Part shown: one piece after another, positions 1-42,712 of the stretch
Layout: every line of letters begins with the position of its first letter
How positions within the stretch are numbered: position 1 is the first letter of the stretch
From: Chloroflexi bacterium bin125
GTDB taxonomy: Bacteria; Chloroflexota; Dehalococcoidia; Bin125
Direction: 5' to 3'
Length of the DNA: 42,712 bases
Assembly: GCA_002239025.1 (NCBI GenBank)
Contig: MPNM01000025.1
Coordinates: forward strand, 1-42,712
The notes under the pieces: model-generated
What the model saw: only the letters and a program-made list of their open reading frames with translations
Database searches by the model: none
What the model was told of the DNA's origin: nothing
Position numbers and translations under genes: made by a program

Positions 1-19
1 CTCCCCCTTGCAGAGACTG

Positions 20-178
20 ATGCATATCCTCCGATTCCCCTCTCCCCCCCTTGCGGGGGGAGATGTCACGGAGTGACAGAGGGGGGGTCGGCTGGCGACG
101 ACCAGATTGGGCTCCCGAAAAGCGGACCCCCCCTCTGCCTTCGGCATCTCCCCCCGCGAGGGGGGGAGAGGGGAACGA
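20..178. repeat. C-rich palindromic intergenic repeat, copy 1
   Basis: Two inverted arms, each a C-tract, a short hairpin and a G-tract, flank a spacer of about 40 bases. The left arm contains GTCACGGAGTGAC and the right arm GCCTTCGGC, both perfect small stems. The outer flank TGCATATCCTCCGATTCC at 20-37 recurs inverted at about 3290-3307. Related copies lie at 1480-1625 and 3158-3307. The family is not one I can name; it behaves like a REP or MITE-like element. Confidence 0.75.
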
Positions 179-194
179 CCCACCCCGTAACTCT

Positions 195-1124
195 CTACCC
201 CAAAGGCGGCGACGGCTCCAACAGTGACTTCGTCTGACCATCGACCAGCAACGGCATGTAATCCCATCCCGCGAGCAGCAGTGGATCAATCCCGCGCAGC
301 GCCGTCGTGACCAGCTCCCGATCGAGGCTGTTGGCCAAGGTCAGCATCGCCGCGATCCGGAATCCGCTGGCCCCGCCGATTGACTCCTCGGCTTCCCTCA
401 ACGAGCGCCGCATCAGCCGGCGCACGGCACGGCCATCAATCGCCGAGCTGGGCGGTGAGCACAATACAATCGGCTCCTCGACGCCTTCCAGCCTCTGGAT
501 TCGCCAGGTATCGTCGCCCTTGACCGTCTGCGTTGTTCCGTCGTTGCGAATGCCGTTGGCGACCAGCACAAGGAAATCGACCATCTGCGTGATCTGCTGC
601 TCGTCCTCGGGCAGGCGGAAGATGCTCGACGCGTCGAGTTGATACTCGCCCATCACCTGATTGGTGAATCGCGCCCATTGCTGCGAGAGACCGCCGAGCA
701 CGCTCATGTATGAGCCCTCGCTGCCCGTCTTGCGGATCGCGATATCGACTTTGAACGCGACCTCGCCTTTCTGGCCAAGCTCCAACTCGCGAGCTGCGTC
801 CGCCACCTGACCGGCCGCCTGATCGGCGTCAGCGGGAATGGATGCTCCCGGCGGCACCCAGACCACGACATCGCGCGCGCCGTACGCGTGCAGTCGCTCC
901 TCGAGTCCGACCTTACGCGACAGCGTCTCGCCGTCGCCCTGTAAGGCGGAGAGATCAAACAATGGGCCAACCGCCAGGGTCCCGGTCGCGCCGTTGGCGC
1001 TGAATTTCGTCTGCGAGGCGCCGGAACTCGGTGGCTCGAACGACACGTCCGATGCGCCATCGCCGATCAGCGCGTCACGAGTCATCGCGGCCGCAACGAG
1101 GGTCAATTGCTGCAGAGGATCCAT
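195..1124 (-). CDS. hypothetical protein, about 309 aa
   Basis: I do not recognise this protein. It is an open frame with normal codon use that starts at an ATG at 1124 (MDPLQQLTLVAAAM); an in-frame upstream start at 1184 adds an implausible Cys/Ser-rich extension. No signal peptide, membrane segment or catalytic motif is visible. The N-terminal third is Gly/Ser/Ala-rich, the middle contains VVVWVPPGASIPADADQAAG, and the C-terminal half looks alpha/beta with a basic stretch (RAVRRLMRRSLREAEESI). It lies downstream of the transporter remnant and is bounded by a palindromic repeat after its stop. It may be a soluble lineage-specific protein. Function is unknown. Confidence 0.6.
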   Translation of the reverse strand: MDPLQQLTLVAAAMTRDALIGDGASDVSFEPPSSGASQTKFSANGATGTLAVGPLFDLSALQGDGETLSRKVGLEERLHAYGARDVVVWVPPGASIPADADQAAGQVADAARELELGQKGEVAFKVDIAIRKTGSEGSYMSVLGGLSQQWARFTNQVMGEYQLDASSIFRLPEDEQQITQMVDFLVLVANGIRNDGTTQTVKGDDTWRIQRLEGVEEPIVLCSPPSSAIDGRAVRRLMRRSLREAEESIGGASGFRIAAMLTLANSLDRELVTTALRGIDPLLLAGWDYMPLLVDGQTKSLLEPSPPLG

Positions 1125-1161
1125 GGCTGGCAGCGTATCGCAGGCGCTGTTGTGAACCCGA

Positions 1162-1404
1162 CTACCAGAACAGCAATCCCGCAATCGCGCCGGTCATGCA
1201 GGTCGCCATGGTCCCGGCGAGAATCGATTTCAGCCCAAGCTGAGCCAGTTCGGCGCGCCGCTCAGGCACGATCGCCGCTAGCCCAAGCTGAACCAGCAAA
1301 CCAGCGACAACCGTCCGACGAGGAAACACCCGCCGATTCTCACTCAGCGCCCAGGCCAAGCCAATGATCAGGACAATCCCAAGAATCGGTCGGAAGTACA
1401 GCAT
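1162..1404 (-). pseudogene. internally deleted CNT (NupC-type) nucleoside transporter remnant
   Basis: The 80-residue product joins what look like the two ends of a concentrative nucleoside transporter. Residues 1-45 (LIIGLAWALSENRRVFPRR and the following hydrophobic helix) resemble the first membrane segment of NupC-type proteins, where an SENRR-like loop is typical. Residues 48-80 (PERRAELAQLGLKSILAGTM, then a helix ending GAIAGLLFW) resemble their extreme C-terminus. Full-length members are about 400 residues, so roughly 320 residues of core are missing while the frame stays open. The alternative is a genuine two-helix small membrane protein. The family match is from memory of conserved segments. 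Confidence 0.5.
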
Positions 1405-1479
1405 GAATCGATCGCCTAGTCGTTGACAGCGCTGATCAAGTTATCGCAACCTCCTCGACCTTCGCCTTGAGGGGATCGG

Positions 1480-1625
1480 ATCCCCTCTCCCCCCTGCGGG
1501 GGAGAGGGCACGGAGTGCCAGAGGGAGGGCAGCGCAACCTCCTTACGCCAGATATCACCTGTCGTGCCCTAGCCGACCCCCCCCCTCAGCCTTCGGCAGC
1601 TCCCCCCGCAAGGGGGGTGCGGGGA
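1480..1625. repeat. C-rich palindromic intergenic repeat, copy 2
   Basis: Same architecture as the copy at the start of the window. The left arm holds GGCACGGAGTGCC, whose stem differs at both paired positions from the GTCAC/GTGAC stem of copy 1, so pairing is kept. The right arm holds GCCTTCGGC. The spacer shares a GTCGGCT...CCAGAT-like core (inverted) with copy 1. It fills most of the 234-base gap between the transporter remnant and the histidine kinase and may act as a bidirectional terminator. Confidence 0.7.
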
Positions 1626-1638
1626 AGATGAGACTGAC

Positions 1639-3090
1639 TTACGTCGCCAATGAGGACTCCGCAGGACGCATCGGCAGCCACACCGTGATCGTCGTGCCAA
1701 CACCGACCGTGCTCTCAGCCCCGATGCGGCCGCCATGCGCTCTCACGATCTCCCGACTGATGGCCAGGCCCAGGCCGGCTCCGGGACCGCTGCGCGACTC
1801 TGGCTGCCAGAACCGATCGAACAACTTGCCCAGGTCTTCAGCCGCAATACCCTCGCCGCTGTCCTCGACCCTGATCTCGATGCCATCATCGACAGATCTC
1901 GCCGCCATCGTCACTGAGCCTTCGGACGTATGGCGCAACGCGTTGTCCATCAGGTTGTTCAGCACCTGGACCAGGCGGTCGTAGTCGGCTTCAATCGTAG
2001 GAGTGCCTGCCTCAATCTCCGTCCGCAGGACGACGCCTGACTCGTCGGCCCGACCGCCGAACATCGCCTCGATGTGTCCGAACAGTTCTTCCAGGTCGAT
2101 CCGCGACGGCTCCAGCCGATATTCGCCGGCTTCCAGACGCGACAGATCCAGCAACTGCTCAATCATTCGCAGCATCCGCTGCGTCTCCTGATGCACGACC
2201 TCCAACGACGATGCACGCCGCTCCGGGTCCGTCACTGTGCCGTCGCGCAGCGCCTCGACGAAACCGCGGATCGAGGTCAACGGCGTGCGCAGCTCGTGCG
2301 AGACGTCGGCAATGAAGCTACGCATCGCCCGTTCGTTGTCCGAGACTCGCTCAGCCATCGCATTGAATGCCCTGGCAAGGTCACGCACCTGCGACGGACC
2401 GGACTCTGAAGCGCGGGTGTCGTAGCGGTCCGGCCCGAACTGGCGCACCACGCCGGTCAACGCTTCCAACGGACGCATCAGTTGCCGCGACATGATCATC
2501 GCCAACACAACAGCCACCGCCAGTCCGGCGAGTCCGGCGACCACGAGCCGCCCGATCAGGTCATCGATTGAACCGAGTCGGTGATCATCGCCGAAGGTGA
2601 CCGCCATCAACAGACCACGATCTCCTTGCGCGCCATCTGAGGGTCTTACGAGGACCCGGACTAGCATCGGCCGCCAGTCGCCGCCGATGTACAACTTGGA
2701 GTCGAACCACTCAGCAGCATTGCCTTTTTCGACAATCACGGAGTATTGCACGCCCAGGTAGTCGTCCTTCAGCCCGCGAGCCGGCGCAAATCCCTCGATC
2801 ACGCGCCCATCACCGTCTGCCAGGATCACGATCAATCCAGCGTGTTCCGCCTGCTCGCGGATCAGTGTGACGATTTGGTTCCGGTCAATCGCCGCGGCGC
2901 TGCGCAGAATGCGAGCGATCTCGACTCTCAGCGCATTGCCCGCGGTTCGCAACTCCGAGCGGTCAATGTCTTCGCGGTACCCGCCAAACAGCGATGCAAA
3001 CACCACGCCAGGCACGATCACCATCACCAGCACCAGTCCGGCAAACCCGGCAAACAACCTCAGACCGTAGCCACGGCGCAATGTCGTCAC
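1639..3090 (-). CDS. membrane sensor histidine kinase (PhoR/BaeS type)
   Basis: A 483-residue two-component sensor. A first membrane helix at about residues 11-35 precedes an extracytoplasmic domain of about 150 residues. A second helix follows at about 185-208 (LVVAGLAGLAVAVVLAMIM), then a HAMP linker at 210-260. The dimerisation/phosphoacceptor box is ADVSHELRTPLTS at about 272-284, with the phosphorylated His inside it. The ATPase domain shows the N box (NNLMDNALRH), the G1 box (VEDSGEGI), an F box (LFDRFWQ) and the G2 box (GAGLGLAISREIV). The kinase should phosphorylate its own His and pass phosphate to the response regulator 260 bases upstream on the same strand; a palindromic repeat separates the two genes. 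The stimulus cannot be told from sequence. Confidence 0.93.
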   Translation of the reverse strand: MTTLRRGYGLRLFAGFAGLVLVMVIVPGVVFASLFGGYREDIDRSELRTAGNALRVEIARILRSAAAIDRNQIVTLIREQAEHAGLIVILADGDGRVIEGFAPARGLKDDYLGVQYSVIVEKGNAAEWFDSKLYIGGDWRPMLVRVLVRPSDGAQGDRGLLMAVTFGDDHRLGSIDDLIGRLVVAGLAGLAVAVVLAMIMSRQLMRPLEALTGVVRQFGPDRYDTRASESGPSQVRDLARAFNAMAERVSDNERAMRSFIADVSHELRTPLTSIRGFVEALRDGTVTDPERRASSLEVVHQETQRMLRMIEQLLDLSRLEAGEYRLEPSRIDLEELFGHIEAMFGGRADESGVVLRTEIEAGTPTIEADYDRLVQVLNNLMDNALRHTSEGSVTMAARSVDDGIEIRVEDSGEGIAAEDLGKLFDRFWQPESRSGPGAGLGLAISREIVRAHGGRIGAESTVGVGTTITVWLPMRPAESSLAT

Positions 3091-3157
3091 CTCTATCTTG
3101 ACGCGCTATCCCATCGGTCGTCTTCTTTGCTCCCCATGGAAGAGACCGATGCAAAAC

Positions 3158-3307
3158 TCCCCTTCTCCCCCCTTGCGGGGGAGATGCCGAAGGCAGAGGG
3201 GGGTTCCCTGCCTGTTGGCCCTATCTGGTAGTCGACAGCCGCCCCCCTCCGTCACTCTGTGACATCTCCCCCCGCAGGGGGGGAGAGGGGAATCGGAGGA
3301 TATGCAT
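3158..3307. repeat. C-rich palindromic intergenic repeat, copy 3
   Basis: The left arm contains TGCCGAAGGCA and the right arm GTCACTCTGTGAC, each a perfect short stem within C and G tracts. The right flank GGAATCGGAGGATATGCAT at about 3289-3307 is the reverse complement of the left flank of copy 1. The spacer includes CTATCTGGTAGTCGACAGCC, whose reverse complement matches the spacer of copy 1 in part. It sits between the response regulator and kinase genes and might lower kinase expression. Confidence 0.75.
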
Positions 3308-3351
3308 CAGGCGCTGGAAGGGGAGCAAATCGGAGAGAACCTGCGTGCAAG

Positions 3352-4107
3352 TCAGCCAGTTTGTCGTGCGCTCGTTTCCACCAGCTTGTACCCGACACCC
3401 CGCACCGTCTCGATGGCGACGCCCGGATCGCCGCCGTCCGGCGCGAGCTTACGGCGTAGTTGGTTGACGTGAACGTCAACCGTTCGTGTCTCTCCGAAGT
3501 ACTCGTAGCCCCAGACTTGTTCCAGGAGTTGCTCTCGAGTCAGGACGATGCCGCGGTACTCCGCGAGTTGTTTGAGCAGCTCGAATTCCTTGTTGCGCAG
3601 CTTCAACGACCGGCCTGACAGCGTCGCCTCACGCCGATCCCAATCGACACACAACGGACCGACCTCGAACTGGCCGCGCATTCCAGGGCCTGCGTTGACA
3701 CGACCCGGCCCCGCGGCAGCGCGGCGCAGGATCGCCTTGACGCGCGCCGTGAGCTCGCGAGGATGAAACGGCTTGCCCAGGTAGTCGTCCGCGCCGAGCT
3801 CCAGACCAACAATCCGGTCCACATCCTCCGAGCGTGCGGTCAGCATCAGGATCGGCACATCTCGGATCGCACTCGCGTCGGAACGGAGCTCGCGAGTCAC
3901 TTCATAGCCCGATTTCTTTGGCAGCATCAGGTCGAGCACAATCAGATCGGGCGACTCCGCACGAGCGACGGCTAGGGCCGAGACGCCATCGTCGGCCGTG
4001 ATCACGCCAAACCCCTCCTGCTCGAGATAGAGCGAGCACAACTCGCGGATATTCGCCTCGTCGTCGACTACCAACACGGTGCGGTCGGTGCTGTCATTGA
4101 GGGACAT
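3352..4107 (-). CDS. PhoB/OmpR-family response regulator
   Basis: A 251-residue two-domain transcription regulator. The receiver domain spans about residues 9-125, with the acidic pair in VVDDEANI, the phosphoacceptor Asp in LIVLDLMLPKKSGYE, the switch Thr in LMLTAR and the conserved Lys in ADDYLGKPFHPREL. A linker of about 25 residues leads to an OmpR-type winged helix at about 150-245, recognisable by LKLRNKEFELLKQLAE, LTREQLLEQVWGYEY, RTVDVHVNQLRRKL and IETVRGVGYKL. It probably works with the histidine kinase downstream on the same strand. The ATG at 4107 is the natural start. The regulon is not evident. Confidence 0.95.
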   Translation of the reverse strand: MSLNDSTDRTVLVVDDEANIRELCSLYLEQEGFGVITADDGVSALAVARAESPDLIVLDLMLPKKSGYEVTRELRSDASAIRDVPILMLTARSEDVDRIVGLELGADDYLGKPFHPRELTARVKAILRRAAAGPGRVNAGPGMRGQFEVGPLCVDWDRREATLSGRSLKLRNKEFELLKQLAEYRGIVLTREQLLEQVWGYEYFGETRTVDVHVNQLRRKLAPDGGDPGVAIETVRGVGYKLVETSARQTG

Positions 4108-4220
4108 CGCCGATCACTCCCTTCCGCGTTACTCACATACTCACGGTCGAGGGTACGCAGCGACATCAAGGCCCGGTCAGGCCTTCGTCAGCAGTCAGTA
4201 AAGCGGAACCTAGAAGGAAC

Positions 4221-4242
4221 GCCAGCGAACCCGAACGCTGGC
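4221..4242. terminator. GC hairpin downstream of rpsU
   Basis: GCCAGCG (4221-4227) and CGCTGGC (4236-4242) form a perfect 7-bp stem with an 8-base loop, 12 bases past the rpsU stop. No U-tract follows on the minus strand, so intrinsic termination is only a possibility. Confidence 0.35.
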
Positions 4243-4253
4243 TACACCTACCG

Positions 4254-4466
4254 CTAGCGGGGCATCCTCGGACGGCGCACCTTGACCATCGCTCGACGGC
4301 GCCGGCGCGCGGCGCGGCGCTCGGCCTGTCGTTGCTTCTCGCGATTGCTGATAAACCGGCGACGCCGCCGCGACTCCTGCAGCACGCCGTCGCGCTGCAC
4401 CATTTTGTTGAAGCGGCGGATGAGAGCTTCGGGGCTCTCTTGCTCTTTGCGGCTCACCAGTAGCAT
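4254..4466 (-). CDS. rpsU: 30S ribosomal protein bS21
   Basis: A 70-residue, strongly basic protein with the bS21 core: the ESPEALIRRFNKMVQRDGVL segment, an arginine run (ESRRRRRF) and a lysine/arginine-rich tail. It binds the small subunit near the 3' end of 16S rRNA and assists initiation. The ATG at 4466 is preceded by AGAGGAAC as ribosome binding site. It is transcribed alone, between the surface-protein cluster and the response regulator. Length matches bacterial bS21 (about 60-75 residues). Confidence 0.95.
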   Translation of the reverse strand: MLLVSRKEQESPEALIRRFNKMVQRDGVLQESRRRRRFISNREKQRQAERRAARRRRRAMVKVRRPRMPR

Positions 4467-4651
4467 GGGCGCTCAGTTCCTCTGATCGACATTCAGTTTC
4501 TACACACTTACGGGTCAGTCTAACAGGGCTTCGGTCACGCGCCGTTGCCACGCCGGATCCATGCCAAGAAGAGAACAACCAGGCTGGCCAGCGTCACGTT
4601 CTGCTGACCAGGCTGCAGAGGATCGCGACACTGGAACCGAGCTAACAGGCG

Positions 4652-6028
4652 CTACCGAGGCGGATCATCCCCACTTCCCGATTCAGCGACTGCCCGGCGT
4701 CTGCGCCGGACGCCCTTCAACAGAACTGTGGCTGCCAGGACAGACAAACCCAACGAGGCGCCCAGCACGACCTCCCACTGCGAGCCAGCTTGTTCGCTCA
4801 GCGTGCCGCCGGTCCCCGTCTTTGGCGCATCTGGTCTTACAGGATCCTGCGCGTCGTCCGATTCCTGTTCAGATGCTGTCTCAGCCTGTGAACTCGCTTG
4901 GTCGGTGGTCGTCGCCTCCTGTTCAGTCGCCTCAGACTGAACAACGTCATCATCAGCCTCGAGTGTGTCGTCGGAATCCTGATCCTTCGAGTCCGTCGCC
5001 TCATCCGACTGGCTACTCTCGTCGTCTGTTGCCGTCTGGCCATCGGTCGAGTCGGTGTCCGCCGTTTCGCTGCTCGTGTCATCGCCGTCGGTCGTCTCTA
5101 CGCCGTTCTCGCTACTGACCTGCTGTTCGTCTTCCTGATCGCCATCCTGACTCGCACTCTTGTCGTCTTTGTCGCCGTCGTCCTGTTCGTCTCCCTGATC
5201 GCCGTCCTGACTCGTACTCTGGTCGTCTTCGTCGCCCTTGTTCTGATCGTCATCCTGATCGTCATCCTGGTCGTCTTCATGCCTGTCCTGCTGACCATCT
5301 TCGACTTCGTCGTCCACGACAGTCGTTTCGCTGCTCGTCGAACCTCCACCGACTCCACCTCCGATTGTGGTTGTTGGCGGCGGAGGATTGGTCAGTTCTT
5401 GCTCGTCATCGACAATGGTGCTGCATGGCGTGTTGGCATGTTCGGCCTTCATGCTCCGATTCAGCCACACCCGGACCGAAATCTCCGCGAGTGGATCGTC
5501 AGTTGGGACGCATCGCCCAAACTGGGCGCTTGCTGTTCGAACAGATCCGCCAGCTCCGGGATCCTTGATTGCGAAGCGCGCATTGAGCTTGCATGGCAGA
5601 AACCCGTCCGAGTCCAGATCGATGGGCACGAATTGATCTTGCTCATCTCTGACGCCAAACGAACTTCCCGACTTCGTGATTGGTCTGTCGTTCTCATCGG
5701 TGATGAGGGTGGACCAGAGGGAGTTCAATCTCCAACTCCGGTCAGATCTCGCCGCTGCTTCATTCACCGGTCCTTCGGCCCCCGGAATCGTGGCGTAGAC
5801 CCACACTTCGTGCCGATCATTTCCACTGCCGTCAAGCAGCGCTCCGGTGTAGGTCCGGGACGCGCCGGGGTGTGAACACCAGTCCACTGCGATCCGTTCC
5901 ACGGACTGTCCCCGGACGGTCAGAATCCCGCCAAATGCGAACAACACCGCGACGACCAGCGCCGCCGTCGCAACTACGGCCGCTGTCCACCGCTGTCGCA
6001 GTGTGAACTTCGTCTCTGGGAATCTCAT
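4652..6028 (-). CDS. secreted acidic-stalk protein with APKTGTGG sorting signal (paralog A)
   Basis: 458 residues. An N-terminal basic stretch and hydrophobic helix (residues about 13-38) form a signal peptide or anchor. The exported domain (about 45-215) contains a WCSHPGAS segment shared with the next gene and ends near VRVWLNRSM. A stalk of about 180 residues rich in Asp, Gln, Ser and Thr includes tandem SQDGDQ-DEQ repeats. The C-terminus reads RPDAPKTGTGG, a 20-residue hydrophobic helix, then GVRRRRR: the layout of a sortase sorting signal with a divergent LPxTG-like motif. It is the last gene of a five-gene run of paralogs on this strand. The protein is probably displayed at the cell surface. 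Its ligand is unknown and no sortase gene is in the window. Confidence 0.85.
   Translation of the reverse strand: MRFPETKFTLRQRWTAAVVATAALVVAVLFAFGGILTVRGQSVERIAVDWCSHPGASRTYTGALLDGSGNDRHEVWVYATIPGAEGPVNEAAARSDRSWRLNSLWSTLITDENDRPITKSGSSFGVRDEQDQFVPIDLDSDGFLPCKLNARFAIKDPGAGGSVRTASAQFGRCVPTDDPLAEISVRVWLNRSMKAEHANTPCSTIVDDEQELTNPPPPTTTIGGGVGGGSTSSETTVVDDEVEDGQQDRHEDDQDDDQDDDQNKGDEDDQSTSQDGDQGDEQDDGDKDDKSASQDGDQEDEQQVSSENGVETTDGDDTSSETADTDSTDGQTATDDESSQSDEATDSKDQDSDDTLEADDDVVQSEATEQEATTTDQASSQAETASEQESDDAQDPVRPDAPKTGTGGTLSEQAGSQWEVVLGASLGLSVLAATVLLKGVRRRRRAVAESGSGDDPPR
5123..5242. repeat. two 60-base tandem repeats in the acidic stalk
   Basis: 5123-5182 and 5183-5242 are near-identical 60-base units, both starting CTGTTCGTCT, followed by a degenerate third at 5243. 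On the minus strand they encode the repeated SQDGDQ-DEQ segment of the surface protein stalk. Length variation between strains is likely here. Confidence 0.8.
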
Positions 6029-6061
6029 GACTTGGTGACCGCTCGCCGGAGGGCCCCGCCT

Positions 6062-7264
6062 TCATTGACTCTGAGGCTTGCCGCGTCGTCGATACAAGGT
6101 CAGCGAGACGATTCCAATCACTGCCACCGCAGCGACAAACGCAGTCAATGCGATAGCTCCCTCGCGGTCAGACGATTCGGCCGCGGCACCGCCTGTGCCG
6201 GTCCTCGGCGCGCGTGGCCTGGCAATCTGTGTCTGTTCCTGCGACTCCGCGCGCTCGTCGGGCTTGACCCATGCGGTCTCTGAAGATCCCGCATCTTCAA
6301 GAAGGTCTTCCGACACGTCATCCTCCAGGGCATCGTTGCCAGACGTCTCCTCCGAGACACCTGTTGTCGAGGCGCCGGTGTCCTCGCCATCTTCATCGCT
6401 CGTGTTGCTGACAGAAGACTGGTTCGGGCTAATGTCAGATCCCGCCTGGTTCGATTCGGTTGTCGTCGATGCCTGATTGTTGTTCGTCTGAGTTGGCGTT
6501 GGGTTCGTATTGGTCCGTGTAGGGTTTGGCGCGTTGTTGACCGTGGGTGTCTGTCCGCCGCCGTTGACAGGCTCTGCTGCGTTCGCATCTTCCCCACTCA
6601 CACTGTTCCCACCGTCGTCCACATTGCTATTGCCGCTGCCGCTGTCCGACGAAGCGTCATCGCTGGGCGGATCCTGTCCCGGCAGCAATGCGGAGGGATC
6701 CTCGGCATCGCATGGGATGCTCAGCTCATCTGCAACCATGTCGCGATTCAGCCAGACGCGGATGCTGCGAATCCGGGTACCTGAGTCAGTCCGGCCGACC
6801 GAGTAGTCCTCGTGATTTGGATCGTCGGTCAGCACCGGAACCTCGACCGGACACGGCTGATATGAAGCTCGGGCCGTTTGGGCAGCCTCGCCCCACTTGG
6901 CAATCCGGAAACTGGCTCGCAACGAGCAGGTGCCGTCGTTGTGCTCAACCAGCAGCGAGCTCCAGTAGATGTATGAGCCCCAGCCACGATTCGGCCAGAC
7001 ACCGCCTGTGGAAATCGACTCGGTGTAGTCACCATGGGTGGGATGGATGTAAATCGAGTCGCCCGTGCTTGAATCCCCATCCAGCAAGGAACCGTCCGGG
7101 TGAACAGAGGCTCCAGGATGAGAACAGATCAGCAACTCCCAATCGCTGTAGTCCGTCTGCTGAGCACTCGAGAACTCAATGCCCAGGAACAGCACCAGGA
7201 CGCCCAGCGCCGCCAACATGGCGGCGCGTAGCCAGAGCTTGGGTGCCAGCAGGAGCGGACTCAT
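6062..7264 (-). CDS. secreted protein with APRTGTGG sorting signal (paralog B)
   Basis: 400 residues. Signal helix at about 12-33 (AAMLAALGVLVLFLGIEFSS). The exported domain carries ICSHPGASVHPDGSLLDGD, clearly related to paralog A, and ends at SIRVWLNRDMVADELSIPC. A low-complexity linker rich in Asn, Thr, Gln, Ser and Asp follows, with an acidic EDDVSEDLLED block. The end is RAPRTGTGG, a hydrophobic helix (IALTAFVAAVAVIGIVSLTL) and YRRRGK. Its ATG overlaps the stop of paralog C by 4 bases (7261-7264), so the two are translationally coupled. Conserved cysteines in the exported domain may form disulfides. Role unknown; surface anchoring is inferred from the tail. Confidence 0.85.
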   Translation of the reverse strand: MSPLLLAPKLWLRAAMLAALGVLVLFLGIEFSSAQQTDYSDWELLICSHPGASVHPDGSLLDGDSSTGDSIYIHPTHGDYTESISTGGVWPNRGWGSYIYWSSLLVEHNDGTCSLRASFRIAKWGEAAQTARASYQPCPVEVPVLTDDPNHEDYSVGRTDSGTRIRSIRVWLNRDMVADELSIPCDAEDPSALLPGQDPPSDDASSDSGSGNSNVDDGGNSVSGEDANAAEPVNGGGQTPTVNNAPNPTRTNTNPTPTQTNNNQASTTTESNQAGSDISPNQSSVSNTSDEDGEDTGASTTGVSEETSGNDALEDDVSEDLLEDAGSSETAWVKPDERAESQEQTQIARPRAPRTGTGGAAAESSDREGAIALTAFVAAVAVIGIVSLTLYRRRGKPQSQ

Positions 7265-8559
7265 CGTAGGGAGTCCTCATGGTCCCTCCGTTTGCCGGTA
7301 AACGCCCTCCCAACAGCATGCTGCGCGCTTCGAACGAAGCGTCGATTCACGATTAAGACTCCCACGACCGCCGTCAGTACCGAAGCGACGCCGATCAGAA
7401 CCAGCCAGTAGCTATTGCCGCTCTGTGCAGCGATCCCACCGGTACCTGTCCTTGGCGCGTCTGGCCTGACAGTTTGTTGACTCGATTCTGCCGAAGGAGC
7501 GCTGGCCTCTCCGGAACTGTCGGAGGCATCGTCATCCTCAAGCAAGTCGTCTCCTTCGTCCACGTCGCTCGTTTCCGAATCCTCATCGGAAGCCTCTAGC
7601 AGGTCGCCCGAATCTGAGTCCTTGCCGTCATCTTTCGGGTCATCGTCAGACGTTTCGCCGGACTTCGTCTTGTCGTCGGTGCCTGGCTGTTGATCGTTAC
7701 TCTGATCGTTCGAGCTACCTGATTGCTCGCCAGAGTCAACGTCATCAGGGTCCGTTTCGTCTATATTGCCACCGTCGTTACCACTGCCGGTGCCTCCACC
7801 ACTGCCGCCGCCATTGCCACCGCCGTTACCGCTGCCGTTGCCTCCACCACTGCCACCGCCATTGCCGCCGCCACTGACGCTGCCACCTTCGTTGTTGTCC
7901 GGCTCATCTTCCTCGGTATCGTCTACCTCGACATTGTCCTCCGGTTCGGAGGGACTGACCGGATTGACCGTCTGCGTGGTATCGCCGGAGTTGGTTCCCT
8001 CATTGCCCACCGTGTCGGTGCTCGATGTGGTTGCTGGCGCTCCCTGTGGACATACTTCAGCCGGCGTACCGGTTGGCCGGCTGGTGTTCAGCCAGAGCCG
8101 ACCCTGGCACGGAGGCAATGGGTCAAACTCCACGACCGCTTCTTTGAAGTAATCCTGCCCCTTCTCCCGCATCATCACCTTCAGATTGATGACGCAAGTG
8201 GCCGTCCCTGCCTCCTCGTAGACGTATCCGGCGGGAATGTACATCCCCCAGCTCAGATCGTCGCGCACGTAGGAACCGCCGCTGCTCGTGACGTTTTCCT
8301 CGGTCACCGTGTCTTCAGGTACCTGGTCGTTGGAGTCAAGAATCGCCTCGAAGTTTCTCGAATTGACCACGATGATGTAGTCACCCGCGATTGCGGCCGT
8401 GCCGTCGGCTCGCTTTGTCTCTCCCGGACCGGAACACAACAAGAACTGGTTGCTCTGTGATGCAACAGTCTCTCCGCCAACGACGAACATGACGATTGCC
8501 AGAACCATGACAACAACGACTCTACGTAGAACGCGCCCTTCCCCTCGAAACAGTCTCAT
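7261..8559 (-). CDS. secreted Gly-rich-linker protein with APRTGTGG sorting signal (paralog C)
   Basis: About 432 residues from the ATG at 8559 (MRLFRGEGRVLRRVVVVMVL); an upstream ATG at 8595 is possible but puts a polar extension before the signal helix. After the signal (VVVVMVLAIVMFVVGG) an exported domain starts FLLCSGPGETKRADGT, a diverged form of the CSHPGAS domain of paralogs A and B, and ends near RLWLNTS. The linker contains a glycine-rich stretch (about 7780-7890) of repeated GGGNGGGSGG units, then Asp/Ser-rich acidic sequence. The tail is RPDAPRTGTGG, a hydrophobic helix and basic residues (NRRFVRSAQHAVGRAFTGKR). Probably a surface-displayed protein. Confidence 0.82.
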   Translation of the reverse strand: MRLFRGEGRVLRRVVVVMVLAIVMFVVGGETVASQSNQFLLCSGPGETKRADGTAAIAGDYIIVVNSRNFEAILDSNDQVPEDTVTEENVTSSGGSYVRDDLSWGMYIPAGYVYEEAGTATCVINLKVMMREKGQDYFKEAVVEFDPLPPCQGRLWLNTSRPTGTPAEVCPQGAPATTSSTDTVGNEGTNSGDTTQTVNPVSPSEPEDNVEVDDTEEDEPDNNEGGSVSGGGNGGGSGGGNGSGNGGGNGGGSGGGTGSGNDGGNIDETDPDDVDSGEQSGSSNDQSNDQQPGTDDKTKSGETSDDDPKDDGKDSDSGDLLEASDEDSETSDVDEGDDLLEDDDASDSSGEASAPSAESSQQTVRPDAPRTGTGGIAAQSGNSYWLVLIGVASVLTAVVGVLIVNRRFVRSAQHAVGRAFTGKRRDHEDSLR

Positions 8560-8614
8560 GTTGCTTCCCGTCAGTTCGTCATTTGTTTGCATCACGAGGT
8601 AGCCAGTTGGTTTG

Positions 8615-9481
8615 TTAGTGAGGTGATTCGTCGGTCCGGCGTTTAACCATCACGGTCATTAGACCGATAGCGAAGACCAGCAGGGCCAATACACCAGCCA
8701 CAACTGGCCAGTTGGCCGTTGTTTCTCGGACGTAGACGCCGCCAGTGCCGGTCCTGGGAGCATCTGGTCGTTGAACCCCGGAGGATGTCTCCGGCGCTTC
8801 GGCCTGAACGCCGCTGTCATCATCGTCAGCATGGTCAGCCTCGTCGATCCCGTCTTCATGCTCCGAGTCTGAGGTTGGCGCGGTCGCGTCGTCCTCCAGC
8901 GTGTCGTCCTCCAGCGAGTCGCTCAGTACCTCTTCGGTTGACCCGTTGGCAGCTTCAGGCTGACTACTTCCAACGCTGTCGTCGCTCCCATCTATGGACC
9001 CCGGCTCGGACACTGCTTCAGCCTGGGCTCCATTGGAGCTTCCCCCGGTCGTCGTAGCGATCGCGACTGCTACCTGGATGTCGCCGCAACCGCGTGCGTA
9101 CGCGAATTCCTCAGTCGTCACCGTGACCGCACGCTGTTGGCTGTGAATCTCGTAGACGACCTGGCACTCGCCGATCGGGGGTTCCTGGTAGAGATGCTTG
9201 AACGTGAGAAAAAAGCCATTCTCGGCAACCACTGCCGGCGTCACTGCGTTGCCATTGAGGATCGGAGTGATCGAGTCGCCGACTTGAAGTGGCTCGCCAT
9301 CAATGGTCACATCGGCGGCGTAGCCAAAGAATTGGTAGTAGTAGTGGTCGGGCGAGGGTTGACGCTCGGTCTGCGAGTCTTCTTGCGCGCGAATCACGCG
9401 CACACCCAGGATCAACAGGACAAGGCCCAGCAACAGCAACGTTGCCGTGATCACGTGACGCCACGTGCCAACTGCTGGCAT
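8615..9481 (-). CDS. secreted protein with APRTGTGG sorting signal (paralog D)
   Basis: About 288 residues from ATG 9481, which has AAAGGA upstream; the longer frame to 9583 adds an unlikely leader. A signal helix (ITATLLLLGLVLLILGVRVI) precedes a compact domain with FFGYAADVTIDGEPLQVGD, closely matched in the next gene (FFGFSGDVTIDGEALLPGD). This DVTIDG domain of about 100 residues is unlike the CSHPGAS domain of paralogs A-C. An acidic linker with SLEDDTLEDD leads to RPDAPRTGTGG, a hydrophobic helix (WPVVAGVLALLVFAIGLMTV) and KRRTDE. Located in the same tandem run; it probably shares the same anchoring machinery. Ligand unknown. Confidence 0.83.
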   Translation of the reverse strand: MPAVGTWRHVITATLLLLGLVLLILGVRVIRAQEDSQTERQPSPDHYYYQFFGYAADVTIDGEPLQVGDSITPILNGNAVTPAVVAENGFFLTFKHLYQEPPIGECQVVYEIHSQQRAVTVTTEEFAYARGCGDIQVAVAIATTTGGSSNGAQAEAVSEPGSIDGSDDSVGSSQPEAANGSTEEVLSDSLEDDTLEDDATAPTSDSEHEDGIDEADHADDDDSGVQAEAPETSSGVQRPDAPRTGTGGVYVRETTANWPVVAGVLALLVFAIGLMTVMVKRRTDESPH

Positions 9482-9590
9482 CACCTGGTCCTTTCTCAAT
9501 CGCTCGTCTGGCCGGTGCGGACTCGCCTTTTGTCTAGAATTGCCGTCCTTCCCGCAGCCGATCGAATGTCGGCGACAGGACATCGATCCA

Positions 9591-10292
9591 CTACGCGGCC
9601 CCGTCAGTTCGCCGAGCGATCAGCAGGGCGACTACGGCAGCAGCAAAGGTCAGGAGCGCGGTAACCGCCGCCGCGCGCGGCCAATTCGTTTCTTCACCAA
9701 CACCGAGTGCGCCGCCGGTGCCAGTCCTCGGCGCTGCAGGACGTACGATTTCTCGCTCCTGCGAAGACTGGGCATCCTGCTCGTCGTCTCCCGCGAGACT
9801 GTCCGTTTCATCCGCTTCAAGAGCGTCAGTTGCACCCTCGGACGTCGTAGATGCACTGTCGTCAGCGGCGCGGCCCGCCGAGCCGTTCCCTGACTCGGTT
9901 CCTGAATCAGCTGACGCTTGTGGTCGAACGAGCGCGAGCCTAACCCTGAGCGGACAGGTGTCCCAGCTCTGATGGACACTCAGACCACGAATAACAAACA
10001 TCATCTCGCAGGGATTGGTTTCAAGTAGCGAGGCATCGACATCCAGGATCCATGCGCCAGCAGAATTGACCGTGGATCGACCGATTTCGACGCCGTCCAT
10101 GAAACCGACAATCTCATCGCCTGGCAGCAACGCCTCGCCGTCGATGGTTACGTCGCCCGAGAAACCGAAGAATCGATGCGTTGCGCTCTCTTGCGCTGAG
10201 GCAGTCAGGGTCACAAACAGCGCAGACAACACTGCCAGCGACACAGCGATCAACACCACCACGAGTCGTCGCCTACCGGTTGCGACCTGCAT
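9591..10292 (-). CDS. secreted protein with APRTGTGG sorting signal (paralog E)
   Basis: About 233 residues from ATG 10292, preceded by GAGAGGA. Signal helix LVVVLIAVSLAVLSALFVTL, then the DVTIDGEALLPGDEIVGFMD domain shared with paralog D, with cysteines in NPCEMMF and DTCPLRVRL. A short acidic linker (ALEADETDSLAGDDEQDAQ) is followed by RPAAPRTGTGG, a helix (WPRAAAVTALLTFAAAVVAL) and LIARRTDGAA. It is the first gene of the five-gene run, so any promoter for the cluster should lie in 10293-10576. It is the smallest paralog with the shortest stalk. Confidence 0.83.
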   Translation of the reverse strand: MQVATGRRRLVVVLIAVSLAVLSALFVTLTASAQESATHRFFGFSGDVTIDGEALLPGDEIVGFMDGVEIGRSTVNSAGAWILDVDASLLETNPCEMMFVIRGLSVHQSWDTCPLRVRLALVRPQASADSGTESGNGSAGRAADDSASTTSEGATDALEADETDSLAGDDEQDAQSSQEREIVRPAAPRTGTGGALGVGEETNWPRAAAVTALLTFAAAVVALLIARRTDGAA

Positions 10293-10576
10293 CAATCCGT
10301 CCTCTCGACAAGCACTGCTTGCACTTTGCGTCCTGAACCAGAGCGCAAGCAACCGGTGCGTTACCCGCCGAACCGGCGCTTTACGCAGGCACAACAAATG
10401 CAGGGCCGTGAAGCCAACAGAACTGTCCGGAAGGATCAGTAGGTCAAGCCGCAGCAAACCATAAGAAGTGAGAACGTCAGTGGTTGTCGAACGGGAGCAC
10501 CTAGCCCGTTTCGGCTTCGTTCAGGAACTCGAATAGCGCTCCTGGCTCGGCGCCTTACCACCCGCCTCAGTAAGCG

Positions 10577-10870
10577 TCAGGTAAGGCGAGCAATGGCCAG
10601 CGCGATACCGGCGATGAGCGCAGTGGCTCCGATCATCTTCACCATCGCAGCGTTGATTTCAGTTCTCATCTCTCCGTGAAGGGCTGCCATATCTGCTGAA
10701 ACCTTTTGGGACAGCTCTCTCAGATCATCCTTCGTTGCCACAGGAGAAAACTCATCTTGGAATGCTGCAACGAACGCCTCAGCGTCTTCCTCGCCAAAGC
10801 GTCGACGAACGACCTGAAACAACCGCAGCCGATCAATCAGCCTCGGCCGCGATTCGAAGCTCATGTCCAT
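10577..10870 (-). CDS. small coiled-coil protein with C-terminal membrane helix
   Basis: 97 residues. The middle part (about 40-75) is a predicted amphipathic coiled coil (ATKDDLRELSQKVSADMAAL, then HGEMRTEIN) and the end is one hydrophobic helix (IGATALIAGIALAIARLT). This resembles the small DUF1640/CCDC90-like proteins common in bacteria, often of unknown role. A second ATG six bases downstream (10864) is an equally possible start. The gene stands alone between the surface-protein cluster and the oxidoreductase. Confidence 0.65.
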   Translation of the reverse strand: MDMSFESRPRLIDRLRLFQVVRRRFGEEDAEAFVAAFQDEFSPVATKDDLRELSQKVSADMAALHGEMRTEINAAMVKMIGATALIAGIALAIARLT

Positions 10871-10924
10871 GGCGACAACTGCGCCAACTAGTACACCCGT
10901 ACTGATGTGCGAACAGCAGTGGTT

Positions 10925-12244
10925 CTAGATAGTGGACATTGCCGCCGGCGAGATACCGACCGGATCCGAACCCTCAGGCAGGTCGAAGGGTCCCGGTAGA
11001 TCAAGCTCCTTGGCCATCTCACGGACTGCCGGCAGGACCTCTTCGCCCATGAGCCGCAACGAGCGCATCGAGTCCTCGTGCGTCATCGATCCGTCGCCGT
11101 CCCAGAAACAGATACTGCCTGGGCGCAGGTACTCGAGCACGTGCCGAATCTTGGGGATCACCGTCTCCGGCGTGCCGGAAATGATGCTGTACGACTCCTC
11201 GAGCCCTCGGTAGGTGTCATCGGTGTCGACGAAGCCTTCAGCGGCGTCGAGCTGGAGCCGCTTGTAGTCGTCGGGATTCACTTCGCTGGTCCCACGAGAC
11301 TCCTCGACATGCCGCACGCCTGCTGTCGGTAGCAAGCGACGCCGGTCGATCATTCCGGGCAGATTCTGGATGTGGCGCTTAACGTCGCCGCGTGAGCCCT
11401 CAAGGAAGATGTTGCCCGGACCGGTCAGGTACTTGCGACCGACCTCTTCGGCCTTTTCCTCGGTTTCGTCAACATGGACCTTCCACAGGTACCCGCGATG
11501 CTGAGGCCCAGCCTCGTAGCCGAACTCTGCCGCAATCTTGTCGTAGTAGGCGAACGAGTCGCGCGTCGGGGCGAGCCGCGTCGCCAGCATCACGTAGGGA
11601 TATCGATGCTCGGCGGCCCAGGCGACGGTGCGCTGAGAGACCGCTCCGGGAATCCAGATCGGCGGATGCGGACGCTGGAGCGGCTTCGACCACGGGTTCA
11701 CGTAGCGATAGTCGTAGTGCTCGCCCTCCCAACGAAACGGGCCGGCATCGGTCCAGGCCTTGACCACTAGGTCGTGCGCTTCCTGGTAGCGCTCCCAGTT
11801 GTATGGGGACTGCGAGTTGTGGGCCAACGACTCGCGACCGGTGCCACGCACCCAGCCGGTGATCAGCCGACCGCCCGAGATCATATCGATCTCGGCCAGG
11901 GTTTCGGCCAACCAGAGCGGATCTTCCCAGATCGGCAGAATGTTGCCAAGCAGGCAAATCTTGACGTGCTGTGTGATCCGGGCAAGAATCGCCGCCTCGA
12001 CGTTGAGCACCGATCCCATGCAGAACGGCGTCGAGTGATGCTCGTTCAGAATCACGCCGTCGAAGCCGGCCTCTTCGGCTGCCACCGCCTCGTCGAGATA
12101 GCGGTGATACAGATTGGCGCCGAGCACAGGATCGTACTCGTCGTTGGATGAGTCCAGGTCGGTCAAACGACGTCCGGTGCGACCCCACCACGATGCTTCG
12201 GGATCCTGGTACGGCCGCTCGGTGAACCAGCCAATAAACATCAT
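10925..12244 (-). CDS. LLM-class (luciferase-like) flavin-dependent oxidoreductase
   Basis: A 439-residue member of the bacterial luciferase-like monooxygenase superfamily, a TIM-barrel fold that uses reduced FMN or F420. The N-terminal signature is present: EEAGFDGVILNEHHSTPF, with the EHH typical of this family, then VKICLLGNILPIWEDPLWLA, LAEIDMISGGRLITGWVRGT and PPIWIPGAVSQRTVAWAAE, the conserved stretches around the flavin site. The family oxidises varied substrates such as aldehydes, alkanesulfonates, amines and cyclic compounds; nothing here identifies the substrate. ATGs at 12244 and 12241 are adjacent. Monocistronic, with no linked reductase or transporter. Confidence 0.9.
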   Translation of the reverse strand: MMFIGWFTERPYQDPEASWWGRTGRRLTDLDSSNDEYDPVLGANLYHRYLDEAVAAEEAGFDGVILNEHHSTPFCMGSVLNVEAAILARITQHVKICLLGNILPIWEDPLWLAETLAEIDMISGGRLITGWVRGTGRESLAHNSQSPYNWERYQEAHDLVVKAWTDAGPFRWEGEHYDYRYVNPWSKPLQRPHPPIWIPGAVSQRTVAWAAEHRYPYVMLATRLAPTRDSFAYYDKIAAEFGYEAGPQHRGYLWKVHVDETEEKAEEVGRKYLTGPGNIFLEGSRGDVKRHIQNLPGMIDRRRLLPTAGVRHVEESRGTSEVNPDDYKRLQLDAAEGFVDTDDTYRGLEESYSIISGTPETVIPKIRHVLEYLRPGSICFWDGDGSMTHEDSMRSLRLMGEEVLPAVREMAKELDLPGPFDLPEGSDPVGISPAAMSTI

Positions 12245-12302
12245 CCGCTCCCAACACCGGTTATCAACTCAGATTCCCTGCAAGGTATCGCACAGGCATG
12301 AG

Positions 12303-12695
12303 TCAGCGGATGCACCTGATATCAACCCCTTGAAGTGGAGGCACTCTCAACCATGGACGATCCGCGGTCAAGACGGGAAGCCCCAATCGGAATCCCAGTG
12401 CAAGGCACGATCGGTCCCCAAGCGAAAGCCCTGCTTCCCGTGTCTTGAGACGGAGGAAACCTGCTGTAAGCCCATCATCCTCAGAAAGGCTCTCCACTGC
12501 GAAATCGATCCCCGACAACGCTGCAAGAATGTCGTCTGTCGGCATTCCATAGTCAATCAGTTTGGCGACTATTTCAGACAGATTGACAGCGCTGATCGCC
12601 GCCCCATCCTCCAATGCGCTGCGGACGATGTTTGCGCCCCGCTCTTCATTGATGATTGCCATCAACGCCGAGGCGTCCAAGACCCACTCACTCAC
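12303..12695 (-). CDS. PIN-domain toxin (VapC-like)
   Basis: About 130 residues. PIN-domain ribonuclease signatures: VLDASALMAIINEE near the start (first catalytic Asp), NLSEIVAKLID (conserved Glu), and GDRSCLALGFRLGLPVLTADRPW carrying the later acidic residues. I chose the GTG at 12695 because it overlaps the stop of the upstream antitoxin gene by 8 bases, the usual coupling in vapBC operons; an ATG at 12722 is possible. VapC toxins cleave specific RNAs, commonly initiator tRNA, and are neutralised by the cognate antitoxin. Target here unknown. Confidence 0.85.
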   Translation of the reverse strand: MSEWVLDASALMAIINEERGANIVRSALEDGAAISAVNLSEIVAKLIDYGMPTDDILAALSGIDFAVESLSEDDGLTAGFLRLKTREAGLSLGDRSCLALGFRLGLPVLTADRPWLRVPPLQGVDIRCIR

Positions 12696-13026
12696 GTGCC
12701 GCTTCGGCTCTTCGATCGGCAATCAACTCATCCACCAATGACACATCTCTCGGTACGTACTTCGCAACCAGCTCTTGAGCCCGCTTGATTCCAGCTTCGC
12801 GCTCTTCCGGCGTCATCTGCGGTCCCCTCACCATCGTCAAACGAGCATCGCTGACTTGCTGCATGGACAATGGCTCCTCTTGCCCATGGCCGCGATCCTT
12901 CGCCGCGTCTGCGATTGCGCGATCTAGTCCAACCTCACTGTCGAACAGATCCAGCGCTTGCTCAGCTACCTCGCGGGGTACCCAACGGCCTCGCAGATAG
13001 AAGTGGTCCGTCACACGATCCCTCAC
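12688..13026 (-). CDS. probable antitoxin of the PIN toxin
   Basis: 112 residues from a GTG at 13026. It begins VTDHFYLRGRWVPREVAEQA and is rich in charged helices throughout, ending VDELIADRRAEAARE. No clear AbrB or ribbon-helix-helix motif can be named with certainty, but size, order (directly upstream of a PIN toxin) and the 8-base overlap are those of a VapB-type antitoxin. It would bind and inhibit the toxin and repress its own promoter. The C-terminal helix is the likely toxin-binding part. Confidence 0.65.
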   Translation of the reverse strand: MRDRVTDHFYLRGRWVPREVAEQALDLFDSEVGLDRAIADAAKDRGHGQEEPLSMQQVSDARLTMVRGPQMTPEEREAGIKRAQELVAKYVPRDVSLVDELIADRRAEAARE

Positions 13027-14142
13027 TCGCTCAGGTGTTCGCCAGATGCGTGCAAATCTACCACTTCAGTAGTGCAGGCGAGCTAACTCCTGCTCAACCT
13101 GTTGCATCGTTAGCCTGAACAGGAACTGGCACCCCTAACGATACCGTACTGCGAACTTTTTCCTGGGAAGTTGCGCTTTAGCCAGCAACTCAAAATCTCG
13201 GGAGCCCACCAATCCCCTCTGGGTTCAAGTCCCCTTACCTGGGCTGCGCGCCACGTTTCGTGAGGCGGTTGGCGTCGCCGGATTGCTCTTCGCGTAGGAC
13301 GGGATGACGTTGCCATGCGGCGAGGGGCATGTCGGCCTGCCTGCTGTCAAAGGATGACGCTTGTGAATGCACTTAGGTACAGGACTGCTCGGTATGATCG
13401 GGGAATGCCATCGCCTTGCCGCAACTGGGGCTTGAGCCGTTAATCAGGGACCGCCTGCCCTGCGCGTGGCGCGTTCACTTCCGAGCCCGAGTCCGTGGCT
13501 CCAACCGACGACCCACCGCCAGAACCTCAGGTCGAACAGCTCCGTGCAATCGTCGCAGCGCAGGCAACCGAAATCGGGGCGCTGTCGGAGCGATTGGACG
13601 CCCCGGAGAGCAGCAAGTTCACCTGGGCTGGGCGATCTCCGAGGGCGCGGCATGAGGCGCAAAATCCAATCCCCGTCCGCAAGCGCCTGAGATCACGTCC
13701 CCCGGCAGTCGCGCCCATGGCGCAGCCAGATCCACCGTTGGCAACTGGACTAGAACCTGTTCGCAGACCGCAACGAGTGTTTCACGCTGGCAGGGCTCCA
13801 CTGCCAGTTCGCCGAAAAGCGTTGTTCAAGCCTATAGACGGGGTGGAGGGAATCTCCATTGAGTCAGGCTCCCGTCGGAGGGTTCAGAGGGAGGCCGCGA
13901 AGCGGCCAAAGAAGGTGATGCCGGCCTCAGTCATGCTGAGGAAGGCGCGGCAGGGAGCCATGCGAGAGTGACCGCCTGCGATACCGAACAGGGGAGGACC
14001 ATCTCCCGTTCCAGTGACGTCGAACGTTTAAAGTTTGTTTAAACCGCTTACTCGGTATTGCGGATCTTGCCCAGGAGGCGACAATTGAGTCAGGTCAGGG
14101 TCTCGGTCGCATGGAAACCCTGCCCTGGGGAGGAGGAGCGAC
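13027..14142. other. gene-poor decayed stretch
   Basis: I see no convincing complete gene in about 1.1 kb. At 13495-13620 the plus strand reads EPQVEQLRAIVAAQATEIGA in one frame, a leucine-zipper-like segment reminiscent of the N-terminus of IS66-type transposases, but the sequence after about 13620 does not continue that family. The rest shows short frames only. This is probably debris at the left border of the defence island. Confidence 0.45.
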
Positions 14143-14202
14143 ATGGCGAGAATCGTTGTACGGACGACCAAGGTGTTCAGGGCACCGGAACGGATCGGCT
14201 AG
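14143..14202 (+). CDS. 19-residue ORF with strong ribosome binding site
   Basis: ATG at 14143 follows GGGAGGAGGAGCGAC, an unusually strong Shine-Dalgarno, and the frame closes at TAG 14200-14202 (MARIVVRTTKVFRAPERIG). It could be a leader peptide of the CBASS operon, whose first gene starts about 340 bases downstream, or the cut-off start of a lost gene. No homolog recognised. Confidence 0.35.
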   Translation: MARIVVRTTKVFRAPERIG

Positions 14203-14543
14203 TCCCGCCGTTCCGGTTGTCCGAGCTTCGCGTCGGGCAAAGTATGGGGCAACGCTGTCTCAGGGGCGCTGCCCATGAGCATTGGCCTGATTGTTCTTCG
14301 GGCTGAGTCCTTTAGGGACGTGGTCGTCGAACAGTCTCTGCGCCGACCTGTCGTAAGGCGCTGCTCCCTGCGAAAGCCCCTTGAACCGCGTAGCGAAGGT
14401 CAAATCGAAGGCACACCAATTCCTCCAGATTGGTAGTCAGCCGATGCATGGCCGCCAAACGTTCAACTGAGCAGGGGCCACCAAGGCTTGCCGACGAAGG
14501 CAATCTATGCGGTTCGCCCTTGTTCCGCGAAGGACACGTCCAG

Positions 14544-15488
14544 ATGACACTGACGAATACCCAGCTTCGCTACTACGACTCGCACGTCTTGCGCTTACCG
14601 GCAGACAAACGAGCCGAGTACCACGCCCAAGTCGATCGGCTGATTGCAGAACTCAGTCGCTCATTGCAAGAGAAGACCGAGATCGAGATCACCAAAGTGG
14701 TGAAGTCCGGGTCGTTCGCGAAGTTCACGATTCTCAGGAAGACCACTTCCGATCCGGTGGATGTTGATGTGGTCTTCTACATTTCTGGGCGAACGATCGG
14801 AGATGAAACGCTGCAAGAACTGAATGACGCAATCTACTCCCTGCTCTTGGAGGTCTACCCGAACAAGAAAGTGGAGGACTTCGAGCTTCAGCGGAAAGCG
14901 GCGACTGTCACGTTCATTGGAACTGGCTTGAGCGTGGACATCGTTCCGGTCATTCAGACTGAAGCAGGTTCTGACTACGGCTGGCAATTCGATCTCAGCG
15001 ACGGCAGTGCAATATTGACGTGCGCGCCATGCCAGATCCAATTCGTCCGCGACCGCAAGACGACGGACTCGGACTTCCGGACACTCGTGCGCTTGGCGAA
15101 ACGCTGGAGGAATCACGCCGAGTTGAAACCGCTCAAGTCCTTCTCAGTCGAGCTGATCATGGCGTACCTGCTTGATTGTGAAGGCCAGACCGGAACAATC
15201 GACGAGCGCTTCCGGCGGTTCTTGCTCTACATCGCGCAGTCCGGGCTGAAGGACATCATTGCCTTTCCGGAGAACCAGCCACCTCTCGGCAGCTTCTCTG
15301 AGCCGGTCGTGATCATCGATCCGGTGTATAGCTTCAACAACGTCGCCGCGAGAATCACCGAGGCAGAGAGGCAGGAGATTGTCGCAACGGCAAAAGAGGC
15401 ATGGGAAACGGCGAGTTTCGCGTCGGTCGAGGACGACTACGACCTTTGGAAAGAACTCTTTGGCCCACGGTTCAAAGTCGAGGAATAA
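14544..15488 (+). CDS. CD-NTase (CBASS cyclic oligonucleotide synthase), type III system
   Basis: About 314 residues from ATG 14544; longer in-frame starts (TTG 14430) add a non-conserved leader. The polymerase-beta-like fold shows the GS motif and metal-binding acidic pair in KSGSFAKFTILRK then DPVDVDVVFYI, and the third carboxylate in LSVDIVPVI. The C-terminal OAS1-like helical domain includes LVRLAKRWRNHAELKPLKSF and SVELIMAYLLD. Enzymes of this clade (C/D-like by their HORMA/TRIP13 partners) make cyclic di- or trinucleotides on phage infection that activate a neighbouring effector. The next gene begins two bases after its stop and encodes the HORMA activator, so the assignment is firm. 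The exact product cannot be read from sequence. Confidence 0.93.
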   Translation: MTLTNTQLRYYDSHVLRLPADKRAEYHAQVDRLIAELSRSLQEKTEIEITKVVKSGSFAKFTILRKTTSDPVDVDVVFYISGRTIGDETLQELNDAIYSLLLEVYPNKKVEDFELQRKAATVTFIGTGLSVDIVPVIQTEAGSDYGWQFDLSDGSAILTCAPCQIQFVRDRKTTDSDFRTLVRLAKRWRNHAELKPLKSFSVELIMAYLLDCEGQTGTIDERFRRFLLYIAQSGLKDIIAFPENQPPLGSFSEPVVIIDPVYSFNNVAARITEAERQEIVATAKEAWETASFASVEDDYDLWKELFGPRFKVEE

Positions 15489-15490
15489 CG

Positions 15491-15991
15491 ATGAGCTACA
15501 CAGAAACGACAACGGCCACCCAGACGTACACGACGGTAGACATTGAGAAGGTAGTTCGGAGATTCACGGCTGACATGGTGATGATCGCGAGCAGCACTGG
15601 CGCAATCACCGAAGCAGAGGCGCGAGATTATGCTCACGACGTGGAAGCCCTGGCGAAGGCAGGATTCCTGCGCAAAGTGGACATCACGTTGTTGAGCTGC
15701 GGGATAGAGGTCACTGCCGTGACCTACGTCGTCAATACGTCGGCCGGCGAATTGACGACAAGCCGGCCGGGCGGGGTGCTGTGGCGTCGCGTGTCAGCGC
15801 CGCATCTTCGGATCGTCCTGTTCTACACATCGAGCTACGACGGCGACGCCAGGGAGTCCATGCGAAAGCATCTCAAGGTCGAGTGGGTGCCGACATCTGA
15901 GGACACCAGCCATTTCACACTCAAGCAGGTCGCCGGTCGCGACTACGCAAGCAACGGGTGGGGTTTGCAGCGAACGGACTTTGGTTTGTGA
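15491..15991 (+). CDS. cap7: bacterial HORMA-domain protein (Cap7-like), CD-NTase activator
   Basis: 166 residues from ATG 15491, two bases after the CD-NTase stop. The family hallmark opening is present: MSYTETTT, TYTTVDIEKVVRRF, then MIASSTGAITEAEARDYAHD. In type III CBASS the HORMA protein senses a phage peptide in its closed state and binds and activates the CD-NTase; a TRIP13-like ATPase opens it again. The C-terminal half (GGVLWRRVSAPHLRIVLFYT and later) is the safety-belt region. The next gene starts at a GTG that overlaps this stop by 4 bases. Size fits the family (about 160-180 residues). Confidence 0.9.
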   Translation: MSYTETTTATQTYTTVDIEKVVRRFTADMVMIASSTGAITEAEARDYAHDVEALAKAGFLRKVDITLLSCGIEVTAVTYVVNTSAGELTTSRPGGVLWRRVSAPHLRIVLFYTSSYDGDARESMRKHLKVEWVPTSEDTSHFTLKQVAGRDYASNGWGLQRTDFGL

Positions 15992-16884
15992 ACGAGAACA
16001 GCATCTTCGACGCGGAGGTTGTCCTGCCGGACGAGGACCTGAACAACAGAGAGAAGACACTGCTAGGCTTCGACACTCGGTACTCGAGGGTTCGGAATCA
16101 ACTACGGCTCCTGTTGAATGTCGACCAAATCGAGGCGTGGAACCGTCAGTACTACGGCGGACGCCTGGCCATCTGCGACCTAATCCTGGAGCAGTATCCG
16201 CTGGTGATCTTTCACGGGGACGTAGGAACAGGTAAGACAGCGACAGCGGAGTGCATCGCGAACCGCTTGGTGACCGAATCGCACACCGAAGATTCGGTGT
16301 TGTTCAAGCTGAGCAATCGGGTACGAGGCAGCGGCAAGGTTGGGGAGATGGGCTCCCTGCTTACAGAAGCGTTTCAGCGTGTGACGATGTCCGCCGGCAA
16401 ACGCCGTCGCGCCATCTTGATCATCGACGAAGGCGACTCACTCGCCGCGTCTCGGTCGCAGGAGCACAGCCATCACGAGGACAAGGTGGCTGTGAACACT
16501 CTGATTCAGGGCATCGACGCACTGCGCCGGGCCGGCGGCCGCATCGTAGTCTTCCTCTGCACCAATCGCATGAACGCTCTCGACGCCGCCTTGCTGAGGC
16601 GCGCGGCCATTGTCGAAACGTTTCGACGCCCCTCGGCTGATGAGCGCCGTCAGTTGTTCAGAATGGATTTAGGCGCCCTCGACCTGACTGCGGAGCAGAT
16701 CGGTGAGTTGGTCACGTTGACTGGACCCAACTGCGAGGCTCCTGAGTGGACCTAATCCGATATCCGGACGCGATTGTACCCCGCCGCCCTGGCACAGGCC
16801 TTTCCCGACCGCGCCATTTGCTTCGACGATCTTCGATCTGCGGCCTCAAGTTTGGAACCGTCACCAGTGATGGAGGATCGCTGA
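15988..16884 (+). pseudogene. cap6: TRIP13-like AAA+ ATPase (Cap6-like) with one in-frame stop
   Basis: Starts at GTG 15988, overlapping the HORMA stop by 4 bases. AAA+ motifs: Walker A GDVGTGKTAT, Walker B ILIIDEGDSLA, sensor 1 VVFLCTNRMNALD, arginine finger region DAALLRRAAIVE. It remodels the HORMA protein and keeps CBASS off without phage. The frame is stopped by TAA at 16753-16755, but reading on in the same frame gives SDIRTRLYPAALAQAFPDRA up to TGA at 16882-16884, the usual C-terminal lid of this family. Relatives normally have an aromatic residue (as in WTYSD) at the stop position, so TAA is one substitution from TAT/TAC. About 42 residues are lost if the stop is real. Sequencing error or readthrough are alternatives. 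Confidence 0.85.
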
Positions 16885-18053
16885 TGCCCAATCGCTCGCC
16901 ATTGTTCGGTCGCCGCATCCATATCGCGGGATCGGTCGCTCGGGATCCAGACGTCGCGAAAGCTAGCGATGTCGACCAAGCCCGCGAGTTGGTGGAAACG
17001 CTCGTTCTCCAGTTGATGGAACATGGCGCGACCTTCGTTTTACCGGTTGACGCTGAGCCGGTGCGAGATGAGGATAAGCAGCCCGTCTGCTTCGATTGGC
17101 TGGTTTGGCGCACTCTGTAGAAGCACTTTCACAAGCGACCCGACAGTGCCGTGGACCCGCTGGCGGTCGGCGTGCAACACCACAAGAATGAGCAGCAGAT
17201 CCCCGCGCAGTACCAGACACTTTGGGACGATCTCCGAGGCACAGCTCACGTGCAGATCGAAAACGTGTCCCACTGGAACATGAACAGCAAGCGGATGGAG
17301 GCTCAAGCCCGCTTTGGCGACATCCTCATCGCAGTTGGAGGCGCTGAGGGAGTCCAGTTCCTTGCGAACCTCTACCACGAGGCGGGCAAGCCGGTTGCTC
17401 CACTGAATTGTCCTGTGACTAATCCTGACCAGGGAGCGCTCAAGCTGTTCAACAGAGGCCTATCTTCGGCCGAAACGGCGGGCCTGTTCAAGGTGGGTGG
17501 CGTGTTGAGTGCGCACAACTGGATCAATCGCATCAATTTCACCACACGCACACCAGTCGCTGAGCGCGTAGAGCAGATTCTGGCACTGCTCGAAGCACTC
17601 GATCCGCCGCAAGCGTTCGTTATCCGACTCCTCGATCCTCAGAATCCCAACTATGAGGATGCGCAGGAATTCTTCGATACGGTGGTCCAGCCGATTGTGG
17701 AGGGCGAACTTGGTTATCGGTTGGTCGTGGTCGATGGACATCAGCCGTTTGAGCATGCCCGAATCGATCAGGACATATTCGCCAAGCTGCACCGCAGCCG
17801 AGTGGTTGTTGCGGACATCACTGGTTCACGTCCGAACTGCTTTCTGGAGCTCGGTTATGCACTCGGCCGTGGCCTGCCGGTGATAATGACATTGCGTGAA
17901 GGTGAACCTCATCCGTTCGATCTCACGACCTTTGCCGCACTGCATTGGCAGGCCATCGGAGGTGTCGAGGAGCGGCGTCGCAGGTTCCGAGAGCACTGGG
18001 GGGCCATCGAGTCGCGTCCACCGCTTGTGCCTCCCGAACCGCTCATCCCATGA
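16884..18053 (+). pseudogene. SLOG (STALD-like) plus nucleoside-deoxyribosyltransferase/TIR-like effector, one in-frame stop
   Basis: The ATG at 16884 shares a base with the preceding TGA. The N-terminal SLOG-like half opens RRIHIAGSVARD, passes CFDWLVWRTL, and continues after TAG 17118-17120 in the same frame to GDILIAVGGAEGVQFLANLY and GKPVAPLNCPV, the nucleotide-binding glycine motif. The C-terminal half (AFVIRLLDPQNPNYEDAQEF, SRVVVADITGSRPNCFLELG) resembles nucleoside 2-deoxyribosyltransferase/TIR-like folds that bind or cleave nucleotides such as NAD. The likely role is the effector triggered by the CBASS second messenger. The stop splits the SLOG domain; the downstream 300 residues could start at GTG 17151 but would lack the first strand. 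Ends with a 4-base overlap on the exonuclease gene. Confidence 0.8.
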
Positions 18054-18643
18054 CAAACGGGCGTGATCTGTTCGTGTCGGTCGATATCGAGACCGCTGGG
18101 CCAATCCCTGGTGAGTACAGCCTCCTTGCGATTGGCGCGTGCCTGATTGATGCCCCCGAAAGGACGTTTCTCTGCTATCTCCAGCCGCTGAACACCAATG
18201 CTGATCCTGCGGCGTTGAAGGTCACTGGTCTGTCCCTGCAGGAGTTGGAGCGAACAGGACTGGCCGCAGAGCAAGCCATGACCCGGTTCGCCACGTGGCT
18301 TGAAGCAAACCGCAGCTCCGCTGATCGGCTCGTGTTCGTGGGACTCAATGCCCCGTTTGACTGGTCGTTTGTCAACTACTACTTCCACCAGTTCGTGGGA
18401 GAAAACCCCTTTGGTTTCACAGCGCTCGACATCAAGGCGTACTACATGGGCGCTAGTGGAGTGGCCTGGACAGAATCCACATCGAGCGGCATGGCGGAAG
18501 CCTTCGGGATCGATGAGACGGGCGATCACAATGCTCTCCATGATGCTCTGTACCAAGCCGAACTGTTCAGACAGACTCGGAATCAAGTTTCCAGCCGTGA
18601 TCTGGGTGGAGGCCTTCCCGGAGGGCAGAGGAGGGTCGAGTGA
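18050..18643 (+). CDS. DEDDh-family 3'-5' exonuclease
   Basis: 197 residues from ATG 18050, overlapping the preceding stop by 4 bases. RNase T/DnaQ-like exonuclease signatures: the first DxE motif in FVSVDIETAGPIPGEYSLLA, the second Asp in VFVGLNAPFDWSFVNYYFHQ, and the DEDDh His/Asp in DHNALHDALYQAELF. This fold removes nucleotides from single-stranded DNA or RNA 3' ends with two metal ions. Coupling to the SLOG gene upstream and closeness to the QueC-like gene (155 bases downstream) suggest it belongs to the CBASS operon, where it may degrade nucleic acid or trim signalling nucleotides; that role is inference. No polymerase domain is attached. Confidence 0.85.
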   Translation: MTNGRDLFVSVDIETAGPIPGEYSLLAIGACLIDAPERTFLCYLQPLNTNADPAALKVTGLSLQELERTGLAAEQAMTRFATWLEANRSSADRLVFVGLNAPFDWSFVNYYFHQFVGENPFGFTALDIKAYYMGASGVAWTESTSSGMAEAFGIDETGDHNALHDALYQAELFRQTRNQVSSRDLGGGLPGGQRRVE

Positions 18644-18798
18644 GTAGCTCCAGTGGCGCGAACAGTTGGCGGAAGGGTAATGGGCGAGTTGCGAACGAAA
18701 GCGCGGCTCGATGAAGGTGGTTGAGAGATTGGTAGGCTGTCCTCGCTCGAAAGGAATTGGCCTCGCCAGCAAGAGGGAGCAGCGAAGATGGGTCACGG

Positions 18799-19353
18799 AT
18801 GAAGCGTCACACCTTAGTTCTGCTGAGTGGAGGGATCGACTCCTCGACCATCTTGGCGCAGCGCGTTGCGAGCGGCGCGGAGGTGTCTGCCATTTTCATT
18901 GACTATGGACAGGCTGCCGCGCGAACTGAGTGGGACGCGGCTCAGCTAGTCGCCAGCCACTACGGAGTCTGCGTAAGAAGGCTTCAGATCGCGGCGAACC
19001 TGGTTTCTTCAGGCGGCGAGATCTTCGGTCGGAACGCGGTGCTGGTTCTGCTGGCTGCAGCAACGACGCACAAAAGGCCACTCGAAGTCGCGATCGGCAT
19101 TCACGCGCTCTCCGAGTACTACGACACAACACCTCTGTTCACGCGCCACGTGACGAGATTGCTCGATGGATACTCAGGCGGGGCCGTCGCTCTCTCGGCT
19201 CCATTCCTGGCGGAATCCAAGTCGGACATCATCGAGGCTGCCATGAAGTCCGGCCTTCCCTTCGAACTTACCTACAGCTGCGAGACGGGGAATGCCCCGG
19301 CATGCCGCCAGTGCCCCTCTTGCCTGGATAGGCGGCTCCTTGACTCAGTGTGA
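18799..19353 (+). CDS. cap9: QueC-like ATP-pyrophosphatase of type IV CBASS (Cap9-like)
   Basis: 184 residues, shorter than true QueC (about 220-240; a genuine one lies at 32100-32837). It keeps the PP-loop LLSGGIDSS, the FGRNAVLVLLAA stretch matching the RN motif of QueC, and the zinc cluster SCETGNAPACRQCPSCLDRR. QueC makes 7-cyano-7-deazaguanine from 7-carboxy-7-deazaguanine with ATP and ammonia. Type IV CBASS operons are defined by QueC-like and TGT-like proteins, and recent work links them to attachment of a deazapurine to a protein of the system. ATG 18799 is chosen as a methionine directly before the PP-loop strand. The next gene overlaps its end. Confidence 0.88.
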   Translation: MKRHTLVLLSGGIDSSTILAQRVASGAEVSAIFIDYGQAAARTEWDAAQLVASHYGVCVRRLQIAANLVSSGGEIFGRNAVLVLLAAATTHKRPLEVAIGIHALSEYYDTTPLFTRHVTRLLDGYSGGAVALSAPFLAESKSDIIEAAMKSGLPFELTYSCETGNAPACRQCPSCLDRRLLDSV

Positions 19354-20341
19354 GACACCGCACGCCGGCGCCCGCAACGTAGCGACGCTGGACGTGCGAA
19401 CACCCCTGCTTGTGCCCTCGTTCTCCAGCCGCGGATTCCCGGAGGTCGGAGCAGTCTTCTCAGAGATGGCCGACAGGCTGTTTGGCGTGTGTCTGATCAG
19501 CGCTTGGGACATTGACCAGGGTCACCTATCTCCGGATGCGTTGCTCGCGACCAACGTCGTAGTCCTCGACAGCGGGGGCTACGAGGCACAGGACCAACTG
19601 ATCGGCAACTCAGCCTCGAGACACGACTCGCCTGTTCAACTCTGGTCGGTTCCGCGATTACACCAGATCCTGAATCAGGCGGACGAGTCAGCGAATGTTC
19701 TGGTGGTCAACTTTGACCGGCGTACCGACATACACGGACAACTCGATGGCGCACGCCTCGATCAGGAGCGAGCACAAGGCCACGCCTTTGACTTTCTCGT
19801 CAAACCGGAATCCTCGGACGAACTCGTCAATGTTCCGCGGCTCGCGACCGTAACGTCTGATCTGGGCGAGTTCGATGCAATCGGGGTCACCGCGCGAGAA
19901 GTCGGGACGTCGCTAACAGACCGCTGTCGCTCGATCGTCTTGCTCCGTCACATTCTGACTGATGCCGGGCTGAGCCTTCCGATACACGTGTTTGGCGCGA
20001 TCAGTCCGATTGAGGTGCTCACCTACTTCTTCTGCGGCGCCGATATCTTTGATGGACTCGATTGGTTGCGGACGGCTTACCGAAGCAAGAACACGATTCC
20101 GATCGACGAAGCAGCGTACGAGGAAGAGAACTGGGGGGTCCCTGACCAGGAACTGTGGCTCAAGGAATCGACCAACAACTTGTCGGTCCTCTATCTGCTC
20201 CAGCAGTCGATGAGATCCTATGCCGAACACGGCTCGTTAGAAGTGCTGTGTCTCGAATTCCCAGCGGCGCGAAGAGCTGCAAGGATCGCCAAGATCTGCG
20301 GCGCTGAGGTTCGAACGCAAGGTGCAGACGATGGCAGGTAG
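19340..20341 (+). CDS. cap10: TGT-like protein of type IV CBASS (Cap10-like)
   Basis: About 333 residues; I propose TTG 19340, which overlaps the QueC-like stop by 14 bases, but the start is uncertain. The fold resembles tRNA-guanine transglycosylase: TPLLVPSFSSRGFPE at the start, VVLDSGGYEAQD (base-binding Asp), and GADIFDGLDWLRTAY, whose FD matches the nucleophile region of TGT. The CxCxxC-His zinc site expected near the C-terminus is missing; that stretch reads ENWGVPDQELWLKES. Loss of the zinc site and no tRNA-binding features suggest it acts on something other than tRNA, as proposed for type IV CBASS. Its end overlaps the CD-NTase start. Confidence 0.85.
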   Translation: MTQCETPHAGARNVATLDVRTPLLVPSFSSRGFPEVGAVFSEMADRLFGVCLISAWDIDQGHLSPDALLATNVVVLDSGGYEAQDQLIGNSASRHDSPVQLWSVPRLHQILNQADESANVLVVNFDRRTDIHGQLDGARLDQERAQGHAFDFLVKPESSDELVNVPRLATVTSDLGEFDAIGVTAREVGTSLTDRCRSIVLLRHILTDAGLSLPIHVFGAISPIEVLTYFFCGADIFDGLDWLRTAYRSKNTIPIDEAAYEEENWGVPDQELWLKESTNNLSVLYLLQQSMRSYAEHGSLEVLCLEFPAARRAARIAKICGAEVRTQGADDGR

Positions 20342-21209
20342 CTCACCACGCCGCTTGAGTTCGGTCAGACCGCCCCTCCCAGAAGCCGAGATCAACGAGT
20401 ACCTGAGGCAGCGACTCCGCGACTATAACGATCGGGATGTCGCGAGCATCGCTCGCCACATCGACGTCTTGCGCAAGGCTCTGGAATCGGAGTTCGATGA
20501 ACTGGTCCGCCCGCTGTTTGGCGGATCGGTCGGTCGACACACATACGTTGATGGTCTCAGTGACATCGACGTACTCATGGTGATTGAGGGATCGGCTCTG
20601 TCCGAACAGTCGCCGAGTGATGCACTACAGCGCATGGCCAGATCAATCAGAGAGCGGCTGCCTAGCACCACCGTGTCGGTCGGCTCTATGGCAGTGACTA
20701 TCCAGTACTCGGATCGACACGAAGTCCAGGTGCTTCCCTCGATCAAGAGCCGGACGGGTATCCGCATCCCGATGCCCGGTGGTGCCGGTTGGAGCCGCAT
20801 ACTCCATCCCGAGCGCTTCGCTCGGAAACTCACGAACGTGAATCAATCCAACGGCGGACGGGTGGTTCCCACCATCAAGCTGGTAAAGACGCTAGCTAGG
20901 CGATCTGTTCAGAGCGACCGCGGACGGCTTAGTGGCTATCACATTGAGTCGCTCGCGATTGACGCTTTCCAGAGCTATCAGGGTCCACGCGATCTGCAGA
21001 GCATGCTCCGCAGATTCTTGACGCATGCCGCCAGTGCCGTGCTACAGCCGATCAGAGATTCGACGGGTCAATCCCGTTTCGTCGACGGATACCTCGGATC
21101 AGCTGGGAGCACTGAGCGACGGCGGGCAGCGGAGAATCTGAGACGGATGAGGCGCAGCCTCGATGCATGCCGAAGTCATCGGGATCTCGATAACCTGTTC
21201 CGCCAGTAA
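20331..21209 (+). CDS. second CD-NTase (type IV CBASS)
   Basis: 292 residues from ATG 20331, overlapping the TGT-like gene by 11 bases; a GTG at 20322 is possible. Nucleotidyltransferase motifs: FGGSVGRHTYVDGLSDIDVL (GS and DxD) and the third acidic position in HEVQVLPSI, where Glu may stand in for Asp. The helical C-terminal domain includes PTIKLVKTLARRS and YHIESLAIDAFQ. It would synthesise the messenger that activates the SLOG protein just downstream. Sequence is clearly different from the first CD-NTase 5 kb upstream, so this is a separate enzyme and not a duplication. In type IV systems the CD-NTase is the presumed target of QueC/TGT-like action; not testable here. Confidence 0.9.
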   Translation: MAGSSPRRLSSVRPPLPEAEINEYLRQRLRDYNDRDVASIARHIDVLRKALESEFDELVRPLFGGSVGRHTYVDGLSDIDVLMVIEGSALSEQSPSDALQRMARSIRERLPSTTVSVGSMAVTIQYSDRHEVQVLPSIKSRTGIRIPMPGGAGWSRILHPERFARKLTNVNQSNGGRVVPTIKLVKTLARRSVQSDRGRLSGYHIESLAIDAFQSYQGPRDLQSMLRRFLTHAASAVLQPIRDSTGQSRFVDGYLGSAGSTERRRAAENLRRMRRSLDACRSHRDLDNLFRQ

Positions 21210-21232
21210 CCATTCCCAGAGAGGGACGGACC

Positions 21233-22066
21233 ATGAATGGGCGCTTCATTCTGATCGCAGGAAGTGCGAGCAAAGATTGCTCTCCGGACACACTCGACCT
21301 CGCTATCGGATTCGTGCAGTCATTCACCAGAGAGATCCTCGACCGTGGCGGTGGAGTCGTTGTACTTGCTGGGGACGAGGAGGGGACGAAGGACGATCGT
21401 GGAACACCCCACATCTTCGATTGGGTCGTGCTGAGAGAGGTAGAGCGATATGCGGAACGTACGACAAAACCGCCCCGTATCTACGTCCGGATCGTGATGT
21501 CCGACACGGCCGAGGAACGGAAGATCGAAGATGCGAATCTGCAGGTCCTGCGGAATCTAGTTCAGAGGAACGTCGCAAACCTGCAATACATCCAGAGTCA
21601 CTTGTTTACGGGTGGTGAGTACCGGAATAGGCAGGTCGAGATTTCCGACGCCATGCTCGCTATCGGTGGTGGCAAAGGAACGTACTCGACAGCAGAAGAG
21701 ATGATTGGACGAGAAAAGCCCGTCTTTCCCGTGGATCTGCCCTTGGGCGCTCTTAGCGATGACGGTAACGGCGCAGTCCTGCTCCATCAAGAGATGGCAT
21801 CAGATCCAGAGTCGTTCTTCCCGTTTACATACGATGACGCTATTCACAAGTTGAGCCTGACAAAGCTAAGTCGGGGAATCAACGAAGCAGACGGCGCAGC
21901 CAGAGTTGCGGTGGAGATGTTCGAATCTGAGTTTGACGCCCATCCGAGAGATGGGCTTCGTGCGAGAACGACCAGCCGTCTCCGTGCACTCGCTGTGGTA
22001 GCGCCCTTGTTCTCTGCGATGTCACTGATTTTGAAGGGCTTCGAGTTCTTTCGGTCGGACAGTTGA
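21233..22066 (+). CDS. SLOG-domain (STALD-like) probable CBASS effector
   Basis: 277 residues from ATG 21233, preceded by GAGAGGGACGG. It parallels the first SLOG gene: GRFILIAGSASKD at the start, HIFDWVVLREVE in the middle (compare CFDWLVWRTL), and AMLAIGGGKGTYSTAEEMIG followed by KPVFPVDLPLG, the glycine-rich nucleotide site. SLOG domains bind nucleotide ligands and act as sensors in Thoeris, CBASS and short Argonaute systems. The C-terminus has a hydrophobic stretch (LRALAVVAPLFSAMSLILKG) that could be one membrane helix, so membrane damage is a possible output; no enzyme domain is attached. Last gene of the type III/IV run. Confidence 0.75.
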   Translation: MNGRFILIAGSASKDCSPDTLDLAIGFVQSFTREILDRGGGVVVLAGDEEGTKDDRGTPHIFDWVVLREVERYAERTTKPPRIYVRIVMSDTAEERKIEDANLQVLRNLVQRNVANLQYIQSHLFTGGEYRNRQVEISDAMLAIGGGKGTYSTAEEMIGREKPVFPVDLPLGALSDDGNGAVLLHQEMASDPESFFPFTYDDAIHKLSLTKLSRGINEADGAARVAVEMFESEFDAHPRDGLRARTTSRLRALAVVAPLFSAMSLILKGFEFFRSDS

Positions 22067-22737
22067 GACCGTCCTGCCGCTTACGTCCGCTTGGGGAGAG
22101 CGAGATGGTGCTGCCCTGGGGCTTGTTGCTCAAGTTGCAACCCTTGGCTCGCTCACGAACCGAGAGCCTGAAGATCGGCGAGACCAGCGCCATCAAGTGA
22201 GGTTCATCTGATTCGAGCAACTTGGCAGGCTGCTGAGTCAGGGACGCGTGAAGTCCTGGCAGAGGTGTTGAGTTGGTGGCCGGACGACGCCGAAAGACGT
22301 GGTGAGTGCGAATGGCGAGCGAGGAAGGGTTTGTGCCAATGGAACACCTGGATCTGGCTGGAAGACTCGGTCCTAGGCCTAATCTGACCCTGCTCCGACA
22401 GGCCCTACGCGGTCGATAGAAGAGCATTTGTCCCAAGCGCCTCGACGGGGCCACAAGCCTTCCTGTCAGTCGCCGACTGCAAGCTGGCGTCGCTGTAACA
22501 AGTTGATCAGAGTTCTAGTGCGAACGTCAACTCGACGGCTTTCGATTTAGTCCAGAATGGTGGGGTGCGTATTGAGCGGCGCAAGCGATGTGGCGAGCAA
22601 AGCGGCGAGAGGGCGATTTCCGGTCAAGCAGCCTCACTCCATCCCAATGGCTCCTCGGTGGTCTTCCGCATCAGGGAAAACGGCTCGGAGATTGCTTGGC
22701 AACATCCTCTTGCGCCACTCGATCGCCCTGTAACAAC
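22067..22737. other. intergenic stretch with no recognised gene
   Basis: About 670 bases between the second SLOG gene and the PIN gene, which end toward each other. Short frames exist on both strands but none has a ribosome binding site plus recognisable content. No strong terminator hairpin was found by eye. Confidence 0.5.
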
Positions 22738-23238
22738 TCAATCTCGAAGATGCCCTATGCGTCTGGCCAATTCAGGTTTGGGCAAGGGGCACCTCGGATC
22801 GTTGAGCATCGCATCCAACGCGACCAAGGCTTGAGTACCAGGCAGCACACCCGCGACAAGCATCCTGTCGACGATCCAGAGCGCGTCCAAGTGCGAAATG
22901 CTCTTCGACTCTGCGAAGCGACGCATGGTCCTGTCTTCGGTCAGGATGGGCCATCTATGAATTCCGGCAAGTGTGAGCGCAAATGCGTCTACGAGGCTGA
23001 GCGCTGCTCGTTCGGCTTGGTAGGCAACGGCCGTCGCCACGCCGTCCGTACTCAGCGCTTCCACCCTCAGTCCGAAACCCAGCAGGTCTTGTCGGCTGTA
23101 GGAGCCGAGGTCAATCAGTTCCTCGTGGAACAGCAGGTCGGGCACGGCGAACTGATACTCCAGTTCGAACATCGTGTGCAGTATTTCTCGCTTCGAGAAC
23201 TCGATCAGGATGGAACTGTCGCTGACCAGGACCTTCAT
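22738..23238 (-). CDS. PIN-like protein partnered with XRE-ImmA regulator
   Basis: 166 residues. PIN-fold features: VLVSDSSILIEFSKREIL (first Asp), VPDLLFHEELIDLG (Glu), LVDAFALTLAGIHRWPILTEDRTMRRFAE (later acidic residues). It starts 8 bases after the stop of the XRE-ImmA gene, so the two form an operon. PIN proteins are usually metal-dependent RNases and toxin-antitoxin toxins; pairs of XRE-COG2856 proteins with PIN-like partners are a known toxin-antitoxin arrangement. It may also be a downstream part of a CBASS regulatory module. Cleavage target unknown. Confidence 0.7.
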   Translation of the reverse strand: MKVLVSDSSILIEFSKREILHTMFELEYQFAVPDLLFHEELIDLGSYSRQDLLGFGLRVEALSTDGVATAVAYQAERAALSLVDAFALTLAGIHRWPILTEDRTMRRFAESKSISHLDALWIVDRMLVAGVLPGTQALVALDAMLNDPRCPLPKPELARRIGHLRD

Positions 23239-23246
23239 CGGTTCAC

Positions 23247-24299
23247 CTAGACGTTCGAGCCGGCCATGATCTTCTCGATCTCGCTGACCTTGAGCCTCAG
23301 CAGTTCCGCAGCCTTGGATTGCGAAATCTCATTCTCTGCGAGAGCTCTGAGACACAGGCGCCGGAACCGTGAATGGCTCTCGGTTCCCTTTAGTGGAGCT
23401 GGTTCATCGGTTCTCCAACTGCTTCCAATGCCGTCGAAGATGGCGGCTACGGTGCTATCCGTAATGATCCGCAGGTCCCGCATCCGCATGACGAGCGCGG
23501 CGGCGCTGATGCCGAACATGTGCTTGATCTCGATGAGCTCAGCGAATCCGAAGTTGTGCCGGTGGCGTCCGAGTTCGCGAACCAACTCCTCTGCGGGCGC
23601 TAGGAAGGCACCGGCAAAGCGCTGACAGGCTCGCTCCTTGTCCACCGAGGACGGGAGGTCCATCACCATATGACCCAATTCGTGCGCGATCGTGAATCGT
23701 TCTCGTTCGAGGGAAGTGTCGGTCGAGTAGACCACAGCAGGAACATCGTCTCCGTCCGCTTGACGCACTCGGCAACTGAGGCCATCTACTGAACCAGGCA
23801 GATCCAGCCTGAACACCTTAATGCCGCGTTCCTCTAGCAACTCAGGCATGTCCGGGATCGGGCCGCCGCCAAGATTCCATGCGTCGCGAAGTCGGTGGGC
23901 TGCCGCTTCCGCCTCTGCCGCAGAGGCGATTGGATAGGGAGCCCCATCCGGTTCGTCATGCCGGGAGGTGTCGACTCCCAGGATCTCCTCGACCTGCAGG
24001 TAGCGGTCCACGTGATCGAGGACCTCTGCCTCCACTGACGCGCGCTCCCGAACCTTGGTTGAGGTCGGCTTTCTGAACTCGACCGAGTCCAACGAGATTC
24101 TCGTCGGACTCAAGAGATAGCTGATGGGTACGTCGAGGGCTTGCGCGAGGGCGATCGTCACGGTCGAACTCGGCATCATCTCTCCCCGCTCGTACTTGCC
24201 GATTGCTTGGGCGGAGACGATGCCTCCTGCGACCGAGGACAGTGCGCGTAACGACAGGCCGCTGCGTCTTCGGGCGAGTTTGAGACGTTCGCTGAACAT
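23247..24299 (-). CDS. XRE helix-turn-helix fused to ImmA/IrrE metalloprotease
   Basis: 350 residues from ATG 24299, chosen for the GGAGG seven bases upstream; the frame is open to 24329. Residues 1-60 are an XRE DNA-binding domain (LKLARRRSGLSLRALSSVAG, IGKYERGEMMPS). Residues about 175-270 are a COG2856 zinc peptidase with RERFTIAHELGHMVMDLP (HExxH) and ACQRFAGAFLAP. The C-terminal 60 residues look like another short helical segment (SQSKAAELLRLKVSEIEKIM). CBASS loci often carry a separate CapH repressor and CapP protease that together induce the system on DNA damage; this fused protein, divergent from the patatin/CD-NTase operon, may do the same in one chain. The alternative is the antitoxin of the PIN gene. 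Confidence 0.82.
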   Translation of the reverse strand: MFSERLKLARRRSGLSLRALSSVAGGIVSAQAIGKYERGEMMPSSTVTIALAQALDVPISYLLSPTRISLDSVEFRKPTSTKVRERASVEAEVLDHVDRYLQVEEILGVDTSRHDEPDGAPYPIASAAEAEAAAHRLRDAWNLGGGPIPDMPELLEERGIKVFRLDLPGSVDGLSCRVRQADGDDVPAVVYSTDTSLERERFTIAHELGHMVMDLPSSVDKERACQRFAGAFLAPAEELVRELGRHRHNFGFAELIEIKHMFGISAAALVMRMRDLRIITDSTVAAIFDGIGSSWRTDEPAPLKGTESHSRFRRLCLRALAENEISQSKAAELLRLKVSEIEKIMAGSNV

Positions 24300-24315
24300 G
24301 GGAGTTCCTCCATCT

Positions 24316-24354
24316 GGTTTACAAACCATGGTACACTATCGGTATGTGTAAACC
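24316..24354. promoter_or_regulatory. inverted-repeat operator in the divergent promoter region
   Basis: GGTTTACA (24316-24323) and TGTAAACC (24347-24354) are perfect inverted copies with 23 bases between them; an inner half copy GTAAACC/GGTTTAC-like lies at 24318-24327 (GGTTTACAAACC). The site covers the start region of the XRE-ImmA gene, 17 bases upstream of its ATG, and lies 135 bases upstream of the patatin gene. The TTTACA hexamers on both strands could serve as -35 boxes. It is a natural operator for the XRE domain controlling both directions. Confidence 0.65.
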
Positions 24355-24489
24355 TCTCGATCTGGCTCGTCCTCTGGATTGTGCCGGAAGCACCGGATTC
24401 CCGCTGCGATCTGCCCCAGGGAGAACAGGGGAAGAACCTTCGTGGATGCTCGGCCGACGACCGGCAGCGAATCGGAGAACGATTGGCTC

Positions 24490-25410
24490 ATGACGCGACG
24501 CAACGACTCGTTCAGGATTCTAGCGTTAGACGGGGGCGGTATCAGAGGGGTCTATGCCGCGCACGTACTCGCCAAAATGGAAGACGTGCTCAGGTTACCC
24601 GTGAGTCACCGCTTCGATCTCATCGCAGGAACCAGCACCGGGTCAATCTTGGCGGGCGCCGCGGCGACGGCCATCCCGATGCGGACTGTCGTCGAACTCT
24701 TCGAGAGTCAGGCCGGCCGCATCTTCAAGAGGAAAAGGGTTAGCTGCTCTCCCTTCCTGCGCAGCCGCTACTCGACAGAACCTCTCCACAGCGCAATCGG
24801 CGAATACCTGCCTCCAGTCACCATGGGCGAGATCGCAACCCCTCTGATGATCACGAGCTCGGACATTTCGACCGGCAAGGTGCATGTCTTCAAGTCTCGG
24901 TACCTGAAGGACTTGGGCGGTCCCTACCTGCGGGACAGTGATGTTCGACTGAGAGACGCAATCTTGGCGTCCTGCGCCGCGCCAACATACTTCAACCCCA
25001 GACAGGTCGGCGAATACCTCCTCGCAGACGGTGGACTCTGGGCCAACAACCCCACGATAATTGCGCTCACCGAGGCGTTGTCCAAGTTCGGCCGACCACT
25101 CGGCCAGATCCGCGTGCTCTCTCTCGGAACCGGGCGCGCTACCAGCTTCTTCTCTAAGGGCAGATCCTGGGGTTTGCTGACCGGCTGGGGCGGCGAAAAG
25201 CTGGTCAGCTACGTGCTGGGCCTGCAGTCTCAGGCGTCAACCAACATGGCAAAGCTGCTGCTTGGCGATCGCCACATACGGCTCGACCCAGAGATTCAGT
25301 CCTGGAGTCTGGATGACACGACGCACCTGCAGACCCTCAAAGCGCTAGCCGACCTGGATTTCAGCCAGTACGGCGACACGATCTTGACCAGTTTGGACAA
25401 CGACCAATGA
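24490..25410 (+). CDS. capV: patatin-like phospholipase (CapV-like CBASS effector)
   Basis: 306 residues from ATG 24490 (MTRRNDSFRILALDGGGIRG); upstream in-frame sequence to 24379 is not conserved-looking. All patatin motifs are present: the oxyanion glycine loop DGGGIRGVYAAHVL, the nucleophile Ser in GTSTGS, and the catalytic Asp in LADGGLWANNP. CapV-type effectors are activated by cyclic dinucleotides such as 3'3'-cGAMP and hydrolyse membrane phospholipids, killing the infected cell. Its stop overlaps the start of the CD-NTase by 4 bases, which makes the effector assignment strong. Length fits CapV (about 300-360). Confidence 0.92.
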   Translation: MTRRNDSFRILALDGGGIRGVYAAHVLAKMEDVLRLPVSHRFDLIAGTSTGSILAGAAATAIPMRTVVELFESQAGRIFKRKRVSCSPFLRSRYSTEPLHSAIGEYLPPVTMGEIATPLMITSSDISTGKVHVFKSRYLKDLGGPYLRDSDVRLRDAILASCAAPTYFNPRQVGEYLLADGGLWANNPTIIALTEALSKFGRPLGQIRVLSLGTGRATSFFSKGRSWGLLTGWGGEKLVSYVLGLQSQASTNMAKLLLGDRHIRLDPEIQSWSLDDTTHLQTLKALADLDFSQYGDTILTSLDNDQ

Positions 25411-27050
25411 CAAGGCGAGTCGACGACTTCCGTCAGTTCATGAGCGGGCACGTGAATCTCAACCCTACTCGATACGAGCGGTTGAAGAGGAGCGACAAGG
25501 CCGTCAGCGATTACCTGGCACAGCATCTGGTCGGGTTCGAGACGACCGAGAGGCAAGGCTCATACGCCCTCCGCACAACTATCAGACCGGTCAAAGACAG
25601 CGACGAGTTCGACGTGGACCGCCTCGTCTACTTGGAGTTCGATGAGACCAAGTCAGCGAAGGACTACATCGACGACGTGTACCAGTGTCTCAAGGACAAC
25701 GGCAACTATGCCGACATAGCTCAGAGGAAGACCAGGTGCATCACCGTCAATTGTGCGGACGATTTCAATATCGACTTAATTCCCTGCATCACCCTCAACG
25801 GCAGCCACTTCATCTGCAACCGCAAGACCAACGGGTTCGAGCCAACGGACGGTAACGGATACCGCGACTGGTTCAACCAGAAGAACAGGATCACCAACGG
25901 CAATCTCAAACTCGTCACACGGTTGCTGAAGTACCTGAGGGACCACAAGAAGTCCTTCACGGCACCGTCGATCCTGCTCACCACGCTGATTGGCAGCACG
26001 GTCCACGACTGGGAAGACGACACAGACTTCAAGACCATTCCCGATGCGCAGTTGACCGTGATCACCCGGCTCGACAGATATCTCCAGTCTCATCCGATCA
26101 TGCCCGATATCCGTAATCCCGTTCTGCCAAGCGAGACCTTCACGCGGCACTGGGATCAGAACAAGTACGACCGTTTCAGGGACATGATCTCCAGCTACGC
26201 CACGAGAATCAGGGCGGTATATGAGGACCAAGACGAGCAGTCGAGCGTCAGAAAATGGCGGGATCTCTTCGGCGGCGGGTTCGGCAGCCTGACCGCCACG
26301 GCAAGCCATTCCGTGGCGAAGACGGCACCGAGAATAGTCGCGCCGAGCAGGCCGTATGCCGTCGCGGACATTCGTCCGGCTCGAGGCCGGCTCAGCCTGA
26401 GCCAAGCCGAGCTCGAGTGGTTGGCGTCGGAATTCCCCGGCCTCGGTTGCGACTCAGAGGCAGCGCTGATCGAAGGCGAGTTGGAGTTGCGGGCCGCATA
26501 CGACGGCGAAGCGGGGAAGCTACTGATCGGCAGCGACGATGCGACCGCGAGCATGGAAACGTACCTCTGCGATTCCTTCACGATAAGGATCGAACTGGAT
26601 TCCCTCGACCAGAACGGCTGGCCGCATGTCTACGAGGTCGAAGGAAGGCATGAGCGGATCGCCGAGCAGGAACGCATCGACGGCATCGATCTGCACTTCT
26701 TCGGGAACGGCTCTTGCTGCCTGGGCCTCCAGCTACTGGCGGAGCGCCGCACGACGCTCAGGGAATTCATGGACGAAATGGTGGTGCCGTTCTTCTACCG
26801 ATTGGCGTACACCGACAGCTACGGCATTCAGGCTTCCAGGCAGCACCTCTGGGATGAGTACGACCATGGCAAGCTCGGATTCCAGCAGTATCTGTCTTCC
26901 CTTGCCGATATCGCCATGCAGGGTTTGAGTAGGAATGATCCCTGCGCTTGCGGCAGAGGACGGAAGTACAAACGATGCCATCTCGGTGAGATCGAGCGAT
27001 TCAAGCGAGACCCAAGAACGAGATATTGGGTTGAGGGAAAACCAGGGTAG
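25407..27050 (+). CDS. CD-NTase fused to E2-like domain and SEC-C zinc motif
   Basis: 547 residues from ATG 25407 (4-base overlap with capV). Residues 1-285 are a DncV/SMODS-like CD-NTase: GSYALRTTIRPV, FDVDRLVYLEF (DxD), DFNIDLIPCI (third Asp) and a helical OAS1-like part. After a linker of about 50 residues, residues about 330-500 look like an E2/RWD fold: LIEGELELRAAYD, FTIRIELDSL, WPHVYEVEGR, then HFFGNGSCCLG with cysteines at the position of an E2 active site, and FMDEMVVPFFYRLAY. The end is a SEC-C zinc motif, RNDPCACGRGRKYKRCH. Stand-alone E2 proteins in short type II CBASS link the CD-NTase to a target; here the domain is in cis. The E2 identity is by fold pattern only. The CD-NTase call is firm. 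Confidence 0.88.
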   Translation: MTRRVDDFRQFMSGHVNLNPTRYERLKRSDKAVSDYLAQHLVGFETTERQGSYALRTTIRPVKDSDEFDVDRLVYLEFDETKSAKDYIDDVYQCLKDNGNYADIAQRKTRCITVNCADDFNIDLIPCITLNGSHFICNRKTNGFEPTDGNGYRDWFNQKNRITNGNLKLVTRLLKYLRDHKKSFTAPSILLTTLIGSTVHDWEDDTDFKTIPDAQLTVITRLDRYLQSHPIMPDIRNPVLPSETFTRHWDQNKYDRFRDMISSYATRIRAVYEDQDEQSSVRKWRDLFGGGFGSLTATASHSVAKTAPRIVAPSRPYAVADIRPARGRLSLSQAELEWLASEFPGLGCDSEAALIEGELELRAAYDGEAGKLLIGSDDATASMETYLCDSFTIRIELDSLDQNGWPHVYEVEGRHERIAEQERIDGIDLHFFGNGSCCLGLQLLAERRTTLREFMDEMVVPFFYRLAYTDSYGIQASRQHLWDEYDHGKLGFQQYLSSLADIAMQGLSRNDPCACGRGRKYKRCHLGEIERFKRDPRTRYWVEGKPG

Positions 27051-27150
27051 AGGCGGCGAGCAGTGGAGTCGCGGTCTTCCAGACGATCTGTATTGTAGAA
27101 CCGTTCACCGTCATCAGGGCGTCGACCTGCTTGTTGGGAGCAATTTGCCT

Positions 27151-28245
27151 CTAGTGTCCTGAGTCGGGAATACGGTTGAGATATCCGGCGAGGTTGTTGA
27201 GGATCTGGTCAGCGGTCTAGTGCCAGACGCATGGACGCGGATTCTCGTTCAAGCCGCCGACCCAACGCTCGACGGCGGAGGTCAGGTCGGCCATGGTGCA
27301 GTGGGCGCCGCGCCGCAGCCATTTCGTCGTCAGTTCCGCGAACCAGCGCTTGACCAGGTTCATCCAGGAACTGTAGGTCGGGGTGAAGTGAAACGTGAAG
27401 CGGGGATGACCATGGAGCCAGCGCTGGATTTCGGCGGTGAGGTGGAAGGCAACGTTGTCCAAGACGACATGCACAGCGAGGTCGTTGGGCACCTGCTCGT
27501 CGATCAGGTCGAGGAAGCCGCGGAACTCGCGGGCACGGTGTCGCGGAGTCAGGTCGGCGATTACGTGGCCCGAGGCGATGTTGAGCGCGGCGTACAGATT
27601 GGTGGCCCTATGTCGTACGTAGCCGTGGGTCTGGCGACGCGGCACGCCGGGCACAACGGCCGCGTCGGCCCGGTGCGGTCGAGCGCCTGGATCTGGGTCT
27701 TCTCGTCCACGCAGAGCACGACGGCCACTTCGGGCGGGTTTGAGGTACAGACCGGCCACGTCGCGCACCTTGTCGATGAACTGCGGGTCGGGAGAGAGCC
27801 GGAACTGCTCGAACAGGTGCGGCTTGAGCCAGAAGGCGCGCCAGATCCTGGAGACTGCGGTCTGCGACATTCACATCTCAGCGGCCATCGAGTGGGGCGA
27901 CCAGTGGGTCGTGTTGCGCGGTAGCTGTTCTAGAGTCTTGACGTTCACCGCTTCCACTTGATCATCGCTGAACGTGCGGGGCGCACCGGGACGCGGCTCG
28001 TCGCTCAGACCAACGAGCCGCTGTTTGGCAAAGCGCCGCCGCCGCTTGCCGGCTGTGACCGGATGGCAACCAAGGGCCGCGCCGCTCCCAATATTCGCCT
28101 GCCCGGCTTCTGCCGCGAGCACGATCCGGCTGCGGAGGGCCAGGGCCGGAACCTTGCTCGGTCGGCGCGCCCAGAGCTCCAGAGTCTCTCGTTCCTCCGC
28201 AGCCAGCACGATCGTCACCGTCGGACGTCCCCGTTGGGTACGCAT
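27151..28245 (-). pseudogene. IS630 transposase, multiply broken
   Basis: The ancestral frame starts at ATG 28245 (MRTQRGRPTVTIVLAAEERE). It has an in-frame TGA between SMAAEM and MSQTAVSRIW near 27873, then two compensating frameshifts around 27655-27760 that garble the region of the first catalytic Asp (CVDEKTQIQALDRT appears only in another frame), then resumes with NLYAALNIASGHVIADLTPR and LAVHVVLDNVAFH (second Asp) and WMNLVKRWFAEL (Glu). A further in-frame TAG at 27217-27219 cuts off the tail, whose continuation TADQILNNLAGYLNRIPDSG runs into the terminal repeat. It cannot make an active DDE enzyme. Confidence 0.88.
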
Positions 28246-28332
28246 GACCCTCCACCGAGAACCGCGGACGGCCAAAACGAAACCATCAACGCCGTGCCCC
28301 TTTGTTCATCGCATTAGCGACTCAGGACACTA
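27152..28332. mobile_element. IS630-family element, decayed
   Basis: Perfect 13-base terminal inverted repeats GTGTCCTGAGTCG (27154-27166) and CGACTCAGGACAC (28318-28330), flanked by TA on each side (27152-27153, 28331-28332), the target duplication of the IS630/Tc1 group. It carries one transposase gene on the minus strand, which is broken. The element lies between the third CBASS operon and the Dpd cluster. Confidence 0.9.
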
Positions 28333-28333
28333 G

Positions 28334-29423
28334 GAATGCTCTGAACAGGGGTCATTGAGGGTGTTTCGTGCTGATTGGGCGGTTGTGGTTGCTTGACGGT
28401 GATGAGTGGTGGTCTGGGGACGGTGGGTCAGGGCCGGTTTCGGGGTCCGATTGGCGCCGTGGTGGGGGCCAAGCCGAGCGGCGGGCGCAGGTCACCCAGG
28501 GCTAGGCCAGTTGCGGCTCGGCGATCAGCAGGTTGGTCAGGCCGAGCAAGAGCGCCAGTCGGTTGTGGTTCTTGGCTAGGCCGCGATAGCGCACCTTGTC
28601 GTATCCGAAGCGACGTTTGATGTAGAGGAAGGGATGCTCGACCTTGGCCCGCAGGGACGCTCGCGCAGCGCGAGCCGGTGGTCCGGCGGCAGCCGGCGTC
28701 GCCCCAGGCCTCGCGCTCGGCGCCATGCAAGAGCCGATGCGCCTCGGTCACGTCGGCCGTGTTCGCTGCGGTCGTGCTCAGGCTGTGGGTGAGCCCGCTG
28801 ATGGCGTCGACCCCGATGTGCAGCTTCATCCCGAAGTGCCACTCGTTGCCCTTGCGGGTCTGATGCATCTCCGGGTCGCGCGCGCGGGCCTGGTTCTTGG
28901 TTGAAGACGGCGCCGCGATGATGCTCGCGTCGACGATCGTGCCCGCCTGCAGCCGCAGTCCCTGGCCGGCCAGATGCGCGTTGATCGTCTCCAACAGCGC
29001 CGCGCCCAGTTGATGCCGCTCCAACAGGTGGCGGAAGTGCAGGATCGTCGACTCGTCCGGGATCGGACTGCTGAGGTTCAGTCCGCAGAAGCGGCGCACC
29101 GACTCGGCCTCGTAGAGCAGGTCTTCCATCGCCGGGTCGCTGAGGTTGTAGCAGAGCTGCACGCAGTGCACGCGCAGCATCACGGCCAGCGGGTAGGGGC
29201 GGCGTCCGCGCCCCGGCTTCGGGTAGACCGGCTCGACCCGCGCCTCCAGCGCCGTCCAGGGCACCAGTGCATCGAGCCGCTCCAGGAACCGCTCGCGCCT
29301 CGTCTGGCGCTTCTTCTGCTCGAACTCCAGGCTGGCAAACGTCGGTTCCTGCATCAATCCGCTCCCTCCGGCTCTCGCCTTCAAGATCCTAACCCTCTAC
29401 CGGAGACCTTGATCAGAGCGTTC
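28334..29423. mobile_element. IS5-family element nested at the edge of the IS630 copy
   Basis: Imperfect terminal repeats GAATGCTCTGAACAGGG (from 28334) and, inverted, GAACGCTCTGATCAAGG (ending 29423), flanked by CTAG on both sides (28330-28333 and 29424-29427), a target typical of the IS5 group. The left CTAG uses the last C of the IS630 end and its TA duplication, so this element arrived second. Removing both gives the original junction GCCTCTAGGTCTTTG. Confidence 0.87.
28502..29354 (-). pseudogene. IS5-type transposase with internal deletion and frameshift
   Basis: ATG 29354 follows GGAGGGAGCGG. The N-terminal half is intact: [57 protein letters not shown] (first catalytic Asp) and [12 protein letters not shown]. 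After REAWGDAG (about 28690, second Asp region) the frame shifts and some 30-45 residues normally between this point and the C-terminal motif are missing. The tail reappears in another frame as [20 protein letters not shown] (catalytic Glu) and [18 protein letters not shown], ending at 28502. Inactive. Confidence 0.87.
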
Positions 29424-29452
29424 CTAGGTCTTTGAATCCGCGCGCCGTCTTG

Positions 29453-30730
29453 TCACGGGGGTGTCGGAGCGTCTGGGCGTTTGTTCCACTCAAAGTGTTC
29501 CAGTCGAGGTTGCCATGCAAACTGTGCGCGCCGTTCACCTTTCTCCACGAGCGCTTTCTCGATTCGGCGCCGCAGCACCCACAGATTGTGAAATCCTCGG
29601 CGCCTGTTCCGATTGTTCCCACGGAAGATCACTACCTCGACGCCAAGTTCCGTGCATATCTGGCATGGACACTGGTCCCATGGACGGCCCCGCAGGAGGT
29701 CCCTGTAGAGTTGATCTCGTTGGGTAGCGCTCCGCTCATAGGTCCGGGACCCCAACATGGAGTCATACGCTTTTATTCTCTTCATTGTCTCGCGTTGGCC
29801 AAGTTCCCGCCGCGCGAAGGACCGAACTGCATTGAGTGCGTCCTGCTCCGCTTCCCGCAAATCGCTGTAAGCTGCCCCGCTTCGAGCAACTAGAGATCCA
29901 TTCAAACCCCGATCGTTGGTCGCCATGGGAATCCGAATCGCCGCAAAGGCCCCACCATCTACGGTGTAGTAGTTGTCTTTTGCGGCAAGCCAGGCCTGCC
30001 TCAATGGTGCGGCGCTGTCCGCGCTTGCAACCCCTAGGTCAAGAAGTAATGGCAGCAGAGAGGCCCGGGCGACGCCAAAGACATGGATGGCAGCCCTAGC
30101 GGCGACCACCTGCGAAACAGCATTGAGGATTCGGGATACTGTCGGCGAGTTGCTCCTTGCGAGACCACCGACCGCGATGTACCGGTAGCCCATTTCGATA
30201 AGAGATTCCGCCGCCTCCGCGTAAGTGTGTTCGTCCCAACCCTGGACCGCACCTACGGGAGTGAAATTGAGCTTGTTGTCGCGGTGCATGCGCAGAAAGT
30301 CGTCTGCATTGCGTTGCGTCAGCGCGTACCGATGGTCGCGCTGATCTTCGAACTCCGGTAGCACGATGTGGTCAACCGACACCCCGTAGTTGAAGCCCAG
30401 TCGATCGTAGTATTCGAGAATTTCTTCTGTCGTGAACGCTGGGTCGCGTTGATCGAGGTACCCGAAGGCCCCACAGTCCCCGAACAACTCAAGGTCAGCT
30501 GGCAACCGCAGGTATTCCCGAATGCCAACCTCTTCAACCCGCTTGCGCTTCCGTCCAGCCTGCTCAAGTGCCATCCGCGAAACAAGGATGCCGTCGTAGA
30601 TCCGTTCATCGAACAGTTCGTGTGCATAGAGGTCGTCCTCATAGGGCTTGCGCTTCAGTGTCAACCGATCGGTGAGGAAGTCATAGCCGGGATCGACTCG
30701 ATCATCCCAATCGGGAAGGAAGAACTTCAC
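29453..30730 (-). CDS. dpdA: DpdA, 7-deazaguanine DNA transglycosylase
   Basis: 425 residues from a GTG at 30730 that overlaps the preceding stop by 4 bases. A TGT-superfamily TIM barrel: FGDCGAFGYLDQRDP (base-binding Asp region), VSVDHIVLP, YIAVGGLARS, and GVASADSAAPLRQAW, which holds the Asp nucleophile position. The C-terminal zinc site is intact (CPCQICTELG with a His about 25 residues on), unlike the TGT-like CBASS protein. DpdA exchanges guanine in DNA for 7-cyano-7-deazaguanine, later converted to the amide form, marking host DNA as self. It is the last gene of the minus-strand queD-queC-queE-dpdC-dpdA run, 26 bases from an insertion sequence. Confidence 0.9.
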   Translation of the reverse strand: MKFFLPDWDDRVDPGYDFLTDRLTLKRKPYEDDLYAHELFDERIYDGILVSRMALEQAGRKRKRVEEVGIREYLRLPADLELFGDCGAFGYLDQRDPAFTTEEILEYYDRLGFNYGVSVDHIVLPEFEDQRDHRYALTQRNADDFLRMHRDNKLNFTPVGAVQGWDEHTYAEAAESLIEMGYRYIAVGGLARSNSPTVSRILNAVSQVVAARAAIHVFGVARASLLPLLLDLGVASADSAAPLRQAWLAAKDNYYTVDGGAFAAIRIPMATNDRGLNGSLVARSGAAYSDLREAEQDALNAVRSFARRELGQRETMKRIKAYDSMLGSRTYERSATQRDQLYRDLLRGRPWDQCPCQICTELGVEVVIFRGNNRNRRRGFHNLWVLRRRIEKALVEKGERRAQFAWQPRLEHFEWNKRPDAPTPP

Positions 30731-31332
30731 TTCGCCTCACCTTTGCTTCCCCACTTGCGCAGCGTCTTTGCAAGCCCGATGGAGATGGCATCGTCAACGA
30801 AGGCAGTAAACCTTACAGCGGCGACTTCCCTAGCCGCAACGCGTAACTCTCGCGCTTGAGATGTCCCGCAAGGAACGATCAGGGTGGTCTGGTGTCGTCT
30901 TCCAAACGCAGGCGATGTGAAGTACATCTGCGATCCTGGCCCACGGAACGGCGCCCCGACCGCCTGTAGGTACAACAGGGGTAGAACGAAGACCGCCACG
31001 TCATAGGTCAAGATTTGGTCTTGAAGGGCAGCGGGAATTCCCAAGTCGAGCGCTCGTTTACCTGCCAGGCCAACACCAAGACCGGTGAATGTTGCCTCAT
31101 AGGCAGGGATCCGGGAGTGCTCATCGACGAGGCCGTATCCCGCAGAGACTATTGACCAGGCGACTGATTCACCCGCGCCGTTACTCCGCCAACGATCCAC
31201 CGCATTGCGGATGCGAATGTGCGCACGCCCGGCGTATCGTTCGCGCGCCGGGAGTATGCCTTGGCCGGTGGGAAGCGCCAAGTCGTCCGTCAACTTCCGT
31301 TTCGAGCAGGCACTGACCACGAGGACGCGCAT
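30727..31332 (-). CDS. dpdC: YaaA/DUF6884-like protein, DpdC candidate
   Basis: About 201 residues from ATG 31332 (MRVLVVSACSKRKL); a start at 31356 adds eight residues. The opening VVSACSKRK and the segments ARERYAGRAHIRIRNAVDRW and WSIVSAGYGLVDEHSRIPAY are typical of the YaaA/DUF328-related superfamily. In Dpd clusters such a protein is thought to hydrate the nitrile of 7-cyano-7-deazaguanine in DNA to the amide. Its place directly before dpdA, with a 4-base overlap, supports this. It could instead be one of the related DUF6884 proteins with another role, so the symbol is tentative. Confidence 0.68.
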   Translation of the reverse strand: MRVLVVSACSKRKLTDDLALPTGQGILPARERYAGRAHIRIRNAVDRWRSNGAGESVAWSIVSAGYGLVDEHSRIPAYEATFTGLGVGLAGKRALDLGIPAALQDQILTYDVAVFVLPLLYLQAVGAPFRGPGSQMYFTSPAFGRRHQTTLIVPCGTSQARELRVAAREVAAVRFTAFVDDAISIGLAKTLRKWGSKGEAK

Positions 31333-31389
31333 TGCGGTATCAAAGCCATGAGTCATTGCAGCCGCACTCCTACGGGAGCGCTGTCCTCC

Positions 31390-32103
31390 TTATCGGCCAC
31401 GCCTATCCCCCCAAAGCAAGATGTGCAGGCGGGTCGAAAATCGGTAACCTCGTCGCGCACATCCCTCAGCGAGCCAAGCTGAACGCTCGTCGAGTTGAGT
31501 TGTCGAAGTGCCTTGTGGCATGAGAATCACGCGCCTGCGTGGGACTTCGTAGCGGCGCACAAGACCCTCCACTTCGTCAAGATCAGTGGGCGCATCAATC
31601 ACAAACTTGAACCACGCATGCTCTGTTCCGGCGAACCAGCGCAGGGGTCCATCGCCTAGGCGTCGACTCAGCAAGTTGTCTGAGTTGGCGAGCTTTGGTG
31701 AGACATTCCACTGTGCGACCCGCTCTGCCAGGACGGCCTGTGGCTCCAGCGTTCCGTTTGTCTCAAATTCTACCCTGTGTCCGGCGCGCACCAGCGATTC
31801 AACCGGTTCCGAGAGCGCGTTCTGCTGTAAGAGCGGCTCTCCACCCGTGATGACAACGTTTTCGACACCGAGCGTCGTGACCCGCGCGACAACCTCGGCG
31901 CTCTCCACGCGGACGATTTCCGACTGTTGATCGTAGTGCTCCCAATCCCACGTGTACCTAGTGTCGCACCAGGTGCACGCAAGGTTGCAGAGGGACAGGC
32001 GTACGAACGTACTTGGCCGGCCTGCTGAAGCACCCTCGCCTTGTATGGAGGCGAAAATCTCTGGTTCTCCAGAGGGCAGGCGGGCCATCTTGAGCGATGT
32101 CAT
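31390..32103 (-). CDS. queE: QueE, 7-carboxy-7-deazaguanine synthase
   Basis: 237 residues; ATG 32103 overlaps the queC stop by 4 bases. A radical SAM enzyme with the cluster-binding CNLACTWCDTRYTWD (CxxxCxxC form) and typical downstream segments EIFASIQGEGASAGRPSTFV, VVITGGEPLLQQ and RVEFETNGTLEPQ. It rearranges 6-carboxytetrahydropterin to 7-carboxy-7-deazaguanine using S-adenosylmethionine as cofactor. The C-terminal half includes VILMPQGTSTTQLDER. It works between QueD and QueC and is the only QueE in the window, so its product might also feed the QueC-like protein of the CBASS operon. Confidence 0.95.
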   Translation of the reverse strand: MTSLKMARLPSGEPEIFASIQGEGASAGRPSTFVRLSLCNLACTWCDTRYTWDWEHYDQQSEIVRVESAEVVARVTTLGVENVVITGGEPLLQQNALSEPVESLVRAGHRVEFETNGTLEPQAVLAERVAQWNVSPKLANSDNLLSRRLGDGPLRWFAGTEHAWFKFVIDAPTDLDEVEGLVRRYEVPRRRVILMPQGTSTTQLDERSAWLAEGCARRGYRFSTRLHILLWGDRRGR

Positions 32104-32837
32104 TCAGCCGTCAGTGCCGGATCGGTGACGCCCGCTTCAGCGAATCCCTTAGCCCGCAGCAGGCAACTGTCGCACTTGGCACAAGGTGCCACGCCGCCCT
32201 CGTAGCAACTCCAGGTCCGGTCGAGGGGAGCCCCAGTCGACATCGCCTGACGTACGATATCTGCCTTCGTCATTTGGAGAAGTGGAGTTTCGATCGTGAA
32301 CGGGACGCCGTACTGCGTCCCGATCTTGCTCCCCAATCGAAGAGTCTCAGCCAAGCTGTCGTAAAACTCCGGCCGACAGTCCGGATAGCCGCTGTAGTCA
32401 ATGGCATTCGCAGCGATAAAGAGCGCGGCCTCCACGGAATCTGGTGAGGCGCCTTCCAATTCCAACACGTTGAGGACCTGACTCTCCAAGTAGGCCGACG
32501 CCAGGCTTAGCAGGAATGTGTTCCGCATCGGCACATACGTGATCGGTATGTCAGCGGTCATGTCTTCGGGGACTCGACCCTCAGGAATCTCGAACCGGTC
32601 CGGATTGGTAAGGGCTGAGTACCAGGCGAGTTGGCGGAAGAACGACACGTCAACAACTTCCTGACGGAGCCCGAGCGCGTCGGCCACGCGGGTGGCCGCA
32701 TCGATTTCTCGACTGTGGATTTGTCCATAGTGAACTGTGACCGCGATCAAGTCGTAGCCCGCCTGTACCGCCAGGGTTGCCGCAGTTGTGGAATCCAAAC
32801 CGCCGGAGAGCAGGATCACACCCAGTTTTCGCTTCAT
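32100..32837 (-). CDS. queC: QueC, 7-cyano-7-deazaguanine synthase
   Basis: 245 residues from ATG 32837. Full QueC signature: PP-loop LLSGGLDSTTAATLA, VHYGQIHSREIDAA, YVPMRNTFLLSLASAY, and the zinc cluster TWSCYEGGVAPCAKCDSCLLR. It converts 7-carboxy-7-deazaguanine and ammonia with ATP into 7-cyano-7-deazaguanine, the base used by DpdA. It sits between queD and queE with 4-base overlaps on both sides. It keeps segments (for example FIAANAIDYSGYPDCRPEFY) that the shorter CBASS copy lacks, so this is the biosynthetic one. Confidence 0.96.
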   Translation of the reverse strand: MKRKLGVILLSGGLDSTTAATLAVQAGYDLIAVTVHYGQIHSREIDAATRVADALGLRQEVVDVSFFRQLAWYSALTNPDRFEIPEGRVPEDMTADIPITYVPMRNTFLLSLASAYLESQVLNVLELEGASPDSVEAALFIAANAIDYSGYPDCRPEFYDSLAETLRLGSKIGTQYGVPFTIETPLLQMTKADIVRQAMSTGAPLDRTWSCYEGGVAPCAKCDSCLLRAKGFAEAGVTDPALTAE

Positions 32838-33277
32838 GAACGCACTCCTACATCACTTCGTTCCTCGTCTGGGGCGTACTCGGCATACTGGTTTCCCTCC
32901 CAGATGCGGACACGCTGTAGGTCACAGCCGAGCTTGTCCTGTAAGACGTGGAATAGCGTAGCCGCCATGACCTCAGCCGAAGGATTTCTCCCTGGAAAAC
33001 AGTAGAGTTTGCTCTCGGGAATCGTTTGCAGGGCGCAGATCAGCGTCTGGTCGCGGTCGTTCAGCAGGAACGCGTGGTCCCAATGAGCGTCGATCCACTG
33101 ATTCAGGGGCTGCTTGATGTCGCCGAAGTCGACTCCAAGGTCAAGACCACTCAATTCCAGCCGCGAAAGAAAGACCTCGGCACGATATGTGTGGCCGTGT
33201 GGAGACGCGCACTTGCCGTTGTAGCCGAGAAGGCGATGTGCGGCATCGAACGATACCTCGACGCGATTCAAGAACAT
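32834..33277 (-). CDS. queD: QueD, 6-carboxytetrahydropterin synthase
   Basis: About 147 residues from ATG 33277, which has AAAGGGG upstream; a GTG at 33307 overlapping the dpdB stop is the alternative. Zinc-binding and catalytic residues are in FDAAHRLLGYNGKCASPHGH (Cys and HxH) and DHAFLLNDRD, with LGVDFGDIKQPLNQWIDAHW between. QueD makes 6-carboxytetrahydropterin from dihydroneopterin triphosphate, the first committed step to 7-deazaguanine. The C-terminus has VRIWEGNQYAEY, the substrate-binding Glu region. No folE is present, so GTP cyclohydrolase must come from elsewhere in the genome. Confidence 0.94.
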   Translation of the reverse strand: MFLNRVEVSFDAAHRLLGYNGKCASPHGHTYRAEVFLSRLELSGLDLGVDFGDIKQPLNQWIDAHWDHAFLLNDRDQTLICALQTIPESKLYCFPGRNPSAEVMAATLFHVLQDKLGCDLQRVRIWEGNQYAEYAPDEERSDVGVRS

Positions 33278-33303
33278 GGGTGCCCCTTTCATGTGCCCCG
33301 AAG

Positions 33304-34479
33304 TCACCTAGTGACTCTTCTCGGGGCGCTGGCTCTTTTGGATCGTGCGGGACTCCGCTTCTCTGGTTCGAGCCCGATCGCGCTAGCCAGTTCGTCTGCG
33401 AGCAACTGGATGGATGTCGAGGTGTTGTTGACACGTCCTCCTTGAAGAGCCACGCTCTGCCAGCGGGGATTCGTAAGGCGCCAATCGACCGCCGAATGTC
33501 CATTTTCTGCATAACTGTTGATTCGCTTTAGCAGTTCTGGCCATTCTAACGGAGCTTGAGCCTGAGTTCTGCGCGCCAGTTCGGCGAGGGCTCGCTGGGC
33601 TACACCATGTCCAGAAAGCTCGCGTTGACGCAGGTACGCCGGGTGCTCCTCGTCATCGCGCACCATTCGCCAGGCCGGAATCGCATCGGTGAGATAGTCG
33701 ATCACCCTGACAACCTCTGTGGTGTAGCGCTGTTCTTCCTCATCGCCGATTTCAGGTTCAATTGCTCCCAGCAGGGTTTTGGTCATTTCATACAGCGTGG
33801 AGAGCGTCATGAAGTGGCGCGCGTTAGCTGAGAGACTGGTGCTCTCGAAATTCATGCGCCCGTGAAGCAGCGGGGACTCCTCGGCGACCCGCTTGGCAAT
33901 TCTGGCATGGGGGTCTCGATGGGCGAAGAGCAGTGAAATGGATTTTGAAGGGGTTTTGGCGTTGCGGTTGAGGTCGCTGAACAGCGTTTGCGACGTTGCG
34001 ATGTCGGCAAAAGGAACAAGGATGAGCGCGATGTGCTCCGCTGCTAGTTCAGGCCGTTGACGGATCGCCAATTCGATCGACTTCAGCCTGTGTTGCCCGT
34101 CAAGCGCATACAGCGATTCTGTACCGTCCAAGGTCAATTGCCCGAACTCGATACCGCCGGGAAACTTGGCAGTCGACTCAAAGACGAACCCACAGTCCCT
34201 GCCGAGTCGGGCGATGCGGACCTCGACGGTCAACGCAGAGTAGAAGTGGTCATCGTCCGCGACGAGATAAGGAACCATCTCCTTCTCAACCCGCTGGACG
34301 TTGAGTTTGCGCTGCATCTTCAACTCAGGAGGCGTCTCCGGTGTCCAGCCGTCCACGTCTTCTGCATAGTCGATTGTGCGCGCGGCCTCACCGAGGGTCA
34401 TGACCGACACGAAGTAGTCAGTTACACCGATTCGGGCGCGTAGAGCGGGTATGTACGTCGCCATTCTGGTCTGCTCCAT
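33304..34479 (-). CDS. dpdB: DpdB, DGQHR-domain (DndB/ParB-like) protein
   Basis: 391 residues from ATG 34479 (another ATG at 34464). The defining motif is SLYALDGQHRLKSIELAIRQ, shared by DndB, DpdB and related ParB-like proteins, followed by LILVPFADIATSQTLFSDLN and RNAKTPSKSISLLF, also typical. DpdB is needed together with DpdA to insert the deazaguanine base into DNA; it is thought to act as an ATPase or DNA-binding partner. First gene of the minus-strand Dpd operon, overlapping queD's possible GTG start. Divergent from dpdE. Confidence 0.88.
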   Translation of the reverse strand: MEQTRMATYIPALRARIGVTDYFVSVMTLGEAARTIDYAEDVDGWTPETPPELKMQRKLNVQRVEKEMVPYLVADDDHFYSALTVEVRIARLGRDCGFVFESTAKFPGGIEFGQLTLDGTESLYALDGQHRLKSIELAIRQRPELAAEHIALILVPFADIATSQTLFSDLNRNAKTPSKSISLLFAHRDPHARIAKRVAEESPLLHGRMNFESTSLSANARHFMTLSTLYEMTKTLLGAIEPEIGDEEEQRYTTEVVRVIDYLTDAIPAWRMVRDDEEHPAYLRQRELSGHGVAQRALAELARRTQAQAPLEWPELLKRINSYAENGHSAVDWRLTNPRWQSVALQGGRVNNTSTSIQLLADELASAIGLEPEKRSPARSKRASAPRRVTR

Positions 34480-34759
34480 TCTTCAATGTCCTCTTTACGT
34501 CTGCAAACTGGAAGTCCTGGGACGTAGAGGAGTCACAATTGCAGTGGGCATTATCTCATGCCTTACGGAGATCGACAACCCTCGGGCGACCGCCAAACGG
34601 CTAGGGATTCCTCGGGCCTCAGATGAGCATTCCGATCCAATCTGGTCCGCCTCCCGTCGAACGCAGCCACGATCCGATTTAGAATGCTGCGAATGCTGGC
34701 CCGCGGTTGGGACTTCTGACCGGCACCAATCGGGGAATCGCAGCATCGATGGGACACAC
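34480..34759. promoter_or_regulatory. divergent promoter region of the Dpd cluster
   Basis: The 280 bases between the starts of dpdB and dpdE must drive both arms. The plus-strand frame is open through this region but has no protein-like character. No clear operator or -10/-35 pair was identified by eye; assignment rests on gene layout. Confidence 0.45.
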
Positions 34760-37700
34760 ATGACTGTCGACGCTTGGGACGTCCCTTCTTGCCCCAGATG
34801 TGGAAGCCCGATGACGGTTCGGGAAACACGTCGAGGGCGGGACCTTGGCTCGCTCTTCTGGGGCTGCCCCCGATATCCGAAGTGCCGAGGGTCGCGGGAC
34901 ATCGACTACAGGCAAGATGAGCCGTCAACTGAGGAGGTATCTGCTCCAATCTCCGAACCCATTAATCTCGGGTCTCAGCTCAAGGTCGGCGAGTTCGTTT
35001 GGACGTACGACCCCGCGATCGTCGGAAAACTAGTGGAACTCAGTCCGGACCATGCGCGCGTGCGGATCGTCTTCTCCGCGGCCCACAGCGAAGAGCGAGT
35101 CTACGACCCATCTCAGTTGGAGAGAGCGTTTCTTTATCCGCAGACCCGCGTGTACGTTGTCGATGAGAAACGTGAAACTTGGTCAGCCGGCAGAGTCATC
35201 GACTATGACAGGGCGGCCGGAGAGGACGGGTTGGCCTACGTCGTCCGTTTACCCGGCCGCGACGATGCTCCCATCTTGGAGCGCGAACTAGAGACCCGTT
35301 GCTACATCCCCGTGGTAGATCCCACTGACGTGCTTGCCACAGGAGGAATCGAATCTCAGGCATTCCATGATCGGCGGATCAATGCACTTCGCTCGTTACT
35401 AGCACAAAAGAACGCCTCGATCGCCGTGAGCGGACTTGTATCTGCAAATGTGCATTTGATGCGACATCAACTTGAGGTCGTACGTCGCGTGTGGGAGGAC
35501 CCGCTGCAGCGTTTCCTCCTCGCGGACGAGGTTGGGCTGGGAAAGACTATTGAAGCAGGGGCCATTCTGCGTCAACTCCTTACAGACACGCCGTCCGCTC
35601 GGGCCGCCGTAGTCGCACCTGCACAACTCTTACGACAGTGGGAGCGTGAACTCCGAGAGAAGTTTGACATCGATGCCGAGAATGGGGAGGTGATTCTCTA
35701 TGACCTGGAGAACTTAGTCGACGTCCTTGCTGACGACGCGGATCTAGATCTCCTGATCGTCGACGAGGTGCATCACCTGATTGGGGCGAGTGGCGTGTTG
35801 GAGGCAGGATATGAGTTGCTGGCCAACATCGCACACAATGTGCAACGACTTCTGCTGCTCACCGCCACACCCGTGCTCAGCGATGACGCAGCAACATTGG
35901 CTCTGCTTCACTTGCTAGATCCTGTGACCTACCCACTAGGCGATGTCGCTGGCTTCCGCAAACGGAGTGAGCTTCGACAACGCTTTGGCGAGCTCGTATT
36001 GGCGCTTGATCCAGAAGCGCCACTTGCTCTACTCGGGCCTACGATTGCGCAGATAGTCGAACTGCTCGACGATGACCGGGATGTGCGTGGCGCTTGCGTT
36101 ACAGTGCTCAGTCCGGCTCTCACGAACGAAGAGCGGCAGGTCGCCGTGCTAGGCCTGCGGGATTTGATCTCCGACAACTATCGGCTTGACCAACGGCTGA
36201 TTCGTACTCGACGGGTCGATGCCGGCTGGCCGGATCGTTTTTGCCATATCGATGCCCTAGAGGTTGACGACCACTCAACAGTTGAGGAGTTTGTTGACCT
36301 GCTAGAGCGATGGAGATCTGAGGCCGCCGCCGTCGCTACACCCATGACAGAAGGGAGGCTGGCCTGCCTTTACGAAAAGCTGGTGGAAGCACTGGGCCGA
36401 GACCCCGATGAGTTCGCTCAGATGCTCAGTGCGCGGTCGGCAGCGCTGCGCTCAGGAGAGCAGGAAGCCTACCCGGGTGAAATGAACTGGATCGAAGATT
36501 CTCTAGCAGCGTGTAGCAGAACCGGAGACGGGATGAACCGGCTCGAACTCTGCGTCGCGTCCGTCGAACTCACCCTGCGTGGATTGGCCGGACGTGCTGG
36601 AGGAGAAGCGCCACGTATCGTCGCGTTCACGTCCTCCACTTCTTTCGCTGATCGACTAGTTGCCGGACTCCAGGTGCTGAATGTGACGACCGTCGCCAAG
36701 ATCACTCGGGGCATGAGTGACTCCCAAGTCGACGATGCTGTCAAGGAGTTTCTGGAGAGCACAGCTCAGGCGGTGCTTGTTGCCGATCGATCGGCTGAGG
36801 AGGGTCTGAACCTTCAAGCGGCGGACGGATTGCTGCTCATGGATCTGCCGTTTGCCCCCGACCGGCTAGAACAACGGATAGGACGGCTCGATCGAATGGG
36901 GCGTCTTCGCCAGCAGATCTCGACAAGAGTCGTATTGCCAAGCGATGCGGACAGCAGCCCATGGCTAGCGTGGCATGAACTGCTACGGGACGGTTTCGGT
37001 CTCTACACACGATCAATATCCGACGTCCACTTTATGTTGAAGGACATGCGCGAGCAGATTCGAATTGCGCTCTTTCGTCGAGGCGCAGCTGGCCTCGCTG
37101 ACCTGACTAACGACTTCCAGAACGTCTTGGTCGATGAGCGCCGCCGTCAGGACAGGCAATATGCGCTTGAACGTCTGGACCTCGAGGCCCGTGATGCGCA
37201 AGGAGCCTTCGTTCGTCTGGAAGCGGCAGAGCAACGAGTCAGCGAACTAAAGGGGGGCGTGTCCGGTTGGCTTTTCGACGTCTTGCGTCTAGGAGTGCAG
37301 GAACCTGTCTCTGGAACCTTCCGAGTTCATTGGCACCGTCATGCACAGATTCCTGAGAAGCCAGTGTGGCGAGAGCGCTTTGAGCCTGCTCTTGATCGCC
37401 TGCTGACTTTCGAGCGTGGCTTGGCGCTTAATGACCCAAGCGTGCGTCTGGTTCGGCCAGGGTTCACTCTTGTTGATGAGATGCTCAGGCTCATGAACCG
37501 AGACGATCGAGGAACTGCCTTCGCTACGTGGCGCCCAGATTGGCGCTGGCCAGCGGAAGAGGAGGAGTGCTTGGTCTTCCGCCTCACATACGTCGTAGAG
37601 ATCGATCAAGAGCAGCTTCGAGAGTTGCTCAAAGCGCACTCTTCGATCCATGCTGGACAGGTCCGGAGTATGGCGGACGAACTGTTCCCTCCCTGGATCG

Positions 37701-38146
37701 AGACACGTGACTACGATTCAAAGCTTGAACAAGTGAGTGACCCGCTTCTGGTCGAGATCCTGCGCCGGGCTTACAATGGGTCGTCGGACGTGAACCTCGC
37801 CGGTCGCCTTGACCTGATAGACACGACCATCGGTCGATTGCGATTTGCTGCACTTTGCAGCGATATTCGAGCGCGTTCTGAGGAGTTGCTCCGTAGTGAG
37901 CGAGAGTTCGCAACGCAGTTGGAGAGCACTCGCCGCGACGCCTTGCAAACCCTTGCGGCGCAACGCGCCCGCCTTGATCGTCGACACTTGGCGCTCGAGT
38001 CCATCGGTGAGACTGACTCGTCGTTGAACCGCAGGCGCACAGCCGTAGATATTCTTCGTAAGATCGTGGACGCACCGCGCTTGCGGCTTGAGTCGATTGG
38101 TGCTTTGGTCATCTCGCACGATCTCCCAGGTCAGCGCCGTGACTAA
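34760..38146 (+). CDS. dpdE: DpdE, SNF2-like helicase with N-terminal zinc finger
   Basis: About 1,128 residues from ATG 34760. Residues about 8-45 are a topoisomerase-type zinc finger (SCPRCGSPMT, FWGCPRYPKCRGSRDI). The SF2 core follows: LMRHQLEVVRRVW, Walker A LADEVGLGKTIEAGA, DEAD-box variant LLIVDEVHHL, motif III LLLTATPV, and the C-terminal RecA lobe with VLVADRSAEEGLNLQAADG and LEQRIGRLDRMGR. A long charged C-terminal region (about 860-1128) has coiled-coil character. In Dpd clusters these helicases belong to the restriction arm that rejects unmodified DNA. The symbol is assigned by position and domain make-up. dpdF starts inside its last codons. Confidence 0.87.
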   Translation: MTVDAWDVPSCPRCGSPMTVRETRRGRDLGSLFWGCPRYPKCRGSRDIDYRQDEPSTEEVSAPISEPINLGSQLKVGEFVWTYDPAIVGKLVELSPDHARVRIVFSAAHSEERVYDPSQLERAFLYPQTRVYVVDEKRETWSAGRVIDYDRAAGEDGLAYVVRLPGRDDAPILERELETRCYIPVVDPTDVLATGGIESQAFHDRRINALRSLLAQKNASIAVSGLVSANVHLMRHQLEVVRRVWEDPLQRFLLADEVGLGKTIEAGAILRQLLTDTPSARAAVVAPAQLLRQWERELREKFDIDAENGEVILYDLENLVDVLADDADLDLLIVDEVHHLIGASGVLEAGYELLANIAHNVQRLLLLTATPVLSDDAATLALLHLLDPVTYPLGDVAGFRKRSELRQRFGELVLALDPEAPLALLGPTIAQIVELLDDDRDVRGACVTVLSPALTNEERQVAVLGLRDLISDNYRLDQRLIRTRRVDAGWPDRFCHIDALEVDDHSTVEEFVDLLERWRSEAAAVATPMTEGRLACLYEKLVEALGRDPDEFAQMLSARSAALRSGEQEAYPGEMNWIEDSLAACSRTGDGMNRLELCVASVELTLRGLAGRAGGEAPRIVAFTSSTSFADRLVAGLQVLNVTTVAKITRGMSDSQVDDAVKEFLESTAQAVLVADRSAEEGLNLQAADGLLLMDLPFAPDRLEQRIGRLDRMGRLRQQISTRVVLPSDADSSPWLAWHELLRDGFGLYTRSISDVHFMLKDMREQIRIALFRRGAAGLADLTNDFQNVLVDERRRQDRQYALERLDLEARDAQGAFVRLEAAEQRVSELKGGVSGWLFDVLRLGVQEPVSGTFRVHWHRHAQIPEKPVWRERFEPALDRLLTFERGLALNDPSVRLVRPGFTLVDEMLRLMNRDDRGTAFATWRPDWRWPAEEEECLVFRLTYVVEIDQEQLRELLKAHSSIHAGQVRSMADELFPPWIETRDYDSKLEQVSDPLLVEILRRAYNGSSDVNLAGRLDLIDTTIGRLRFAALCSDIRARSEELLRSEREFATQLESTRRDALQTLAAQRARLDRRHLALESIGETDSSLNRRRTAVDILRKIVDAPRLRLESIGALVISHDLPGQRRD

Positions 38147-40670
38147 GTATGCATTCGAGAACGCATTCGAAGCGCTCCGGTCCCGGCTGACTGGCAAGCA
38201 GTTCGCCGTGCCGGAGGAGGCGCCACCACCGATCACTCGCATATTTCGGGCCCTGAATGAGGGCTCAGCTTCATCTCTCGACCTGGCCGTACTCATCCGG
38301 CACGCGCTGCGCCAGGAAGGAGGCGCTCTTCGAGTCCCTTCCGGCGACGGCTTTCCAACGGCCGCAGACTGGGCGTTGGTCGGTGTCGCCGCCACTCCTG
38401 TCCAGGGCGCGTTTAGTGTCCAAGGGCTTGCCTGGAAACCGGACTGGCTGGAGAACGTCCCGGAAGACGGAGTCGATGCCGTGGCAGCACGGGCTGAAGC
38501 GCGAAGGCGAGAGGAACGAGTTACGGCCGATCCGTTTCTCGCCCGATTCAAGTACGACACCTATCGCTCACAGGGCCAGCGCAGAGCACTGCGTGCCGCA
38601 CTGGGAGCACCACGCGGGTCGACACTCGTGGTCTCGCTACCTACAGGCGAGGGGAAGAGCCTCGTGTTCCACGCGCTCGCAAGTCAAGGGCTTGGGGACG
38701 GACCTGGTGTGACACTCGTTGTGACGCCCACAGTCGCACTCGCCGCCGATCACGAGCAGAGTTCAATAGAACTCGGCTTCGATGACACGCCTCTGGCGTA
38801 CCAAGGCGGTAACAGCAAACGGAATCAGGTACTGATCAATCGCGTTCGTGAAGCTCGTCAATCGCTATGTTTCGCTTCTCCAGAAGCAGTCTGTACGTCG
38901 CTGCGTGAGCCATTGCGCGAGGCTGCTCGACATGGCCGCTTACGGGCAATTGTCGTAGATGAAGCACATCTTATTGATGGTTGGGGCATTAATTTTCGAC
39001 CGGAGTTCCAGATGCTGGCCGGCCTTCGACACGAGTTGCTCGCCCTTTCGGGGGAGAGCGGGTTTCGTACAATCCTCCTTTCGGCAACTCTAACCCGTGA
39101 CTCAATTGAGGTGCTCAGAACCCTGTTTCCGGGCGATCCCTTTCGGATTGTGAGCGCGGCGCAGCTACGGCCTGAGGTCGAATTCTGGGTAGCCGGCACA
39201 ACGGACCAAGACAGGCGCGCGTCCCGGGTGTTCGAAGCGCTCCTTCACCTCCCAAGGCCGTTGATCCTGTACACGACGACCCGAGCCGACGCCGCGTACT
39301 GGTTTGACGCGCTCCAAAATCGAGGGTTCCAGCGCATAGGCACCGTCACCGGAGATACACCCGACGGCAAACGCCAGCAAGTCATCAGGGGCTGGCGGAC
39401 GGGGGAGATCGACCTTGTTGTGGGGACATCTGCGTTTGGTCTTGGGATCGACAATCGTGACGTCCGAGCGGTCGTGCATGCCTGTGTGCCCGAATCGCTT
39501 GATCGGTTTTACCAAGAGGTTGGCCGGGGAGGCCGGGATGGAAATGCAAGCATCTCACTTCTTCTCCCATCCCATGCCGACTTAACAACGGCTCGGAGAC
39601 TCAGTCGACGGCAACTGCTGACTGAGGGCAAAGCTCAGCACAGATGGGAGGAAATGTTCACGCATGAGGAGCGTCGGTTCGAAGATGGCGTGCATTTCGT
39701 GCCTGTTGACTGCCGACCAGGGGTAGATGATCGAGAGATTGACATGGTTGGCCCACTGAACACGGCATGGAATGTCAAAACCCTCGTACTGATGGCTGCG
39801 GCGGGTGGGATTCGCCTGCTCGATGTCCCAAGTTGGCTAGTGCGGCAGGTCAACAACGACTTCGATCGCGAAGAAGATGAATGCGAAGAGGGCCCAGAGA
39901 GCAGCCCACGGCCACGAGTGCGACTAGACATCATCGATCCGATGCATCGGGACCCCTCCTTCTGGGAAAATCGGGTAGCAAACTTTCGGGCACGGCAGAA
40001 GGCGGCAGCGGCTCGGTCGTTCCGCCTGATGGGAGAATTCCTGCGCTGCCGACAGTGCGCGGCCGACATCATCGCCCCGCTCTACGAATTCAGCGGTGAC
40101 AAGGAGGCGGTCGTGCCCGAAGTTCAGGTAGGACGAGCTTGTGGCGGCTGCCCGTCGTGCCGACGCTCAGGGCGTCAGCGATACGAACATGGTGCGCCGT
40201 CGACGCCATACCCATGGGCACCTCTAGAGTTGTCGGAACCGCTCCGCCGATTGTTGAAGGGAAACGGTCAATTGCTCGTGTTTTACGGTGAGCGCAAGAC
40301 TGGCCCTCTGGCTCGCCGCCGTGAGCGGGCGGCCTTACGACAAATATCAACTAGCGGAGTCCGAAATTTCGTGCTGCTTGGAGACGCCTTCGAGGTTGCT
40401 GACTTCGCTGACATCGACAATCGGCCAGTGTTCACTGCCGACAGATTGGGGCTAAACGACCTTCCGAATGGCCCAACCGTCGTGGTGGCGAAATCTAGGG
40501 AATCGCTTCCACTGTATCTATTCGATGAGCGCGAACCGGGCAGCGAACGTCTGTGGCTCTTAGACGAGTCGGTGCCACATCCGTCCAAGCCTGGAGTTAC
40601 CCTCCGACAGGCGCCACCAGAGGCCCGATTTCTGAGTTTTGCAGAATTCCTCAGGGAGTTGGAGCAGTGA
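38139..40670 (+). CDS. dpdF: DpdF, RecQ-like DEAD/DEAH helicase
   Basis: About 843 residues from GTG 38139, overlapping the dpdE stop by 8 bases. RecQ-type SF2 motifs: RSQGQRRALRAAL (motif 0), LVVSLPTGEGKSLVFHAL (Walker A), AIVVDEAHLIDGWG (DEAH), TILLSATLT (III), LVVGTSAFGLGIDNRDVRAV (V) and FYQEVGRGGRDGNAS (VI). Past the helicase core a cysteine cluster CRQCAADI with CGGCPSCRRSG suggests zinc binding. Predicted to translocate along DNA as part of the Dpd restriction complex. The end overlaps dpdG by 4 bases. Confidence 0.88.
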   Translation: MTKYAFENAFEALRSRLTGKQFAVPEEAPPPITRIFRALNEGSASSLDLAVLIRHALRQEGGALRVPSGDGFPTAADWALVGVAATPVQGAFSVQGLAWKPDWLENVPEDGVDAVAARAEARRREERVTADPFLARFKYDTYRSQGQRRALRAALGAPRGSTLVVSLPTGEGKSLVFHALASQGLGDGPGVTLVVTPTVALAADHEQSSIELGFDDTPLAYQGGNSKRNQVLINRVREARQSLCFASPEAVCTSLREPLREAARHGRLRAIVVDEAHLIDGWGINFRPEFQMLAGLRHELLALSGESGFRTILLSATLTRDSIEVLRTLFPGDPFRIVSAAQLRPEVEFWVAGTTDQDRRASRVFEALLHLPRPLILYTTTRADAAYWFDALQNRGFQRIGTVTGDTPDGKRQQVIRGWRTGEIDLVVGTSAFGLGIDNRDVRAVVHACVPESLDRFYQEVGRGGRDGNASISLLLPSHADLTTARRLSRRQLLTEGKAQHRWEEMFTHEERRFEDGVHFVPVDCRPGVDDREIDMVGPLNTAWNVKTLVLMAAAGGIRLLDVPSWLVRQVNNDFDREEDECEEGPESSPRPRVRLDIIDPMHRDPSFWENRVANFRARQKAAAARSFRLMGEFLRCRQCAADIIAPLYEFSGDKEAVVPEVQVGRACGGCPSCRRSGRQRYEHGAPSTPYPWAPLELSEPLRRLLKGNGQLLVFYGERKTGPLARRRERAALRQISTSGVRNFVLLGDAFEVADFADIDNRPVFTADRLGLNDLPNGPTVVVAKSRESLPLYLFDEREPGSERLWLLDESVPHPSKPGVTLRQAPPEARFLSFAEFLRELEQ

Positions 40671-41536
40671 GCGTAATCACCACGATGGTCGCGGTACCAA
40701 ACCGTATCGAGGTGGTCGTCGAACACCTCCGATCTGCGAAAAGGGAGAGCGACGCTACCCTGCGAAGACTCTTGTCTCCCCAGACCCTGACAGAGGGAGA
40801 CACCGTTCCGAGCGGCGTGATCAACGAAGCGCGGCGGCTTGGGCTGATAGAGCTTGTTGGAGACTCGATTTGGCAACTGAGCCAAGCTGCAAAGAGTGCG
40901 CAAGACATTAGGGAGTTGCTCGCGAGTGTTCTGTTGACTCCGGAAAAGGCGAAGGCCGCGGATCAGGAGCGAGTCGCGCAAGCGATTGCATGGTTTCTGA
41001 CGCGCGGTATCCAAAATCCTTTGCGCATCGGAGAGAACTGGCGCACCTTGGTCGAGCAGGATTGTCCGACTTCGGACAATGCGTTTGACCTTACGAACCC
41101 CGACCGGTGCCGTCAATTTGCCTTCTGGGTTACTTACCTCGGGTTTGGGTGGCGGCTCGGGGTCGACATGCCAAAGCTGTCGGTTGGTGAGGTACTGGTC
41201 GCTGACCCGTCACGAGCTATTGAGCCGATTCTTCGTACCACTTGCAGGCCGGGAGACATCATCCCGATCGAGGACGTTGTGGGCAGGCTTTCGGATGCCT
41301 GCCCAGTTATCGAGGGTGGCAGTGTGCGCCAATATGTCGAGGGCAAACTCACGGCGGCTCGCCATCGTGCAGAGGGCCAACTCTCACAATCAACTAGCTT
41401 CGCGCTCTCACGCCTCGAATACCGAAGCGCAATCGAAATGCCGCATCCTTCGAGCGATGCTCGCGTGCTAACACTCTCTCTCTGGCCGGAAACGCGGCCC
41501 GTTTCTCACTTGCGGCTATGCGAGGACGACTCATGA
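40667..41536 (+). CDS. dpdG: DpdG-like protein
   Basis: About 289 residues from GTG 40667 (4-base overlap with dpdF); an ATG at 40685 is possible. It begins with a winged-helix-like segment (DTVPSGVINEARRLGLIELV, then DSIWQLSQ) and carries CRQFAFWVTYLGFGWRLG and a segment around LRTTCRPGDIIPIEDVVGRL. No enzymatic motif is visible. Its place between dpdF and dpdH, and its size, match DpdG of the Dpd restriction arm. The name rests mainly on gene order. Confidence 0.72.
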   Translation: MSVITTMVAVPNRIEVVVEHLRSAKRESDATLRRLLSPQTLTEGDTVPSGVINEARRLGLIELVGDSIWQLSQAAKSAQDIRELLASVLLTPEKAKAADQERVAQAIAWFLTRGIQNPLRIGENWRTLVEQDCPTSDNAFDLTNPDRCRQFAFWVTYLGFGWRLGVDMPKLSVGEVLVADPSRAIEPILRTTCRPGDIIPIEDVVGRLSDACPVIEGGSVRQYVEGKLTAARHRAEGQLSQSTSFALSRLEYRSAIEMPHPSSDARVLTLSLWPETRPVSHLRLCEDDS

Positions 41537-42612
41537 GCTTCGAACGTGTTGTGTGCTGGGCTCCAGGCCGCGTTCCTAAAGTGCTGCGAATCGATGCGGA
41601 TGCCGCTGCTGCTCACGTATTCATGGCCATCCACACTGACGAGCCACTTTCGTTCCAGCGTCCAGCAGGTCATCGATCTGCCCGAGAGTTCTTGAATGAC
41701 CTGATCACTGCCTCGGGTGATGTGCGAGCGGTGGTGATTGGCGACAGCGGATCTGGCAAATCTCATCTCGTCCGATGGATCGAGTTGAACATCCCTCCGG
41801 ATCGCGACGACCTGGAGGTTGTCAGCGTCCCGCGATCGGGGACGAGTTTGCGGTGGATTGTGCAGCAATTGATTGCAGTGCTACCGGTGGAACTACAGCA
41901 AGCCTATCGAGAGAAGCTCGTTGTTGTCCCGGAGTCCACATCGCGCCAAAGTGAACTCGAGCTTCGCCTCCTGACCCAACTCGCGCTGGCGCTGGAGCGC
42001 TCGGAGCACCACAACGAAGTAGATGCAGAACTCGCAAACCTTTTGAAGGCCTTCTTCCTCGACCCCGCGATGATCGAGTTTCATACCGGTGGCACAGGTA
42101 TCGTTGCCGACTTGGTACAGCACATCACGAGTAGATCTGATAGAGATTACCGGAGTTCTAGGCGGCGCTTCGAAGAAGCTGACCTTCACCTGGACTCGGC
42201 GATGCTCAAAATCACCGACTTTGCAGCACCGACGATCAGACTTCTACGCACTCTGCAGGTCAATCGAGTCCTCAGGGATCGCGCTGTTTCACTGGTCAAC
42301 GATCACTTGGACGCGACGGTGGCGCAAACGCTTGGCCTTGGCGCAGGAGAACTCACTGGACTTCTGAACGAGATTCGTCGCTTTCTAAAGAGCCGTGGAC
42401 GAACTCTCGTCCTCTTGGTTGAGGACTTCGTGCGCACGGAAGGCATCGATCGTCAACTCTTGGACGCACTCATCGACAGTGGGGACGAACTGTGCGACCT
42501 GCGCTTAGTGATTGCCGTCACGACCGGATACTACGACCGGGAGCTTCTTGATACACAGAAGACCCGGATGCAGTACATCATCGACCTAGGGCCTGTTCAC
42601 ATTGCGGCGTAG
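41533..42612 (+). pseudogene. dpdH: DpdH-like P-loop ATPase, truncated by an insertion sequence
   Basis: ATG 41533 overlaps the dpdG stop by 4 bases. Walker A is VVIGDSGSGKSHLVRWIE at about residues 78-90 and a Walker B-like strand is RTLVLLVEDFVRTEGIDR at about 295. The frame runs as native sequence to about 42585 (KTRMQYIIDL) and then reads eight or so residues of IS sequence before TAG at 42610. DpdH relatives are near 1,000 residues, so about two thirds is missing from this side. The rest may continue past the element, outside the window. As it stands the ATPase is unlikely to work. Confidence 0.78.
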
Positions 42613-42712
42613 ATGTGCCAGAGTGGGAGGCGGATGGCGGCGCGGTCCAGGTGACCAGATGACCTATCAGACGACGCTGAGCGACAAGCAGTATGCGCGG
42701 ATCGAGCCGTTG
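42590..42712 (+). mobile_element. left end of an IS5/IS1182-type insertion sequence (runs off window)
   Basis: Begins after CTAG (42586-42589) with GGCCTGTTCACATTGCGGC, a sequence of the kind found at IS5-group ends. The right end lies outside the window, so the target duplication cannot be confirmed. The end sequence differs from the IS5 element at 28334, so it is a different element. Confidence 0.7.
42659..42712 (+). CDS. transposase N-terminus (partial)
   Basis: ATG 42659 opens MTYQTTLSDKQYARIEPL, the characteristic start of IS5-group (IS427-like) transposases, in which a LSDxQWxxIxPLLP stretch begins the N-terminal DNA-binding region. It is cut by the window end; only 18 residues are visible. 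Confidence 0.75.
   Translation, partial: MTYQTTLSDKQYARIEPL

Follow-up and report, generated by a model that had tools for sequence, protein, structure and literature searches.

Five tandem secreted-type proteins with a leucine-free, sortase-like sorting signal in a Dehalococcoidia genome

The five-gene locus

The window analysed here is a stretch of 42,712 nucleotides (positions 1 to 42,712 of contig MPNM01000025.1, forward strand) from Chloroflexi bacterium bin125, a member of the class Dehalococcoidia. Its source genome, labelled G000, comprises 3.68 Mb in 66 contigs and is 97% complete. Five co-directional open reading frames lie on the minus strand in the order E-D-C-B-A, from position 10292 to 4652; the initial annotation ended this stretch at 10292, which is the likely ATG of E.

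Protein E (9591..10292, minus strand; 233 aa from ATG 10292) has an N-terminal hydrophobic segment, a DVTIDG-type domain (9915-10193), an acidic linker of 58 aa and a sorting tail. Protein D (8615..9481, minus; 288 aa from ATG 9481) has the same type of domain (9047-9385), an acidic linker of 93 aa and a sorting tail. The other three are longer and also end in sorting tails: C (7261..8559, minus; 432 aa from ATG 8559) carries a CSGPGET variant of the A-C domain and a 189-aa Gly/Asp linker, B (6062..7264, minus; 400 aa, likely from ATG 7264) a CSHPGAS domain and a 158-aa Ser/Thr/Asn/Asp linker, and A (4652..6028, minus; 458 aa, likely from ATG 6028) a CSHPGAS domain and a 188-aa Asp/Gln linker. 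The gaps E-D, D-C, C-B and B-A measure 109, 55, -4 and 33 bases, the coding sequences of C and B sharing 4 bases, and this spacing looks like that of an operon. A promoter scan of positions 4000-11000 returned 0 sites, against 1.3 expected.

Directly downstream of A, between it and a response regulator gene, is the gene for bS21 (rpsU; 4254..4466, minus), whose genus copy matches PF01165 above cut-off; it is a conserved neighbour and stands outside the anchoring system. Further conserved neighbours are the OmpR/PhoB-type response regulator gene itself (3352..4107, minus), a sensor histidine kinase gene (1639..3090, minus) and, upstream, a luciferase-like monooxygenase gene (10925..12244, minus) that marks the locus across the genus.

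We compared 12 regions from the genus. All 12 have the monooxygenase gene followed by an orthologue of E, and in 10 the response regulator and histidine kinase come next; one of the other two regions is cut by a contig end and one has neither gene. A clear orthologue of D (39-43% identity) is present in 4 of the 12 regions, and 2 have another sorting-tail gene in its place. Proteins A-C were found in none of the 12, save for a remnant in genome G006 at the same place in the locus (22 residues, 59% identity, E 9e-5). We considered A-C as a genus-wide family and rejected the idea: among 20 genomes of the taxonomic family, their domain occurs in G000 alone, apart from the G006 remnant.

Architecture and sorting motif

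The initial annotation described tandem secreted-type proteins sharing AP(R/K)TGTGG, a hydrophobic segment and a basic tail, and both the motif positions and the hydropathy profiles bear this out in all five. The motif reads APRTGTGG in E (9711..9734), D (8738..8761), C (7435..7458) and B (6188..6211), and APKTGTGG in A (4805..4828), all on the minus strand. In every one of them the N-terminal hydrophobic segment has a Kyte-Doolittle mean of 2.2-2.9 over 19 residues, a second such segment (mean 2.0-2.9) lies 10-13 residues past the motif, and a basic tail closes the chain; between the two segments no 19-residue mean exceeds 1.0 in any of the five. The general layout of a sortase sorting signal, namely an LPXTG-like pentapeptide, a hydrophobic segment and a basic tail, is thus seen in 5/5. 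The strict LPXTG pattern, with Leu at P4, is seen in none: as the annotation had recognized, Ala takes the place of that Leu in every protein.

After the N-terminal hydrophobic segment, each protein has a domain of 93-171 residues followed by a linker of 58-189 residues. All the linkers are acidic, with 20-36% Asp+Glu and 1-5% Lys+Arg. Of the stalk compositions first proposed (Asp/Gln, Asn/Thr and Gly), the Asp/Gln-rich stalk of A stands, and those of B and C are corrected to the compositions given above.

A chance origin of the motif is excluded. It would be expected 4e-6 times in 1912 residues of the same composition, and it appeared in 0 of 100,000 shuffled proteins. At the DNA level, the pattern for the motif matches 5 times in the 3.68-Mb genome, each time at the E-A locus, and the reversed control has 0. 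The five tails are not recent copies of one another, since any two of them have only 14-22 of 45 residues in common.

None of the Pfam or NCBIfam anchor models reaches its cut-off for the five proteins, and nor does any CTERM-type model. The sole CTERM models matching at E<=1, all below cut-off, are GVDTG_CTERM (NF058571, cut-off 29 bits; 20.6 for B and 21.6 for C, with A, D and E absent at that threshold), Firmicu_CTERM (C) and one MXYO-CTERM family exception model (D). PEP-CTERM and GlyGly-CTERM models do not appear at E<=1 for any of the five.

Probable exported domains

Proteins D and E have a domain in common (28% identity), which recurs in the genus joined to different tails. A, B and C have another, with 30-38% identity to A. 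The CSHPGAS label originally given to all three holds for A and B but not for C, a divergent member that reads CSGPGET. We claim no relation between the two domains, because a profile-profile comparison gives a probability of only 0.8%. The view that they are unrelated therefore fits the sequences, while predicted folds could not settle the matter: the prediction for the A-C domain (mean pLDDT 40.8) is too poor to use, and that for the E domain is of moderate quality (mean pLDDT 60.3). A Foldseek search with the E model gave no match at E<=0.001 (best E 0.14); Ig-like and adhesin modules featured near the head of the ranking, and we assign this domain no fold. Sequence searches of the PDB with both domain profiles returned nothing significant. 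Going by architecture alone, our guess would be that the displayed domains serve in adhesion or envelope structure.

Sortases and peptidoglycan genes

The remark that no sortase lies nearby is right for the window and its contig (C15), where a whole-genome search with PF04203 found none, but it does not extend to the genome: the same search identified two adjacent sortases on contig C24, both above cut-off (69.2 and 65.6 bits). A genome devoid of sortases, which the initial annotation had named among its grounds for refutation, is thus not what we found. The sortase genes do not adjoin their presumed substrates.

Exactly two sortases, side by side on one contig, are present in 15/15 genomes of the genus, and two paralogous types occur within it. 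We aligned 35 of the 38 sortases of the taxonomic family, three having been dropped by the extraction pattern, and the catalytic His, Cys and Arg are invariant in 35/35. Both G000 enzymes, with PF04203 above cut-off and all three catalytic residues, belong to the sortase superfamily. The best-scoring NCBIfam class for both is class F (NF033748), yet their scores of 70.8 and 81 bits fall far below its cut-off of 166, so no class tells us which signals they recognise, and on these scores we do not assign them to class F. We know of no experiment on the sortases of this genus.

The cultivated members of the class Dehalococcoidia are, to our knowledge, without peptidoglycan. A sortase working without peptidoglycan was accordingly a case to consider, and it is ruled out for this genus: each of its 15 genomes has MraY above cut-off, together with 4-5 matches to transpeptidase domains (5 in G000), which makes lipid II a likely acceptor. 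PMC10284905 describes peptidoglycan as present in part of the class, as an ancestral trait there, and as having been lost in orders 10-25.

Sorting signals across the genus

Run against the 15 genus genomes, a tail profile built from 20 Leu-free tails matched 83 times at E<=0.001. Read individually, 80 of these matches proved to be C-terminal tails bearing the motif or something close to it, and the other 3 short membrane ORFs that lack it. In the 80 tails so assigned, P4 is Tyr in 21, Phe in 18, Ala in 12, Thr in 8, Pro in 8, Met in 5, Leu in 4, Ser in 2 and Val in 2. An automatic count gave a similar picture (82 tails: Y21 F18 A12 P9 T7 M5 V3 L3 S2 R2), with the motif imposed by pattern and possibly a few tails from other genera included.

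The same profile had 13 matches in five genomes of the same family outside the genus; of these, 11 are tails, each with Leu at P4, even though a profile made from Leu-free tails biases the search against finding Leu. The difference between 4/80 and 11/11 corresponds to a Fisher p of 2.9e-11, a figure that overstates the certainty because paralogous tails are not independent.

The initial annotation had suggested a genome-wide search for motif-bearing proteins and sortases. Beyond the DNA matches and the sortase pair reported above, G000 has 20 profile matches at E<=0.1: besides the 5 tails of the window there are 14 other sorting tails, and the remaining match is a short membrane ORF. Across the genus tails P-x-(T/S)-G-x-G-G is nearly fixed (P3, P1, P1', P3' and P4') and neighbouring residues vary, and two broad types of signal can be distinguished, one aromatic or Met (Y/F/M-P) and one with small residues (A/T/P/S-P). 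Since P4 is varied and rarely Leu over 80 tails, the Ala of our five proteins is part of a genus-wide release of this position. Judged by its tails, the genus has almost throughout lost the Leu that normally opens a sorting signal.

Sortase differences between the genus and its sisters

Twelve alignment columns have no residue in common between the sortases of the genus (28 sequences) and those of its sisters (7). In one of them, 22 residues before the catalytic Cys, Pro stands in 28/28 genus enzymes and Trp in 6/6 orthologous sister enzymes; the seventh, divergent sister sortase has His. By the established sortase fold this column should fall in the predicted beta6/beta7 loop. In Staphylococcus aureus SrtA the Leu of LPXTG sits close to this loop, whose redesign is described as having given APXTG and FPXTG enzymes (PMC9126251). 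We rejected the idea of pinning the P4 change on a single residue. With 12 columns separating the two groups, we treat the Trp-to-Pro position as no more than a candidate, a lead that stands among lineage differences with other causes.

A proposed mechanism and its alternatives

Our computations directly show the protein architecture, the peptidoglycan genes, the two sortases and their catalytic triad, and the change at P4 across the genus. We think it very likely that the five are exported surface proteins with a sortase sorting signal, cleaved between Thr and Gly by one or both of the tandem sortases and anchored to the wall, and that the enzymes of this genus no longer demand Leu at P4. A signal peptide would start export and presumably be cleaved, and the C-terminal hydrophobic segment and its arginines would halt it, leaving P-x-T-G-T-G-G at the outer face of the membrane. 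One or both sortases would then cut between Thr and Gly, forming a thioacyl intermediate; which of them acts on the five proteins we can only infer. The protein would be handed to lipid II, the probable acceptor, and penicillin-binding proteins would build the lipid II-linked product into peptidoglycan. Anchored in this way, the protein would display its N-terminal domain on the acidic, probably unstructured linker. The enzymes would tolerate Tyr, Phe, Ala, Thr, Pro, Met, Ser and Val at P4, with Pro, Thr/Ser-Gly and the Gly residues at P3'-P4' kept nearly fixed. Several observations weigh against this reading: genome G017, described below, carries such tails although no sortase was detected in it, the sortase genes lie away from the five genes, the curated anchor models miss the five tails at cut-off, a D orthologue in G006 has lost the Thr, and the sortases score below the class F cut-off.

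The initial annotation left a choice between an unusual sortase specificity and a non-sortase processing enzyme. The first part is favoured by the two PF04203 sortases and by tails that rarely carry Leu throughout the genus, and the second is unneeded: with two sortases in the genome and the pair in 15/15 genus genomes, along with MraY and transpeptidases, no unknown enzyme has to be invoked. Processing by a membrane protease of the exosortase or rhombosortase kind, with the sortases acting on other proteins, is in our view very unlikely. It would find some room in G017, a genome of the same family outside the genus (94% complete, 6 contigs), which has five LP.TGTGG tails and in which neither PF04203 nor a profile built on the sortases of the genus detected a sortase; its assembly may have a gap there, the gene may truly be lost, or the case may signal that a different enzyme is able to act. 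We also counted in its favour the double Gly of the tail, which we take to recall GlyGly-CTERM. Against it are the uniformly sub-cut-off scores of the CTERM models, the placing of P-x-T/S-G 10-13 residues before the membrane segment, and the canonical LPxTG in the same tail of sister genera. That the signal is never cut at all, the C-terminal segment being a permanent anchor and the motif a relic, seems most unlikely. The orthologue of D in G006, which reads TPKLGTGG with Leu for Thr and the tail otherwise intact, speaks for this reading, but a plain membrane anchor would not require P3, P1, P1', P3' and P4' to be nearly fixed while their neighbours vary.

Returning to sortase anchoring, the specificity of the tandem pair has possibly, though we would not lean on it, moved away from P4 by natural change, the enzymes reading P-x-(T/S)-G-(T/S)-G-G through Pro and the primed side and so freeing P4 among at least nine residues, with the Trp-to-Pro loop change as part of the cause. 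A refinement in which one sortase takes the Y/F/M-P signals and the other the A/T/P/S-P signals, including these five, is rather unlikely. The two paralogous sortase types would pair naturally with the two broad signal types, but no gene neighbourhood or presence/absence pattern ties a sortase to a signal type, and G012 has both sortases yet no A1-type signal at E<=0.001.

Relation to known systems

The five-gene locus is best described as a variant of the known sortase sorting system. It resembles LPXTG/sortase A-type anchoring in its P-x-T-G, membrane segment, basic tail and accompanying sortase and lipid II genes in the genome, and differs in having no Leu at P4, in the T/S-G-G past the cleavage site and in its lineage, Chloroflexota/Dehalococcoidia. 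Natural variation at P4 is already on record: the class C pilin sortase signals of Streptococcus pneumoniae given in PMC5640630, YPRTG, IPQTG and VPDTG, include Tyr and Val as our genus does. Those signals belong to one pilus, whereas P4 in this genus varies over a genus-wide set in which we identified no pilin features. The engineered S. aureus enzymes SrtA F40 and F1-21, obtained by directed evolution for APXTG/FPXTG, are described as accepting Ala and Phe at P4 through changes in the beta6/beta7 loop (PMC9126251); the change in the genus is natural and extends to Tyr, Thr, Pro and Met. Class E sortases, as presented in PMC5148588, use LAXTG, a single-residue departure from LPXTG with Ala at P3, whereas the genus tails keep Pro at P3 and change P4.

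In our searches of the open-licence literature, we found no report of the sorting signals of this genus, nor, among the papers retrieved, one with Dehalococcoidia and sortase in its title or abstract.

Closely related lineages thus appear to differ naturally in the P4 selectivity of their sortases, a selectivity that directed evolution has loosened in the laboratory, going by the account in PMC9126251. What determines P4 recognition becomes directly testable, because the Leu-bearing sister genera and the almost Leu-free genus have related sortases, and the genus enzymes could give ligation enzymes with new signals. For the Dehalococcoidia, the analysis documents a sortase system, in which two sortases very probably fasten the five surface proteins to the cell wall.

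Acidic linkers of the five proteins

The acidic linkers of the five proteins with AP(R/K)TGTGG sorting tails, encoded on the minus strand at 4835-5398 (A), 6218-6691 (B), 7465-8031 (C), 8768-9046 (D) and 9741-9914 (E), all contain the motif LE(A/D). It occurs eight times, against 0.42 in shuffles, and none of 20,000 shuffles carried it in all five linkers, statistics that are to be read with the knowledge that we picked the motif post hoc, after inspecting the linkers.

Traces of A-C and further sorting tails

In G006, a member of the same genus, a decayed A-type gene (L099, 5300-6220; 59% identity over 22 residues) lies where A-C sit. This remnant suggests that A-C were formerly present in at least one other member of the genus.

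Elsewhere in the bin125 genome, contigs C30, C35, C41, C54, C58 and C64 encode numerous near-identical small proteins with tails of the form (F/Y/M)P.TG(T/S)GG. One such tail, in an ORF at position 101535 of C30, seems to be fused to an N-terminus that we read from its sequence as transposase-like.

Other genes in the window

Upstream of E and its conserved neighbour, a luciferase-like monooxygenase gene, the window holds a small gene pair (12303-13026) that looks like a PIN-type toxin with its antitoxin, and further on two ORFs (27217-29384) that are putative transposase pieces, both labels coming from reading the sequence. A gene pair of the former type also adjoins the monooxygenase in three regions from the genus (L100, L103 and L106). 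The two ORFs separate densely packed CBASS-type defence genes (14430-27047) from a 7-deazaguanine DNA modification (Dpd) cluster (29453-42712). The CBASS-type genes comprise a cyclase with HORMA, TRIP13 and a TIR effector (14430-18050), QueC, TGT and a second cyclase (18757-21206), and a phospholipase effector with a third cyclase that has an E2 part (24379-27047). The Dpd cluster gave matches to DpdA, DpdC (weak), QueC-like, DndB-like, DpdE, DpdF and DpdH, the last extending almost to the end of the window.

Sortases and sorting signals outside the genus

In G017, from the same family, five LP.TGTGG tails were found (L195-L199), one of them carried by a domain resembling that of E; no sortase was found in this 94% complete genome. 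In G053, a protein with LPSTG, a membrane segment and a terminal RRR directly adjoins a sortase (L213, 2417-5488), and the genome has one transpeptidase match and no MraY match.

Sortases of family PF04203 are also present in four other Dehalococcoidia genomes: G025 (L209), G047 (L212), G056 (L211) and G046 (L210). None of the four has a transpeptidase-domain match or an MraY match above the cut-off, the single MraY match in G046 falling below it. If this combination does not stem from contamination, it raises the question of the anchoring target of these sortases.

Follow-up and report, generated by a model that had tools for sequence, protein, structure and literature searches.

According to the available portions of PMC13373217 and PMC10904395, CapH and CapP form a two-gene regulator of CBASS and Bub operons (Lau et al. 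2022 as cited in PMC13373217), in which CapP cleaves CapH on ssDNA, and PprI senses ssDNA likewise. Pairs of an XRE-COG2856 protein with a PIN protein were previously described by Makarova et al. 2009 (PMC2701414); the sections available to us predict a protease-repressor-toxin circuit with possible further unknown targets. PIN-like partners of the D25/RmrA domain were also noted in NetFlax (PMC10440598), and VapKSC (PMC13373217) offers a precedent for an immune-type damage sensor tied to a PIN toxin. None of the parts of the locus described here is new; the fused XRE-ImmA/PIN pair is already a toxin-antitoxin candidate. In the literature searched, which was short on subscription papers and preprints, we found no report of a CBASS link or a GTTTACA operator for XRE-ImmA/PIN.

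We analysed a 42,712-nucleotide stretch of DNA from Chloroflexi bacterium bin125 (the window), in which a regulator-PIN pair on the minus strand and a capV/CD-NTase operon on the plus strand diverge across an operator (Table 1). An earlier note on this DNA had proposed an HTH and an ImmA-like protease on one chain, which is confirmed by the Pfam matches HTH_3 (3e-13) and Peptidase_M78 (1.5e-11) on the 350-aa protein; the PIN gene does follow after a gap of 8 bases, as the note had it. The ORF caller places the regulator start at 24329 (a 360-aa ORF), which is probably too early. Judged from the sequence, ATG 24299 is preferred because GGAGG precedes it by 7 nt and the alignment of homologues to MFxxRLKLAR agrees with it, and the inverted repeat therefore falls in the promoter region upstream of the regulator gene, outside its coding part. 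The PADLOC model RmrA covers residues 13-358 of the 360-aa ORF (4e-56), and capP, ranking below RmrA, covers residues 160-286 only (1.3e-13). The PIN protein matches its Pfam family at 2e-4 (22.3 bits, slightly under the cut-off of 23.6), and the PADLOC scan gave no match for it, RmrT included. The facing operon combines the CD-NTase and the effector that make up a CBASS system, with Pfam matches to Patatin (1.5e-30) and SMODS (4.5e-26) and PADLOC matches to a cyclase (9e-103) and CBASS_lipase (237 bits vs a cut-off of 200).

Table 1. Coordinates of the regulator-PIN pair, its operator and the facing CBASS operon in the window
Feature	Position	Strand	Basis
Fused XRE HTH (1-67) and ImmA/IrrE-type metallopeptidase (~124-296) regulator, 350 aa, RmrA-like	23247..24299	-	ATG 24299
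PIN-domain protein, 166 aa, putative RNase toxin	22738..23238	-	Pfam, AF2 fold, conserved acids
Shine-Dalgarno GGAGG of regulator gene	24307..24311	-	sequence
Operator arm GGTTTACA, regulator-proximal	24316..24323	+	inverted pair, conserved in relatives
Operator arm GGTTTACA on minus strand (TGTAAACC on plus)	24347..24354	-	inverted pair, conserved in relatives
TGGTACACT, putative extended -10-like element toward capV inside operator	24329..24337	+	inferred promoter, weak
capV patatin-like phospholipase, CBASS effector	24490..25410	+	likely ATG 24490
CD-NTase with E2-like and SEC-C C-terminal part	25407..27050	+	SMODS, PADLOC

The surroundings are rich in other defence genes. A second CBASS-like locus of type IV-like composition (QueC, TGT, CD-NTase and a Cap17-like N-terminal effector; 18757-22066, plus strand) is convergent with the PIN gene; in one relative (L021) a QueC/TGT CBASS is instead divergent from the regulator. 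A Dpd cluster for 7-deazaguanine DNA modification (DpdA, a DndB/DGQHR-like protein, DpdE and DpdF) also occupies 29453-40670, which makes the window a dense defence island. Transposase-like ORFs at 27217-29384, whose frames appear broken in translations read by eye, lie just 3' of the CD-NTase, and a second Cap17-like N-terminal domain at 17151-18053, which matches from profile position 83 and overlaps an exonuclease ORF (17945-18643), is possibly a truncated effector.

To compare folds, we modelled the regulator and the PIN protein with AlphaFold2 (pLDDT 89 and 95) and collected structural neighbours by Foldseek and VIA. The closest fold to the protease part of the regulator is CapP from Thauera (Foldseek rank 1, E 0.004; VIA Z 11.5 over 159 residues at 3.2 Å), and IrrE/PprI gives a VIA Z of 10.9. 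The HTH fold resembles those of SinR, ImmR and CapH, and a sequence-profile search recovers CapP, CapH, IrrE and ImmR, with PDB entry 9vzy (an XRE protein of 393 aa) also among the matches. The metalloprotease site of the CapP type (HEXXH plus E) is intact: H206 is kept in 49/50 homologues, and E207, H210 and E222 in 50/50. The least confident stretch of the regulator model, residues ~71-80, lies between the HTH and the remainder, and on the model this linker is a plausible candidate cleavage site. VapC4 and other PIN proteins are fold neighbours of the PIN protein, which resembles VapC-type folds and has both the PIN fold and its conserved acidic residues (D7 in 43/44 homologues, E40 in 40/44, D84 in 44/44 and D102 in 43/44).

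The earlier note had suggested a CapH/CapP-like switch fused into one chain. We approached this comparison from the CBASS side by a reverse census of one CD-NTase clade in Caulobacteraceae and Sphingomonadaceae, where 546 genomes yielded 17 CBASS operons. The fused regulator occupies the divergent slot in 6/17 (L114, L115, L120-L122, L131), separate CapH and CapP genes occupy the same slot in 9/17 (L116-L118, L123-L128), and CapH alone stands at the locus edge in 2/17. PADLOC confirms capH and capP in three scanned loci, and the CD-NTase of a CapH+CapP locus (L116) is 79% identical to that of a locus with the fused regulator (L051). None of the five CapP loci checked has a PIN gene after CapP, and the fused regulator of this census (L131; L140) is followed by PIN. 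The presence of CapH+CapP in the identical slot of sister operons, together with the linkage described below, supports the suggested switch. A capV/CD-NTase operon of the window's own class (L099/L134; capV 74% and CD-NTase 70-75% identical) has neither such a regulator nor the operator, so the module is separable from the CBASS operon.

The fused regulator is thus like CapH+CapP in joining an XRE HTH to an ImmA/IrrE-type protease in divergent orientation to CBASS, in having Thauera CapP as the best structural neighbour of its protease and in interchanging with the two genes within one CD-NTase clade. It differs in being one chain instead of two genes, with no separate CapP, and in adding a C-terminal helical region and a PIN partner. 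Since the two-gene feature fails, we count the fused pair as a variant that would work like CapH+CapP, outside CapH+CapP proper. With RosmerTA it shares the fused XRE-ImmA chain and the full-length RmrA match, placing a putative antitoxin of the RmrA type at the locus, but a PIN protein stands in the toxin slot and no described RmrT family is present. The gene-pair type is that of the XRE-COG2856 and PIN pairs in the accessible part of PMC2701414; CBASS as the divergent target and the conserved GTTTACA operator go beyond what is set out there. CapK/CapS and VapKSC (PMC13373217) likewise show an immune-operon regulator module with relatives coupled to a VapC/PIN toxin; however, they use kinase/STAS chemistry, whereas the regulator of the window has a protease domain, and their immune-operon regulator and PIN module lie at separate loci, unlike the single locus found here.

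Whether the fused regulator recurs beside CBASS, as the earlier note had asked, was addressed by scanning one genome per species, which gave 79 regulator loci, nearly all with a PIN homologue after the regulator. CBASS genes are divergent from the regulator in 32 of the 72 loci with more than 1.5 kb of upstream DNA, a share that may be raised by collecting the set through similarity to a CBASS-linked query; SMODS matches whose coordinates resembled those of a locus but whose strand, side or contig differed (L042, L044, L056, L073, L067 C315) were left out of the linked count. After clustering, the linkage is 26/60 at 95% identity and 15/41 at 80%. This recurrence goes against the outcome that the earlier note had named as refuting, PIN-partnered homologues mostly unlinked to CBASS. 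The window and these 32 relatives have the arrangement known from CapH+CapP, adjacent to and divergent from an immune operon. Upstream SMODS genes were observed in 28 loci against 0.05 expected from genomic density. The linked systems are of types II-like, III and IV and comprise CD-NTase+E2+SAVED-HNH, several capV operons, TRIP13/HORMA and QueC/TGT (L021), with strict head-to-head geometry and the first CBASS start usually 130-190 bp from the regulator. Mapping CBASS linkage onto the regulator tree requires 10 changes, and well-supported branches force 6 of these. As a control, we took 14 RmrA homologues from the window's class that lack a PIN partner (L005-L018), and 0/14 had a CD-NTase or capV within 1.5 kb (Fisher p=0.0015, with short flanks and a small sample).

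The remaining 40/72 loci are not beside CBASS, and the regulator-PIN module is therefore not CBASS-exclusive. The scanned non-CBASS loci showed no informative PADLOC family among their divergent neighbours, which disfavours mere clustering in defence islands. Six further loci face ThiF/JAB-type (ubiquitin-like) operons (L047, L056, L061, L073, L081, L093). Opposite a PIN-type regulator in a genome of the window's class (L004:171-1298) stands an MBL-like protein with weak similarity (3e-10) to the leading gene of the E1/JAB operons in L056 and L061. In L050 the PIN gene (11050-11300) is broken, its fragments matching both strands (rearranged or misassembled), with regulator and CBASS intact. 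Two MAG contigs labelled Chloroflexi and Dechloromonas (L082, L071) carry regulators grouping with or identical to alphaproteobacterial ones, reflecting either a binning error or recent transfer.

The inverted repeats that the earlier note saw in the shared divergent region are an exact pair of arms (Table 1). The 3.68-Mb genome of the organism contains a single copy of the pattern GTTTACA-N20-25-TGTAAAC and none of the reversed control pattern. Of 78 regulator loci, 68 have one or more exact arms between -75 and -15 of the regulator start, and 55 have two in this proximal region; by shuffles, one exact arm is expected there in 0.6%. The arms are 29-30 bp apart, start to start, with a spacer of 22 or 23 bases in 62/68 loci with a good pair, and they are kept at ~-54/-24 from Chloroflexota to Alphaproteobacteria, whatever genes lie opposite. 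Because the operator is equally conserved without CBASS, autoregulation alone explains the arms. No other intergenic block is as well conserved as the arms among the three closest Chloroflexota loci. In the alphaproteobacterial intergenic alignment, conservation covers the two arms and a third GTTTACA, present in many of these loci ~75 bp further on and ~13 nt from the CBASS start codon. In the window and its Chloroflexota relatives there is no third half-site near capV, and the capV-side DNA is poorly conserved; ~136 bp separate the operator from the capV ATG.

We also looked for promoters in this region. The element TGGTACACT aligns with TGCTATAAT in L020, but a sigma-70 consensus scan toward capV in the window found no promoter and missed this element too; -10-like hexamers at the right spacing were overall no better than shuffles. 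Reading the operator itself as a sigma-70 promoter, with one arm as -35 and a -10 before the other arm, was no better than shuffled spacers in both directions and was rejected. A perfect TATAAT occurs in the operator of some loci only (L029, L053, L088).

We consider it reasonably probable, from sequence and by analogy, that the pair corresponds to a CapH+CapP switch in fused, toxin-armed form and would repress itself and the divergent CBASS operon until a stress signal arrives. On the same basis autorepression is likely, and repression of CBASS probable. The XRE domain of a regulator multimer would bind the two GTTTACA arms, repressing the regulator-PIN operon and, in CBASS-linked loci including the window, the divergent CBASS promoter, while the same chain would neutralise the putative PIN RNase as its antitoxin. 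The ImmA/IrrE protease may be activated by a stress signal, which by analogy would be ssDNA arising in DNA damage or phage replication, so that the chain, possibly by self-cleavage, is cut near the flexible HTH linker (residues ~68-82). Cleavage would then derepress CBASS and leave PIN freed or newly made, giving two abortive outputs. That one signal-activated chain serves both outputs simultaneously, the same protease event derepressing CBASS and releasing the PIN RNase, is a possibility that we hold only tentatively. The earlier note had offered a switch or a toxin-antitoxin pair; these ideas are compatible, and the anatomy is consistent with a regulator doubling as an antitoxin.

Several observations stand against this toxin-armed switch: the lack of a third half-site near capV, the poorly conserved DNA on that side, the missing consensus sigma-70 promoter, the retention of the operator without CBASS and the L099/L134 operon without the regulator. 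An unlikely, but still appreciable, explanation is that the pair is a self-contained XRE-ImmA/PIN toxin-antitoxin module (RosmerTA-like) that regulates itself alone and accumulates in defence islands as a selfish or island-guarding element. Such a module would keep its operator at loci without CBASS and match RmrA over its full length, as observed, and it agrees with the toxin-antitoxin-like description of XRE-COG2856 and PIN pairs in the part of PMC2701414 available and with D25 and PIN-like partners in NetFlax (PMC10440598). However, it does not account for the strict head-to-head geometry at 130-190 bp, the third half-site at the CBASS start in Alphaproteobacteria, the occupation of the CapH+CapP slot or the lack of an informative PADLOC family beside the scanned non-CBASS loci.

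An operator this far upstream of capV, with no capV promoter confidently placed inside it, could also suit a regulator that activates CBASS, or both activates and represses it, but the related CapH and ImmR are repressors and the third alphaproteobacterial site, at most ~15 bp from the CBASS ATG, sits in a repressor-like position, making activation improbable. A chance neighbourhood, shaped only by transfer of adjoining pieces of a defence island that does hold a second CBASS locus and a Dpd cluster, is scarcely credible given the excess of upstream SMODS genes across CBASS classes and phyla.

The toxin-armed counterpart of CapH+CapP would be a candidate controller of wide occurrence, equipped with a nuclease of its own and with a readable operator. 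For XRE-COG2856/PIN pairs, whose regulatory role was left open in 2009, CBASS is a concrete candidate target, and the operator motif and the slot swap make the proposal directly testable. The dual output, if true, would unite CBASS control and a toxin-antitoxin system in a single abortive switch that is evolutionarily interchangeable with CapH+CapP.
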